Positions 1-42,863 of a DNA stretch of 42,863 bases are shown piece by piece. Position 1 is the first letter of the stretch; every line of letters starts with the position of its first letter. The stretch is from Candidatus Peregrinibacteria bacterium (lineage in GTDB: Bacteria; Patescibacteriota; Gracilibacteria; UM-FILTER-43-11): positions 1 through 42,863 of the forward strand of contig JAFGTE010000011.1 in assembly GCA_016934215.1 (NCBI GenBank). The letters run 5' to 3'. Both the position numbers and the translations under genes were made by a program. Under the pieces are notes generated by a model. That model worked only from the letters and a program-made list of their open reading frames with translations, did no database searches and was not told the origin of the DNA.

Positions 1-76
1 GCCCGCGTAGCTCAGTGGATAGAGCAGCAGCCTTCTAAGCTGAAGGTCGGAGGTTCAATTCCTCCCGCGGGTACCA
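1..76 (+). tRNA. tRNA-Arg (anticodon TCT)
   Basis: The cloverleaf folds fully: a 7-bp acceptor stem (one G-T pair at 1:72), D-arm GCTC/GAGC, anticodon loop CTTCTAA giving anticodon TCT, T-arm GGAGG/CCTCC, discriminator A and an encoded CCA at 74-76. It reads AGA codons. The outermost anticodon-stem pair (27:43) is a G-A mismatch. The gene begins at the first base of the window, so its promoter lies outside. Confidence 0.95.
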
Positions 77-94
77 TCTTAATACAATTATCAT

Positions 95-562
95 ATGAAA
101 AAACTATTATTTCCCCTTACTGTTTTCGCCATCTTGCTCACACTGACAGGCTGCGCACCCAAAGAAGAAAAAACGCCTCTCCCGCCGGTTCCGATGGAGC
201 CTCCGGTTGCTGAGACTGTCATTGAAGAATCATCTGCTCTCATTATTCTTGAAACCCCACAGGCCGAAGAAAACATAATAAGTCCGCTGACCATAAAAGG
301 AAAAGCCCGTGGTAACTGGTTTTTTGAAGCCAGCTTTCCCGTGATCCTGGCCAACTGGGACGGGGTGATCATCGCTGAAACTACGGCGCAGGCACAGGGT
401 GACTGGATGACCGAAGACTATGTACCGTTTGAGGCCGTTCTTGATTTTGAAAAACCAGATACCAGCATCAGCAATCGTGGCGCCCTCATTCTGAAAAAGG
501 ATAATCCTTCCGGTCTGCCGGAAAATGACGACGCGCTGGAAATCACCATTTATTTTGAATAG
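95..562 (+). CDS. Lipoprotein with Gmad2-like immunoglobulin-fold domain
   Basis: A 155-residue secreted lipoprotein. The N-terminus has two lysines, a hydrophobic segment and the lipobox LTGC, so Cys20 would be lipidated and the protein anchored in the outer face of the membrane. A short Pro/Glu-rich spacer follows. From about residue 50 to the end the pattern (SPLTIKGKARG, FEASFPV, ALILKKDNPSG) matches the Gmad2 bacterial spore-germination/Ig-like domain, a binding fold without known catalysis. It starts 18 bases after the tRNA-Arg CCA, so it may be read from the tRNA promoter. The fold assignment is by recognition of the pattern; the ligand is unknown. Confidence 0.8.
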   Translation: MKKLLFPLTVFAILLTLTGCAPKEEKTPLPPVPMEPPVAETVIEESSALIILETPQAEENIISPLTIKGKARGNWFFEASFPVILANWDGVIIAETTAQAQGDWMTEDYVPFEAVLDFEKPDTSISNRGALILKKDNPSGLPENDDALEITIYFE

Positions 563-608
563 GCAGCCCGCCGGATATCTGAGCAGGTTTAAAATCGGCA
601 AATGAATA

Positions 609-617
609 TGCTATAAT
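609..617 (+). promoter_or_regulatory. Extended -10 promoter (TGCTATAAT)
   Basis: TG at 609-610, one base, then the consensus TATAAT at 612-617, about 30 bases before the ATG at 647. No good -35 is needed for this class. The same arrangement precedes several other genes in the window. Confidence 0.65.
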
Positions 618-646
618 TGAGTAAATATTCTTAACAAAAAAATAAA

Positions 647-1021
647 ATGGGATTATCAATTTTAGTAGCTAAGATCCTTGCTCTGCTCTACCTGTCAGCA
701 GGCGTGGCGGCTCTTGGCGGAAAGATCACTTTCGCCAAAATCGTCGACGACTTCGAGAAGTCACCGGCGCTTACTTTTATGACCGGGCTTTTTTCCATAA
801 CAGTGGGAATGCTCATGGTGGAGTACCACAACATCTGGGTCAAAGACTGGCCGGTTCTTATTACGATCATCGGCTGGGCTGCTCTGATCAAAGGGGTGAT
901 GTTCATCGCCTGGCCTCAGAAGATCAGTTTTTTCAAACCCTGGTATAAAAAGACTCAGGTCTGGGGCATTCTCATGATCGCTATTGGATTGCTTTTCGGC
1001 TACCTGGGTTTCTTTCTTTAA
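647..1021 (+). CDS. Small four-helix integral membrane protein, unknown function
   Basis: A 124-residue protein made almost wholly of about four membrane segments (roughly residues 4-24, 40-58, 66-87 and 102-123) joined by short charged loops (KIVDDFEKSP, WPQKISFFKPWYKKTQ). I do not recognise a named family; proteins of this size and layout are common in Patescibacteria. The start is placed by the extended -10 upstream; there is no Shine-Dalgarno sequence, only an A-rich stretch. Its 3' end overlaps, on the other strand, the remnant of a VanZ-like frame. A role in envelope function is only inferred from location in the membrane. Confidence 0.7.
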   Translation: MGLSILVAKILALLYLSAGVAALGGKITFAKIVDDFEKSPALTFMTGLFSITVGMLMVEYHNIWVKDWPVLITIIGWAALIKGVMFIAWPQKISFFKPWYKKTQVWGILMIAIGLLFGYLGFFL

Positions 1022-1154
1022 GGTGAATCACGAATAGGGCAATCAGCGCTCCAAGCAGATTGAAGACAAGATCAAGGGCATTATTAACATAATCGCCTAC
1101 ACCGGTTTTTGGTGTTACCACAGTGGCCGAAAAGCGATCAAATTCTTTTTCATA
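981..1154 (-). pseudogene. C-terminal remnant of a VanZ-like membrane protein
   Basis: The minus frame is open for 57 codons between stop TGA (1155-1157) and TAG (981-983). It reads ...GVGDYVNNALDLVFNLLG, then ALIALFVIHLKERN. This resembles the conserved last membrane helix of VanZ-like/DUF2238-type proteins (GD...D.VFN.LGALI). No ATG is present and the N-terminal two thirds of such a protein are missing; the PAP2-like gene occupies the place where they would be. I infer a decayed gene. It could instead be a chance open frame. Confidence 0.4.
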
Positions 1155-1551
1155 TCACAAGTAATACAAAAGAAAGCCCCGCGCCAAAAACCGCTCCCAC
1201 CACGACTTCCCACAGATTGTGTCCAAGAGACTCTTCAAGATTCATATTATGATGTTTGTTCAAGGCTCTCGCATGTTTTCCTGCAGCGCTTCTTAAAGTT
1301 ACCGCATCGTACATCACAATTAGCGCAATTACGGCTGCAAACATAAATAAAGTACTTTCGACTCCTTCCCGATAAGCGACTACTGCCACCAGTGAACCAA
1401 CAAAAGCAGAATGGCCGCTGGGCATCCCGCCGGGATTGATAAACCTGAGTTTTGGACGTTTTTTGATAAGATCAATCACCACTTTCAGAAGCTCAGCCGA
1501 AAGAATGGCGATAAAAGGAATGATGATGGGATACTGATGTAGAAAATCCAT
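1150..1551 (-). CDS. Divergent PAP2 family membrane protein (DUF212 type)
   Basis: A 133-residue membrane protein of the divergent PAP2/DUF212 family, related to acid phosphatases and vanadium haloperoxidases. The conserved phosphatase-type signature PGGMPSGHSAFVGS is present (about residues 41-54), along with the later histidine-containing LNKHHNMNLEESLGHNLWEV block (about 98-117). Three to four hydrophobic segments surround them. Members are thought to act on phosphorylated lipids, but substrates are generally unproven. The gene runs opposite to its neighbours. Its stop codon overlaps the upstream end of the VanZ-like remnant, which suggests an old two-gene lipid or envelope unit of which only this one is intact. 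Confidence 0.8.
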   Translation of the reverse strand: MDFLHQYPIIIPFIAILSAELLKVVIDLIKKRPKLRFINPGGMPSGHSAFVGSLVAVVAYREGVESTLFMFAAVIALIVMYDAVTLRSAAGKHARALNKHHNMNLEESLGHNLWEVVVGAVFGAGLSFVLLVI

Positions 1552-1595
1552 GGAATTATTGAAACAAATTTATTTTAGTATAAAAAAATGGATTA

Positions 1596-1604
1596 TGCTA
1601 AAAT
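1596..1604 (+). promoter_or_regulatory. Extended -10 promoter (TGCTAAAAT)
   Basis: TG at 1596-1597 and TAAAAT at 1599-1604, twenty bases before the ATG at 1624. It lies inside the longer open frame that begins at 1588, and so argues that the 1588 start is not used. Confidence 0.6.
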
Positions 1605-1623
1605 ATCTTCGAATAAAGAAAAA

Positions 1624-2187
1624 ATGCGAGACTTCATCAAAAAATCCCTGGCGGTGTTGGCAATAGTAATATTTACCGCTGTTTTGTATGGCTGCAAATC
1701 TGAAAGCGCCCCTGAAACCGGCCTTCAGAGTTACGATGGCGGTCTTTATACAATCAATATCAGCCCCGACTGGAAAATCATCACGCAATCCGAGTTTTAT
1801 CCCGAAGTCCCCAAAGAAACTCTCGTTGCTTTCACTACCCCTGAAGCTTACGACGGATTTTTCATCAACGTGAATATCATCAAAGAAGACCTGACCAGCG
1901 AAGTTTCCTCCATTGATTACGCCAGAGCCAATATCAATCTGGCTGCTCAGAACTTAACCGATTATGAAAAGGTGCAGGAAGCTCAGGTGGATTTAAACGG
2001 CCTACCAGGCATGGTGCATATTTACACGGCTCGATTAAATCCTGCAGAAAAACTGATCCGCTTTATTCAGCTTTACGCAACGAAAGGAAAAGACGCTTAC
2101 ATCGTCACCGGCGGCATGCTCCCCAGCACTCCTAAAGAAATACGTGACCAGGTGGGCGCAAGTGTGACTAGTTTCCGGCTTAGATAG
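1624..2187 (+). CDS. Lipoprotein with PsbP/DcrB-like domain
   Basis: A 187-residue lipoprotein. The frame is open from 1588, but the ATG at 1624 is preferred: the extended -10 lies between the two, and a proper signal peptide (RDFIKK, hydrophobic run, lipobox LYGC) then sits at the N-terminus. After the cysteine, the pattern YTINISPDWKI through the repeated beta strands to GGMLPSTP is that of PsbP/Mog1/DcrB-like domains, small alpha/beta folds found in secreted proteins. Those domains usually bind rather than catalyse. The gene is monocistronic and followed by tRNA-Cys. The fold is recognised by pattern; the partner is unknown. Confidence 0.7.
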   Translation: MRDFIKKSLAVLAIVIFTAVLYGCKSESAPETGLQSYDGGLYTINISPDWKIITQSEFYPEVPKETLVAFTTPEAYDGFFINVNIIKEDLTSEVSSIDYARANINLAAQNLTDYEKVQEAQVDLNGLPGMVHIYTARLNPAEKLIRFIQLYATKGKDAYIVTGGMLPSTPKEIRDQVGASVTSFRLR

Positions 2188-2237
2188 CTTGCAGATATGG
2201 AGAAAATTTGGTAAAAGAAATGGGCTGGTTAGTTTAA

Positions 2238-2314
2238 GGTACCGTGGTGAAGTTGGTTAACACAGGGGTCTGCAAAACCTCCATTCGTGGGTTCGAATCC
2301 CACCGGTACCTCCA
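2238..2314 (+). tRNA. tRNA-Cys (anticodon GCA)
   Basis: Perfect 7-bp acceptor stem GGTACCG/CGGTACC, anticodon loop CTGCAAA with anticodon GCA, T-arm GTGGG/CCCAC with loop TTCGAAT, discriminator T and encoded CCA. It reads UGC and UGU. Confidence 0.96.
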
Positions 2315-2341
2315 GTATGTAGTATATTAAGCGATTCACAC

Positions 2342-2370
2342 TTGCCTTAAAACAAAAATCATTATATAGT
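2342..2370 (+). promoter_or_regulatory. Sigma70-like promoter for the FN3-like gene
   Basis: TTGCCT at 2342-2347, a 17-base spacer, and TATAGT at 2365-2370, about 29 bases before the ATG at 2399. Confidence 0.5.
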
Positions 2371-2398
2371 GGGAACCTAATTCATTAACTTCGTTGTT

Positions 2399-2944
2399 AT
2401 GAACTTCAAATTTCATTCTACTCAAATCATTATATTTCTTATTGCCTTTTTAATAGGTATAGGAGTTACTTCAATGCTCAACAGTAATCAGCAAAGCACT
2501 GATGTCATGGAGGCAACAGAAGAGGTAAGCGAAGCAGTAACAGAAGATGCAACCAGTGCTCCGGAAGACGAAGTTTCTCAACCCGCTGTTACAACCACTA
2601 CTGCTACAAAAGCTTCAAGCGTCGGCACGAATCTTCCAAAAACCGTTACCGGAAAGTGCTACACCAGTCTGAGCGGATACAAAGACTCCAAGCTCAATGC
2701 TATTATCCTTAACTGGTCCGCCTGCCAGAGTGATGATTTTCAGTTCTACAAACTCGTAAAATCCAGCAAGAATTCCAATCCATCTTATCCTGCTGACGGC
2801 GTCGCATTTTCCTCTTCTAACAAAAATGCAGCCAACTTTGTCGACAAAACGGTAGCGGCAAGAACCACTTACTACTACAGAATGTGCGTCGTTCAAAGGC
2901 TGAATCAGGTAAATTGCAGTAATGTTGTCAGTGTCAGCTATTGA
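2399..2944 (+). CDS. Membrane-anchored protein with C-terminal fibronectin-III-like domain
   Basis: A 181-residue protein. Residues about 8-27 form one membrane helix without a lipobox, so the rest should lie outside the cell on an N-terminal anchor. A Thr/Glu/Ser-rich disordered linker (about 30-75) follows. The last 100 residues (TGKCYTSLSG, AIILNWSACQSDDFQFYKLV, TTYYYRMCVV) have the strand pattern of a fibronectin type III domain, with four cysteines that could pair as disulfides. FN3 domains mediate protein contacts; nothing indicates catalysis. The gene has its own promoter and stands between tRNA-Cys and a lipoprotein gene. Confidence 0.7.
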   Translation: MNFKFHSTQIIIFLIAFLIGIGVTSMLNSNQQSTDVMEATEEVSEAVTEDATSAPEDEVSQPAVTTTTATKASSVGTNLPKTVTGKCYTSLSGYKDSKLNAIILNWSACQSDDFQFYKLVKSSKNSNPSYPADGVAFSSSNKNAANFVDKTVAARTTYYYRMCVVQRLNQVNCSNVVSVSY

Positions 2945-2954
2945 TAATTAACAC

Positions 2955-2982
2955 TTGCAAAAAATATATATTATGTTAGAAT
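2955..2982 (+). promoter_or_regulatory. Promoter for the hydrolase-like lipoprotein
   Basis: TTGCAA at 2955-2960, a 16-base spacer containing TGT, and TAGAAT at 2977-2982, about 24 bases before the ATG at 3007. Confidence 0.5.
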
Positions 2983-3006
2983 AATAAACCATTCATAACA
3001 TAAATC

Positions 3007-4101
3007 ATGCCCCTCCGCCCCTCCGAAAACACTAATTCAGCCCCGGATTTTGCCCGCAGAATTGCGGGAATTCTTGGAATCAGCCTGATCATGGCAGGCT
3101 GTCAGACAGAAAAAACTGAAGAAGCCGATATCGGAAAACGATGTCATACGATCGTCGAAAATAACCGAACCAGAATCTTCTGTTTTTTAGGGGAACAAAA
3201 ACCAGCACGTCCATTTCGGAACGTATCGCAGGAAGAATCCAAGCACGCTGAAGCAAGAAATGGAGAACGAACCGAAAAAGAAGCTCTCACTTTATATGAT
3301 CAGGGGGGCCGCTTATTCAACATGCGGCGTATTCCGGAAATGTCCGAAGAAAGCCCTGTTGTAATGGCAAAAGGGGAAAATGGTTCCCCCACCAAAGTTT
3401 ATATTCGGCTTCCGCAAGACACTAATGATAAAAATACACCCCTCACAGAGAATCTGAAACCGCGTATGATCATTTTCTATCATGGTAACGGCGGTCAGGA
3501 AATGAGAGGATCGGATACCACCAACGTAATCGAGTTCACAAAAGAAATGCAGGAAACCGGCGACCCGATTATCCTGATGGCCCCCCAGGATGGCTGGGCC
3601 AACTTTCAGCCGGAAGGCCGCGAAAAAGATGAACCGGGCAACTGGCGTGATTTTAACGATCCGGACACTTTTGCTAACTTAGTCGCTTTTGCTGAAGGTC
3701 TTTACGGGAAACAGGCAGAAAGCATAACATTGGCATCCTTCAGTGGAGGTAACATAGGCGTCATGAAAACACTCAGGGCCCTCGAAACAGTGAAGAAAGA
3801 ACAACCTGAAATGGCAGATCTGTATAAAAAAATACAACGAATCGCCTACTTTGATTCAGCCACCGGCAGAGGCTCACAGTATGTCGCCAATTGGATGACA
3901 GTCAATCCGGAAGCCAGTGTATGGAACTGCTACAATGGCGGCAACGTTTACAATAAAGGTGCTAAAATACTGCTTGAGACATTACAAGAACAAGACATTA
4001 ATCCGGATAACATTCATTCCGAAAAAATGAAATACGGCTATTCCGGACATGGTATTTTCAGGCAGTACTACCACAGATTTGTTGCAGACAGGCAAAATTG
4101 A
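3007..4101 (+). CDS. Alpha/beta-hydrolase-like lipoprotein
   Basis: A 364-residue protein with a long N-terminal signal ending in lipobox IMAGC (Cys at about residue 32). The central part has the elements of an alpha/beta hydrolase. IIFYHGNGGQE (about 155-165) supplies the oxyanion-hole HGNGG. TLASFSGGNIG has the Ser-X-Ser-Gly-Gly nucleophile elbow, and later FDSATG and YSGHGIF offer Asp and His candidates for the triad. It should act on the outer side of the membrane as an esterase, lipase or peptidase-like enzyme; the substrate cannot be told. The elbow deviates from the usual Gly-X-Ser-X-Gly (Ser at the first position), so activity is not certain. Confidence 0.65.
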   Translation: MPLRPSENTNSAPDFARRIAGILGISLIMAGCQTEKTEEADIGKRCHTIVENNRTRIFCFLGEQKPARPFRNVSQEESKHAEARNGERTEKEALTLYDQGGRLFNMRRIPEMSEESPVVMAKGENGSPTKVYIRLPQDTNDKNTPLTENLKPRMIIFYHGNGGQEMRGSDTTNVIEFTKEMQETGDPIILMAPQDGWANFQPEGREKDEPGNWRDFNDPDTFANLVAFAEGLYGKQAESITLASFSGGNIGVMKTLRALETVKKEQPEMADLYKKIQRIAYFDSATGRGSQYVANWMTVNPEASVWNCYNGGNVYNKGAKILLETLQEQDINPDNIHSEKMKYGYSGHGIFRQYYHRFVADRQN

Positions 4102-4126
4102 TTTCAGTCATTCTAACTGCTAAAAT
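4098..4126 (+). promoter_or_regulatory. Promoter for grpE
   Basis: TTGATT at 4098-4103, a 17-base spacer ending in TGC, and TAAAAT at 4121-4126. It overlaps the end of the preceding gene. No CIRCE element is seen here, unlike at dnaK. Confidence 0.6.
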
Positions 4127-4160
4127 AACCTTACTTTAAACTGTAAAGCTGATTTTTCAT

Positions 4161-4679
4161 ATGGCTGATGATCTGAGTGAAAAAATTAAAAAGGCTGAAG
4201 CTGAAGATAAAGCACAAAATCAAGCCCGGAACGATCAGGATGAAAAAAATGCCAAAATAGAAGAGCTGACAGCCCAACTGGCCCGGGCCATGGCAGATTT
4301 GCAGAACTACAAGCGCAGAAGTGAGGAAGAAAAAGCCAGTTTTGTAAAATACGCCAATGCCGAACTTTTACAGACGATTCTGCCAATACTCGATAACCTG
4401 GATCGCAGTGTGACTCACCTGCCCCAGGAACTGAAAGATAATGAATGGGCCAAAGGCATGCTGCATATCCACGGAGATCTTTTAAAGACTTTTGAAAAAT
4501 TGGGTATCAAAAAAATCACTACTCTTGGCGAAAAACTGAATCCGAACCTGCACGAAGCCATGATGACAGAAGCGGGCGAAAAAGATGTGATTTTAGAGGA
4601 ATTTGAACCCGGCTATACCATCAATGGCGATGTTCTGAAGGTAGCTAAAGTAAAGGTCGGAGATGGTTCCAAAAAATAA
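4161..4679 (+). CDS. grpE: GrpE, nucleotide exchange factor of DnaK
   Basis: A 172-residue cytosolic cochaperone that releases ADP from DnaK. The long N-terminal coiled coil (about residues 5-60, with KIEELTAQLARAMADLQNYKRR) is followed by the four-helix region and the C-terminal beta wing. The family's conserved tail, LNPNLHEAMMTEAG to VLKVAKVKVGDG, is present. Length is normal for bacterial GrpE. It lies directly upstream of dnaK; the TTGACA of the dnaK promoter begins on the base after the grpE stop codon. It has its own promoter without CIRCE, so the two genes may respond differently to heat. hrcA and dnaJ are not in the window. Confidence 0.95.
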   Translation: MADDLSEKIKKAEAEDKAQNQARNDQDEKNAKIEELTAQLARAMADLQNYKRRSEEEKASFVKYANAELLQTILPILDNLDRSVTHLPQELKDNEWAKGMLHIHGDLLKTFEKLGIKKITTLGEKLNPNLHEAMMTEAGEKDVILEEFEPGYTINGDVLKVAKVKVGDGSKK

Positions 4680-4707
4680 TTGACAGACCCTATTAGCACT
4701 CTATAAT
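4680..4707 (+). promoter_or_regulatory. Consensus sigma70 promoter of dnaK
   Basis: TTGACA at 4680-4685, a 16-base spacer and TATAAT at 4702-4707, both perfect matches. The -10 lies exactly in the spacer of the CIRCE operator. Confidence 0.9.
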
Positions 4708-4719
4708 GATGAGTGCTAA
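4693..4719 (+). promoter_or_regulatory. CIRCE operator (HrcA binding site)
   Basis: TTAGCACTC (4693-4701), nine bases, GAGTGCTAA (4711-4719): an exact match to the CIRCE inverted repeat bound by the heat-shock repressor HrcA. The -10 box is inside the spacer, so bound HrcA would block RNA polymerase. The element also falls in the 5' leader or start-site region of dnaK mRNA. Confidence 0.95.
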
Positions 4720-4745
4720 AACTTAGATCGTAACAAAGAATTAAA

Positions 4746-6665
4746 ATGGGAAAAATAATCGGAATCGACTTAGGAACAACGAATTCCTGTATGGCCGTGA
4801 TGGAAGGCGGAGAGCCTGTGGTGATACCAAATGCTGAGGGAAACCGTACCACTCCTTCTATCATTGCGGAAAAAGACGGCGAACGGCTCGCCGGGGTCAT
4901 TGCTAAAAGACAAGCAGTCACCAACCCCAAAAACACCATTTTTTCTGCCAAACGATTCATTGGTCACAAACTTCACGAAGTGGAAAAAGAGGCTAAAATG
5001 ATGCCTTTTGAAACCAAATCAGGCACCAATGATCAGGTCGAAATCAAAATGGGTGACAAATGGTACAAACCGGCTGAGATTTCGGCCCGTGTGCTTCAGA
5101 AATTGAAAACCGATGCCGAAGCTTATTTGGGCCAGCCTGTAACCGAAGCCGTTATTACGGTACCGGCTTACTTTAATGATTCTCAGCGCCAGGCGACCAA
5201 AGATGCCGGTAAAATTGCCGGACTCGATGTTAAACGAATCATCAATGAACCCACCGCCGCCGCCCTGGCTTACGGTCTGGATAAACAGAAAAAGGACTCC
5301 AAAATTGCCGTCTTTGATCTGGGTGGCGGTACTTTCGATATCTCCATTCTGGAATTAGGTGATGGTGTATTCGAAGTCATTTCAACCAACGGTGACACCC
5401 ATTTGGGCGGTGATGACTTTGATCAGGAGGTGATTGACTGGCTGGTGGCTGAATTCAAAAAATCCGATGGCATTGATCTTTCTAAAGATCAGATGGCTCT
5501 GCAAAGACTGAAAGAAGCGGCAGAAAAAGCCAAGATCGAATTGAGCAGTGCACAGGAAACGGATATCAACCTCCCCTTTGTTACCGCTGATGCCAGCGGA
5601 CCAAAACATATGAACCTCAAACTTTCCCGCGCCAAACTGGAAGAACTGACTCATGACTTGGTACAAAAAACCAAAAAACCATGTGAAAAGGCGCTGAAAG
5701 ATGCCAAACTGGATCCTAAAGAAATCGACGAAGTGGTAATGGTTGGGGGTATGACCCGTATGCCGGCGGTCATCAAAATGGCCAAAAACATTTTCGGTAA
5801 AGAACCGCATAAAGGGGTAAATCCTGATGAAGTGGTAGCCGTCGGCGCCGCCATTCAGGGCGGAATCCTGATGGGAGACGTGAAAGACCTGCTTCTTTTA
5901 GACGTCACTCCCCTGTCCCTCAGCATCGAAACGCTGGGAGGCGTAGCCACCCGGATCATTGAACGCAACACGACCATTCCGACCTCTAAATCACAGGTAT
6001 TTTCCACCGCCTCAGACAACCAGCCCAGTGTGGATGTGCATGTGCTTCAGGGGGAACGTGAAATGGCGGCCGACAACAAGTCACTCGGTCGCTTCATTCT
6101 CGACGGCATTCCTCCGGCCCCCCGCGGCGTTCCTCAGATTGAAGTGACGTTTGACATTGATGCCAACGGCATTCTAAACGTGACCGCCAAAGACAAAGGC
6201 ACCGGCAAAGAGCAGAAGATCACCATTCAGGGGGCCAGCGGTCTTTCTGAAGAAGAAGTTGAAAAGATGAGAAAAGACGCTGAAGCCCACGCCGAAGAGG
6301 ATAAAAAGAAGAAATCTGGTGTCGAAATCCGTAACAAAGCCGATGGAATCGTTTTCCAGCTGGAAAAAACCATGCGAGAGAATGACACCAAGATCAAAGA
6401 TGAACTGAAGAAGCCCGTGAACGAGAAAATCAGCGCGCTGAAAGAACTTCTGAAAGACGAGAAGACCACTCCGGAAGCCCTGAAGAAGGCCACGGAAGAA
6501 CTGGAGCAGGAGGCTCAGAAAATCGGCGCTGAAATCTACAAAGACGTGGAAAACAATGAGGCTAAAGATAAATCCAAAGATGATGATGTGAAGGTCACCG
6601 ACCACAATAAAAAAGAAGGTGAGGATGAAGGCGAAGAGGGCGAAGTCGTAGACGAAGGCAAGTAG
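4746..6665 (+). CDS. dnaK: DnaK, Hsp70 chaperone
   Basis: A 639-residue Hsp70. The ATPase domain opens with [18 protein letters not shown] and contains the adenosine/phosphate motifs [15 protein letters not shown] and [13 protein letters not shown]. The substrate domain begins near [18 protein letters not shown]. The C-terminal lid ends in a very acidic tail ([16 protein letters not shown]). Length is typical. It is controlled by a consensus promoter and a perfect CIRCE, so HrcA repression with heat induction is expected. GrpE upstream is its exchange factor. It converges with the deacylase gene, the stop codons being two bases apart. Confidence 0.98.
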
Positions 6666-6667
6666 AC

Positions 6668-7147
6668 TTATAAGTCATAAAAATACACCTTGTTCCCACA
6701 GTGATCTAAGAATTTCTGCAAATCCTCTCGTTTGATTTCAAGCGTGGCCATATTGGTATTGGGGTGTACACAGATCAGATCGGACTTCCAGACCTCGTTA
6801 TCAATCACGACCTGCACATGCTTTTCCGCGTCGTTGATAAGCCCCAGAAGCGACACAGAGCCCGGCACCAGATCGAGATACTTTTTCAGATATTCCTCTT
6901 GCGCAAAGCCGAGCTTGGAATCCCGCACGCATTCCCGCACTTTAACAAGGTTCACCTCCTTCGTTTGCGGAATAACCACCAGATAATGCCGCTGTCCTCG
7001 TTTGTTGCGAAGAAAGATGTTCTTGATAAGAAGCCCTTTGAGACCTTTTCGGTATTCCAGGCCTTCCTCGCAGGTCAAAATGGGCAGATGCTCATGTTTC
7101 ACATAATCAATGTCCAGATCTGCTAGGATTTTATAGATATCCTTCAT
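6668..7147 (-). CDS. YbaK/PrdX-type aminoacyl-tRNA deacylase (ProXp-ala like)
   Basis: A 159-residue trans-editing enzyme of the YbaK/ProX superfamily that hydrolyses mischarged tRNA, most likely Ala-tRNA(Pro). The PrdX pattern is strong: KGLLIKNIFLRNKRGQRHYLV, then DLVPGSVSLLGLINDAEKHV and HPNTNMATLEI. Conserved Lys in LIKN, the GSVSLLGL loop and the HPNTN segment build the active pocket. An upstream ATG at 7186 is possible but would place the first 13 residues in the trailer of tRNA-Leu; the ATG at 7145-7147 gives the normal family start. The gene lies just downstream of tRNA-Leu on the same strand and probably shares its transcript. Confidence 0.85.
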   Translation of the reverse strand: MKDIYKILADLDIDYVKHEHLPILTCEEGLEYRKGLKGLLIKNIFLRNKRGQRHYLVVIPQTKEVNLVKVRECVRDSKLGFAQEEYLKKYLDLVPGSVSLLGLINDAEKHVQVVIDNEVWKSDLICVHPNTNMATLEIKREDLQKFLDHCGNKVYFYDL

Positions 7148-7156
7148 ATAATTGGC

Positions 7157-7241
7157 TGGTGCCCGGGGAGAGAATCGAACTCTCACTCCCGAAGGAACAC
7201 GATTTTGAGTCGTGCGCGTCTACCAATTCCGCCACCCGGGC
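7157..7241 (-). tRNA. tRNA-Leu (anticodon CAA)
   Basis: Class II tRNA with acceptor GCCCGGG/CCCGGGC, the typical leucine D-arm (TGGCGGAATTGGTAGAC), anticodon stem CACGA/TCGTG, loop CTCAAAA with anticodon CAA, a long variable arm (TTCCTTCGGGAGT), discriminator A and encoded CCA. It reads UUG. Confidence 0.96.
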
Positions 7242-7289
7242 ACAGCGAAATATTAACAGACTTCTTAATTGTGGTAAACTGGGCAAGCT

Positions 7290-7862
7290 ATGAACAAAAA
7301 AGGCCTGATTACCATCGGCACACTTCTTGTGATGATACTTGCTACGCCCTTCCTTGGAAGTACGATTATCGCCGTGCAAACCGCTGATCAGATTTATGAA
7401 AACATCGTCGAGCTTCCTCAAAAAGAGATAGGACTGGTGCTTGGGGCAGCCGCTTATGGCGATCGGCTTTCGGATATCTTGCGCGATCGGGTCGATACCG
7501 GAATTGAGCTCTATAAGGCTGAGAAAGTGAGTGTTCTTGTAATGAGTGGTGCCAAAAATGAAGTGGAAGCCATGAAAAAGTACGCGATCGAGCATGATAT
7601 TCCTGAAGAGGCCATCACGGAAGACATCACAGGCCTGAATACCATGGCTTCGATTGAAAATATGGCTGATTTAAATCGTTCTGTCACTATTATAAGTCAA
7701 AGATATCATCTCCCGCGTGCCCTGTTTATTGCCAATACGCAGGAAATCGATGCCATAGGCATGACCGCGGACAAACACGACTACCTAAAAATCCAGCAAT
7801 TTAAAAGCAGGGAACTTTTGGCTACCAGTAAGGCTATTTTAGATATTTTTATACTAGACTAA
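7290..7862 (+). CDS. SanA/YdcF-like DUF218 membrane-anchored protein
   Basis: A 190-residue protein with one N-terminal membrane helix (about residues 5-28) and a DUF218 domain outside it. Family motifs are present: GLVLGAAAYGDRLSDILRDRVDTGIELY, VLVMSGAKNEVEAMKKYA, ITGLNTMASIENM and TIISQRYHLPRALFIA. SanA proteins protect the envelope barrier against antibiotics such as vancomycin, and YdcF relatives bind nucleotide-like ligands; the chemistry is not established. Length fits SanA. The gene is divergent from tRNA-Leu and is followed by an unrelated gene with a strong promoter of its own. Confidence 0.85.
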   Translation: MNKKGLITIGTLLVMILATPFLGSTIIAVQTADQIYENIVELPQKEIGLVLGAAAYGDRLSDILRDRVDTGIELYKAEKVSVLVMSGAKNEVEAMKKYAIEHDIPEEAITEDITGLNTMASIENMADLNRSVTIISQRYHLPRALFIANTQEIDAIGMTADKHDYLKIQQFKSRELLATSKAILDIFILD

Positions 7863-7875
7863 AGGACAATTATCC

Positions 7876-7904
7876 TTGACATTAGTTTTTATCTATGTTA
7901 TAAT
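7876..7904 (+). promoter_or_regulatory. Near-perfect sigma70 promoter with extended -10
   Basis: TTGACA (7876-7881), 17-base spacer, TGT then TATAAT (7899-7904). It is the best promoter in the window besides that of dnaK, and drives the unknown gene at 7937. Strong constitutive expression is inferred. Confidence 0.85.
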
Positions 7905-7936
7905 GATACTTCAAAATATCATTAACTATATTAACT

Positions 7937-9061
7937 ATGTCTAAATCAGGAACTGATGCCGATGACCGAAGAACCCAAGAAGCTGGTGATGCACAAATAG
8001 ATGATTTAAACCAGCAAACAGCTGCGCCTGCAGAAGGCGGGGATGAATTGAGTAAAATGCGACATCGCAAATTTGAAGTACTTAAAGGTGGCAAATCTGC
8101 ACCTGAAGAAGAAGGAGAACCTAAACCGGAACCGGAACCTGAAGAAGAAGGAGAACCTGCCCCTGAAGAACCTGAAGAAACCGAGGAGCTTTCTTTGGAA
8201 GAAATTCATCAAATCTTTGAAGCCATTCCGAAAGGAAGTCACAAAAAACTACGACGTGAGGCCAACAAATATAACGAAGGACCTCACAGGCTCATTGTTA
8301 TTTACTCCATTGAAGATGGCTGGAGAGCCAGAGCAGTAGATAAAGATACTGAATTCGTCACGGTGGAAGAATCAGCAGAATTGGCTGAACTGATCAACAG
8401 TAAAATCAATGAAGAAGGAATGGCCAAGACGGCAGAAAAAAACAGAGCAAAGAAAGCGAAAATGAAAGCCAGGAAAGAAGGTGAGGCAGGTGAAGAAAAT
8501 CCGGACGAAGCAGGCGAAGAAGCTGAAAGTCCTGATTTAGTGCTTGCCAGAAAAATCCTCGCAAGCGTCCCTGATATTACAGATAAACAGGCGCTGATAA
8601 ATCTTGGTTCCCGATGTATAGAAGCCGGATATTTCACGCGCAAAAGAGAAGGTAAGGGTAAAAATAGACGAACCAAATACGCAGCCATTGAAGGCAAAGA
8701 ACTCAGTCAGGAATTAGTCGATGCTTTTGAAGCTCAGTTTGATGCTTTAAACGCACCGGAACGTGCCAAAGCAAGAATTGAAGGATTAATTAAAAAGATT
8801 GAAACCATTAATGACTCAGATAAATTATTCGGTTTTGCCAGATGGATCGCTTCAAATGAGGAACTGGGCTTAATCAAATTTAAAAGGGGGAAGGGAAGGG
8901 ACAACTGGGAAGTAATTGCCGTAGAAGGTATCCCTGAAAGCGAAGCGCTCGTTAAAGCCATCATGAAAAAGAAAGCCGAACTCAAAACAGCTGAAAAAGC
9001 AGCCAGAGCTGAAACAGCTCGCCAGGAAATCGAACAGGCCCTGGCAAAAGCAATTAAATAA
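7937..9061 (+). CDS. Unknown acidic protein with three weakly repeated domains
   Basis: A 374-residue soluble protein with no signal peptide or membrane segment; I do not recognise the family. Residues about 1-50 are polar, 55-88 form a Glu/Pro-rich disordered spacer (EPKPEPEPEEEGEP), and 165-200 a Lys/Glu-rich linker. Three segments of about 75 residues (about 90-165, 200-285 and 285-360) share an order of helix, helix, basic beta hairpin, helix. Compare YFTRKREGKGKNRRTKYAAIEG with GLIKFKRGKGRDNWEVIAVEG. This resembles a small winged-helix-like unit, so nucleic-acid binding is a guess. Its near-consensus promoter suggests abundance. The next gene follows after 14 bases and is probably cotranscribed. 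Confidence 0.75.
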   Translation: MSKSGTDADDRRTQEAGDAQIDDLNQQTAAPAEGGDELSKMRHRKFEVLKGGKSAPEEEGEPKPEPEPEEEGEPAPEEPEETEELSLEEIHQIFEAIPKGSHKKLRREANKYNEGPHRLIVIYSIEDGWRARAVDKDTEFVTVEESAELAELINSKINEEGMAKTAEKNRAKKAKMKARKEGEAGEENPDEAGEEAESPDLVLARKILASVPDITDKQALINLGSRCIEAGYFTRKREGKGKNRRTKYAAIEGKELSQELVDAFEAQFDALNAPERAKARIEGLIKKIETINDSDKLFGFARWIASNEELGLIKFKRGKGRDNWEVIAVEGIPESEALVKAIMKKKAELKTAEKAARAETARQEIEQALAKAIK

Positions 9062-9075
9062 CCCTCATCTGATAG

Positions 9076-9582
9076 ATGCCCGACCCTCAGAATAATCAAT
9101 TAAACATGGTTCCTGCCGCAGATATGAAAGCGGATCATATCGAAGCTCACAAAATCGGCTTAGTCAAAGCTGAAAAAATACTGCTGGCAGAAAGATCCCG
9201 GTTAAAAGGAGTTTTAAAATCCCTCCCAAGTTCAACAGCGGATACAGTTTTACCTTCCACAGCTCAATTACCTGGAAGCGGTACCCGGGAAAAAGAGTCT
9301 GCCACTCCGGAATTTGGTACTTTTGAAGGTTATATGAGCGCTCTGGCACAATCAGAAGCGGAAGCGAAAGGAAGCGATATAGAAGATGAAAACGAGATAT
9401 TACGGAGAGCTTTAAAACCGCCTCCAACCCCCACCGGTACAGAACCACTGAATTTTAAAGATACGAAAAAGAAAGAGGAATATGATGAAATAAAACTGCC
9501 CAACAGCGATACCATAGCGATTGAAGACTGGGAACCAACAGAAATTCCAGCTGCTGCGAATGACACTCAGAAAACAGCCTAA
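9076..9582 (+). CDS. Unknown, mostly disordered soluble protein
   Basis: A 168-residue polar protein without membrane segment or recognisable domain. One helix is likely near residues 18-50 (MKADHIEAHKIGLVKAEKILLAERSRLKGVL) and another near 85-115. The rest is rich in Pro, Thr, Ser and Glu (ALKPPPTPTGTEP) and probably unstructured. It starts 14 bases after the preceding unknown gene, so they likely form an operon and may work together. A terminator lies 46 bases beyond its stop codon, inside the end of the convergent thrS gene. No function can be given. Confidence 0.65.
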   Translation: MPDPQNNQLNMVPAADMKADHIEAHKIGLVKAEKILLAERSRLKGVLKSLPSSTADTVLPSTAQLPGSGTREKESATPEFGTFEGYMSALAQSEAEAKGSDIEDENEILRRALKPPPTPTGTEPLNFKDTKKKEEYDEIKLPNSDTIAIEDWEPTEIPAAANDTQKTA

Positions 9583-9587
9583 TAATG

Positions 9588-11363
9588 TCACGCAGAAGGA
9601 AGCCGACGCTCCCGAATCTCAGAAAGCAGCGCTTCAAGGAAGGCGCTTTTTTTATGTTCTTTCTGTTCCTTGGAATGATAAGAACGGGCCGTCACCGTGC
9701 CTTTTTTCTTTTCATCATCTCCCACCACCAGCATATACGGGATCTTCATTTTTTCAGCATTCCGGATTCGTTTACCAAGGGTCTCTTCTGCTGTCATCAC
9801 CTCCACGCGAATCCCCTTTTCGAACATTTCTTTTTCCAAGTCACGAGCATATTTTTCATGCACTTCTGCCACCGGAATAATAACTGCCTGTACCGGCGCC
9901 AGCCAAGCCGGGAAAGCGCCTCCAAAGTGTTCGATCAGAAAACCGATAAAACGCTCATGCGTGCTTAAAGGGGCACGGTGGATGCAAAGCGGAATCTTTT
10001 CTTTGCCTTTTTCATCCGTATAGGTAAGTCCCATTCGTTTCGGCACGGCAAAGTCAACCTGATTGGTCGCTAAAGTAAATTCACGTCCGATCGCGCTCCA
10101 GACTTCAATATCAATCTTGGGACCATAGAACGCCGCTTCATCTTCCGCTTCAACGAATTCGATTTTAGATTTTTTCATCACCTTGCGTACCATGACCTCC
10201 CCTTTTTTCCAGAGTTCCGGTTCATCCACATATTTCTCTCCCAGTTTTTTTGGATCGTGAAGCGATAAACGCATAACAAATTTTTTGATATTGAAAATCT
10301 TAAAATATTTGAGATACATTTCGGTCACCGCCATAAACTCATCTTCAAACTGTTCTTCTGTACAATAAATATGAGCATCATTCATCTGAAGACTGCGCAC
10401 CCGCATCAGACCGAAAAGCGCTCCCGAATCCTCATAACGGTAGCAAGTGCCATATTCCGCATAACGAAGCGGCAAATCCCGATAACTTTTGGGCCGGGCT
10501 TTATAAATCATATGATGATGGGGACAGTTCATCGGTTTCACATAATAATCATCTTCTCCCTGCAATCGCATGGGGGGATACATGCTGTCCGCATATAACG
10601 GCAAATGTCCGGACATTTCATAAAGCTTGCCTTTGGTCAGGTGTGGCGTTCTCAAACGAAGGTAACCGGCTTTATATTCCATTTCCTTGGCAAGATTTTC
10701 AAGTTCCTCAACGATGACAGTACCTTTGGGAAGCCAGAGCGGAAGCCCCGGCCCGACATTTTCATCAAAAGTGAACAGATCCAGTTCTTTGCCAAGTTTT
10801 CGATGATCGCGCTCTTCCGCTTCCTTTCGCATCTTTAAAAAATCACTGAGCTCATTCTGCGTTTCGAAAGCAAGCCCGTATATTCGCTGCAGCATAGGTC
10901 GTTTTTCATCCCCGCGCCAGTAAGCTCCGGCAATTTTATCCAGTTTAAAAGTATTTGGATCAATTTTTCCGGTCGAAACGACATGCGGCCCCTTACAGAG
11001 GTCAACGAAAGAACCGTTTTTATAAAAACTGACCTGCTTTTCTCCCCCTTCTTTTAAATCAACCACCAGTTCCACTTTAAAATCCTGTTTTGTTTTCTTA
11101 AGAAAATCGATCGCTTTATCGATAGGTTCATCATACTGCTCAAATACCTGATTCTGTTTAATGATATGCTTCATCTTTTTTTCCAGAATCGGAAGATCTT
11201 CCGGAATCAGGGTGCGGGGAAGCTCAAAATCATAATAAAAACCATTATCGATCGCCGGACCGATCCCCAATTTAGCTTCCGGAAACATATTCAGCACCGC
11301 CTGCGCCAGAATATGAGATAAACTGTGACGTTTTTCATCAAGGGTAGGTGAACTTTTAGTCAT
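9588..11363 (-). CDS. thrS: Threonyl-tRNA synthetase lacking the TGS domain
   Basis: A 591-residue class II synthetase that charges tRNA-Thr. It starts almost directly with the editing (N2/SAD) domain: RHSLSHILAQAV and later DLCKGPHV carry the metal/editing residues. The catalytic core has the zinc cysteine in MNCPHHHMIY, motif 2 in YRYEDSGALFGLMRVRS, and motif 3 in RAPLSTHERFIGFLIEHFGG. The C-terminal anticodon domain runs from VQAVIIPVAE to the end. The N-terminal TGS domain (about 60 residues in E. coli ThrRS) is absent; no open frame encoding it is seen upstream. The gene is preceded by a leader of about 225 bases with hairpins, a T-box-like core and a terminator. Confidence 0.97.
   Translation of the reverse strand: MTKSSPTLDEKRHSLSHILAQAVLNMFPEAKLGIGPAIDNGFYYDFELPRTLIPEDLPILEKKMKHIIKQNQVFEQYDEPIDKAIDFLKKTKQDFKVELVVDLKEGGEKQVSFYKNGSFVDLCKGPHVVSTGKIDPNTFKLDKIAGAYWRGDEKRPMLQRIYGLAFETQNELSDFLKMRKEAEERDHRKLGKELDLFTFDENVGPGLPLWLPKGTVIVEELENLAKEMEYKAGYLRLRTPHLTKGKLYEMSGHLPLYADSMYPPMRLQGEDDYYVKPMNCPHHHMIYKARPKSYRDLPLRYAEYGTCYRYEDSGALFGLMRVRSLQMNDAHIYCTEEQFEDEFMAVTEMYLKYFKIFNIKKFVMRLSLHDPKKLGEKYVDEPELWKKGEVMVRKVMKKSKIEFVEAEDEAAFYGPKIDIEVWSAIGREFTLATNQVDFAVPKRMGLTYTDEKGKEKIPLCIHRAPLSTHERFIGFLIEHFGGAFPAWLAPVQAVIIPVAEVHEKYARDLEKEMFEKGIRVEVMTAEETLGKRIRNAEKMKIPYMLVVGDDEKKKGTVTARSYHSKEQKEHKKSAFLEALLSEIRERRLPSA
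9628..9653 (+). terminator. Intrinsic terminator inside the 3' end of thrS
   Basis: Stem AGCGC plus TTC (9628-9635) pairs with GAA, a bulged G, and GCGCT (9639-9647), followed by seven T. It is oriented to stop transcripts of the plus-strand operon 7937-9582 and is embedded in antisense orientation in the last codons of thrS. Confidence 0.65.
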
Positions 11364-11590
11364 AATATTGTCATTAAAAAACTCGATAGAAATTCTATCG
11401 GGGATCCCGCTAAGCGGGACGGTTCCACCCCGTTTCCCCCCGCTTAGCAGGGGACAACTCTTGAAATGTTTGAAAGCTTTTCAAGGTGGTACCAAACGAA
11501 GTGAAACGCAGGCGACTTTCAGTCCGGGGCCGCCATTCCCTTATTGCATCCACTTACCGTCAGCGTGTCCTTAAATACAAACGCTTTCTT
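11364..11590 (-). promoter_or_regulatory. Structured thrS leader with T-box-like core (candidate)
   Basis: The 5' leader of thrS is about 225 bases long, far longer than the 20-30 bases usual here. On the minus strand it holds GGGGTGGAACCG (11420-11431), matching the T-box core GGGUGGNACCG. A hairpin CCCGCTTAGCGGG follows, and GGGG can pair with the CCCC behind it. Just before the start codon comes a terminator hairpin with six T. An upstream CCCCTGCTAAGCGGGG can pair alternatively with the CCCGCTTAGC arm. This layout suggests tRNA-Thr-sensing attenuation. I could not identify stem I or a threonine specifier, and the palindrome recurs at 18727, so it could also be a repeat element. Confidence 0.45.
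11376..11400 (-). terminator. Terminator hairpin directly upstream of thrS
   Basis: On the minus strand CGATAGA (11400-11394), three bases, TCTATCG (11390-11384), AG, then six T (11381-11376). It ends 12 bases before the thrS start codon, the position expected of an attenuator. Confidence 0.6.
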
Positions 11591-11596
11591 ACGCGC

Positions 11597-11626
11597 ATTG
11601 TACCGCCAGGCTTTAGTATTAGTCAA
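11597..11626 (-). promoter_or_regulatory. Promoter for thrS
   Basis: Minus-strand TTGACT (11626-11621), an 18-base spacer and TACAAT (11602-11597). A start near 11590 would give the long structured leader. Confidence 0.55.
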
Positions 11627-11690
11627 ACTCATTATCGGATAGCGAAAAACATATGTCTGTGATAATATGACCTGGCATAAAAATGTTCTT

Positions 11691-11957
11691 ATGGGAACCG
11701 CGATTGTTTTGTACATTTTACTTCTCGTTATCTTCCTGGTTATCAGTAGTCTGATTTTAAGGCATGCTGTGAAGTTCAATTATCTGAACCCCAACTTTAA
11801 ATATGTAGTGGGCATTTTTGGTGTAGTTGCTCTGGTGGTTATTACTTTTTCTATCTATCTTTTATTCCAGATGGATTCATCTGGCGGTAGCACCAATTAT
11901 TACGAACCGACACCTTATATCCCACCGGCTACCAGCACCGGTAATTTAAATTTTTAG
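11691..11957 (+). CDS. Small two-helix membrane protein, unknown
   Basis: An 88-residue protein with two membrane segments (about residues 2-24 and 36-60) and a C-terminal tail rich in Ser, Thr, Pro and Tyr (NYYEPTPYIPPATSTG). I do not recognise a family. The frame is open from an ATG at 11667, giving 96 residues, but a GATAAT -10 hexamer ends on the base before that ATG, so translation more likely begins at the ATG at 11691. That spacing agrees with other genes here. It is divergent from thrS and precedes the sugar-phosphate transferase gene by 39 bases, so cotranscription is likely. Confidence 0.6.
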   Translation: MGTAIVLYILLLVIFLVISSLILRHAVKFNYLNPNFKYVVGIFGVVALVVITFSIYLLFQMDSSGGSTNYYEPTPYIPPATSTGNLNF

Positions 11958-11977
11958 TCTCTTTAAGGAGTAGCACA

Positions 11978-11992
11978 ATGAGCGGATATTGA
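11978..11992 (+). CDS. Possible four-codon leader ORF (MSGY) with Shine-Dalgarno
   Basis: AAGGAG (11965-11970) stands seven bases before ATG AGC GGA TAT TGA. The next gene's ATG follows four bases after this stop. Since almost no other gene in the window has a Shine-Dalgarno sequence, the pair may serve to load ribosomes that then reinitiate at 11997. It may also simply be a displaced ribosome site. Confidence 0.3.
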   Translation: MSGY

Positions 11993-11996
11993 GCAT

Positions 11997-13049
11997 ATGC
12001 AATACTTTCTACCTGCCATTTCGGCTCTGAGTCTTACGATTTTATCAACGCTCATCGCGCTCAAGGTTTTTCCGAAACTGGGGCTTCTGGATAAACCTGA
12101 AAAATACGGTATTAAAAGAAAACCAATTCCCTATCCGGGCGGCATTCTTTTATGGGTGATTTTCATTCTGCTGGCGATGATATTTTTTGAACCCACCTTC
12201 AAACTCATCGGCTTGCTTTTTGGCAGTGGCCTGCTCGTTCTTATCTCCTTCATCGACGACCGTATTTCTCTGCCCGCCTGGCTACGGCTGGCTGTTCAGA
12301 TCCTGGTCGCTTTAATCATGGTCGTAGCAGGCATCGGGGTCGAAACCATCACCAATCCTTTCGGCGGCTATATCGCTCTGGATAAAATCAAATTTATTCT
12401 GGATGTCGGCGACACCGAATTAACTATCATGGCTTTCTCGGGAATCTTCACCCTCATCTGGATCGTACTGATTGTAAACACCATGAACTGGCTGGACGGT
12501 ATTCCTGGCCTGACCAGTGGTATTACGTTCATCGGTTGCCTGACACTTTTCTTTTTAAGTATTTCAGATCTGGTCAATCAGCCGGAAACCGCCACCCTCG
12601 CTTTGATTGTAGCCATGATTGCTTTAGGTATGTGGCTCTTTGATTTTTATCCTCCTAAAATCCTGATCGGCGATTCCGGTTCGATGCTCTTCGGGTTACT
12701 GCTGGCCGTCCTGGCTATTTTTTCCGGAGGAAAGATCGCCACCGCCTTCCTGATTATGGGCTTTCCGATCATGGACGCCATTTACGTAATTGTTCACCGG
12801 ATTTATAACAAACAGGCTCCCTGGAAAGGCGGTGAATGGGACAAAAACCGAAAAGCCGTCCACCTGCATCACCGTATGCTGCAATTTGGAATGAGTGAAA
12901 GACAGGTTCTTTTCTCCATTTATGCCCTGGCCGCCATCTTTGGCATCTCTGCCCTATTCATGGGAACCCAAGGTAAATTCTGGGCCATCATCATCATTTT
13001 CTTTCTATCCTTTTTACTGGGTATACTCTTGAGAGTGAAGAAAAAATAA
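11997..13049 (+). CDS. WecA/TagO/MraY-family polyprenyl-phosphate sugar-1-phosphate transferase
   Basis: A 350-residue integral membrane enzyme with about ten helices that moves a sugar-1-phosphate from a UDP-sugar to undecaprenyl phosphate, the first step of cell-surface glycan synthesis. Key motifs are present: the metal-binding pair in ISFIDDR (Asp87, Asp88), VNTMNWLDGIPGL (about 159-171), ILIGDSGSM (about 223-231) and the HLHHRM motif (about 291-296). That last motif is typical of WecA/TagO rather than MraY (peptidoglycan), so O-antigen-, teichoic-acid- or capsule-like glycan synthesis is more likely. Length fits the family. Another polysaccharide locus lies at the right end of the window. 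Confidence 0.9.
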   Translation: MQYFLPAISALSLTILSTLIALKVFPKLGLLDKPEKYGIKRKPIPYPGGILLWVIFILLAMIFFEPTFKLIGLLFGSGLLVLISFIDDRISLPAWLRLAVQILVALIMVVAGIGVETITNPFGGYIALDKIKFILDVGDTELTIMAFSGIFTLIWIVLIVNTMNWLDGIPGLTSGITFIGCLTLFFLSISDLVNQPETATLALIVAMIALGMWLFDFYPPKILIGDSGSMLFGLLLAVLAIFSGGKIATAFLIMGFPIMDAIYVIVHRIYNKQAPWKGGEWDKNRKAVHLHHRMLQFGMSERQVLFSIYALAAIFGISALFMGTQGKFWAIIIIFFLSFLLGILLRVKKK

Positions 13050-13122
13050 AAAAATATCTTTCCCACAAAAAGGATTTCTGAAATAATTTATCTGGATAAG
13101 CAAAAAACAAACAAAATTGCCC

Positions 13123-15807
13123 ATGCCTAAAACAGCTAAGTCTGATCCGAACGCCGCCAATGAAGAACCGAAAGCGGATTATCTCTCGTCACGCTCTTTA
13201 CAGGCCAGCGATATTTATAATTTAGGAACAGGTGACAATAGGCGAAGGGCAACGCTCATTCAGCATCTGCAAAGTCTTTCTCATGACTCCAATGCTCATG
13301 AGGTTATTCAGCTGCTTTATGATATCCGCACTCATCAGGACCATCACAAGATGCAGAAAGTTTTTGAAAAAAATCCTGATCATACGATTGCCCATAAGGC
13401 TAAAAATCACGGCGAGGACATCATCGGACTGCTGGTGGATGATTATTTGGAACAAATCAATATACCGCAAGACGAAGATGAACTTGCAGCCCTGGAAAAC
13501 CATCTTGCGGATGTCATTATGACAAGCCTGAAAGAGTTTCAGGAAGTAGTGGAAGAAATTCGTGAAGATGTCCAGACGGTTACCGAGCGTTTTGAAAATG
13601 AACCGAGTATCAATCACGTCACTGATCTGGTGGAACAAATACGCGCCAACATGCATCAGGATGTGATTAAAGGTATCGTAAAAAAACTGCACCCCAGTCA
13701 CCTGTCACATCCTATATTCCAACGACACTCACAGCACCTTTCGCCCAGTGCAGCCCTGGCCACCGCCTGGGTTCAGCATGCGCACAGGGCAGGAAAAGAC
13801 GTTCACGATCACGATGCCGCCGTCGCTTTTGTAAGAGAGGAACTGCATGCTCATCTGCAGGAACATTTTGCGCACGTGATTGATGACTCCGGTCAGGTGG
13901 CCCCTGAAACACAGCCAATCCCTGCCGCTTTGCCACTGGCGAGTATCATAGAAGCCAGAGAGATGGACCCAGAACTGGACCGAGCCTTCGTATTTCTGGA
14001 AGCCATCAGAGCCCGACATATCTTTTACACGGAAACCGGTTCAAGCCCGCCGCTTGCCGGCATCCAGCAAAACGATTTCACCAGATATGTGACCGCCGTC
14101 ACTGAAAGCGATGAAAATGTCCCCATCGAACAAGCCGCCCTCAATCACGTAAACGGCTTACTGAAAGGCAGTGATATCCGTGGCTACTTCAGACAAAATG
14201 TGGACAGCCTGGGAACTCTTTTTGTCCGTGCTGTCATCAATAATGACACTTTTAAAAAAGAAAGCTATCTCCAGCTGGAGGAAGCAAGATTGAGATTGAT
14301 GGCCGAAGAAACTGAAGCAAAAAGAGAAATCCTGAAAGCAGTGCCAAAAGGAACGGTACTCCGCAGTATTCTGGAAAATGAGGAACAGGACACTTTTGTC
14401 TGTCTCCTAAATATCTGGAAAAACGGAGGGGATAATGACATTTCCGCCCTTGAAAGAATCATCGATGAGGCAACCAGAGAAGCAAACGAATATCTTGATA
14501 TCGATTATGAGGAAATCCACCAAAAAGAAAGGGACAGTATAACAGACGAACTGCGTGCCCCCATCATGGCCTATGCCAGAGAATTTGTTGAAAAAAATGC
14601 ACATATCGCAGGCGCTCTTCAGATGACAAGCAGAGTGCGAAAACTGCTGAACGGCACGGGCACTCCCACCCAACAGGAGATTTCAGATATGGAAAATCTG
14701 ATAACCGCGCTTGAAAAAGAAAGTGATCATCTGATTTGGCTGATATACGAAGCGGAAGGAGACGAGCCTTTGCTGGACATGATCAATTACTGGATGAATG
14801 AGCATCCGCTGCTGGCCACCAAAGATCAGAAGGCGTGGGAGCCTTCTTTAAAATCATTCCTAATAAGAACAGCCGCCCAGATCAATAAACATGTGCCGCT
14901 ATCCCCCGAATCCATGCCACCTGAGCTTAGTGAATCTTTCCGCAGTACCCTTCATTCACTTGAAGCATCGAGGCATAAACTGGAAAACGAAACAGAGCTA
15001 AAAAGAGACCTGACCGAATCGCTCGAAAACGCTCCGGACGGAAGCCTGACACAAAGAGTCTGCAGACTCCTTAACGTGGCCGCTCAGGAATTCACCACCT
15101 ACAGACCGCTGATGGAAGCTACCTTAAGAAGCAGAAAATTATATGACATTCTTGGATGTTATTTGGATACTAAATTTGAGCCCCAATCACTTGCAACTTT
15201 ATATATAGCGCACGTTAAAAGCACTGGTGATAAAGCCGGCACTTTTGAAGAATATCTGCTGCACCTGGACAGACTATTTCGTGAATCATGTCGCGCAGGA
15301 TTATATGCGGATCTGTTAAGCTGGGGGGAAATTTCTGATTCCAGCCCGGCCCCGCAGACATTGGAACACATGTACCGAAAAAGGAGATCTGCCCCAAGGG
15401 CACCAGAAAACACTGACCATGAAGAGATGCCGACTGCCAGACCGGGCGAAATAAGTGAAATAAGACAGGTAATGACTCGGCCTTTATCAGTTCCGGCAAA
15501 ACCTACGGAAACCATTAACGTTTTTGATGCCGGAGAATTACGTACGGTAACCAGCGGTCAGTATGTGGATATTACTTTTGCCAGAAAGGGTTCAAATTTC
15601 ACCGTTGAAGACGGAGCCAAACTTTCAGTTTTTATGATAGATGATGAAACAACCATCAGGCTTAACGGACCGAATGCCTGTTTAAAAATAGAAAAAACTG
15701 CGCAATTCTGTAATCGATTCAGAATCCTTGATAAAAATGGAAATCCGATTTCTGACCACCCCAATATTGTATTGGGGCATGGTGTCATGGAAAAACTGGC
15801 TTCTTAG
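13123..15807 (+). CDS. Large unknown helical protein with small beta-rich C-terminal domain
   Basis: An 894-residue protein without signal peptide or membrane helix; I recognise no family. Most of it (about residues 30-720) is predicted by eye to be helical, with many His, Glu and Gln residues and repeated amphipathic stretches such as ALENHLADVIMTSLKEFQEVVEEI. About 740-790 looks like a disordered Pro/Arg/Glu linker. The last 95 residues (FDAGELRTVTSGQYVDITF, then VEDGAKLSVFMIDDETTIRLNG) form a compact beta-rich unit that resembles small beta-helix or cupin-like folds. A TTG at 13117 in frame could add two residues; the ATG at 13123 is preferred. It has no partners in the neighbourhood that tell its role. 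Confidence 0.75.
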   Translation: MPKTAKSDPNAANEEPKADYLSSRSLQASDIYNLGTGDNRRRATLIQHLQSLSHDSNAHEVIQLLYDIRTHQDHHKMQKVFEKNPDHTIAHKAKNHGEDIIGLLVDDYLEQINIPQDEDELAALENHLADVIMTSLKEFQEVVEEIREDVQTVTERFENEPSINHVTDLVEQIRANMHQDVIKGIVKKLHPSHLSHPIFQRHSQHLSPSAALATAWVQHAHRAGKDVHDHDAAVAFVREELHAHLQEHFAHVIDDSGQVAPETQPIPAALPLASIIEAREMDPELDRAFVFLEAIRARHIFYTETGSSPPLAGIQQNDFTRYVTAVTESDENVPIEQAALNHVNGLLKGSDIRGYFRQNVDSLGTLFVRAVINNDTFKKESYLQLEEARLRLMAEETEAKREILKAVPKGTVLRSILENEEQDTFVCLLNIWKNGGDNDISALERIIDEATREANEYLDIDYEEIHQKERDSITDELRAPIMAYAREFVEKNAHIAGALQMTSRVRKLLNGTGTPTQQEISDMENLITALEKESDHLIWLIYEAEGDEPLLDMINYWMNEHPLLATKDQKAWEPSLKSFLIRTAAQINKHVPLSPESMPPELSESFRSTLHSLEASRHKLENETELKRDLTESLENAPDGSLTQRVCRLLNVAAQEFTTYRPLMEATLRSRKLYDILGCYLDTKFEPQSLATLYIAHVKSTGDKAGTFEEYLLHLDRLFRESCRAGLYADLLSWGEISDSSPAPQTLEHMYRKRRSAPRAPENTDHEEMPTARPGEISEIRQVMTRPLSVPAKPTETINVFDAGELRTVTSGQYVDITFARKGSNFTVEDGAKLSVFMIDDETTIRLNGPNACLKIEKTAQFCNRFRILDKNGNPISDHPNIVLGHGVMEKLAS

Positions 15808-15816
15808 TGCTATAAT
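15808..15816 (+). promoter_or_regulatory. Extended -10 promoter for elp3
   Basis: TG at 15808-15809 and TATAAT at 15811-15816, directly after the preceding stop codon and 26 bases before the ATG at 15843. Confidence 0.65.
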
Positions 15817-15842
15817 TCACAGCCCTAGCAAGCTTTACGTGA

Positions 15843-17465
15843 ATGTCTGTTTATTCTGTACGCAAATCATTGATCCCGCTGGCCAAAAAAGTCGTTATTG
15901 CTTTAACAAAGGAATCTGAGTTAAATGAAAAAAAACTGAAAGCCATTCGCAACCAGCTCACCAAAAAACAGGGCGGCGTTTTACCGAAAAATCTGGAACT
16001 GATTCAGGCCTACAAAGAACTGATTGAAGAAAACAAGATCAAACCGAACATGCAGGTGCTCAAAATGATTCAGAAAAGAAAGGTGCGCACGCTTTCGGGC
16101 ATTGCCAACATCACCGTACTCACCGCCGATTTAGGCTGCCCGGGACAGTGTATTTTCTGCCCTGCTGAAAAAGGCATGCCTAAAAGCTACCTGAGTAACG
16201 AACCCGCCATGATGCGCGCCGTCAGAAACGAGTTCAGCGCTTACAAACAGGTCAAAACCAGACTGAATGGCCTGGTCGCCCAGGGGCATGACATCACTAA
16301 AATCGATGTGCGCACTGCCGGCGGCACCTGGGGTGCTATTCCCCTGTGGTATCAGGAAAAATTTTTGAAGGGCATTTATCTGGCGCTGAACGAAGGATCG
16401 GGTGAATTTAAAGACCACGGGGATGAAAGCTTCAAAAATCTGAAACTGGAAGACCTGATTAAAGAAAACGAAACGGCCTCGTGCCGCTGTGTGGGCTTGT
16501 GGGTTGAAACGCGCCCCGACTGGGTCAACGGAGAAGAACTGAAACGACTCCGAAACTACGGTGTGACCGGTATTGAACTGGGTATTCAGACGACCGACGA
16601 TAAGGTGAATGCGTTCTGTAAACGGGGCCACGGGCTTACTGAATCCATTCAGGCCACCAAACTCTGCCGTGATATAGGCCTTAAGATCTGCCACCATCTG
16701 ATGCCCAACCTGCCCACCGCAACCCTGAAGTCTGATTTAAAATCCGGCCGTGATTTTTTCGAAAACGAAGGGCTCCGGCCTGATTATTTAAAGGTATATC
16801 CCTGCGTGGTGACACCTTATTCAGATCTGGAAAAAATGGTGTTAAAAAATCCCCGTGTGCACACCCCTTACACAGACAAAGAACTGATAAAGATCATTAA
16901 AGAAATCAAACAGGGCACACCCGAGTATTGCCGCATCATCCGGATCATCCGGGACATTCCGGCTGAAAGTATTGTGATGGGATCCAAAAAATCCAACCTC
17001 CGCCAGGAAATGCAGCGGGCCGGCGTGACCTGCCGATGTATCAGGTGTCGGGAAATCCAGAATCACGAAGTTAAAAATACAGAACTAAATATCCTGAGCT
17101 ACTCAGCCAATGACGGAACAGAACACTTTATCAGTATCGATGAACCCGGACTTGATAAAATCATCGGTCTTTGCAGACTGCGCTTCCCATCACATCCGGA
17201 AGAATCGACCTTCAATGAACTAAAAGGGGCCGCCCTGATCCGTGAACTTCATGTTTACGGCCAAAAACAAAGTTTGAGTCAAAATTCCATCCCCTCCAAG
17301 ACGCAGCACCTGGGCTTCGGAAAACAGTTGATGCAGAAAGCGGAAGAATTTTCCAGAAAAGCCGGTTTTAAAAAAATCGCCGTCATCGCCGCCATCGGTA
17401 CCCGCGAATATTACAAAAAACTCGGCTACAAATTAGAAGACAGCTATATGGTTAAAAGCCTATAA
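15843..17465 (+). CDS. Elp3-family radical SAM/GNAT tRNA uridine acetyltransferase
   Basis: A 540-residue enzyme that adds a carboxymethyl group to the wobble uridine U34 of certain tRNAs, using SAM and acetyl-CoA. The radical SAM cluster ligands are Cys99, Cys103 and Cys106 in LGCPGQCIFCPAEKG, followed by MPKSYLSNEPAMMRA as in characterised bacterial Elp3. TAGGTWGAIP, GVTGIELGIQT and the cysteine-bearing CRCIRCREI (zinc-type site) follow. The C-terminal GNAT domain has the acetyl-CoA loop HLGFGKQLM and ends in GTREYYKKLGYKLEDSYMVK. Elp3 is usual in eukaryotes and archaea and rare in bacteria outside some CPR and Chloroflexi. The other Elongator subunits are not needed by such stand-alone enzymes. 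Confidence 0.93.
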   Translation: MSVYSVRKSLIPLAKKVVIALTKESELNEKKLKAIRNQLTKKQGGVLPKNLELIQAYKELIEENKIKPNMQVLKMIQKRKVRTLSGIANITVLTADLGCPGQCIFCPAEKGMPKSYLSNEPAMMRAVRNEFSAYKQVKTRLNGLVAQGHDITKIDVRTAGGTWGAIPLWYQEKFLKGIYLALNEGSGEFKDHGDESFKNLKLEDLIKENETASCRCVGLWVETRPDWVNGEELKRLRNYGVTGIELGIQTTDDKVNAFCKRGHGLTESIQATKLCRDIGLKICHHLMPNLPTATLKSDLKSGRDFFENEGLRPDYLKVYPCVVTPYSDLEKMVLKNPRVHTPYTDKELIKIIKEIKQGTPEYCRIIRIIRDIPAESIVMGSKKSNLRQEMQRAGVTCRCIRCREIQNHEVKNTELNILSYSANDGTEHFISIDEPGLDKIIGLCRLRFPSHPEESTFNELKGAALIRELHVYGQKQSLSQNSIPSKTQHLGFGKQLMQKAEEFSRKAGFKKIAVIAAIGTREYYKKLGYKLEDSYMVKSL

Positions 17466-17502
17466 AAAGGGCTAAAACTGGGGTGATTTAATTTACAGAT
17501 TC

Positions 17503-18444
17503 TTATTCCTCTTTTGCTTCTGACGGTACCTCTTTAGGCTTTTCGTCTCTTTCAGTGAGCGCAGCAAAAGTAAGTACCCAAACACCTGTCGCAAAAATAT
17601 GAAACAGACCCATTAAATAGGATGAAACGATCAGAACGGCAAAACCAGCCAGACCGATAAAAATAATCCCCAGGGTCGAAAGAAAAATCGTTGCAAAGTA
17701 ACTGCTGAGTACCACCACCAGCATCGGAATAAGCAAAATGAGCAGGACATTTAAAATGACTCTTACGCCAATCAAAAGCATAAGAACAAAAACCAGAATG
17801 GTCTTCTTTAAATTAGATATCACCAGGATGGAACTTTCCATGATTGACTTAATCAGTGTATGGTCCCAAAGAATGATATAATATTCCGCATAGGTAAAAA
17901 GAAAACTGATAATAAGCCCTGCCATAGCGATAAAAAGCAGGATCGGCAAAGCTATAAAAAAGATGTTCTCACCCCACCAGCGAAGAATAAAGGATGATTC
18001 TGTAAACAGCGTTGTGATACTGAAAGCACCCGTCAGCAAAGCAAATTCAAACATGGGAAAAAAATGTCTGACACCTACTTCCACTGACCCTTCTATGGAT
18101 TCATATCTTCTGATCTGCATCAGGGCATGAATCAGCGTGCCTCTGAAAACCGGCGGAGTAAGAACATAACCGAGTAAAACAATAATTCCTATGGCAATCA
18201 ATGTGATCGAAACAGCAGGATGCAGTGAAGCCAGACTCCAAACAGTCTTTGCAGTACCTATTACGTCAGTATCGAGCCCTGACTCAAAAAGAACCGAATG
18301 CTTAAAGGCATTATACTGATAAGCCAAATAGACACTCGAAACGATTACTCCAAAAAAAGCGGGTGTAAAACCATACCAAATTAGTTTTTTAAGATGTACC
18401 TGAGTAATCTGCCACGCCTTTCTTACGATATCCCGTACATCCAT
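17503..18444 (-). CDS. Multi-pass membrane protein, unknown
   Basis: A 313-residue integral membrane protein with about six hydrophobic segments, two of them long paired stretches near the C-terminus. It ends in a charged tail (TERDEKPKEVPSEAKEE) that should be cytosolic. No named family is recognised; the layout (amphipathic N-terminus MDVRDIVRKAWQI, then six helices with PPVFRGTLIHAL after the second) resembles glycerophosphoryl-diester- and DUF975-like membrane proteins of CPR genomes. The frame is open to a TTG at 18597, but a TATGCTAAAAT promoter element sits inside that extension about 30 bases before the ATG at 18444, so the shorter form is chosen. It converges with elp3. Confidence 0.65.
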   Translation of the reverse strand: MDVRDIVRKAWQITQVHLKKLIWYGFTPAFFGVIVSSVYLAYQYNAFKHSVLFESGLDTDVIGTAKTVWSLASLHPAVSITLIAIGIIVLLGYVLTPPVFRGTLIHALMQIRRYESIEGSVEVGVRHFFPMFEFALLTGAFSITTLFTESSFILRWWGENIFFIALPILLFIAMAGLIISFLFTYAEYYIILWDHTLIKSIMESSILVISNLKKTILVFVLMLLIGVRVILNVLLILLIPMLVVVLSSYFATIFLSTLGIIFIGLAGFAVLIVSSYLMGLFHIFATGVWVLTFAALTERDEKPKEVPSEAKEE

Positions 18445-18587
18445 GTTTATTTTTGTTTTTACCAGGGAAATTTTAGCATATATATCCTCTGATTTAAAAC
18501 CCATAATTAACGAACGATGAGCTTTTTTTGGTTTAATTAAAGGGCGCCATGTTTTCCACGTAAAGCCATTAAAATGTTTGGTCTTCA

Positions 18588-18649
18588 GAGGTGTCAAAAG
18601 CGCCCTAACGACACGCGACCCATAAGGGGAGGTGTCAAAGCTCCCTAAC
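18588..18649. repeat. Direct repeat, two copies of about 21 bases, period 41
   Basis: GAGGTGTCAAAAGCGCCCTAAC at 18588-18609 and a near copy, one base shorter with one change, at 18629-18649. The gap between them contains no gene. Each copy holds TTGACA on the minus strand, so they might include -35 boxes; no convincing second -10 is seen. Confidence 0.55.
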
Positions 18650-18718
18650 TTTTCAGATCAGTATTCTTGTATACCGCGACTGAATGGCGGATATTTTTGG
18701 ATTTGATTTTTGTTTTTG

Positions 18719-18848
18719 GTCTCTGCGATCCCGCTAAGCGGGAGAGAGACTACTTTTCTCACTGGCTGTAGCCCGAAGGCCGCAGTGAGGAGGGGAAAAG
18801 TAGGGAGAGGCCGATAAGCAAAACTTATTACGGGATCACTTATCGGCC
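18719..18848. repeat. Three consecutive hairpins in a gene-free gap
   Basis: The gap 18445-18976 holds no credible gene. Hairpin A (18719-18750) has arms GTCTCT/AGAGAC with an inner CCCGC-TAA-GCGGG. Hairpin B (18750-18803) pairs a 15-base arm with a complementary arm interrupted by a short bulge. Hairpin C (18809-18848) has perfect 10-base arms GGCCGATAAG/CTTATCGGCC. The core GATCCCGCTAAGCGGGA (18727-18743) is identical to 11403-11419 in the thrS leader. It may be a structured RNA or a non-coding palindromic repeat element. Confidence 0.5.
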
Positions 18849-18976
18849 CCCAGCTACTTTGCATTATTTCAATGAACGTTATCATATTATTATAGCATTA
18901 ATTAAATGTAAGGTCAATGATATTATTTCCAAAAAAAGGAACTTTCCGTTAAAATGCTTGCGCTAAATTATTTTAA

Positions 18977-19555
18977 ATGAAAGGTAAACTTTTCATCATT
19001 GTCGGCCCCTCCGGATCAGGTAAAAGCTCGGTACTTCATAAGCTCATGGAACTGAAACCCAACTATGTTTATCCCCTTTCCGCCACCACACGCCCCATGC
19101 GCGAAGGTGAAAAAGACGGGGATATTTACCACTTCATGACCAAAGAGGAGTTCAAAAAAGGAATCAAAGAAGATATGTTTTTAGAATGGGCCATCGTTCA
19201 TCAGGATAATTACTATGGCCTGATTAAAGGGCCTATTATGAAGGGGTTAAAAGAAGGAAAAACGATCATAAGAGAAGTGGATATTCAGGGGTTTGACAGC
19301 ATCCGTAAAAAAATCGCCCCTGAAGATCTTGTGACAATCTTTGTTACGGTTCCGAATAAAGAAGAGCTTATAGAACGCATCATCAGTCGTGCCACCATTT
19401 CTCTGGATGAACTGGAAAAACGGAAAAAAAGCATGCATCGTGAATTTAATCGTGCTAAAGACTGCGATTATATGGTAGAAAATAAGGAAGGTAAACTGGA
19501 GGAAACAGTGAAAAAAGTGATGAAGATCATTGAAGATGAAACGAAAAAAGTTTAA
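18977..19555 (+). CDS. gmk: Guanylate kinase
   Basis: A 192-residue nucleotide kinase that converts GMP and ATP to GDP and ADP. The P-loop IVGPSGSGKSS is at residues 8-18, the GMP-binding block YPLSATTRPMREGEKDGDIYHF at about 32-53, and FLEWAIVHQDNYYG and the lid region (SRATISLDELEKRKKS) follow. The usual EIDVQG is REVDIQG here. Length is slightly below the bacterial norm of about 205. The start is the first ATG, after an A/T-rich stretch. Its stop codon lies within the left arm of the inverted repeat around the tRNA-Gln gene. Confidence 0.96.
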   Translation: MKGKLFIIVGPSGSGKSSVLHKLMELKPNYVYPLSATTRPMREGEKDGDIYHFMTKEEFKKGIKEDMFLEWAIVHQDNYYGLIKGPIMKGLKEGKTIIREVDIQGFDSIRKKIAPEDLVTIFVTVPNKEELIERIISRATISLDELEKRKKSMHREFNRAKDCDYMVENKEGKLEETVKKVMKIIEDETKKV

Positions 19556-19648
19556 CAGCAGTGCTCGGGAGTCGCCAAGTGGTAAGGCCCCGGGTTCTGG
19601 TCCCGGTATTCGTGGGTTCGAATCCTACCTCCCGAGCACTGCTGTTAA
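19552..19648. repeat. 20-bp perfect inverted repeat enclosing tRNA-Gln
   Basis: Bases 19552-19571 are exactly complementary to 19629-19648. The inner seven pairs are the acceptor stem of tRNA-Gln; the helix then continues for 13 more pairs into both flanks and includes the gmk stop codon. The transcript would fold with a 20-bp stem carrying the tRNA body at its tip. Confidence 0.9.
19565..19636 (+). tRNA. tRNA-Gln (anticodon CTG), no encoded CCA
   Basis: Acceptor TCGGGAG/CTCCCGA, D-arm GCC/GGC, anticodon stem CCGGG/CCCGG with loop TTCTGGT (anticodon CTG, codon CAG), T-arm GTGGG/CCTAC, discriminator G. Unlike the other four tRNAs of the window, the CCA end is not encoded (GCAC follows), so the tRNA needs CCA addition. 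It begins ten bases after the gmk stop codon. Confidence 0.92.
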
Positions 19649-19657
19649 CATGAAATA

Positions 19658-19729
19658 AAAAAAACCGCCAAGTAGTAAGACATCCCGCCCTGGCGGAACA
19701 TTTGTGGGCCAAAAATCCTACCTCCCAAG
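19658..19729 (+). pseudogene. Decayed tandem copy of tRNA-Gln
   Basis: This stretch aligns with the tRNA-Gln gene 93 bases upstream almost without gaps. CGCCAAGT.GTAAG.C, CTGG, GTGGG and AATCCTACCTCCC are kept, and even the 3' flank (AAGCATTACCGTTTA against GAGCACTGCTGTTAA) is related. The 5' acceptor arm has become a run of A and cannot pair, and the anticodon stem is broken. It is a tRNA relic, not a working gene. Confidence 0.75.
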
Positions 19730-19783
19730 CATTACCGTTTATCGTCTTTTGACATGTTTTTATCTTTTCGCAATTCAAAAAGT

Positions 19784-19795
19784 GAACATTTGTAC
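19784..19795. promoter_or_regulatory. LexA-type SOS box, imperfect
   Basis: GAAC-ATTT-GTAC, one mismatch from the GAAC-N4-GTTC box of Gram-positive-type LexA. Its centre is 31 bp, about three helical turns, from the perfect box downstream. Confidence 0.6.
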
Positions 19796-19814
19796 ACTTT
19801 TTTCTTGCATTGGT

Positions 19815-19826
19815 GAACAAATGTTC
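19815..19826. promoter_or_regulatory. LexA-type SOS box, perfect palindrome
   Basis: GAAC-AAAT-GTTC, flanked by T and A (TGAACAAATGTTCA), matches the DinR/LexA operator of Gram-positive type. It lies between a possible -35 (TTGCAT, 19805-19810) and -10 (TAAAAT, 19828-19833), just upstream of the operon that ends with lexA. Confidence 0.8.
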
Positions 19827-19831
19827 ATAAA

Positions 19832-20068
19832 ATGGAAGCGATCAATAATTCCAACTCAATGCTCACCAACTTTTTCCTCGCCATCCTCCTCATCGCCATG
19901 GCCATCGGTGTCATGGTCAGCCTCGATACAACAACATCAATGATGGTCAGACTCATAAAACATATATTAAAGATGACGCATCGCTCAAAGCTTCTTACCG
20001 AATACATCTTGCGTGCTTATATGCGTTACCGCAAAGCTATCAACAAACCCATTATTTCTAATACCTAA
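19832..20068 (+). CDS. Small single-helix basic membrane protein, probably SOS-controlled
   Basis: A 78-residue protein with one membrane segment (about residues 11-32, LTNFFLAILLIAMAIGVMVSL) and a strongly basic C-terminal half (IKHILKMTHRSKLL, RAYMRYRKAINKP) that should be cytosolic. No family is recognised. Its start lies five bases after a perfect LexA box. If TAAAAT at 19828-19833 is the -10, the ATG at 19859 (69 residues) would be the true start. SOS operons often encode such small membrane proteins as division inhibitors (YneA beside lexA in Bacillus, SidA in Caulobacter), which suggests a checkpoint role by analogy only. Confidence 0.6.
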   Translation: MEAINNSNSMLTNFFLAILLIAMAIGVMVSLDTTTSMMVRLIKHILKMTHRSKLLTEYILRAYMRYRKAINKPIISNT

Positions 20069-20073
20069 TTAAT

Positions 20074-20151
20074 ATGATTGCCAGTTCACTTCTCGCAATT
20101 TTCATTATTGTCACAATCGCTATGTTTTTCTTTCTTGCTCAATTAACCTAA
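20074..20151 (+). CDS. 25-residue single-helix membrane microprotein
   Basis: ATG at 20074 opens a frame of 25 codons ending in TAA. The product, MIASSLLAIFIIVTIAMFFF then LAQLT, is a single hydrophobic helix with no charged residue. It starts five bases after the preceding stop and ends six bases before the lexA ATG. The three frames thus stand head to tail like an operon behind two LexA boxes. Tiny hydrophobic SOS peptides such as TisB or SidA act in the membrane; similarity is only in size and context. The frame could be chance, but its spacing and composition argue for translation. Confidence 0.5.
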   Translation: MIASSLLAIFIIVTIAMFFFLAQLT

Positions 20152-20157
20152 TCAATT

Positions 20158-20736
20158 ATGATTGATCAACTTAAAGAAAAAATTGAGCGCATACGCGCTT
20201 TTTACCGGCAGAACAAAATCATGCCGACCTATGATGAAATCTGTCTGCTCTTTGGATTTAAATCCAAAAACGCGGCCTTCAAATTTGTCAATAAACTGAT
20301 CGATGATCATTTTGTGGAAAAAATGGACAAAGGCCGCTTAAAACCCGGACTTCATTTGCTCGGTTTACCTATGTTCAACAGTGTACAAGCCGGCATGCCC
20401 ACTGCTGAAGAAGAAACTCTGATGGATCATGTGGATCTCAACGAGTTTTTAGTCAAAAAACCCAATAAAACCTGTCTCATCAATGTTCGCGGTGACAGCA
20501 TGCTCGATGCCGGTATTCAGGAAGGTGACAAAGTCGTGGTCGAATCCGAAGTTCCGGTCAATGTGGGGGATATTGTGGTGGCCATCGTTGACGGCGACTA
20601 TACCGTAAAGTTTTTTGACAAATCCAAAGACGGAAAAATCATTCTGCAGCCGGGCAACTCAAAATACCCCCCCATCATTCCGCAAAATGAGCTGAAGATC
20701 TTTGGAAAAGTGGTTGGTGTCGTCCGAAAAATATAG
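20158..20736 (+). CDS. lexA: LexA, SOS repressor with autocleavage domain
   Basis: A 192-residue repressor. The N-terminal winged helix (about residues 1-68: IRAFYRQNKIMPTYDEICLLFGFKSKNAAFKFVNKLID) binds DNA. The S24 protease domain has the cleavage site Ala78-Gly79 in SVQAGMP, nucleophile Ser114 in RGDSMLDAG and Lys151 in GDYTVKFF, so RecA-stimulated self-cleavage should work. The recognition helix is less usual (GFKSKNAAFKFV). Two GAAC-type boxes lie about 330-370 bases upstream, before two small genes in the same direction; autoregulation of all three is inferred. Confidence 0.9.
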   Translation: MIDQLKEKIERIRAFYRQNKIMPTYDEICLLFGFKSKNAAFKFVNKLIDDHFVEKMDKGRLKPGLHLLGLPMFNSVQAGMPTAEEETLMDHVDLNEFLVKKPNKTCLINVRGDSMLDAGIQEGDKVVVESEVPVNVGDIVVAIVDGDYTVKFFDKSKDGKIILQPGNSKYPPIIPQNELKIFGKVVGVVRKI

Positions 20737-20807
20737 CTTAGATCAAGGACTTTTTAACCAGATAGAAAAAGGAGCTTTTCGAAAAGTAGAAGCCCTACTT
20801 GAAGTAA

Positions 20808-20882
20808 TGGTGGCCCCGACAGGAATTGAACCTGTATCTAAGCCTTAGGAGTGCCTTGTTCTATCCGTTGAACTACGGGGCC
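20808..20882 (-). tRNA. tRNA-Arg (anticodon CCT)
   Basis: Acceptor GGCCCCG/CGGGGCC, D-arm GTTC/GAAC, anticodon loop CTCCTAA with anticodon CCT, T-arm ACAGG/CCTGT, discriminator A and encoded CCA. The innermost anticodon-stem pair is an A-G mismatch. It reads AGG and complements the AGA reader at the window start. Confidence 0.94.
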
Positions 20883-20903
20883 GGACCATGGCCCCATTGT
20901 ACC

Positions 20904-21542
20904 CTAACTCACGTTCAAAACAACCAATTTACTGTTATCTTCCGGCAGTTCCGAGCGCTTCACTATGTAACTTTTCAGTGATTCCTCGGCTTTAGCGCCC
21001 ATAGCAGAGAGAAAGGTATCAAGCTCCTCTAAATGAAGTTTACTGCCCGGCGTGTCATAACACATCGGAATAATCACGCGAGGTTCAATCTGTTCAATGA
21101 CTTCCTTAGCCTTTTTAGGCTCCAGGCACCCCTTCCCGCCAACAGGAATAAAGAGAATATCGACTTCACCCACCTGTTCCAACTGTTCAGGAGTCAGTTT
21201 GGTTCCCTGAGCACCCAAATGACACAAATGAATATTGCCCCAATGGATCACTGCAATATTGTTTTCCAATTGTTCTTTATCTTCTTTCTGATTATGGAAA
21301 GAATGAATCATTTTAAAATGAATGGCATTCGTTTCATACTCCCCGGGCCAACTGAATACTTTCGGACCTCCTTCAATGGCATCCACATTATTATAAGGGG
21401 GTGCATTGTGACTCACTGTAACTGCTTCAGCCAGTAATTTAGGCAATTTGAGCCCAATTTCTTCCTGAAAGGGGTCAGTGATTACTGTCGTGCCATTTTC
21501 AGAAATTGAAAAACAGGTGTGTCCGTAAAATTTAATTTCCAT
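20904..21542 (-). CDS. Metallo-beta-lactamase-fold protein with lost metal ligands
   Basis: A 212-residue protein of the UPF0173/Lactamase_B_3 type (MEIKFYGHTCFSI at the start, DPFQEEIGLKLP, FSWPGEYE, LTPEQLEQVGEVDILFIPVGG). Relatives are zinc hydrolases with H-x-H-x-D-H, CHLGD and IPMHY motifs. Here the first motif reads VSHNAPPYNN, keeping only the first His. CHLGD has become CHLGA, and IPMHY has become IPMCY. Most metal ligands are therefore missing and the protein is probably not a hydrolase; a binding or regulatory role is inferred. Fold and length are otherwise intact and the frame is undisturbed, so it is under selection rather than decaying. It lies downstream of the surface-protein operon. 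Confidence 0.8.
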   Translation of the reverse strand: MEIKFYGHTCFSISENGTTVITDPFQEEIGLKLPKLLAEAVTVSHNAPPYNNVDAIEGGPKVFSWPGEYETNAIHFKMIHSFHNQKEDKEQLENNIAVIHWGNIHLCHLGAQGTKLTPEQLEQVGEVDILFIPVGGKGCLEPKKAKEVIEQIEPRVIIPMCYDTPGSKLHLEELDTFLSAMGAKAEESLKSYIVKRSELPEDNSKLVVLNVS

Positions 21543-21608
21543 ATTGATGATGCATGGTTAAAAACCAAAAGACATTTTAGCACAGGCCGGGCTTTTGTGG
21601 AAAGGATA

Positions 21609-22757
21609 TTAAGCTTTACGAAGTGCGCGGCTTGCCCCCCAAACCAGTACACCAAGGGAAGCTAAGGCAAAAGCAAAGAGAATTGTTTCAGCAGGACCGG
21701 TTCCAGGCTGTCCTTGGACTCCGGCAAGAACCGGATTGTAAGCCTGCTGACTATACTGAACGGGCTGATAAGTGACCATATTCGCCTGATAACTGACAGG
21801 CTGTGTCATCGCCGCTCTGTTTTGAGACAGAATATCGTAAGGATTAACCGTTACGGTATGAGTGTTATACCGATAGACACCTGACGAACCGGCGGTTCCC
21901 ACACCAGCGCCCATGGCGCCTGTTCCAACACCTGCCCCGATCTGAGCGGTCGTTTCAGCCCCCTGAGGTAAAAAAGCGGCATCAGACGTACCAATCACTG
22001 AGCTATGAAGTCCTGTTGCCTGATCCTGAAGCATTTGCATCAGATCCTGAATAAGCTGCTCATTCTGTACTTCTTTTTCCTTCATATCGTTGAGCTGTTT
22101 GCTGAGTGATTGTAAAAGATCAGTATCTGTCACAGCGCCCTCAGCAACCACTTCTGTAACTCCTTCGATAGGTTCCACCACACCCGTTTCAGCATCGATC
22201 AAAACAGGCTCGGCATCACCTGCTTCTTCTGAAACTTCAACATCACTGCCAACAACTGTTCCAACGCCATTGGAAATACTTTCTTCGCCCGCTCCATGCA
22301 TAGCGCCTTCTTCTGATGTTTCAATAGCTTCCACTGTCTCATCCTCCACTCCTGTTTCACTGCCATCCACCTCCGAAATCGGTTCAATCTGAATGCTGAC
22401 CGCCTCGGACTCAGCTTCCACTACCGTTTCATCTTCCGGTATCACTGTTTCACTTTCCTCACCTGCCTCCTCCTCTTCGTCACCAAAAAGAGCACTGCCT
22501 CCTGCCTGTTCCTGGTAATCGGGAATCACTTGAAAACTTCCATCAAAAAGATCGCCTTTTAAAAGGGAAACAAACTGTTGCGGAGCTAACAGCAGAGAGA
22601 TAAAAGTAAGCAATATCACAAAGCCGACACTCCAAAAAATCTTATTTTTGACTTTTTCAGCCGGTACCCTTTTAATCACCTTTACAGGAGCTTCCGAAGC
22701 AGGAATTGCTTCGTCGGGAATGGTGATCCAAACAGTGTCGTTTTTTGGGTCAGTCAT
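21609..22757 (-). CDS. Acidic membrane-anchored surface protein with PGTGP/TM/basic tail
   Basis: A 382-residue protein. A cytosolic N-terminus (about 1-35, ending in basic KRVPAEKVKNK) leads to a membrane helix (about 37-58). A very acidic Glu/Val/Thr-rich region (about 85-210) and a short coiled coil (about 210-245, SLSKQLNDMKEKEVQNEQLI) follow, then a Gly/Ala and Tyr/Gln-rich stretch (about 250-345). The C-terminus, PGTGPAETILFAFALASLGV followed by a basic RALRKA, has the layout of a sortase-type or archaeosortase-like sorting signal, though the motif is not LPxTG. It is the last gene of the surface operon, six bases after the preceding stop. A linking or stalk role is inferred. Confidence 0.65.
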   Translation of the reverse strand: MTDPKNDTVWITIPDEAIPASEAPVKVIKRVPAEKVKNKIFWSVGFVILLTFISLLLAPQQFVSLLKGDLFDGSFQVIPDYQEQAGGSALFGDEEEEAGEESETVIPEDETVVEAESEAVSIQIEPISEVDGSETGVEDETVEAIETSEEGAMHGAGEESISNGVGTVVGSDVEVSEEAGDAEPVLIDAETGVVEPIEGVTEVVAEGAVTDTDLLQSLSKQLNDMKEKEVQNEQLIQDLMQMLQDQATGLHSSVIGTSDAAFLPQGAETTAQIGAGVGTGAMGAGVGTAGSSGVYRYNTHTVTVNPYDILSQNRAAMTQPVSYQANMVTYQPVQYSQQAYNPVLAGVQGQPGTGPAETILFAFALASLGVLVWGASRALRKA

Positions 22758-22763
22758 TTTTTA

Positions 22764-23828
22764 TTAAATGGAGTTATTGAGTCGTCTTTTTCTGAAAGCC
22801 AAGGTCCCGCCTAATCCCAGAGCTGAAAAAGCCAGCCAGCCAACCAGCGGACCATTTTGAGGCTGGAATGGAATTCTGGCGAGCAAAGAAGCTGTAATTT
22901 CATCAAAGGGTGACGTTGAGGAAAGCGGTTCACTGATAATGATGGCCACCTCGTCCGAATAGTCACTCTCACGGGCCTGTGAATCATAAGCGGTCACCGC
23001 AAAGTAATAGACTTCACCATTATTGAGTCCGTCCAGACGATACTGATTGACTCTTCCAATGGTTCTCCGACGGGTATACATACCGGAAGTCTTACCGTAG
23101 TAAATGTTGTATCCAACCAGTTCCGGTTCACTGCTGTAATCCCACTTGAGATCAACATAACCCGGACCGGTATTGATTTGTAAGTTCTGAGGTCGCTGCA
23201 GATTCGCAAAACCAAATCCTGTAACCGTTACATCAGTTGGTGACAAATCAACGTCAGGACCTCCTGTATCTGCATCGGAATAGGGTTGAGCTCCGACATT
23301 CAGATTGATGATCAGTGCTTCAGGTTCTCCGGAAAGGATATTCATAGGAAACGCGTCTTCCACAATATTTACGCTGGTATGACCGAGCTCAGAAATCTGA
23401 TAATCGTATGCTTCAATCACTGTAGCGATCGCGTAAGGTGTAATCACTTTGAAGCGAACGGTAGCGACTTTTGCTTCAGCTTGAGCATAACCACCGGAAA
23501 TATTGGAACGGCCCAGTTTCACAAGTCCCTGATCTTTACTGACTTCCGTTTCACCGGGGGCCGAAAGAGTGAATGGTGAATCTTCCGTATTGATACTGAT
23601 GGCCTCTATTACTTTTTCGTTGTAATCAAGCCAGGAACGAACCGAAACAACATTCTGCAGTCCTGGATTTTTCAGGGTTACCTGCACGTCAAACTCGTCA
23701 CCAACTCTGGCTTCAGTCGTCACAGAAGTGATTTCCAGATTCGCATCCGTCTGCTGAGCCCAGGTCATAGCAAGACCCGTAGCGAGCGAAATGACCAGAC
23801 CGGCGATGAGAAATAAAGTTTTTTTCAT
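22764..23828 (-). CDS. Cohesin-like plus FN3 surface protein with C-terminal anchor
   Basis: A 354-residue exported protein. Signal peptide (about 1-25, ending TWAQQ). Residues about 28-170 have the strand pattern of a cohesin domain: ARVGDEFDVQVTLKNPGLQN, YNEKVIEAISI, VATVRFKVI and IEAYDYQISELGHTSVNI. An FN3 domain follows at about 210-305 (RPQNLQINTGPGYVDLKWDY, VGYNIYYGKTSGMY, GEVYYFAVTAYD). The end, VGWLAFSALGLGGTLAFRKR, is a membrane helix with basic tail, so the protein stands on the cell surface. The cohesin part is paralogous to the next gene upstream. Cohesins bind dockerins, and dockerin-like tails occur in the two giant proteins of the same operon. It starts two bases after the preceding stop. 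Confidence 0.8.
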   Translation of the reverse strand: MKKTLFLIAGLVISLATGLAMTWAQQTDANLEITSVTTEARVGDEFDVQVTLKNPGLQNVVSVRSWLDYNEKVIEAISINTEDSPFTLSAPGETEVSKDQGLVKLGRSNISGGYAQAEAKVATVRFKVITPYAIATVIEAYDYQISELGHTSVNIVEDAFPMNILSGEPEALIINLNVGAQPYSDADTGGPDVDLSPTDVTVTGFGFANLQRPQNLQINTGPGYVDLKWDYSSEPELVGYNIYYGKTSGMYTRRRTIGRVNQYRLDGLNNGEVYYFAVTAYDSQARESDYSDEVAIIISEPLSSTSPFDEITASLLARIPFQPQNGPLVGWLAFSALGLGGTLAFRKRRLNNSI

Positions 23829-23830
23829 TC

Positions 23831-24400
23831 TTATTGACTAACAATAGGAAGTGGAGACTGAGGTTTAAGTAGGACATTCAGCGGCATGCCGTCTTTCATG
23901 ATATTGGCGGATGTATGACCGGTCAGATCCTGCTGATAGTCGTAAGCCTCAATCATTGCAGCCCCTTCGCCCACTCTCTCGAATTTAATACCGGCCACTA
24001 CAATTTTATCCGTCCGGACTGCTTTTGAAGTAGAACGGCCCAGCATCACCAAACCGGTTTCCTGATCAAAATCATTATTGTAAGGAGCCTCAAGTTCAAA
24101 ATCAGAAACTCCGGTATCAATGGAAATCCCCTTCAAAACGGCTGGATTGTAAGTGAGCCATGCCTGCACAGAAGTAATGGGTTTATTTTCAGGGTTATCG
24201 AGGACGACCTGCACAACCGCATGATCCGCATCGTCTTCTTTGGCTACCAGATAAAGATTGACCGTTTTTTTCATTTCCTGAGCTTCCTCAAGACGTTTAA
24301 TGCCAACCTCGGATGGTTCCGCACTACAGCCGGCCAGAAGATTAGAAGCGGCAAGCACAAGTGCGGCAGCAATGATGATTTTCAGTGAACTTTTTCTCAT
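23831..24400 (-). CDS. Cohesin-like domain lipoprotein
   Basis: A 189-residue lipoprotein with signal peptide and lipobox LLAGC (Cys at about residue 25). From about residue 45 it has a single cohesin-like domain: HAVVQVVLDNPENKPITSVQ, AWLTYNPAVLKGISI, VMLGRSTSKAV and IEAYDYQQDLTGHTSANIMK. It shares the AYDYQ...GHTS.NI...PMN/PLN ending with the cohesin protein that follows it in the operon, so the two arose by duplication. A lipid-anchored cohesin could hold a dockerin-bearing protein at the membrane. It begins 18 bases after the giant gene's stop codon. Assignment of the fold is by pattern; binding is inferred. Confidence 0.78.
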   Translation of the reverse strand: MRKSSLKIIIAAALVLAASNLLAGCSAEPSEVGIKRLEEAQEMKKTVNLYLVAKEDDADHAVVQVVLDNPENKPITSVQAWLTYNPAVLKGISIDTGVSDFELEAPYNNDFDQETGLVMLGRSTSKAVRTDKIVVAGIKFERVGEGAAMIEAYDYQQDLTGHTSANIMKDGMPLNVLLKPQSPLPIVSQ

Positions 24401-24418
24401 AAATTGAATAACAATTGA

Positions 24419-27400
24419 TTACTGAATAGCTCCGCCTGCCGGCTCTGAAGTAATAGGAACGGTGGCGTCAGGTTCTTTTTCAAGGGGCTGACCGGCCTGC
24501 TCGGCAGCGGCCGCAGCCTGAGCAGCGGCAAGGGCGGAAGCACTTTCAAGATTCTGTCCTGTGCCAAAATAAATGGTTCCGTAAACGGAAGAGAAAATCG
24601 TAAAGTCAGAAAAATCGACACGACCGTCATTATTGAGGTCTGCCAGATTAGCGGCGGCTGCATGTCGGGCAACCGATAAATTGTATCCCTTAAAGCCTTT
24701 GTTGAGTGCAACCGGCAGTTTCGTTCCGTCATACGACTCCAGACCTTCGATATTGATTCGGTATTTTTTATCAGCGATCTGAGGACCGGTTTTAATGCGT
24801 AGGACATTACCGGAACCCCCCAGTGACACACCGTAAACGGCCAGCTTCTGAGTGGAATCCTCACTGTCGTAAATGGAAATTCCATACTGGGAACTGGCAT
24901 CGGTCTGACTCAAACCGGTTCGGACCGAAGACGGTTTTAAGCTGTCTCTGAATTCCAGTTCTACCTCATTAAAATTAGTCGCCTGGATGTATTCGAGAAT
25001 CGGCGCCTTACGACTTGCCTGGAAGCCGCTAAAATTCAGGCGGTTGGCAGCCCCCTCAATCACGCCGCGGCCTACAATATCTTTGATATCTTTAGAAACA
25101 GTAAGCGTGTAACGCTTTCCGGGCACCTGATTCGAAGTGGACAGGGTGACAACCGTACCGGCAGGATTGATCGAGGCACCCACGACATAGAGTTCTTCGT
25201 TGACGTTACTCTGACTCGAAATCGTAAAGCCTCTTCCTGAAGAATGAACCGAATTGGCTGATATTTCTTTATTAAACAATATCTCAAGGGTGGTTTCACT
25301 GGTCGGAATCGCAGCCAGCGCCCGTGGCGGTTCCTGCTGATCGGTAATGGAATCCCCCGTTCCGACGTAAACCGGAATATAACCCCGAGTCGTCTTACCG
25401 CCGTTATCCGTTACGATCACTTCGATTTGATAAGGATTAGGGCTGGGTGACGTCAAAGTATTAACTGTTACATTCGGCAGGATATACCATTGCCCGTTAG
25501 CCCCTTCGCTGACACTCGGATTCATGCACACAAGAATGTTGGAACCGGTCGGGCATCCGCCGTTAGAGACTTCAGTGCCTTCACTTCCTAAAGTGCCGCC
25601 ATTCTGAGGTCCGACCTGCCCGATTTCACTGAGGTTCGCGACAACCGATTTAATATCTCCGTCGTCATCCTGAACAAAAACATACAGCGTCACGGGTGTT
25701 TTACCATCGTTGATCGCCACACGAGGTGTGGTGTAAGCCCGATCATCCACAACCCGGGGAGGATCACCCAGTGTATCTTTATGAGTGACCTCTACTTTTA
25801 ATATTAAATTGGCAATACCCCCACTTTTATCGGTGGCCCGAATTTCAATGTTATGAATACCCAGCGGCGCCGTTTTTGGAATTGTCAGACCTCCCGCCTG
25901 ATACCAGGCGCTCTCTCCTTCGGTTGATGCTTCAGCATCCATTTTAAGCGCAACCGGATCAATTCCGATCGTGCTAAAAGTAGCGGTAACACTTTGAATA
26001 TCAGATATACCGTCAGAATCTGAAACAAAAGCATTGATCGAAAAAGAGGTGGCACCATCACGCGGGATGGACTTACGCGGACTGATGTAACTCACATCAG
26101 CATCAATCTGAGGACCCGTTGAGGCTGTTGAAACTTCAAGAGTTAAAGTACTTGTTGTTCGCTCACCGGTAATATCGGAAGCAACGACATTGATATTATA
26201 AGTACCCAAAGCAGTGGTATCCGGAACGGTAAACTCTTCTGATTCAAAGAATTGCGTTTCAAGTTCCCCTCCTTCAGTCACTTCACCGATTGGCTCAAGA
26301 ATCTTGAAGCCAATGCCGAGAGAGCCGAGATCGGCAACAACAGAATCGATGGTGTCCGCACCATCCTGATCCGTGATCTGAGCGGAAATTCTGATTGGAG
26401 TCTCATCATCCGGCGGCACGCTGAGAGGGCTGATATATACGTGATCAATCACCGGAGCCACACTTTGCTGTACATCTTTGCTGACACGAACAGCAACAGT
26501 TCCGTAAAATTTATCACTTCCCCTTCGTACTTCTACAGGAAGCAGATAAGGATCGTCTTTGGTTTCCACCGTAGGCGGAACCGTGGTTTCATAGGTATAC
26601 CACTGACTGAACTGCGGCTGAGTGCCTGTGTCTTTCGTCATTTCAACGGTTGAAGGTCCGCCGATCTGACTGAGGTTAATAACAACGCTTGAAACGTTAT
26701 TGAGATCAACAGGATCTTCCACCAAGGCCCATAATTTTGCTACTGTGACACCATCATTCGGCACAGTATAAGGAATCGATTTAGATTGATCGGAATGAAC
26801 GACAAGCCCCTGCTCCGGTAAGGTTACCAGAAGCGCATTTGTGAAAATCAGAGAATGATTCGCACTATCGATCAAAGTGATATTATAAAGTCCGGAAGTA
26901 AATCCAGCCGGAACAACAATGGTCAGTGATGTGGGTGACTGGCTGGAGACCTGAACCACTTCAGTGCCGACCCGAACCTGGTTAATCACATCGAGATGTG
27001 TTCCGGAAATGATCACGTTTGTGTCAGTATCATTTGATACAGTGCTTGGCGTCACCAGACTGATCGAAGCAGTAGGTAACTTGAAACCAAAGAAGTTATT
27101 GACTTTGTGATTGCCTATATGAAGACCATTGACGTCTTCGACACCACGGAAAACCACGAAGTAATTCATGTCAGTATCCTGAATGGCTGTTTTGAGTTCA
27201 TAGGAATCTTCATCGATCCGGGTAATACCTGTTACCACCAAATCTGTTCGGTTAGCAGGATTGGAAGGAGTGTTAAACCAGAAAATATCAAGGTTTACCG
27301 GAGTGAAACTAGCCAGATCAATATCATCACTGAAATTCATCCGAAGAGTCCTGGCATCAACTACTTCAATTGAACTTAAAGTGACCGGACTGACGGAATA

Positions 27401-29530
27401 CTGTGTATTATAACCGGTAAAATAAACAGATTTCTTCAGTAAATAATCTCCGCCGTAAGAATAAATATCACCCGGAGTCGAAACAGTTACTTTATACACA
27501 CTGGCCGTATTGAAAGGTCCGGCCGTCGTAAGAACAATGCTCTGATAACCGGGATCAATAGTGGCGGCACTTACCGCGATCGGAACACCTGCGGCAGTCG
27601 TCACTGAAAAATCAGTGAAGTCGACATCCCGTTCATCGATATTGTTATTAAAGTAAACCCGAACATCCGTAGCAGAAATCGCTTCAGCATAAGCCACATT
27701 AAGCGCCCGGCTGACCGCAAAGTCTTTGGCGGCAACAATACTGCCGCTGCCATTATCGATGCGTACAATATAATGTCTGTCGGGATTGAGCTCGTCAACC
27801 ATCACCACCTCCAGATTTTCTCCTGACATACCCACGGACTGAACTGCCTGAGAAGCCAGAGGAGAGGTACCGCTGTCATAAAGAACGGTAACTTCCCCCG
27901 GATCCACCGTACTGAAGTCTAAAGTTCCTTTTGGAATAATGAAAACATCTTTTCTGGTGACATCCACAGTACCGACGGAATTGACCGAATTATTGTGACC
28001 GTAACCCCAGAAAGAAATTGATTTGTAAGTATCATCCACCGGAACCCCCTGAGCGTTAGTGAGCCAACCCGGCGCACTGACTGCAAAAGTAAAGTTGGCG
28101 TTAGGATTATTAAAAACTACATTTTCCAAAGTCAGAGTGGCCCCTGAAATAGATTGTTTATAGGTAAGTAGCTGACTGTCATCAATGAGTGTACCGCCAT
28201 TTCCTGCCACCGTTGTGTAAAGCCTTCCTATAGGGTTATTAGCCACACCTCCCAATTGAATATTTTCATCAAAAGTTAGCTGAGCACGATACGTTCCGCC
28301 GACATTAGTAACCGTCACAGCAATCAGTCGCGGACCATTCTTGGTACCGGCAAAAGTGATACGATCCATCCCCATACTGGCCCCGTCAGAATCACGCAGG
28401 ACAGCGCTTGGACTGGTTGTTGTCAGAGTATAGGTATCGTCTTTCAGAAGATTCGTACCGGTAACGGAAAGAATGATCGTGTTACCGGTCACTGAAACGA
28501 CATTACTGATCGTAATAGCACCGGCGTTCAGAATGAAATCGTTCTTGGTAACAGAAGCCGCTTCCACATCATCGGAGAAGACAACGGCAATAGAATTATA
28601 ACCGCTGACACTGGCGCCGATAATTCCGAAATCGGAAATCGTGGCACTGGTCTGTCCGTAACCGTAAAAGAGCACATTAGAATAAACAGCGTCTACCTTC
28701 CCCTGTTGGTTGGAAAGAATATTAGAAACCGCGGGAGCCATGGTAATCGCATATTCGGTACCGGCCGTCTGAGTGGCCGTGGTGAGCACGGTATACTTTT
28801 GACTGAAACCGTAATTTGGTCCAGGTTCCACATTGGAAACAGCAAGACCGCCGGTAATCACATAATCAGCCGGATTACCCACATTTTCCAGATAGTCCGA
28901 GAATTCAACAGCTACATGAGTAGCATTAATGGTTTCGGCATTAAGCGCTCTGAGTTCATTCTGTCCCTGCACAGTGATCGTGCTGTTTGGTATCGCATTC
29001 GTTGCCACAGGATTGGCTCCGTCAAGAATGGCTAAATCACTGACGGAGAGATTGATGATTTGCCCCACGGGCAGGTCATCATTTAGCTGAGTATTGAGTT
29101 TAAAAAGAATGTCACCGGCTCCCAGCGTAACATCGTCAGAAATAATCGTCACAATCAGTTTGCCTTCCTCCGGAGAAGCTGTCATCTGGAAAGCCGCACT
29201 CTGAAATTCAGTCGTCGCATCAAAAATAATCGGATTGTTCTCGAAAATCAAAGCATTAACCGGATTATAGTTAAGTGAGAAGGTAATGCTGTCAAAAGAA
29301 GGCATCGCAGCAAATGCTTTAATTTCCAGAAGTCCTGACTCGCCAACGCCCCCTACATAATTAGGTATGTAAAGCTCGGAAGCGCTGGACGGAATCGTAT
29401 CAATCGTCAAATCCGCCATATTCAGACTGGGATTGGTATGCACCAAATAGGTTGTGATCAGAGTCATCAGAGCAATTCCGATTCCCATCAGATACTTATT
29501 CCATCGATTTTTTGGAGTTGGATATTCCAT
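24419..29530 (-). CDS. Giant surface protein with cohesin-like N-terminus, Ig-like repeats and dockerin-like end
   Basis: A 1703-residue exported protein. An N-terminal membrane helix (about 13-32) anchors or exports it. Residues about 48-185 look like a cohesin domain. From about 190 to 860 there are repeated Ig-like units of the SbsA/Big type (motifs such as VAVEFSDYLEN, IAVVFSDDVEA, AQLTFDENI, VRVYFNNNID, LRMNFSDDID, ending near YGYG or FTGY). An IPT/TIG-like unit (SLVTPSTVSNDTDTNVIISG) and several cadherin-like blocks with a DGVTV or DGATS turn follow to about 1400, then two more SbsA-like units. Near residue 1625 is one dockerin F-hand, DLNNDGRVDFSDFTIF, then an Ala/Gln-rich tail. Most likely a long fibre or stalk. 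Confidence 0.8.
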   Translation of the reverse strand: MEYPTPKNRWNKYLMGIGIALMTLITTYLVHTNPSLNMADLTIDTIPSSASELYIPNYVGGVGESGLLEIKAFAAMPSFDSITFSLNYNPVNALIFENNPIIFDATTEFQSAAFQMTASPEEGKLIVTIISDDVTLGAGDILFKLNTQLNDDLPVGQIINLSVSDLAILDGANPVATNAIPNSTITVQGQNELRALNAETINATHVAVEFSDYLENVGNPADYVITGGLAVSNVEPGPNYGFSQKYTVLTTATQTAGTEYAITMAPAVSNILSNQQGKVDAVYSNVLFYGYGQTSATISDFGIIGASVSGYNSIAVVFSDDVEAASVTKNDFILNAGAITISNVVSVTGNTIILSVTGTNLLKDDTYTLTTTSPSAVLRDSDGASMGMDRITFAGTKNGPRLIAVTVTNVGGTYRAQLTFDENIQLGGVANNPIGRLYTTVAGNGGTLIDDSQLLTYKQSISGATLTLENVVFNNPNANFTFAVSAPGWLTNAQGVPVDDTYKSISFWGYGHNNSVNSVGTVDVTRKDVFIIPKGTLDFSTVDPGEVTVLYDSGTSPLASQAVQSVGMSGENLEVVMVDELNPDRHYIVRIDNGSGSIVAAKDFAVSRALNVAYAEAISATDVRVYFNNNIDERDVDFTDFSVTTAAGVPIAVSAATIDPGYQSIVLTTAGPFNTASVYKVTVSTPGDIYSYGGDYLLKKSVYFTGYNTQYSVSPVTLSSIEVVDARTLRMNFSDDIDLASFTPVNLDIFWFNTPSNPANRTDLVVTGITRIDEDSYELKTAIQDTDMNYFVVFRGVEDVNGLHIGNHKVNNFFGFKLPTASISLVTPSTVSNDTDTNVIISGTHLDVINQVRVGTEVVQVSSQSPTSLTIVVPAGFTSGLYNITLIDSANHSLIFTNALLVTLPEQGLVVHSDQSKSIPYTVPNDGVTVAKLWALVEDPVDLNNVSSVVINLSQIGGPSTVEMTKDTGTQPQFSQWYTYETTVPPTVETKDDPYLLPVEVRRGSDKFYGTVAVRVSKDVQQSVAPVIDHVYISPLSVPPDDETPIRISAQITDQDGADTIDSVVADLGSLGIGFKILEPIGEVTEGGELETQFFESEEFTVPDTTALGTYNINVVASDITGERTTSTLTLEVSTASTGPQIDADVSYISPRKSIPRDGATSFSINAFVSDSDGISDIQSVTATFSTIGIDPVALKMDAEASTEGESAWYQAGGLTIPKTAPLGIHNIEIRATDKSGGIANLILKVEVTHKDTLGDPPRVVDDRAYTTPRVAINDGKTPVTLYVFVQDDDGDIKSVVANLSEIGQVGPQNGGTLGSEGTEVSNGGCPTGSNILVCMNPSVSEGANGQWYILPNVTVNTLTSPSPNPYQIEVIVTDNGGKTTRGYIPVYVGTGDSITDQQEPPRALAAIPTSETTLEILFNKEISANSVHSSGRGFTISSQSNVNEELYVVGASINPAGTVVTLSTSNQVPGKRYTLTVSKDIKDIVGRGVIEGAANRLNFSGFQASRKAPILEYIQATNFNEVELEFRDSLKPSSVRTGLSQTDASSQYGISIYDSEDSTQKLAVYGVSLGGSGNVLRIKTGPQIADKKYRINIEGLESYDGTKLPVALNKGFKGYNLSVARHAAAANLADLNNDGRVDFSDFTIFSSVYGTIYFGTGQNLESASALAAAQAAAAAEQAGQPLEKEPDATVPITSEPAGGAIQ

Positions 29531-29554
29531 TTTTGATATTTATTTTTGCCCCCT

Positions 29555-32500
29555 TTATTGTTTGTTAGTTACCTTATTAAATAAAAGGATGACATCAACG
29601 AGCGTCACACCGCCTGCACCGTCCACATTGGCAGCTTTGAGCTGTTCTGGTGTAGGACTTTTGTTAATACCCGCCGCAATCTGGAATGCCAGAATCACAT
29701 CAACCATATTGACTACGCTGTCTCCATTTACGTCACCCCCGGCAATCACGCCAATGCGAATGGGGTAAACATAATTGAGGGTATGGTTGGCTGTATCGGT
29801 TATTGTAAGAATCAGCTTGTAAACACCATCAAACATATTGGCGTCCGCCGGAATTTCGATCGGTATATCATAGGTTTTATACTGAAGAACAACAGGAGCA
29901 GGAGTAGTTTCAGTTGTCCCTTCTGTGGTAGTTGTATCGGTGACCCCCTGATCGACGACTTGTGTTTCATTTAAGAAAGGTGTAGCCGTAAACCAGATCG
30001 CACCCGAATCTTCATTGATCTGCTGATAAGTATTAAAACTGGAATAAACCAGTGATGTGTTGATTGATTGAATATCTGCAATGGTATTCACGTCAGAAAT
30101 TTTTGTCTGCAGATTGATTCTTGACCCTTTGGTCACGGCAATGGAACCAATCCGGCGTACGTAATCAATGACCGGTCCGGAGTCAACGGTAATCGTTAAG
30201 TAGTTACTCTGAACCACTGAACCATCAGCATTTTCATATTCAGCCACCACCGTTGAGGTACCGGTCATTTCACCCATCCGGATCAGCCCTGCATCAAGTG
30301 AAGCCTGCTCTAAGTAATTGACTGGTGTATTGACCCACTTAAACTGGGTGGGGGTGAGAACTCTGGTAGCCCCGTTATCGTACTGAGCAACCACCATGAG
30401 CCCGTAAGTAGCACTGGTCGGAAGTGGAATCGCATTATTATAGGTAGGAAGAATAGAGACATTCTTTTCAAGCGCGGTCGTGCTGATATCGATGATTTCG
30501 TTCTCATCAATATCTTCGATCGTATCATTATCATGATCGGTCGACTGATTGTTAGGCTGCAGAATAAGCATGCCCGGATAACCATCAATCGTGGTGACAT
30601 TGATCAAATCAAGTGTTGACGTTGGATTAGTAAGGGCATCGATATCTGTTTCCAGTTGATCAACGATGGCCTCCACTTTTGAAATCTCATTATTATAGGT
30701 ACCCGCGGGAAGCGTGATGCTCACCGACTGACCTTCCACAAAGAACGTCTGACCGGCTGCTTCAGGATCATGAATGGCCACAATCACGCTCTTATGCGCA
30801 TTCTTAACCGTAGTGGCAGGCAGCAAATCCTGAGTACCCTCATCAAAAGTGACACGCAAACCGGAAATCTTGTTAACGGTAACCTGCAAAGGAAGTGATT
30901 CGATCGTACCGATCTCCGCTTCACCCGTATCGTATCTGGCCGTGATGTTGGTTACACCCGGCTTCAGAGCGGTCAGCAGACCAGTACTATCAATAGTTGC
31001 TACATTCTGGTTGCTCGAGAAGTATTCGATACCACTGGCAGCTGTAATATTTTCATATTCTTCAAGTTCAGCATTCGCGCCGCCCACATAAGCATTGATC
31101 TGGACAGTGTCAGCAACATCCAGTACGTCGCCCGGATCGCGTCCGACCATTTGCAGACGGACTTGCTTTTTAATAACTTCTATTTCAAAGGAAGCGATAC
31201 ACCCCTGTTTATCCAGAGCGGATAAAATAGACGTACCGGAGCGTTTGGCATAAAGAAGACTGACGTGAGAGATGTCATCGATTTCTTTCTTTACTGTAGT
31301 CGTGAAGGTACCCGGCACATCGGTCAGAACCCCTTCTATTACAACACCATTAAGGGCAATGAGTTTTGAAGTAAAATAACCCACCGTCAGTTTGGTGCCG
31401 GTAGCTGCAAATGGAGGTAGGGTAGCAGAAGCGGTAACAGATGCCTGGATCTGACCGGTAACCGTTCCTGAATAAGCGCCTGAAACAGAACCGGTAACAA
31501 TTCCGCTCACTGTTCCGGATAAACTGTATCCGGCACCCCCCAAAGTGCTGAAAGTCGAAGTGCCTTCCAGAAAACCATTGAGGGTTGAGCCCTTAACAGT
31601 AACTGGAATAACTTCATCATCAATCGTTACATTAACGGTGTAATCCTGAGTGGAAATATCGTAAGATACAGGAATAGAAACGCTTGTCTGACAGGTTTCA
31701 GATTCAAAGACAGGAGGATCCCCTTCATATTCCTCTTCACAGCTGTCAATACTGTAAGCACCATTAGGAATAGTAACCGTTTCAGCGAATGTCAGATTTG
31801 TATCCAAAAAATCAGCCACACCCGTTCCCTGCTCATCGGCCTCAGAAAGAGTGACAACTTCAAGAATCGAAGGATGAGAGGTAATCCATTCGATTTCCCC
31901 GACACTATTGGAGGCGAAAACAATCGCCGTTTCCCCCTGCAGTATTTCATTATCAAGTTTTAAAGGCGTGGTGAGTACGCCAGCCGCCTCATTGGTGCCA
32001 TCAGCACCGCCGGAAAAACAAGGAGGTCCGATCTGAGTGCCATCGACGATACAAACGTAAGATCCGCCCGTTCCGTCATGAGGATGGTCACCCATTTCAG
32101 TGGCCTGAAGAGCTATAACAGCAGGATCTGAACCAAGCGGATACGCAATAAAAGGTGTATCGGTACCCAGCAAATCATTAAATACATAAGCAAAATTGAG
32201 AGCGGTCAGAATTTCATTCCCGGTTCCCTCATCACGGACTTTGATCTCGTAAATACCACTTCCGTTATTGGCGTAAATCATGGCTCTTGAATCGATTCCA
32301 TTGATCGGATCCGTGCTGATATCAGGAACGAAATCAACATGGATCTGGAAAGTCTTGGCCCCCGGCATGTCACTATCAGCCGTCGGGTAGTTGATGTCGA
32401 TAGAATCGATGCCCGGACCAAAATCAAATCCCTTGAAACTGCCGCCGTCATCGGTCACCGCAAAGGAACCAAGATCAGAGGGGGTAATATTTTCAAAACC

Positions 32501-32986
32501 TTCTCCGTATCCGCGGAGGATCGACGTTTTTAGCTGGGCACAGGAAACCGGCTCAATGATAAGGTCTACTGTATTTTTAGGAAGACCGAGCGGTGTGTAA
32601 ATTGCCACCGAACAGGACGAACTAAAAGAAGAAGGCAAAATGATCTTATTCCCGCTATAAACCGTACCCGCGGGGCAAGGAATGGTGCCATCGCCAAAAT
32701 AAATGAAAGAATTCTCCAGGTCACTTCCGCTGACATTACCGCTTGTGTTATCCGTAAATTCTATATGAACAGACTGAATCGTTACCACTCCGTTAACAGG
32801 ATATGCGGCGCCCTTGGGCGTCACAAAATCAATCCAAGATACGTCAGTAACAAGTCTCCCGTCCATAATACTGGCGGAAAGACTTTCCGCGTCATATTTG
32901 GTAAGCTGATAGGCAACCGTCACAATACCGAAGGCAAAAACGACGGCGAGAAAGGAATTGACTATTTTTGTAATGAAATCTTTCAT
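29555..32986 (-). CDS. Large surface protein with Big2-like domains and C-terminal dockerin
   Basis: A 1143-residue exported protein. A membrane helix at about residues 8-28 acts as signal or anchor. The middle is beta-rich, with a Gly/Ser/Thr-rich run near 480-540 (GTVSGIVTGSVSGAYSGTV) and Big2-type Ig domains (IASFEIEVIKKQVRLQMVGR, GLLTALKPGVTNITARYDTG, EIGTIESLPLQVTV). Cysteines cluster in the first half. The C-terminus is a type I-like dockerin: DVNGDSVVNMVDVILAFQIA has complete calcium ligands, and the second repeat NVDGAGGVTLVDVILLFNKV lacks some. It lies between the YidC-like gene and the 1703-residue gene with gaps of about 24 bases. Cohesin partners downstream in the operon are the natural ligands. 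Confidence 0.82.
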   Translation of the reverse strand: MKDFITKIVNSFLAVVFAFGIVTVAYQLTKYDAESLSASIMDGRLVTDVSWIDFVTPKGAAYPVNGVVTIQSVHIEFTDNTSGNVSGSDLENSFIYFGDGTIPCPAGTVYSGNKIILPSSFSSSCSVAIYTPLGLPKNTVDLIIEPVSCAQLKTSILRGYGEGFENITPSDLGSFAVTDDGGSFKGFDFGPGIDSIDINYPTADSDMPGAKTFQIHVDFVPDISTDPINGIDSRAMIYANNGSGIYEIKVRDEGTGNEILTALNFAYVFNDLLGTDTPFIAYPLGSDPAVIALQATEMGDHPHDGTGGSYVCIVDGTQIGPPCFSGGADGTNEAAGVLTTPLKLDNEILQGETAIVFASNSVGEIEWITSHPSILEVVTLSEADEQGTGVADFLDTNLTFAETVTIPNGAYSIDSCEEEYEGDPPVFESETCQTSVSIPVSYDISTQDYTVNVTIDDEVIPVTVKGSTLNGFLEGTSTFSTLGGAGYSLSGTVSGIVTGSVSGAYSGTVTGQIQASVTASATLPPFAATGTKLTVGYFTSKLIALNGVVIEGVLTDVPGTFTTTVKKEIDDISHVSLLYAKRSGTSILSALDKQGCIASFEIEVIKKQVRLQMVGRDPGDVLDVADTVQINAYVGGANAELEEYENITAASGIEYFSSNQNVATIDSTGLLTALKPGVTNITARYDTGEAEIGTIESLPLQVTVNKISGLRVTFDEGTQDLLPATTVKNAHKSVIVAIHDPEAAGQTFFVEGQSVSITLPAGTYNNEISKVEAIVDQLETDIDALTNPTSTLDLINVTTIDGYPGMLILQPNNQSTDHDNDTIEDIDENEIIDISTTALEKNVSILPTYNNAIPLPTSATYGLMVVAQYDNGATRVLTPTQFKWVNTPVNYLEQASLDAGLIRMGEMTGTSTVVAEYENADGSVVQSNYLTITVDSGPVIDYVRRIGSIAVTKGSRINLQTKISDVNTIADIQSINTSLVYSSFNTYQQINEDSGAIWFTATPFLNETQVVDQGVTDTTTTEGTTETTPAPVVLQYKTYDIPIEIPADANMFDGVYKLILTITDTANHTLNYVYPIRIGVIAGGDVNGDSVVNMVDVILAFQIAAGINKSPTPEQLKAANVDGAGGVTLVDVILLFNKVTNKQ

Positions 32987-33009
32987 TGTTTGGTTGTTTG
33001 TTTTTTCGC

Positions 33010-34017
33010 TTAACTAATCAGCAGAGCATTGGCTATCAAAACGATAATCAGGGTCATAGAAGCTGCTTCTTCCAGAAAATGAAAATTAAAATGCCTGATG
33101 ATCGGAAGGTGGTGAAATTTTCTTGACCAATGTTCTATCTTGTTTTTGTGAAGTTTTGAAGTGCGCAGCATTTTGATGAGCTCACTCTGAACATATCTGC
33201 ACCATTCCTGTGAATTGTTTTCCACAATGATGTAGCGCATCGTCGCAAAGGTGATTTGAGTCAGAAAATAGACCGTGAGCAGCACGGCTAATGTGGAAGC
33301 AAAGTAATAAACCATACAGGTAAGAATGAGGGTAAATACCACCGCCGTACTAACCTGTCTGGCATCGATGTAGTCCTCTCTTTGTTTGAGGTGAATTTTT
33401 GTAAGAGAATGCAGCAGAAAAGCTAAACTGGCCAGTAAAGGAAGGAACGCTCCGACAGGTGCAGAAAGCAGGGCAAAATTAAAACTGCTGAAAGCACCGT
33501 TCAGAAACAAAGGTGCCTGAGAAAGAAGATACAAACCGATAACAACAATCAGAAATACAATCAACTGTGAACTGAAAAGAATGGCGCCCCGTCTGTGAAT
33601 TCGCTCGTTGACAGAGTAAAGCACATCCAGTTCGCGCTTGCTGTCACTCATGGTAAGTTCACCGCGATGAAAGCGGTCGACCAGCTTTTTGTGAAACAAA
33701 TGGATTTTCTTTTGCTTGAGCTGAAGATTAACAGCAGGATAAAGCGTCATGAGTTCAACGATCAAAGCAAGCACGATAATCGCTGCAATGAGACTGCCTC
33801 CAAAAATCTGGACAAAGCCATTGAGAATCACAGAGAAAACATGAAGAAAATTACTCCAGAAAAAAGAAAGATTTTCAAGGCCCGCCGCAGGCACTGCCGC
33901 TAAATGGCCTCCTGCCGGACCGTTCACGTCCACGTAATTAACCCCCTGCATAAAGGCCACGTAAAGGCTGATTGCAAAGAGGAGAACAGTTGTAAGTATG
34001 ACTCCGATTCGTTTCAC
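33010..34017 (-). CDS. Divergent YidC/Oxa1-like membrane insertase (candidate)
   Basis: A 335-residue membrane protein heading the surface operon. An N-terminal helix (about 5-24) and an outer loop lead to FFWSNFLHVFSVILNGFVQI and a helix ending LMTLYPAVNLQLKQKK. A charged cytosolic hairpin (about 100-135, KKLVDRFHRGELTMSDSKRELDVLY) and then three or four helices follow. This order (helix, basic coiled hairpin, LY..N....R, helix pair) is that of YidC/Oxa1/EMC3 insertases. Sequence conservation is weak and the C-terminal third (cytosolic about 245-305, then a last helix) is unusual. If correct, it may insert or fold the surface proteins encoded behind it. It could also be an unrelated membrane protein. 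Confidence 0.5.
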   Translation of the reverse strand: MKRIGVILTTVLLFAISLYVAFMQGVNYVDVNGPAGGHLAAVPAAGLENLSFFWSNFLHVFSVILNGFVQIFGGSLIAAIIVLALIVELMTLYPAVNLQLKQKKIHLFHKKLVDRFHRGELTMSDSKRELDVLYSVNERIHRRGAILFSSQLIVFLIVVIGLYLLSQAPLFLNGAFSSFNFALLSAPVGAFLPLLASLAFLLHSLTKIHLKQREDYIDARQVSTAVVFTLILTCMVYYFASTLAVLLTVYFLTQITFATMRYIIVENNSQEWCRYVQSELIKMLRTSKLHKNKIEHWSRKFHHLPIIRHFNFHFLEEAASMTLIIVLIANALLIS

Positions 34018-34048
34018 GATTTTTTTTGTTTATTTTTTAAATCTTCAT

Positions 34049-34077
34049 ATTATACCAAATTTATGCTCGTTTCGCAA
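34049..34077 (-). promoter_or_regulatory. Promoter of the surface-protein operon
   Basis: Minus-strand TTGCGA (34077-34072), 17-base spacer, TATAAT (34054-34049), about 32 bases before the ATG at 34017. No other promoter is evident in the short gaps downstream, so it should drive six genes over 12.4 kb. Confidence 0.75.
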
Positions 34078-34308
34078 TTCACTGCCCTTGACCAAGCCAA
34101 AAATAATGGTCTAAATAGCATTAAGGGCTGGGACAAGCCAAAATTTGACAACTCAGAAATTTATGATTAACACTTTTCTGTTAAAAATAAGGCAGAAAAG
34201 TGGACACAATAAAATTTTATTAAGGCAAATTTTACCGTTCATTTGCCGTCATCGTTCAATTTCATTTTTTACCCGGAGACCATCCTTATTTTTGTATGTT
34301 ATTTTAAT

Positions 34309-34334
34309 GCGCCAAAGTGACACCACTTTGGCGC
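34309..34334. promoter_or_regulatory. Strong hairpin in the divergent intergenic region
   Basis: GCGCCAAAGTG (34309-34319) and CACTTTGGCGC (34324-34334) form an 11-bp perfect stem with a four-base loop. No T-run follows on either strand, so it is not a standard terminator. It lies between the divergent promoters of the surface operon and the pilin cluster and may be an operator. The rest of 34078-34405 is A/T-rich; I see no gene in it. Confidence 0.45.
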
Positions 34335-34405
34335 CAATATGGCACCCATCCGGCGCATCAAAATTCACTAGTCTTTTACTATGCATCCGACTTTAGCAGG
34401 GTATA

Positions 34406-34434
34406 TTGATTTTTTGCCCTAAATAAGGTATAAT
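34406..34434 (+). promoter_or_regulatory. Promoter of the VirB6/VirB2-like cluster
   Basis: TTGATT (34406-34411), 17-base spacer, TATAAT (34429-34434), 24 bases before the ATG at 34459. Confidence 0.75.
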
Positions 34435-34458
34435 AGAAAGATTTCTAGAACCTAGTTC

Positions 34459-36462
34459 ATGGCAGGGAAAACGAAACAAAAATTCGCCAAAAAAATCCTG
34501 AGCATTCTCATGCTTGGTGTTTTTGTATTCTCAGGCCCCCTCGCCCTGGCACAGGACGACAACACCGAAAGCAGCGGAACTGAAAACGAAGTTCTTTTTG
34601 AACCGGTCGAAAAGCAAATCATTCAACTGACCGACGAAGGAATAGCCGAAGACTGGAACATCTCAAAATTCGAAACCTACGGACTTAAATTTCTGGTACG
34701 CGGTAAAGAAGCACTCACCTGGTCGCTCAACATTGAAGACGGAGGCTTTCACAACAAAGCGATCGAAAAAAGTTACACAAAAGTACTAACCATCGTAAAC
34801 AGCTTGTTTATTCTCGGCTTGCTCGCCATTGCCCTGATGTGGATATTTTCGATTCTGATTCCGCGAAAAACACTCAAAAAAGTGATTCTGGTTTATGGCA
34901 TGGCCGTGATCTTTATCAATTTTGCTCTGCCAATCAACCAGCTGTTCATTGACGGAACAAACTTACTGCAACAGACCCTGCTCACTGAAAAAGACGGAAC
35001 GATACAAATTACCGACATCGTGCAGACACCGGCTTACGGCGAAGTTCTCAGCTACCAGAACTACGGCGATGAAAGTCTGATCAACGGCAAACAGGGAGAT
35101 CCGATCACCCTCAAACTTTCCGGACCGGATGAAGAAACCACCTCGATCGGGAAAATCCGTGTTCCTAACGGAGAAACAGTCGACGAAGAAGTCATTTCCC
35201 TGAACAATAAAGAAATCTCCGTACTCCGGAGCACGCCTTTCAGCGTTTATCAGGAACAGGTCTTTTTCCGCTTCGGATTACTTGTCCTGACCGGCATTGC
35301 TTATTTCATCATAGCTCTGGTGTTTGTGCTACGCATCGTGATTCTGTGGGCCTTGCTGATTCTGTCCCCCCTCCTCCTGTTTCTGGCCATATTCAGAAGT
35401 ACCCGAGGCTGGTTCTTAAACTGGCTGAGTATGTACGGACGCTGGCTTCTCATTGGCCCGCTGACGGCACTCGGTATTGCGGTGATCGTGAATATCTGGC
35501 AGCTCAGTGGCCTGCCGATTTCTGTCAGTGATACCTACACTCCCGAAATCTTCGCACCGGAAAAGATTTCAAACATTGTTTTTTATCTGCCCGGCGCTGA
35601 TACGGCCAACACCCTGAGCAACACACAGGAAATGATGGAATATCTGATCTTCCTGATCATGCTTTATTTGCCTATTTTTCTGGGCTTCACATTGACCCGG
35701 CGAAAAGTCCTGCATGAAAGCCTCGTCGCTGTAACAAAGAAACTGATGACCAGCACCACAAACACCCAGCAGCAATTGATCCAACAGGTATTGGCGAGTC
35801 ACGAGCAGGAAAAAGAACAAAACGCCAGGCCGATGGGAATTATGGAAAGTATCAAACATCTGGTGAATGACAAAATCAGTATAATCACCGAAACCACCCT
35901 GCCAATTCAGAAACTGAAAGTGGAACCGGAAACGCCAAACATCATGATGCCCACCGCTTCCAACTTCCTGCCGGAAAACCTGAATAAAACCCCCATTCCC
36001 AAAATGCTGGAACTCCTGGGAAGGCAGAAGGATTCGAAAGCCAGTCATAGGGACACAATCGAAAAAATGGCCCGCGCTGAATCCATCACCGACAAAAAAG
36101 AACGGGAGAAAGTCATGGCTGTCATGAATGAGATTGAATCCCGCGCGAGTAACCAAAAAGACAGTGAAGCCATGGCCATTCTGCACGAAGTGGAAACCAT
36201 CAAAGAAGTAGATACCCGCACCGCCGAATCCGCTTCAGCCAAGACCGGAGCCGCTTCCAGCATCAGTATCAACATCAACGATGCCAAGCCGGAAGCAGAC
36301 CGTAAAGTTCGTGACTCCAGTTTTGATTCCAAAAGTGAGGAAAAAGACAAGGCCGGCAAGCAAATGGAGGACAAGAAAAAAAATGAAGGCAAAGATAAAA
36401 AAAGCGAAGAAAAACCTGATAAAGAACCTGAACACTCTAACCCTGAAGCCAATGCAAACTGA
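34459..36462 (+). CDS. VirB6/TrbL-like multi-pass membrane protein with long cytosolic tail
   Basis: A 667-residue protein. A signal peptide (about 1-32, ending LALAQ) precedes an exported loop. Membrane segments lie near 115-135, 140-160, 265-300, 300-320, 330-350 and 390-415. The blocks MWIFSILIPRKTLKKVILVY and LILSPLLLFLAIFRSTRGWF, then LNWLSMYGRWLLIGPLTALG, are typical of VirB6/TrbL-type proteins that form the inner-membrane channel of type IV secretion systems. The last 240 residues are hydrophilic, helical and then Lys/Glu-rich (KEEKDKAGKQMEDKKK), and should be cytosolic. Its stop overlaps the next gene by 11 bases. No VirB4 or VirD4 ATPase is in the window. Confidence 0.7.
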   Translation: MAGKTKQKFAKKILSILMLGVFVFSGPLALAQDDNTESSGTENEVLFEPVEKQIIQLTDEGIAEDWNISKFETYGLKFLVRGKEALTWSLNIEDGGFHNKAIEKSYTKVLTIVNSLFILGLLAIALMWIFSILIPRKTLKKVILVYGMAVIFINFALPINQLFIDGTNLLQQTLLTEKDGTIQITDIVQTPAYGEVLSYQNYGDESLINGKQGDPITLKLSGPDEETTSIGKIRVPNGETVDEEVISLNNKEISVLRSTPFSVYQEQVFFRFGLLVLTGIAYFIIALVFVLRIVILWALLILSPLLLFLAIFRSTRGWFLNWLSMYGRWLLIGPLTALGIAVIVNIWQLSGLPISVSDTYTPEIFAPEKISNIVFYLPGADTANTLSNTQEMMEYLIFLIMLYLPIFLGFTLTRRKVLHESLVAVTKKLMTSTTNTQQQLIQQVLASHEQEKEQNARPMGIMESIKHLVNDKISIITETTLPIQKLKVEPETPNIMMPTASNFLPENLNKTPIPKMLELLGRQKDSKASHRDTIEKMARAESITDKKEREKVMAVMNEIESRASNQKDSEAMAILHEVETIKEVDTRTAESASAKTGAASSISININDAKPEADRKVRDSSFDSKSEEKDKAGKQMEDKKKNEGKDKKSEEKPDKEPEHSNPEANAN

Positions 36463-36946
36463 ACTTGGACAAGTTAATAACTTCGGCGAATTCGTTTCCC
36501 TGATCTGGGCCTTCGGCTCAAAAGCGATTATTGCTTTAGCCATATTTTTCATTGTACTGGGGGCCTTTTACTACATTGCTTCAGCCGGGAATGAAGAAAA
36601 AATTGAACAGGGAAAAGAAATGGTTTATGGCAGTCTGATCGCCATCGTGATTGTGCTTCTTTCCGGTGTACTCATCAGAATTCTCCACCAACCTGCTCAG
36701 GGGGTGGAAAGCGCACTTTCAGAAATCCCGACCGTGATTGGAAATGCCACCAACATACTCATCAGTCTGATCGGCGCCTTCAGCTTCCTGATGCTGGCTT
36801 ATGCAGGTTTCCTGTATTTGATAGGCAAAGGTCAAAAAGCTCAAATTTTAAAGGCGCATCGCGCTTTTGCCTATTCGATTTATGGACTCATTCTTGGCGT
36901 GCTGGCTTACGCCATTGCCAATGCTGTTATCACTTTTCTTCTTTAA
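36452..36946 (+). CDS. Duplicated VirB2-like four-helix membrane protein
   Basis: A 164-residue protein made of two VirB2/TrbC-like hairpins in tandem. The first (about 15-75) has IALAIFFIVLGAFYYIASAG, then NEEKIEQGKEMVYGSLIAIV. The second (about 88-160) has LISLIGAFSFLMLAYAGFLY, then a basic loop KGQKAQILKAHRAFAYSIYG and a last helix. Each repeats the pilin order helix, charged cytosolic loop with ...A...G, helix. The start ATG at 36452 overlaps the stop of the preceding gene by 11 bases, which indicates translational coupling; the open frame reaches further upstream, but that part lies inside the VirB6-like gene. It may be a channel or pilus base rather than a polymerised pilin. Confidence 0.7.
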   Translation: MQTELGQVNNFGEFVSLIWAFGSKAIIALAIFFIVLGAFYYIASAGNEEKIEQGKEMVYGSLIAIVIVLLSGVLIRILHQPAQGVESALSEIPTVIGNATNILISLIGAFSFLMLAYAGFLYLIGKGQKAQILKAHRAFAYSIYGLILGVLAYAIANAVITFLL

Positions 36947-37309
36947 ATGATTCAAGAATTCCTGTCATCCATCATCGCAAAAGCGTACGCTCAGGACTTG
37001 ATTCCCTGCGCCGACGGAACGCTGGCCGACCCCACGGTCGGATGCACAGCTGTGCCAAAGGCGCTTGTGCACACTCAGTCAGACATTCTCAGTATCATCC
37101 TGAAAAGTGCCGATGCAGTGGTAACGATCGTCGCCGCTGCAGCCGTCATTGTGCTTATTTATGGTGGCATCACCTACGCCATCAGCATGGGCAACGAAGA
37201 GAAGATAGAAACCGCAAAACGCACCCTGTTTTGGAGTATTTTTGGACTTGTTTTAGCGCTACTCGCCAAATATATCGTCACGGCCGTACTGGTCATTATT
37301 ACCCAATAA
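36947..37309 (+). CDS. VirB2/TrbC-like pilin
   Basis: A 120-residue pilin-type protein. The N-terminus is an uncleaved or cleaved signal-like stretch ending AYAQ, followed by a short exported segment with two cysteines (IPCADGTLADPTVGC) that may form a disulfide. Two membrane helices follow, VVTIVAAAAVIVLIYGGITY and IFGLVLALLAKYIVTAVLVI, joined by the charged loop AISMGNEEKIETAKRTLFW, the hallmark of VirB2 pilins. The ATG follows the preceding TAA without a gap. Pilins of this type polymerise with lipid into the T4SS pilus; here a host-contact or DNA-uptake fibre is plausible. Confidence 0.8.
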   Translation: MIQEFLSSIIAKAYAQDLIPCADGTLADPTVGCTAVPKALVHTQSDILSIILKSADAVVTIVAAAAVIVLIYGGITYAISMGNEEKIETAKRTLFWSIFGLVLALLAKYIVTAVLVIITQ

Positions 37310-37345
37310 AAAAAATATCTGTCCATGTATTTTTCCTTTTCCCTC

Positions 37346-37373
37346 TTGTCCGAAACACATAAACTTGTATAAT
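37346..37373 (+). promoter_or_regulatory. Separate promoter for the MopE-pilin gene
   Basis: TTGTCC (37346-37351), 16-base spacer, TATAAT (37368-37373), 18 bases before the ATG at 37391. The fourth gene of the cluster can thus be expressed apart from the first three. Confidence 0.65.
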
Positions 37374-37390
37374 TTTTTTGAACAATAAAA

Positions 37391-38089
37391 ATGATAAAAA
37401 TGCCTAAATCCCTAAAACGTGTCCTCAGCTATGGAATGTTTGCCTTTGTGCTTATGGCTTTCCTTACTCCGGCGGTTTTTGCACAAGCCATAGAATGTGA
37501 TTCGGACGCAGATGGTTTTATCAGTATTCCGGCCGCGGGAGCGGACGTTATTTTAGGTGAAACGTTCAACGTGAACGGCAACTATTCAGCCGCAGAATGG
37601 GCCAATTATTTTGAAACCTTTAAAAATGATCCTGCTGCCGAAACCTTATGTACGGCCCTCAATTTTAAACAGGGAGCCGAGCCCACCCGTTGTGACAAAT
37701 CTCTCCTTAGCCCAAGTTCCGGCGTATATGATCCTTCAAAAGCAGACATGGTTCCGGGAAATACGGTTTATCCCACCGCTTTCGACAAACCGGATAACGG
37801 CATTGATGAAAACTGTGACGGAAAAGACGAAAAACTGATTTCCACGGAAGAAGTTGCAGGTGACAATCTGGGCAGTTTAGCAGACCGTGTAATCTATCTG
37901 CTGAGCCGGGCCGTGGTCGTCATCTCCGTCATCGTCCTGATCTGGGGAGGTATTATGTACAGCACCGCCGCCGGCGATGAACGGAAAACCAGTAAAGCAA
38001 GAAAAGCGATTATCGGAGCTATTATCGGTCTCACGGTTGGCCTGCTGGCGCCATCCATAGCGAATTACATCATTGCCAGCCTAGCCTAG
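37391..38089 (+). CDS. VirB2-like pilin fused to a MopE-like calcium-site region
   Basis: A 232-residue exported protein. The signal peptide (about 1-31) ends in VFAQ. The exported part (about 32-150) opens with CDSDADGFISI and closes with DKPDNGIDENCDGKDE. This paired DxDxDG ... GIDENCDG signature is that of MopE/Stig-type putative metal-binding motifs, with cysteines in reach for disulfides. The last 80 residues are a VirB2-like hairpin: VIYLLSRAVVVISVIVLIWG, loop STAAGDERKTSKARKA, helix IIGLTVGLLAPSIANYIIAS. So a pilin carries a large extracellular head, unusual for VirB2 proteins. A second ATG at 37400 would remove three residues. It has its own promoter and a terminator behind it. Confidence 0.8.
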   Translation: MIKMPKSLKRVLSYGMFAFVLMAFLTPAVFAQAIECDSDADGFISIPAAGADVILGETFNVNGNYSAAEWANYFETFKNDPAAETLCTALNFKQGAEPTRCDKSLLSPSSGVYDPSKADMVPGNTVYPTAFDKPDNGIDENCDGKDEKLISTEEVAGDNLGSLADRVIYLLSRAVVVISVIVLIWGGIMYSTAAGDERKTSKARKAIIGAIIGLTVGLLAPSIANYIIASLA

Positions 38090-38111
38090 CCAACAAAAAC
38101 AAAAAGAAAAG

Positions 38112-38152
38112 AAAAAGCCTGTCACATATTTAGATGAATTGATGGGCTTTTT
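38112..38152. terminator. Bidirectional intrinsic terminator
   Basis: AAAAAGCC (38112-38119) pairs with GGCTTTTT (38145-38152), giving T-runs after the stem on both strands. It ends the pilin cluster from the left and uvrB from the right. Confidence 0.7.
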
Positions 38153-38159
38153 CGTAATT

Positions 38160-38184
38160 CTGGAACCTTTAAAAAAGGTTCCAG
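38160..38184. terminator. Perfect hairpin between pilin cluster and uvrB
   Basis: CTGGAACC (38160-38167) and GGTTCCAG (38177-38184) enclose an A/T loop whose TTT/AAA can extend the stem. It lacks its own T-run but stands eight bases from the bidirectional terminator and may strengthen it. Bases 38185-38316 hold nothing I can identify. Confidence 0.4.
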
Positions 38185-38316
38185 TACCTCCAAAATATCT
38201 GTCTTCACTCCTCCTTTTCTTCGCCCAGCTTCGCAGCTTCCTTCTGCGTACATGCCGCTTCAGGGTCTGCTTCGCGGGCTCTGGAAAAGCTCGTCGCTCA
38301 ACCAATTTTAAAAACC

Positions 38317-40269
38317 TTAATGCTGAAGATCCTCAATCTGATCGCGGAGTTCGGCGGCTTTTTCAAATTCAAGGTTTTCGGCCGCCAGTTCCATCCGGTC
38401 AGTGAGCTCTTCAATGAGCCGTTTGCGTTCTTCCGGCGGAACTTCTTCTTTGTGGTATCTCTTTTTGGGTTTATGTGTGTGCTGAGCGATGTCTTTGACA
38501 GCTTTAACAATAGTTTGAGGGGTAATGCCGTGTTTTTCATTATATTCCTGCTGGATTTTGCGGCGTCGGTTCGTTTCATCGATGGCCCCCTTCATCGCAT
38601 CCGTCATCACATCTCCGTACATAATGACATGCCCGTTCACATTTCGCGCCGCACGGCCAATAGTCTGGATCAGCGCATCCCGACTACGCAAAAATCCCTG
38701 TTTATCAGCATCGAGAATGGCAATCAGTGATACTTCCGGCAGGTCCAGTCCCTCCCGGAGCAGGTTGATCCCCACCACAATATCGATATTCCCCAACCGA
38801 AGATCGCGAAGTATTTCGATTCGTTCCATCGTATCGACTTCGGAATGGAGGTATTTGGCCTTTAAATCGGCCTCGACCAGATAATCGGTGAGCTTTTCGG
38901 CAGATTTTTTAGTGAGCGTCGTAATAAGTGTGCGTTCTCCCCGTTCAATCGTTTTTTGGATTTCTTCCAGAAGATCGTCAATCTGGTGTTTAGTCGGGCG
39001 CACTTCGACCGAAGGGTCGATAAGACCCGTGGGGCGGATGATCTGCTCTACAATATTTTTTTTACCGCTGTGCTTCTTTTCGTAATCGGCCGGTGTGGCA
39101 GAAATATAGACGACTTTATTCACATGTTCTTCAAATTCGGAAAACTTGAGCGGCCGGTTGTCCTGGCAGCTGGGAAGCCTGAACCCATGTTCCACCAAGG
39201 TCGTTTTACGCTTCAGGTTTCCGTTATACATGGCATTGAGCTGGGGAATGGTCATATGAGATTCATCGATAAAAAGCAGGAAGTCATCGGGAAAATAATC
39301 GATCAGCGTCGCCGGCTGCTCTCCCGGTTCACGCGCGTTCAGGTAACGCACATAATTCTCGATTCCTGAGCAATAACCCGTTTCCAGCATCATCTCAATA
39401 TCGTATTCCGTACGAGTCAGAATCCGCTGAGCTTCCAGTTCCTTGCCCATCATCTTCAGTTCCTTGTGCCGCACTTCCAGATCTTTCCGGATCTGTTCAA
39501 CAGCCGCCTTGATCGCTTCCTGAGTCGTCACATTATGTTTGGCGGGAAAGATTTTTACCGACTTCATCTCTTGATAAACCTCACCCGTAAAGGAATCCGC
39601 TTCGGTGATCGTTTCAATATCATCCCCGAAAAACTCGATACGATACACGTTGTCGGAACTGGGCGGGAAGATTTCGAGCGTATCACCAAGTACATGAAAC
39701 ATGCCCTGCTTGAATTCCAGATGACTCCGGGTGTACTGAAGATCGGTGAGCTTACGAAGAAGCTTATCCCGCTTTACCCTATCCCCCACCTTCAGTTCAA
39801 GCGCCAGATTTTCGTACATGGCGTTGTCCCCCAGCCCATAAATGGCTGAAACCGAGGCTACAATAAGAACATCTTTACGGGTGAGCAGGTTGTGCGTAGC
39901 CGCGTGCCGGAGCTTGTCGATCTCTTCATTGATGGAAGAGTCTTTTTCTATATAGGTATCAGTCGCCGGCAGATAAGCTTCCGGCTGATAGTAATCGTAA
40001 TACGAAACAAAATAAGAGATCGCATTGTCGGGAAAATATTCCTGAAACTCCGAACAAAGCTGAGCCGCCAGCGTTTTATTGTGCGCCAGTACCAGCGTGG
40101 GCTTCTGAATCTGCTGGACGATATTAGCCATGGTAAACGTCTTCCCGGAACCCGTGACTCCAAGCAAAGTCTGGTGTTTTTCGTTCTTTTTGATGCCGCC
40201 CACCAGTTTTTCAATGGCCTGCGGCTGATCGCCCGTTGGTTTGTAATCGGACTTTAAATTGAATTCCAT
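38317..40269 (-). CDS. uvrB: UvrB, excinuclease ABC subunit B
   Basis: A 650-residue DNA repair helicase-like protein that receives damaged DNA from UvrA and recruits UvrC. Present are the start [20 protein letters not shown], Walker [14 protein letters not shown] (about 37-49), the damage-probing beta hairpin region [24 protein letters not shown], and the helicase motif [17 protein letters not shown] followed by QTIGRAARN. The C-terminal UVR motif that binds UvrC ([16 protein letters not shown]) is complete. The open frame continues 28 codons upstream, but the ATG at 40267-40269 gives the conserved N-terminus. No GAAC-type SOS box is seen upstream, so control by the nearby lexA is not supported by the sequence. 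Confidence 0.98.
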
Positions 40270-40315
40270 CTTATTAATAGTACAGGAGGGCTCTGGCAGG
40301 TTCAAGAGCTCCCTG

Positions 40316-40324
40316 CTATAATCC
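40316..40324 (+). promoter_or_regulatory. Extended -10 promoter for htpX
   Basis: TG at 40316-40317 and TATAAT at 40319-40324, eight bases before the ATG at 40333. The very short distance implies a nearly leaderless mRNA if this is the promoter used. Confidence 0.5.
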
Positions 40325-40332
40325 ATTCTGCC

Positions 40333-41241
40333 ATGTACACTCAAATCGACCAAAATAAGCGCAATACCCGCATACTGATGTACCTGTTCATCTTCTTTTT
40401 TATGATGCTGGGTTATGTGTTCGGCCTGGTCTGGATGGGAAACGATCAGGGGGCAATTGGATTGATGGGGATTTTAGGGATAGCCGCCATGATTTATGCG
40501 GGGATCAGTTATTTTGCCGCCGGAAAGATCGCCCTGGGCATCACCGGTGCCAAAGAAATCAAGCGAACAGATAATCCCCTGCTCTATCGCACCGTGGAAA
40601 ATCTGGCCATTGCCGGTGGTGTGCCTACCCCTAAAATTTATCTGATCGAGGACAGCGCCCTGAATGCCTTTGCCACCGGCCGTGACCCGAACCACGCTTA
40701 CGTCGCCATCACCAAGGGCTTACTCGAAAAACTGGAAAAACCCGAACTGGAGGGGGTCATGGCCCATGAACTCTCACATATCAAAAATTATGACATTCGC
40801 CTGCAGAGCCTGACGGTCGCCCTGATTGGGATCATTGCGTTGATTTCGGATATTTTCTTAAGAAGTCTGCGTCACCGGGGCCGCAGCCGCAGCCGGGGCA
40901 GCGGAAAAGGAGCTGCCATTCTGCTTTTAATCGGCATTATTTTGGCTATTCTTTCGCCCATTATTGCCAAACTCATGCACCTGGCCGTAAGCCGCCAGCG
41001 CGAATATCTGGCCGATGCCAGCGGTGCCCTGCTCACCCGTTACCCCGAAGGACTGGCGCGCGCCCTGGAAAAGATCAAAGCCGATAAAGAACCGCTGGAA
41101 GCCGCCAACAAAGCCACCGCCCATATGTACATTGAAAATCCTCTGCGCAACGAAGAACGGGGCAAGTGGATGAACAGTCTTTTTGCCACCCACCCCGATA
41201 TTAACGACCGTATTGCCCGCCTGCGGGGAATGACACAATAA
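40333..41241 (+). CDS. htpX: HtpX, membrane zinc metalloprotease
   Basis: A 302-residue M48 peptidase of the cytoplasmic membrane that degrades misfolded membrane proteins. Two N-terminal helices (about 15-34 and 41-62) precede the zinc site His145-Glu146-x-x-His149 in [15 protein letters not shown]. The third ligand Glu is in [14 protein letters not shown] (about 225). Two more helices (about 162-178 and 194-218) lie between. The C-terminus ends with the family's [18 protein letters not shown]. Length is normal. With dnaK/grpE it forms the protein quality-control content of the window. The downstream gene starts 18 bases later. Confidence 0.95.
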
Positions 41242-41244
41242 ATA

Positions 41245-41253
41245 TGCTAAAAT
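41245..41253 (+). promoter_or_regulatory. Extended -10 promoter (TGCTAAAAT)
   Basis: TG at 41245-41246 and TAAAAT at 41248-41253, directly after the htpX stop codon and seven bases before the ATG at 41260. Confidence 0.45.
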
Positions 41254-41259
41254 AGGCCC

Positions 41260-42066
41260 ATGAAAAAGCAATTGATTCAACTGAAAATCTTACAGGTTGC
41301 CGTGGACGCTATTCTGATTCTGGCAGCTTTTGCGCTGGCTTACTTTCTGCGTATCGGTTTTTACTTTTCCACCGAATTCTCCTTCTGGGACTACTTTCTG
41401 GTCGCCCTGATTACGACCCCCATTACGCTGCTTTTTATGTTTTTCATCCGGGCTTATAAAATGTCCCAGCAGGTGCGGACCTTAAGGCATATTCAAAGGC
41501 TCACTTTTGTAGCGCTCGAGAACGTGTTTTTGTTTATGATCCTTTACTATTTCACGTTCCGGGAGTTTTTCAGCCGCCTGATTCTGATTTATATTTTTCT
41601 GTTCACCCTGGTTTTTACCTACCTGTGGCACATTGCGTTTCGCTGGATTCTGCAGAAAGCTTCGAGCAAAGAAGTCGGTATTTACCGGGCCCTGGTGATT
41701 GGAACCAACCGGCCGGCGGAAGCCATCATACGCATGCTCATCAGTGAAAAATCTCATATCAAACCGGTGGCCGCCATCAATGCTCATGGGGGCAGTAAAA
41801 AGATGATTGCGGGCGTGCCGGTCGTGGGAAAAATGAATCTTTTTGAAAAGACCATCGCCGATCACGACATTGATATCATCATCCAGGTCGACCATCTGGA
41901 ACAAAGTTTAAATATCATCAACTACGCCCTGGCCAACAATCTGAAATACTTTATGCCGCCCGAACTGCTGGGTATCTTCCAGGGGCATCAGATCATCGAA
42001 GAAGTGGAAGGCATGCCCTTCCTGAAAGTGCATAGAAATAAAAAGTGGTGGCACGATATTTGGTAA
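41260..42066 (+). CDS. Polyprenyl glycosylphosphotransferase N-terminal part, catalytic domain absent
   Basis: A 268-residue protein matching the N-terminal half of polyprenyl glycosylphosphotransferases (WbaP/EpsL-like). Four membrane helices (about 8-28, 40-65, 82-100 and 104-125) are followed by a Rossmann-like CoA_binding_3-type domain (about 145-255: YRALVIGTNRPAEAIIRML, VAAINAHGGSKKMIAGVPVV, IDIIIQVDHLEQSLNIINYA). Full-length relatives continue after GMPFL.. with a bacterial sugar transferase domain starting KR..D, which loads a sugar phosphate on the lipid. Here the frame stops at KWWHDIW and the next gene is a nucleotidyltransferase. It may serve as a sensor or partner of a separate transferase. 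Confidence 0.75.
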   Translation: MKKQLIQLKILQVAVDAILILAAFALAYFLRIGFYFSTEFSFWDYFLVALITTPITLLFMFFIRAYKMSQQVRTLRHIQRLTFVALENVFLFMILYYFTFREFFSRLILIYIFLFTLVFTYLWHIAFRWILQKASSKEVGIYRALVIGTNRPAEAIIRMLISEKSHIKPVAAINAHGGSKKMIAGVPVVGKMNLFEKTIADHDIDIIIQVDHLEQSLNIINYALANNLKYFMPPELLGIFQGHQIIEEVEGMPFLKVHRNKKWWHDIW

Positions 42067-42078
42067 CTCGTCATTAAA

Positions 42079-42863
42079 TTGAAGTGTATTATTCTTGCCG
42101 GCGGCTTCGCGACACGCCTCTGGCCGCTGACTGAAAACAAGGCAAAACCGCTCCTGCACCTGAAAGACCGGCCGCTGATTTCGCATATTGTGGAAAAACT
42201 GCCGGAAGACACGGAGATCATCATCTCGACCAATGCTGTTTTTGAAAAGGAATTTCAGGAATGGGCCAAAAATTTTAAAGACAGGAATATCAAAATATTC
42301 GTCGAAGATTCCGAAGGCGACGAGATGAAAAAAGGCGCTCTGGGGGCCACCGCCCTAGTCATCGAAACGGAAAGGGTCGACGAAGACCTGATGCTTTTAG
42401 CCGGCGACAACTACTTTGGTTTTGAGATGCAGGACATGCTGAACAAGTTTGCCGAAAATCCCCTGCTCGCCGTCTATGACATCAAAGATAAAGAGAAGGC
42501 GAAAAAGTTCGGCGTGGTGGTGCAGCAAGACGGAAAAGCCGTGGAATTTCAGGAAAAACCCGAGGAACCGAAAAGCACACTGGTCTCCACCGGCTGTTTC
42601 GTTTTTCCCGCCAAGAATCTGAAAGACATTGTGCATTATGCCAGAGAAAAAAGCGATGATCTGGGCGGTATTTTTGAATACTTAACGGGAAAAGGTGAAA
42701 CCATTGATGTGTTTCATTTTGAAGAACCCTGGGTCGACATTGGTTCTTACGAAGCGTACCTGCAGGCCAACAAAGATCTGCTGGCCGGAGAAGTGATTGA
42801 AAAGGAAGGGGTGAAAAAAGAAGGCTTCAACGAATTCGCCGGCGGTGTGTACTTAGGTGAAAA
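42079..42863 (+). CDS. Sugar-1-phosphate nucleotidyltransferase, 3' end beyond window
   Basis: At least 261 residues of an NTP transferase that activates a sugar-1-phosphate to an NDP-sugar. The signature CIILAGGFATRLWPLTENKA followed by KPLL is at the N-terminus. LLAGDNYFGF supplies the metal-binding Asp, and VEFQEKPEEPKS and EEPWVDIGSYEAYLQAN follow as in glucose-1-phosphate thymidylyl- or uridylyltransferases. No ATG fits; TTG at 42079-42081 gives exactly the family's N-terminus (MKCIILAGG). It begins 12 bases after the transferase-like gene, in the same direction, and supports a surface-glycan locus continuing to the right. The sugar and nucleotide cannot be told. Confidence 0.88.
   Translation, partial: MKCIILAGGFATRLWPLTENKAKPLLHLKDRPLISHIVEKLPEDTEIIISTNAVFEKEFQEWAKNFKDRNIKIFVEDSEGDEMKKGALGATALVIETERVDEDLMLLAGDNYFGFEMQDMLNKFAENPLLAVYDIKDKEKAKKFGVVVQQDGKAVEFQEKPEEPKSTLVSTGCFVFPAKNLKDIVHYAREKSDDLGGIFEYLTGKGETIDVFHFEEPWVDIGSYEAYLQANKDLLAGEVIEKEGVKKEGFNEFAGGVYLGE

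Follow-up and report, generated by a model that had tools for sequence, protein, structure and literature searches.

Cohesin and dockerin modules that do not belong to cellulosomes are already on record (Peer et al. 2009, as cited in PMC8542988 and PMC10066038). Giant surface proteins have been described from Omnitrophota, one protein of which carries nine dockerins (PMC10066038), and from Vampirococcus (PMC8080830), and Peribacteria encode large exported proteins together with a sortase (PMC4736985). Neither cohesins nor dockerins are mentioned in PMC8080830 or PMC4736985. No operon like the one described below appeared in the mostly open-access literature that we searched on cohesins and dockerins in Patescibacteria, CPR bacteria, and Gracilibacteria. 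The means by which host-dependent Patescibacteria grip other cells are poorly understood, and although proteins of very large size at the surface have come under suspicion, no mechanism has been attached to them.

We analyzed a window of 42,863 nucleotides, which is an entire contig (C12) of a Candidatus Peregrinibacteria genome (1.01 Mb, 95.8% complete). We propose, with a probability of roughly 60%, that a six-gene operon in this window (genes A to F) makes a calcium-dependent, enzyme-free cohesin-dockerin surface scaffold. The binding between modules, the topology, the sortase processing, the substrates of the insertase, and the role of the scaffold are parts of this proposal that we infer.

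Organization of the locus and its distribution in relatives

The six genes all lie on the minus strand, from position 34017 down to 21609 (Table 1), separated in the order A to F by 23, 24, 18, 2, and 6 bases. A sequence-only reading of this DNA had described six minus-strand genes behind one promoter, and our coordinates, strand, and lengths agree with it, with gaps of 2 to 24 bases. A promoter-like site lies about 60 bases before gene A. Because the number of sites found by the promoter scan overall was no higher than in shuffled sequences, the promoter call rests on conservation: a comparable site was found upstream of A in five of five relatives (four of these sites are similarly distant from A, and one is 200 bases away). 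The next gene, 66 bases downstream of F (window 20904-21542), encodes a metallo-beta-lactamase (MBL) fold protein and is kept in that position across the family. An Rfam search of the window detected a tRNA at 20811-20882 and nothing else. The larger window open reading frames (ORFs) with no Pfam match are at 13117-15807, 7937-9061, and 17503-18597.

Table 1 Features of the operon and its surroundings (window coordinates)
Feature	Position	Strand	Evidence
Promoter-like site of operon	34049-34077	-	TTGCGA-17-TATAAT, 10/12 matches, extended -10
Gene A, 335 aa, diverged second YidC/Oxa1-type membrane insertase (predicted)	33010-34017	-	PF02096 in orthologs, hhalign, Foldseek
Codon of Glu88 in A	33754-33756	-	Position of Lys/Arg in canonical YidC groove
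Gene B, 1143 aa, with a hydrophobic segment at the N terminus, a Big_2 and Ig-like region, and a dockerin at the C terminus	29555-32986	-	Pfam, alignment, hydrophobicity scan
Dockerin of B, sole PF00404 match in genome	29570-29737	-	Pfam
Gene C, 1703 aa, with a hydrophobic segment at the N terminus, a cohesin fold, Big_5 and TIG repeats, and an F-hand at the C terminus	24419-29530	-	Pfam, alignment, AlphaFold2, Foldseek
Cohesin-fold domain of C, approximately residues 40-200	28931-29413	-	AlphaFold2 and Foldseek
Single F-hand of C, ADLNNDGRVDFSDFTIFSSVYG	24578-24643	-	Calcium-loop residues invariant, 10-sequence alignment
Gene D, 189 aa, lipoprotein, one cohesin domain	23831-24400	-	Lipobox, Pfam
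Gene E, 354 aa, cohesin, FN3, LPXTG-like C-terminal tail (PQNGP, hydrophobic stretch, RKRR)	22764-23828	-	Pfam, alignment
Cohesin domain of E	23442-23738	-	PF00963, 34 bits in one search and 31.9 bits in another, cutoff 24.1
Gene F, 382 aa, with a transmembrane segment at the N terminus, an acidic and coiled region, and an LPXTG-like tail (PGTGP followed by a transmembrane segment and a basic end)	21609-22757	-	Alignment
Divergent promoter-like site of VirB6-like/pilin operon	34406-34434	+	Promoter scan, relatives
VirB6-like gene and three T4SS_pilin-family genes, divergent, outside operon	34459-38089	+	Pfam, synteny

The nearest relatives of E were found in records of Patescibacteria group bacterium, Candidatus Peregrinibacteria, and Candidatus Gracilibacteria. 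Conservation of gene order in relatives, the check that the sequence-only reading had named beforehand, held at two levels. Across the family, genes A to F, the downstream MBL gene, and the divergent VirB6-like/pilin genes are kept wherever contigs reach; in some members, additional genes for EGF, TSP_3, or DUF4215 proteins separate A from B. The order (B)-C-D-E-F, without A, occurs in other families of the class (f2, f17, one f5 genome [G179], and f11). In-frame TGA codons are present in the f11 copies of the cluster and were noted in the gene copies of G027 and G028 (L131, L148), a pattern that would follow from TGA encoding an amino acid in those relatives. In a phylum-wide sample of 380 genomes, the four matches to E outside the class cover its FN3 part only; the many weak class-wide matches that likewise cover FN3 only were not counted as instances of the system.

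A reduced form of the cluster was detected at 11 other loci in family f5. It consists of a dockerin protein of approximately 110 to 145 amino acids with an N-terminal hydrophobic segment, a cohesin-FN3 protein, and an F-like protein, and it includes no giant protein. At 10 of the 11 loci, the cohesin-FN3 gene is immediately preceded by the small dockerin ORF, whereas none of 108 other genes in these loci, taken as controls, had this F-hand pattern upstream. Such adjacency is what a cognate dockerin-cohesin pair predicts.

The reduced form also bears on another explanation, in which the main task of the pair is to tether the envelope: a membrane-held dockerin and a wall-linked cohesin would bridge the cytoplasmic membrane and the cell wall or S-layer, with the giant stalks as elaborations of this bridge. 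The f5 loci, which keep the small dockerin, cohesin-FN3, and F-like proteins and dispense with the giant one, are in its favor, as is the resemblance of the E and F tails to sorting signals. However, most of the other families examined retain at least one giant C beside D and E, and the linkage to the wall by sortase is putative. We consider a tether of this kind unlikely.

Cohesin and dockerin modules and their putative anchors

The dockerin of B scored 23.2 bits against Dockerin_1 (PF00404; cutoff, 22.9 bits) and covered positions 2 to 56 of the 57 in the model. Its first calcium loop is canonical (DVNGDSVVNMVD), with calcium residues that are invariant in the alignment, and its second loop is degenerate (NVDGAGGVTLVD). 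Gene C ends differently. Instead of the two F-hands of a type I dockerin it has one, which is invariant within the family, so that the claim that both giant proteins end in dockerin F-hands stands for B and is reduced to half a dockerin for C. Since the C orthologs in f2 (G018) and f15 (G031) have two F-hands at the tail, the half-dockerin of C looks like a derived state. At the opposite end of the proteins, the hydrophobic segment of B was detected by a simple scan; that of C was under the scan threshold and appeared as a helix at residues 8 to 32 in an AlphaFold2 model. In alignments, B, C, and their relatives have in common a motif resembling NPQLFRAxxTE after this segment, which may be a common sorting or cleavage signal.

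Two smaller proteins had been said to carry paralogous cohesins, one lipid anchored and one with FN3 and a membrane anchor, and this was borne out. The E domain is over the Cohesin (PF00963) cutoff and is accompanied by an fn3 match of 29.7 bits. The D domain, at 22.5 bits, is slightly below the cutoff of 24.1 bits; the lipobox cysteine of D is invariant in a 14-sequence alignment. A profile-profile match between D and E had a probability of 100, and by this comparison the two are paralogous cohesins. A PDB search with the E profile returned weak cohesin matches ranked below better-scoring GTPase matches, which we took as spurious.

The cohesin-like N terminus claimed for C was upheld by a different route. 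This region had no Pfam match and no profile match to the D and E cohesins. Its AlphaFold2 model is a beta-sandwich (pLDDT of approximately 90 over residues 40 to 190), for which the best PDB matches in Foldseek were cohesins (first match, E = 1.7e-8, probability of 1.00), including the noncellulosomal cohesin of Archaeoglobus fulgidus (2xdh) and the cohesin-FN3 construct of Clostridium perfringens GH84C (2w1n). It was structure prediction that settled the cohesin call for C. The C ortholog in G018 has a subthreshold PF00963 match at the place of the cohesin fold.

These irregularities would suit a reading in which the folds are real and the modules no longer pair, the cohesin-like beta-sandwiches and lone F-hands being ordinary spacer or calcium-stiffening domains. 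Such a loss of pairing would account for the single F-hand of C, the degenerate second loop of B, and the C cohesin that no D or E profile matches, but it sits poorly with the conserved loops and the conserved adjacency of dockerin and cohesin genes, and we regard it as very improbable.

Neither a catalytic domain nor a carbohydrate-binding module was detected in the operon proteins by Pfam or NCBIfam, in agreement with the sequence-only reading that this is not a cellulosome. The genome was searched by family (PF00963, PF00404, and others), with selected stretches examined; it yielded two PF00963 matches and one PF00404 match, all within the operon, and the two PF00963 matches sit on separate proteins, not in tandem. 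The dockerin proteins scanned in relatives contained TSP_3, EGF, LRR, DUF4215, or Ig-like repeats and no enzyme domain. One ORF, open-ended and possibly an artefact, couples a dockerin with a helix-turn-helix domain. A cellulosome was rejected, as we found neither dockerin-bearing catalytic subunits nor a scaffoldin with tandem cohesins and a carbohydrate-binding module. A cellulosome-like scaffold whose enzymes are encoded elsewhere in the genome has in its favor that cohesin and dockerin modules are common to cellulosomes. It is scarcely credible given that PF00404 matches nothing but B in a genome that is 95.8% complete, that catalytic domains are absent from the dockerin proteins we examined in relatives, and that no multicohesin scaffoldin or carbohydrate-binding module was found.

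The C termini of E and F both consist of a P-x-x-G-P or P-x-T-G-like motif, a hydrophobic stretch, and basic residues. F-like proteins of other families have similar ends, and in other families the last gene of the cluster has a P-x-T-G-type tail in the same place as F. The NCBIfam LPXTG model matched E below its cutoff. The genome encodes two sortases, one of which is fused to S-layer homology (SLH) domains (L139:7567-8688, G000:C30); the second lies near a cluster of T4SS_pilin-family genes (L138:7561-12584, G000:C32). We find it a reasonable inference that a sortase would process the tails of E and F.

A YidC/Oxa1 paralog and the divergent VirB6-like/pilin genes

Taken alone, the A protein of the window had no Pfam match to PF02096. 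Its syntenic orthologs in eight genomes of the family were matched by this model near full length, one over the cutoff and seven below, and each of these genomes also encodes a canonical YidC elsewhere. In hhalign, a profile of A was colinear with canonical YidC (87.6%, compared with <0.3% for five control proteins). The top three PDB matches to the AlphaFold2 model of A in Foldseek were YidC of Bacillus halodurans, with high probability and weak E values. When the A profile was used to search PDB sequences, no match was returned. The insertase call rests on orthologs and profiles.

Gene A belongs to the YidC/Oxa1 family by PF02096 match in orthologs, profile, and topology, and it differs from known members in two respects. 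First, the basic groove residue is absent: the aligned position, which we take to be the functional residue of the hydrophilic groove of YidC, is Lys or Arg in 19 of 19 canonical YidC proteins and Glu in 8 of 8 A proteins. Second, A is confined to one family, where it adjoins the operon; it was present in 15 of the 18 family genomes, and the 270 other genomes sampled in the class all lacked it. On these alignments and models, A is a diverged, charge-altered second YidC/Oxa1 insertase and not merely a membrane protein. Such a charge-reversed paralog offers a ready-made way to gauge the importance of the charge in the groove.

The VirB6-like and pilin genes adjoin A in every relative whose contig extends there. 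The operon could be imagined as an accessory of a VirB6-like/T4SS-pilin system, with the scaffold holding or guiding a pilus-like or DNA uptake machine and A inserting the pilins. The divergent arrangement of A and the VirB6-like/pilin operon in all family contigs that span the region speaks for this reading, and promoter-like sites are conserved on both sides. It is nevertheless improbable, because the C-D-E-F clusters examined in other families lack A and the pilin genes, and because T4SS_pilin-family genes occur at many other places in the genome (21 matches).

Proposed surface scaffold and known systems

For the enzyme-free scaffold, we envisage that the giant Ig-like stalk proteins B and C would be exported and held by their N-terminal hydrophobic segments. 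Their C-terminal calcium-binding F-hands would plug into the cohesins on D, on E, and at the membrane-proximal end of C. With D as a membrane lipoprotein cohesin and E as an anchored FN3 protein with a sortase-like tail, the pieces would join on the cell surface, where F, also with a sortase-like tail, would be a probable anchor or wall partner. The charge-altered insertase A may serve the membrane anchors of the proteins of the operon. The resulting surface would probably be used for cell-cell attachment or envelope architecture, not for polymer digestion.

We favor the scaffold because of the cohesin and dockerin assignments, the confinement of the genomic matches to the operon, the retained gene order, the adjacency in f5, the invariant calcium loops, the enzyme-free dockerin proteins of relatives, the two sortases, and the YidC paralog. 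Counted against it are the degenerate second loop of B and the single F-hand of C, the imbalance of three cohesin folds to one and a half dockerins, the LPXTG match of E under the cutoff, and, for A, the missing PF02096 match and the weak YidC E values. As a whole, the interpretation given by the sequence-only reading survives in its folds, one true dockerin, lack of enzymes, and gene order, and it had omitted the insertase A and the sortase-like tails of E and F. The self-assembling stalk or attachment complex that it proposed is putative.

The role may be attachment, in keeping with what has been proposed for the giant proteins of Vampirococcus (PMC8080830) and Omnitrophota (PMC10066038), or it may lie in envelope architecture, which the minimal form in f5 favors. 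More tentatively, and with more doubt than belief on our part, the class of Patescibacteria may build a dedicated calcium-dependent, enzyme-free cohesin-dockerin fiber for attachment to host cells, with one family having recruited a charge-reversed YidC paralog as a private insertase. The operon is a candidate mechanism by which bacteria that presumably depend on hosts assemble their outer surface or cling to other cells. With plug-and-socket domains in a conserved operon, the question of binding becomes approachable on purified domains, without the uncultured organism. If the proposal is true, cohesin-dockerin assembly would gain a role that is structural alone and that comes with a conserved set of genes.

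Clostridial cellulosomes resemble this system in that they use cohesins and dockerins, have an Ig-like region preceding the dockerin, and anchor cohesins at the surface. In contrast to them, the operon has no enzymes, carbohydrate-binding module, or tandem-cohesin scaffoldin, and the stalks themselves bear the dockerin. The cohesin modules of C. perfringens (GH84C 2w1n, 2vo8, and 2jh2) occur beside FN3 on an exported protein, as in E, but they belong to glycoside hydrolases, and E has no enzyme part. Omnitrophota, Vampirococcus, and Peribacteria are likewise small bacteria, presumed to be symbionts or predators, that have adhesin-like proteins of very large size; a paired cohesin-dockerin operon is not reported in the parts of those studies that we searched. 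Noncellulosomal modules such as that of A. fulgidus, which the C cohesin matches, have the same folds outside a cellulose-degrading complex; here, a conserved multigene operon combines several cohesins with stalks that bear dockerins, with sortase-like tails, and, in one family, with an insertase of its own.
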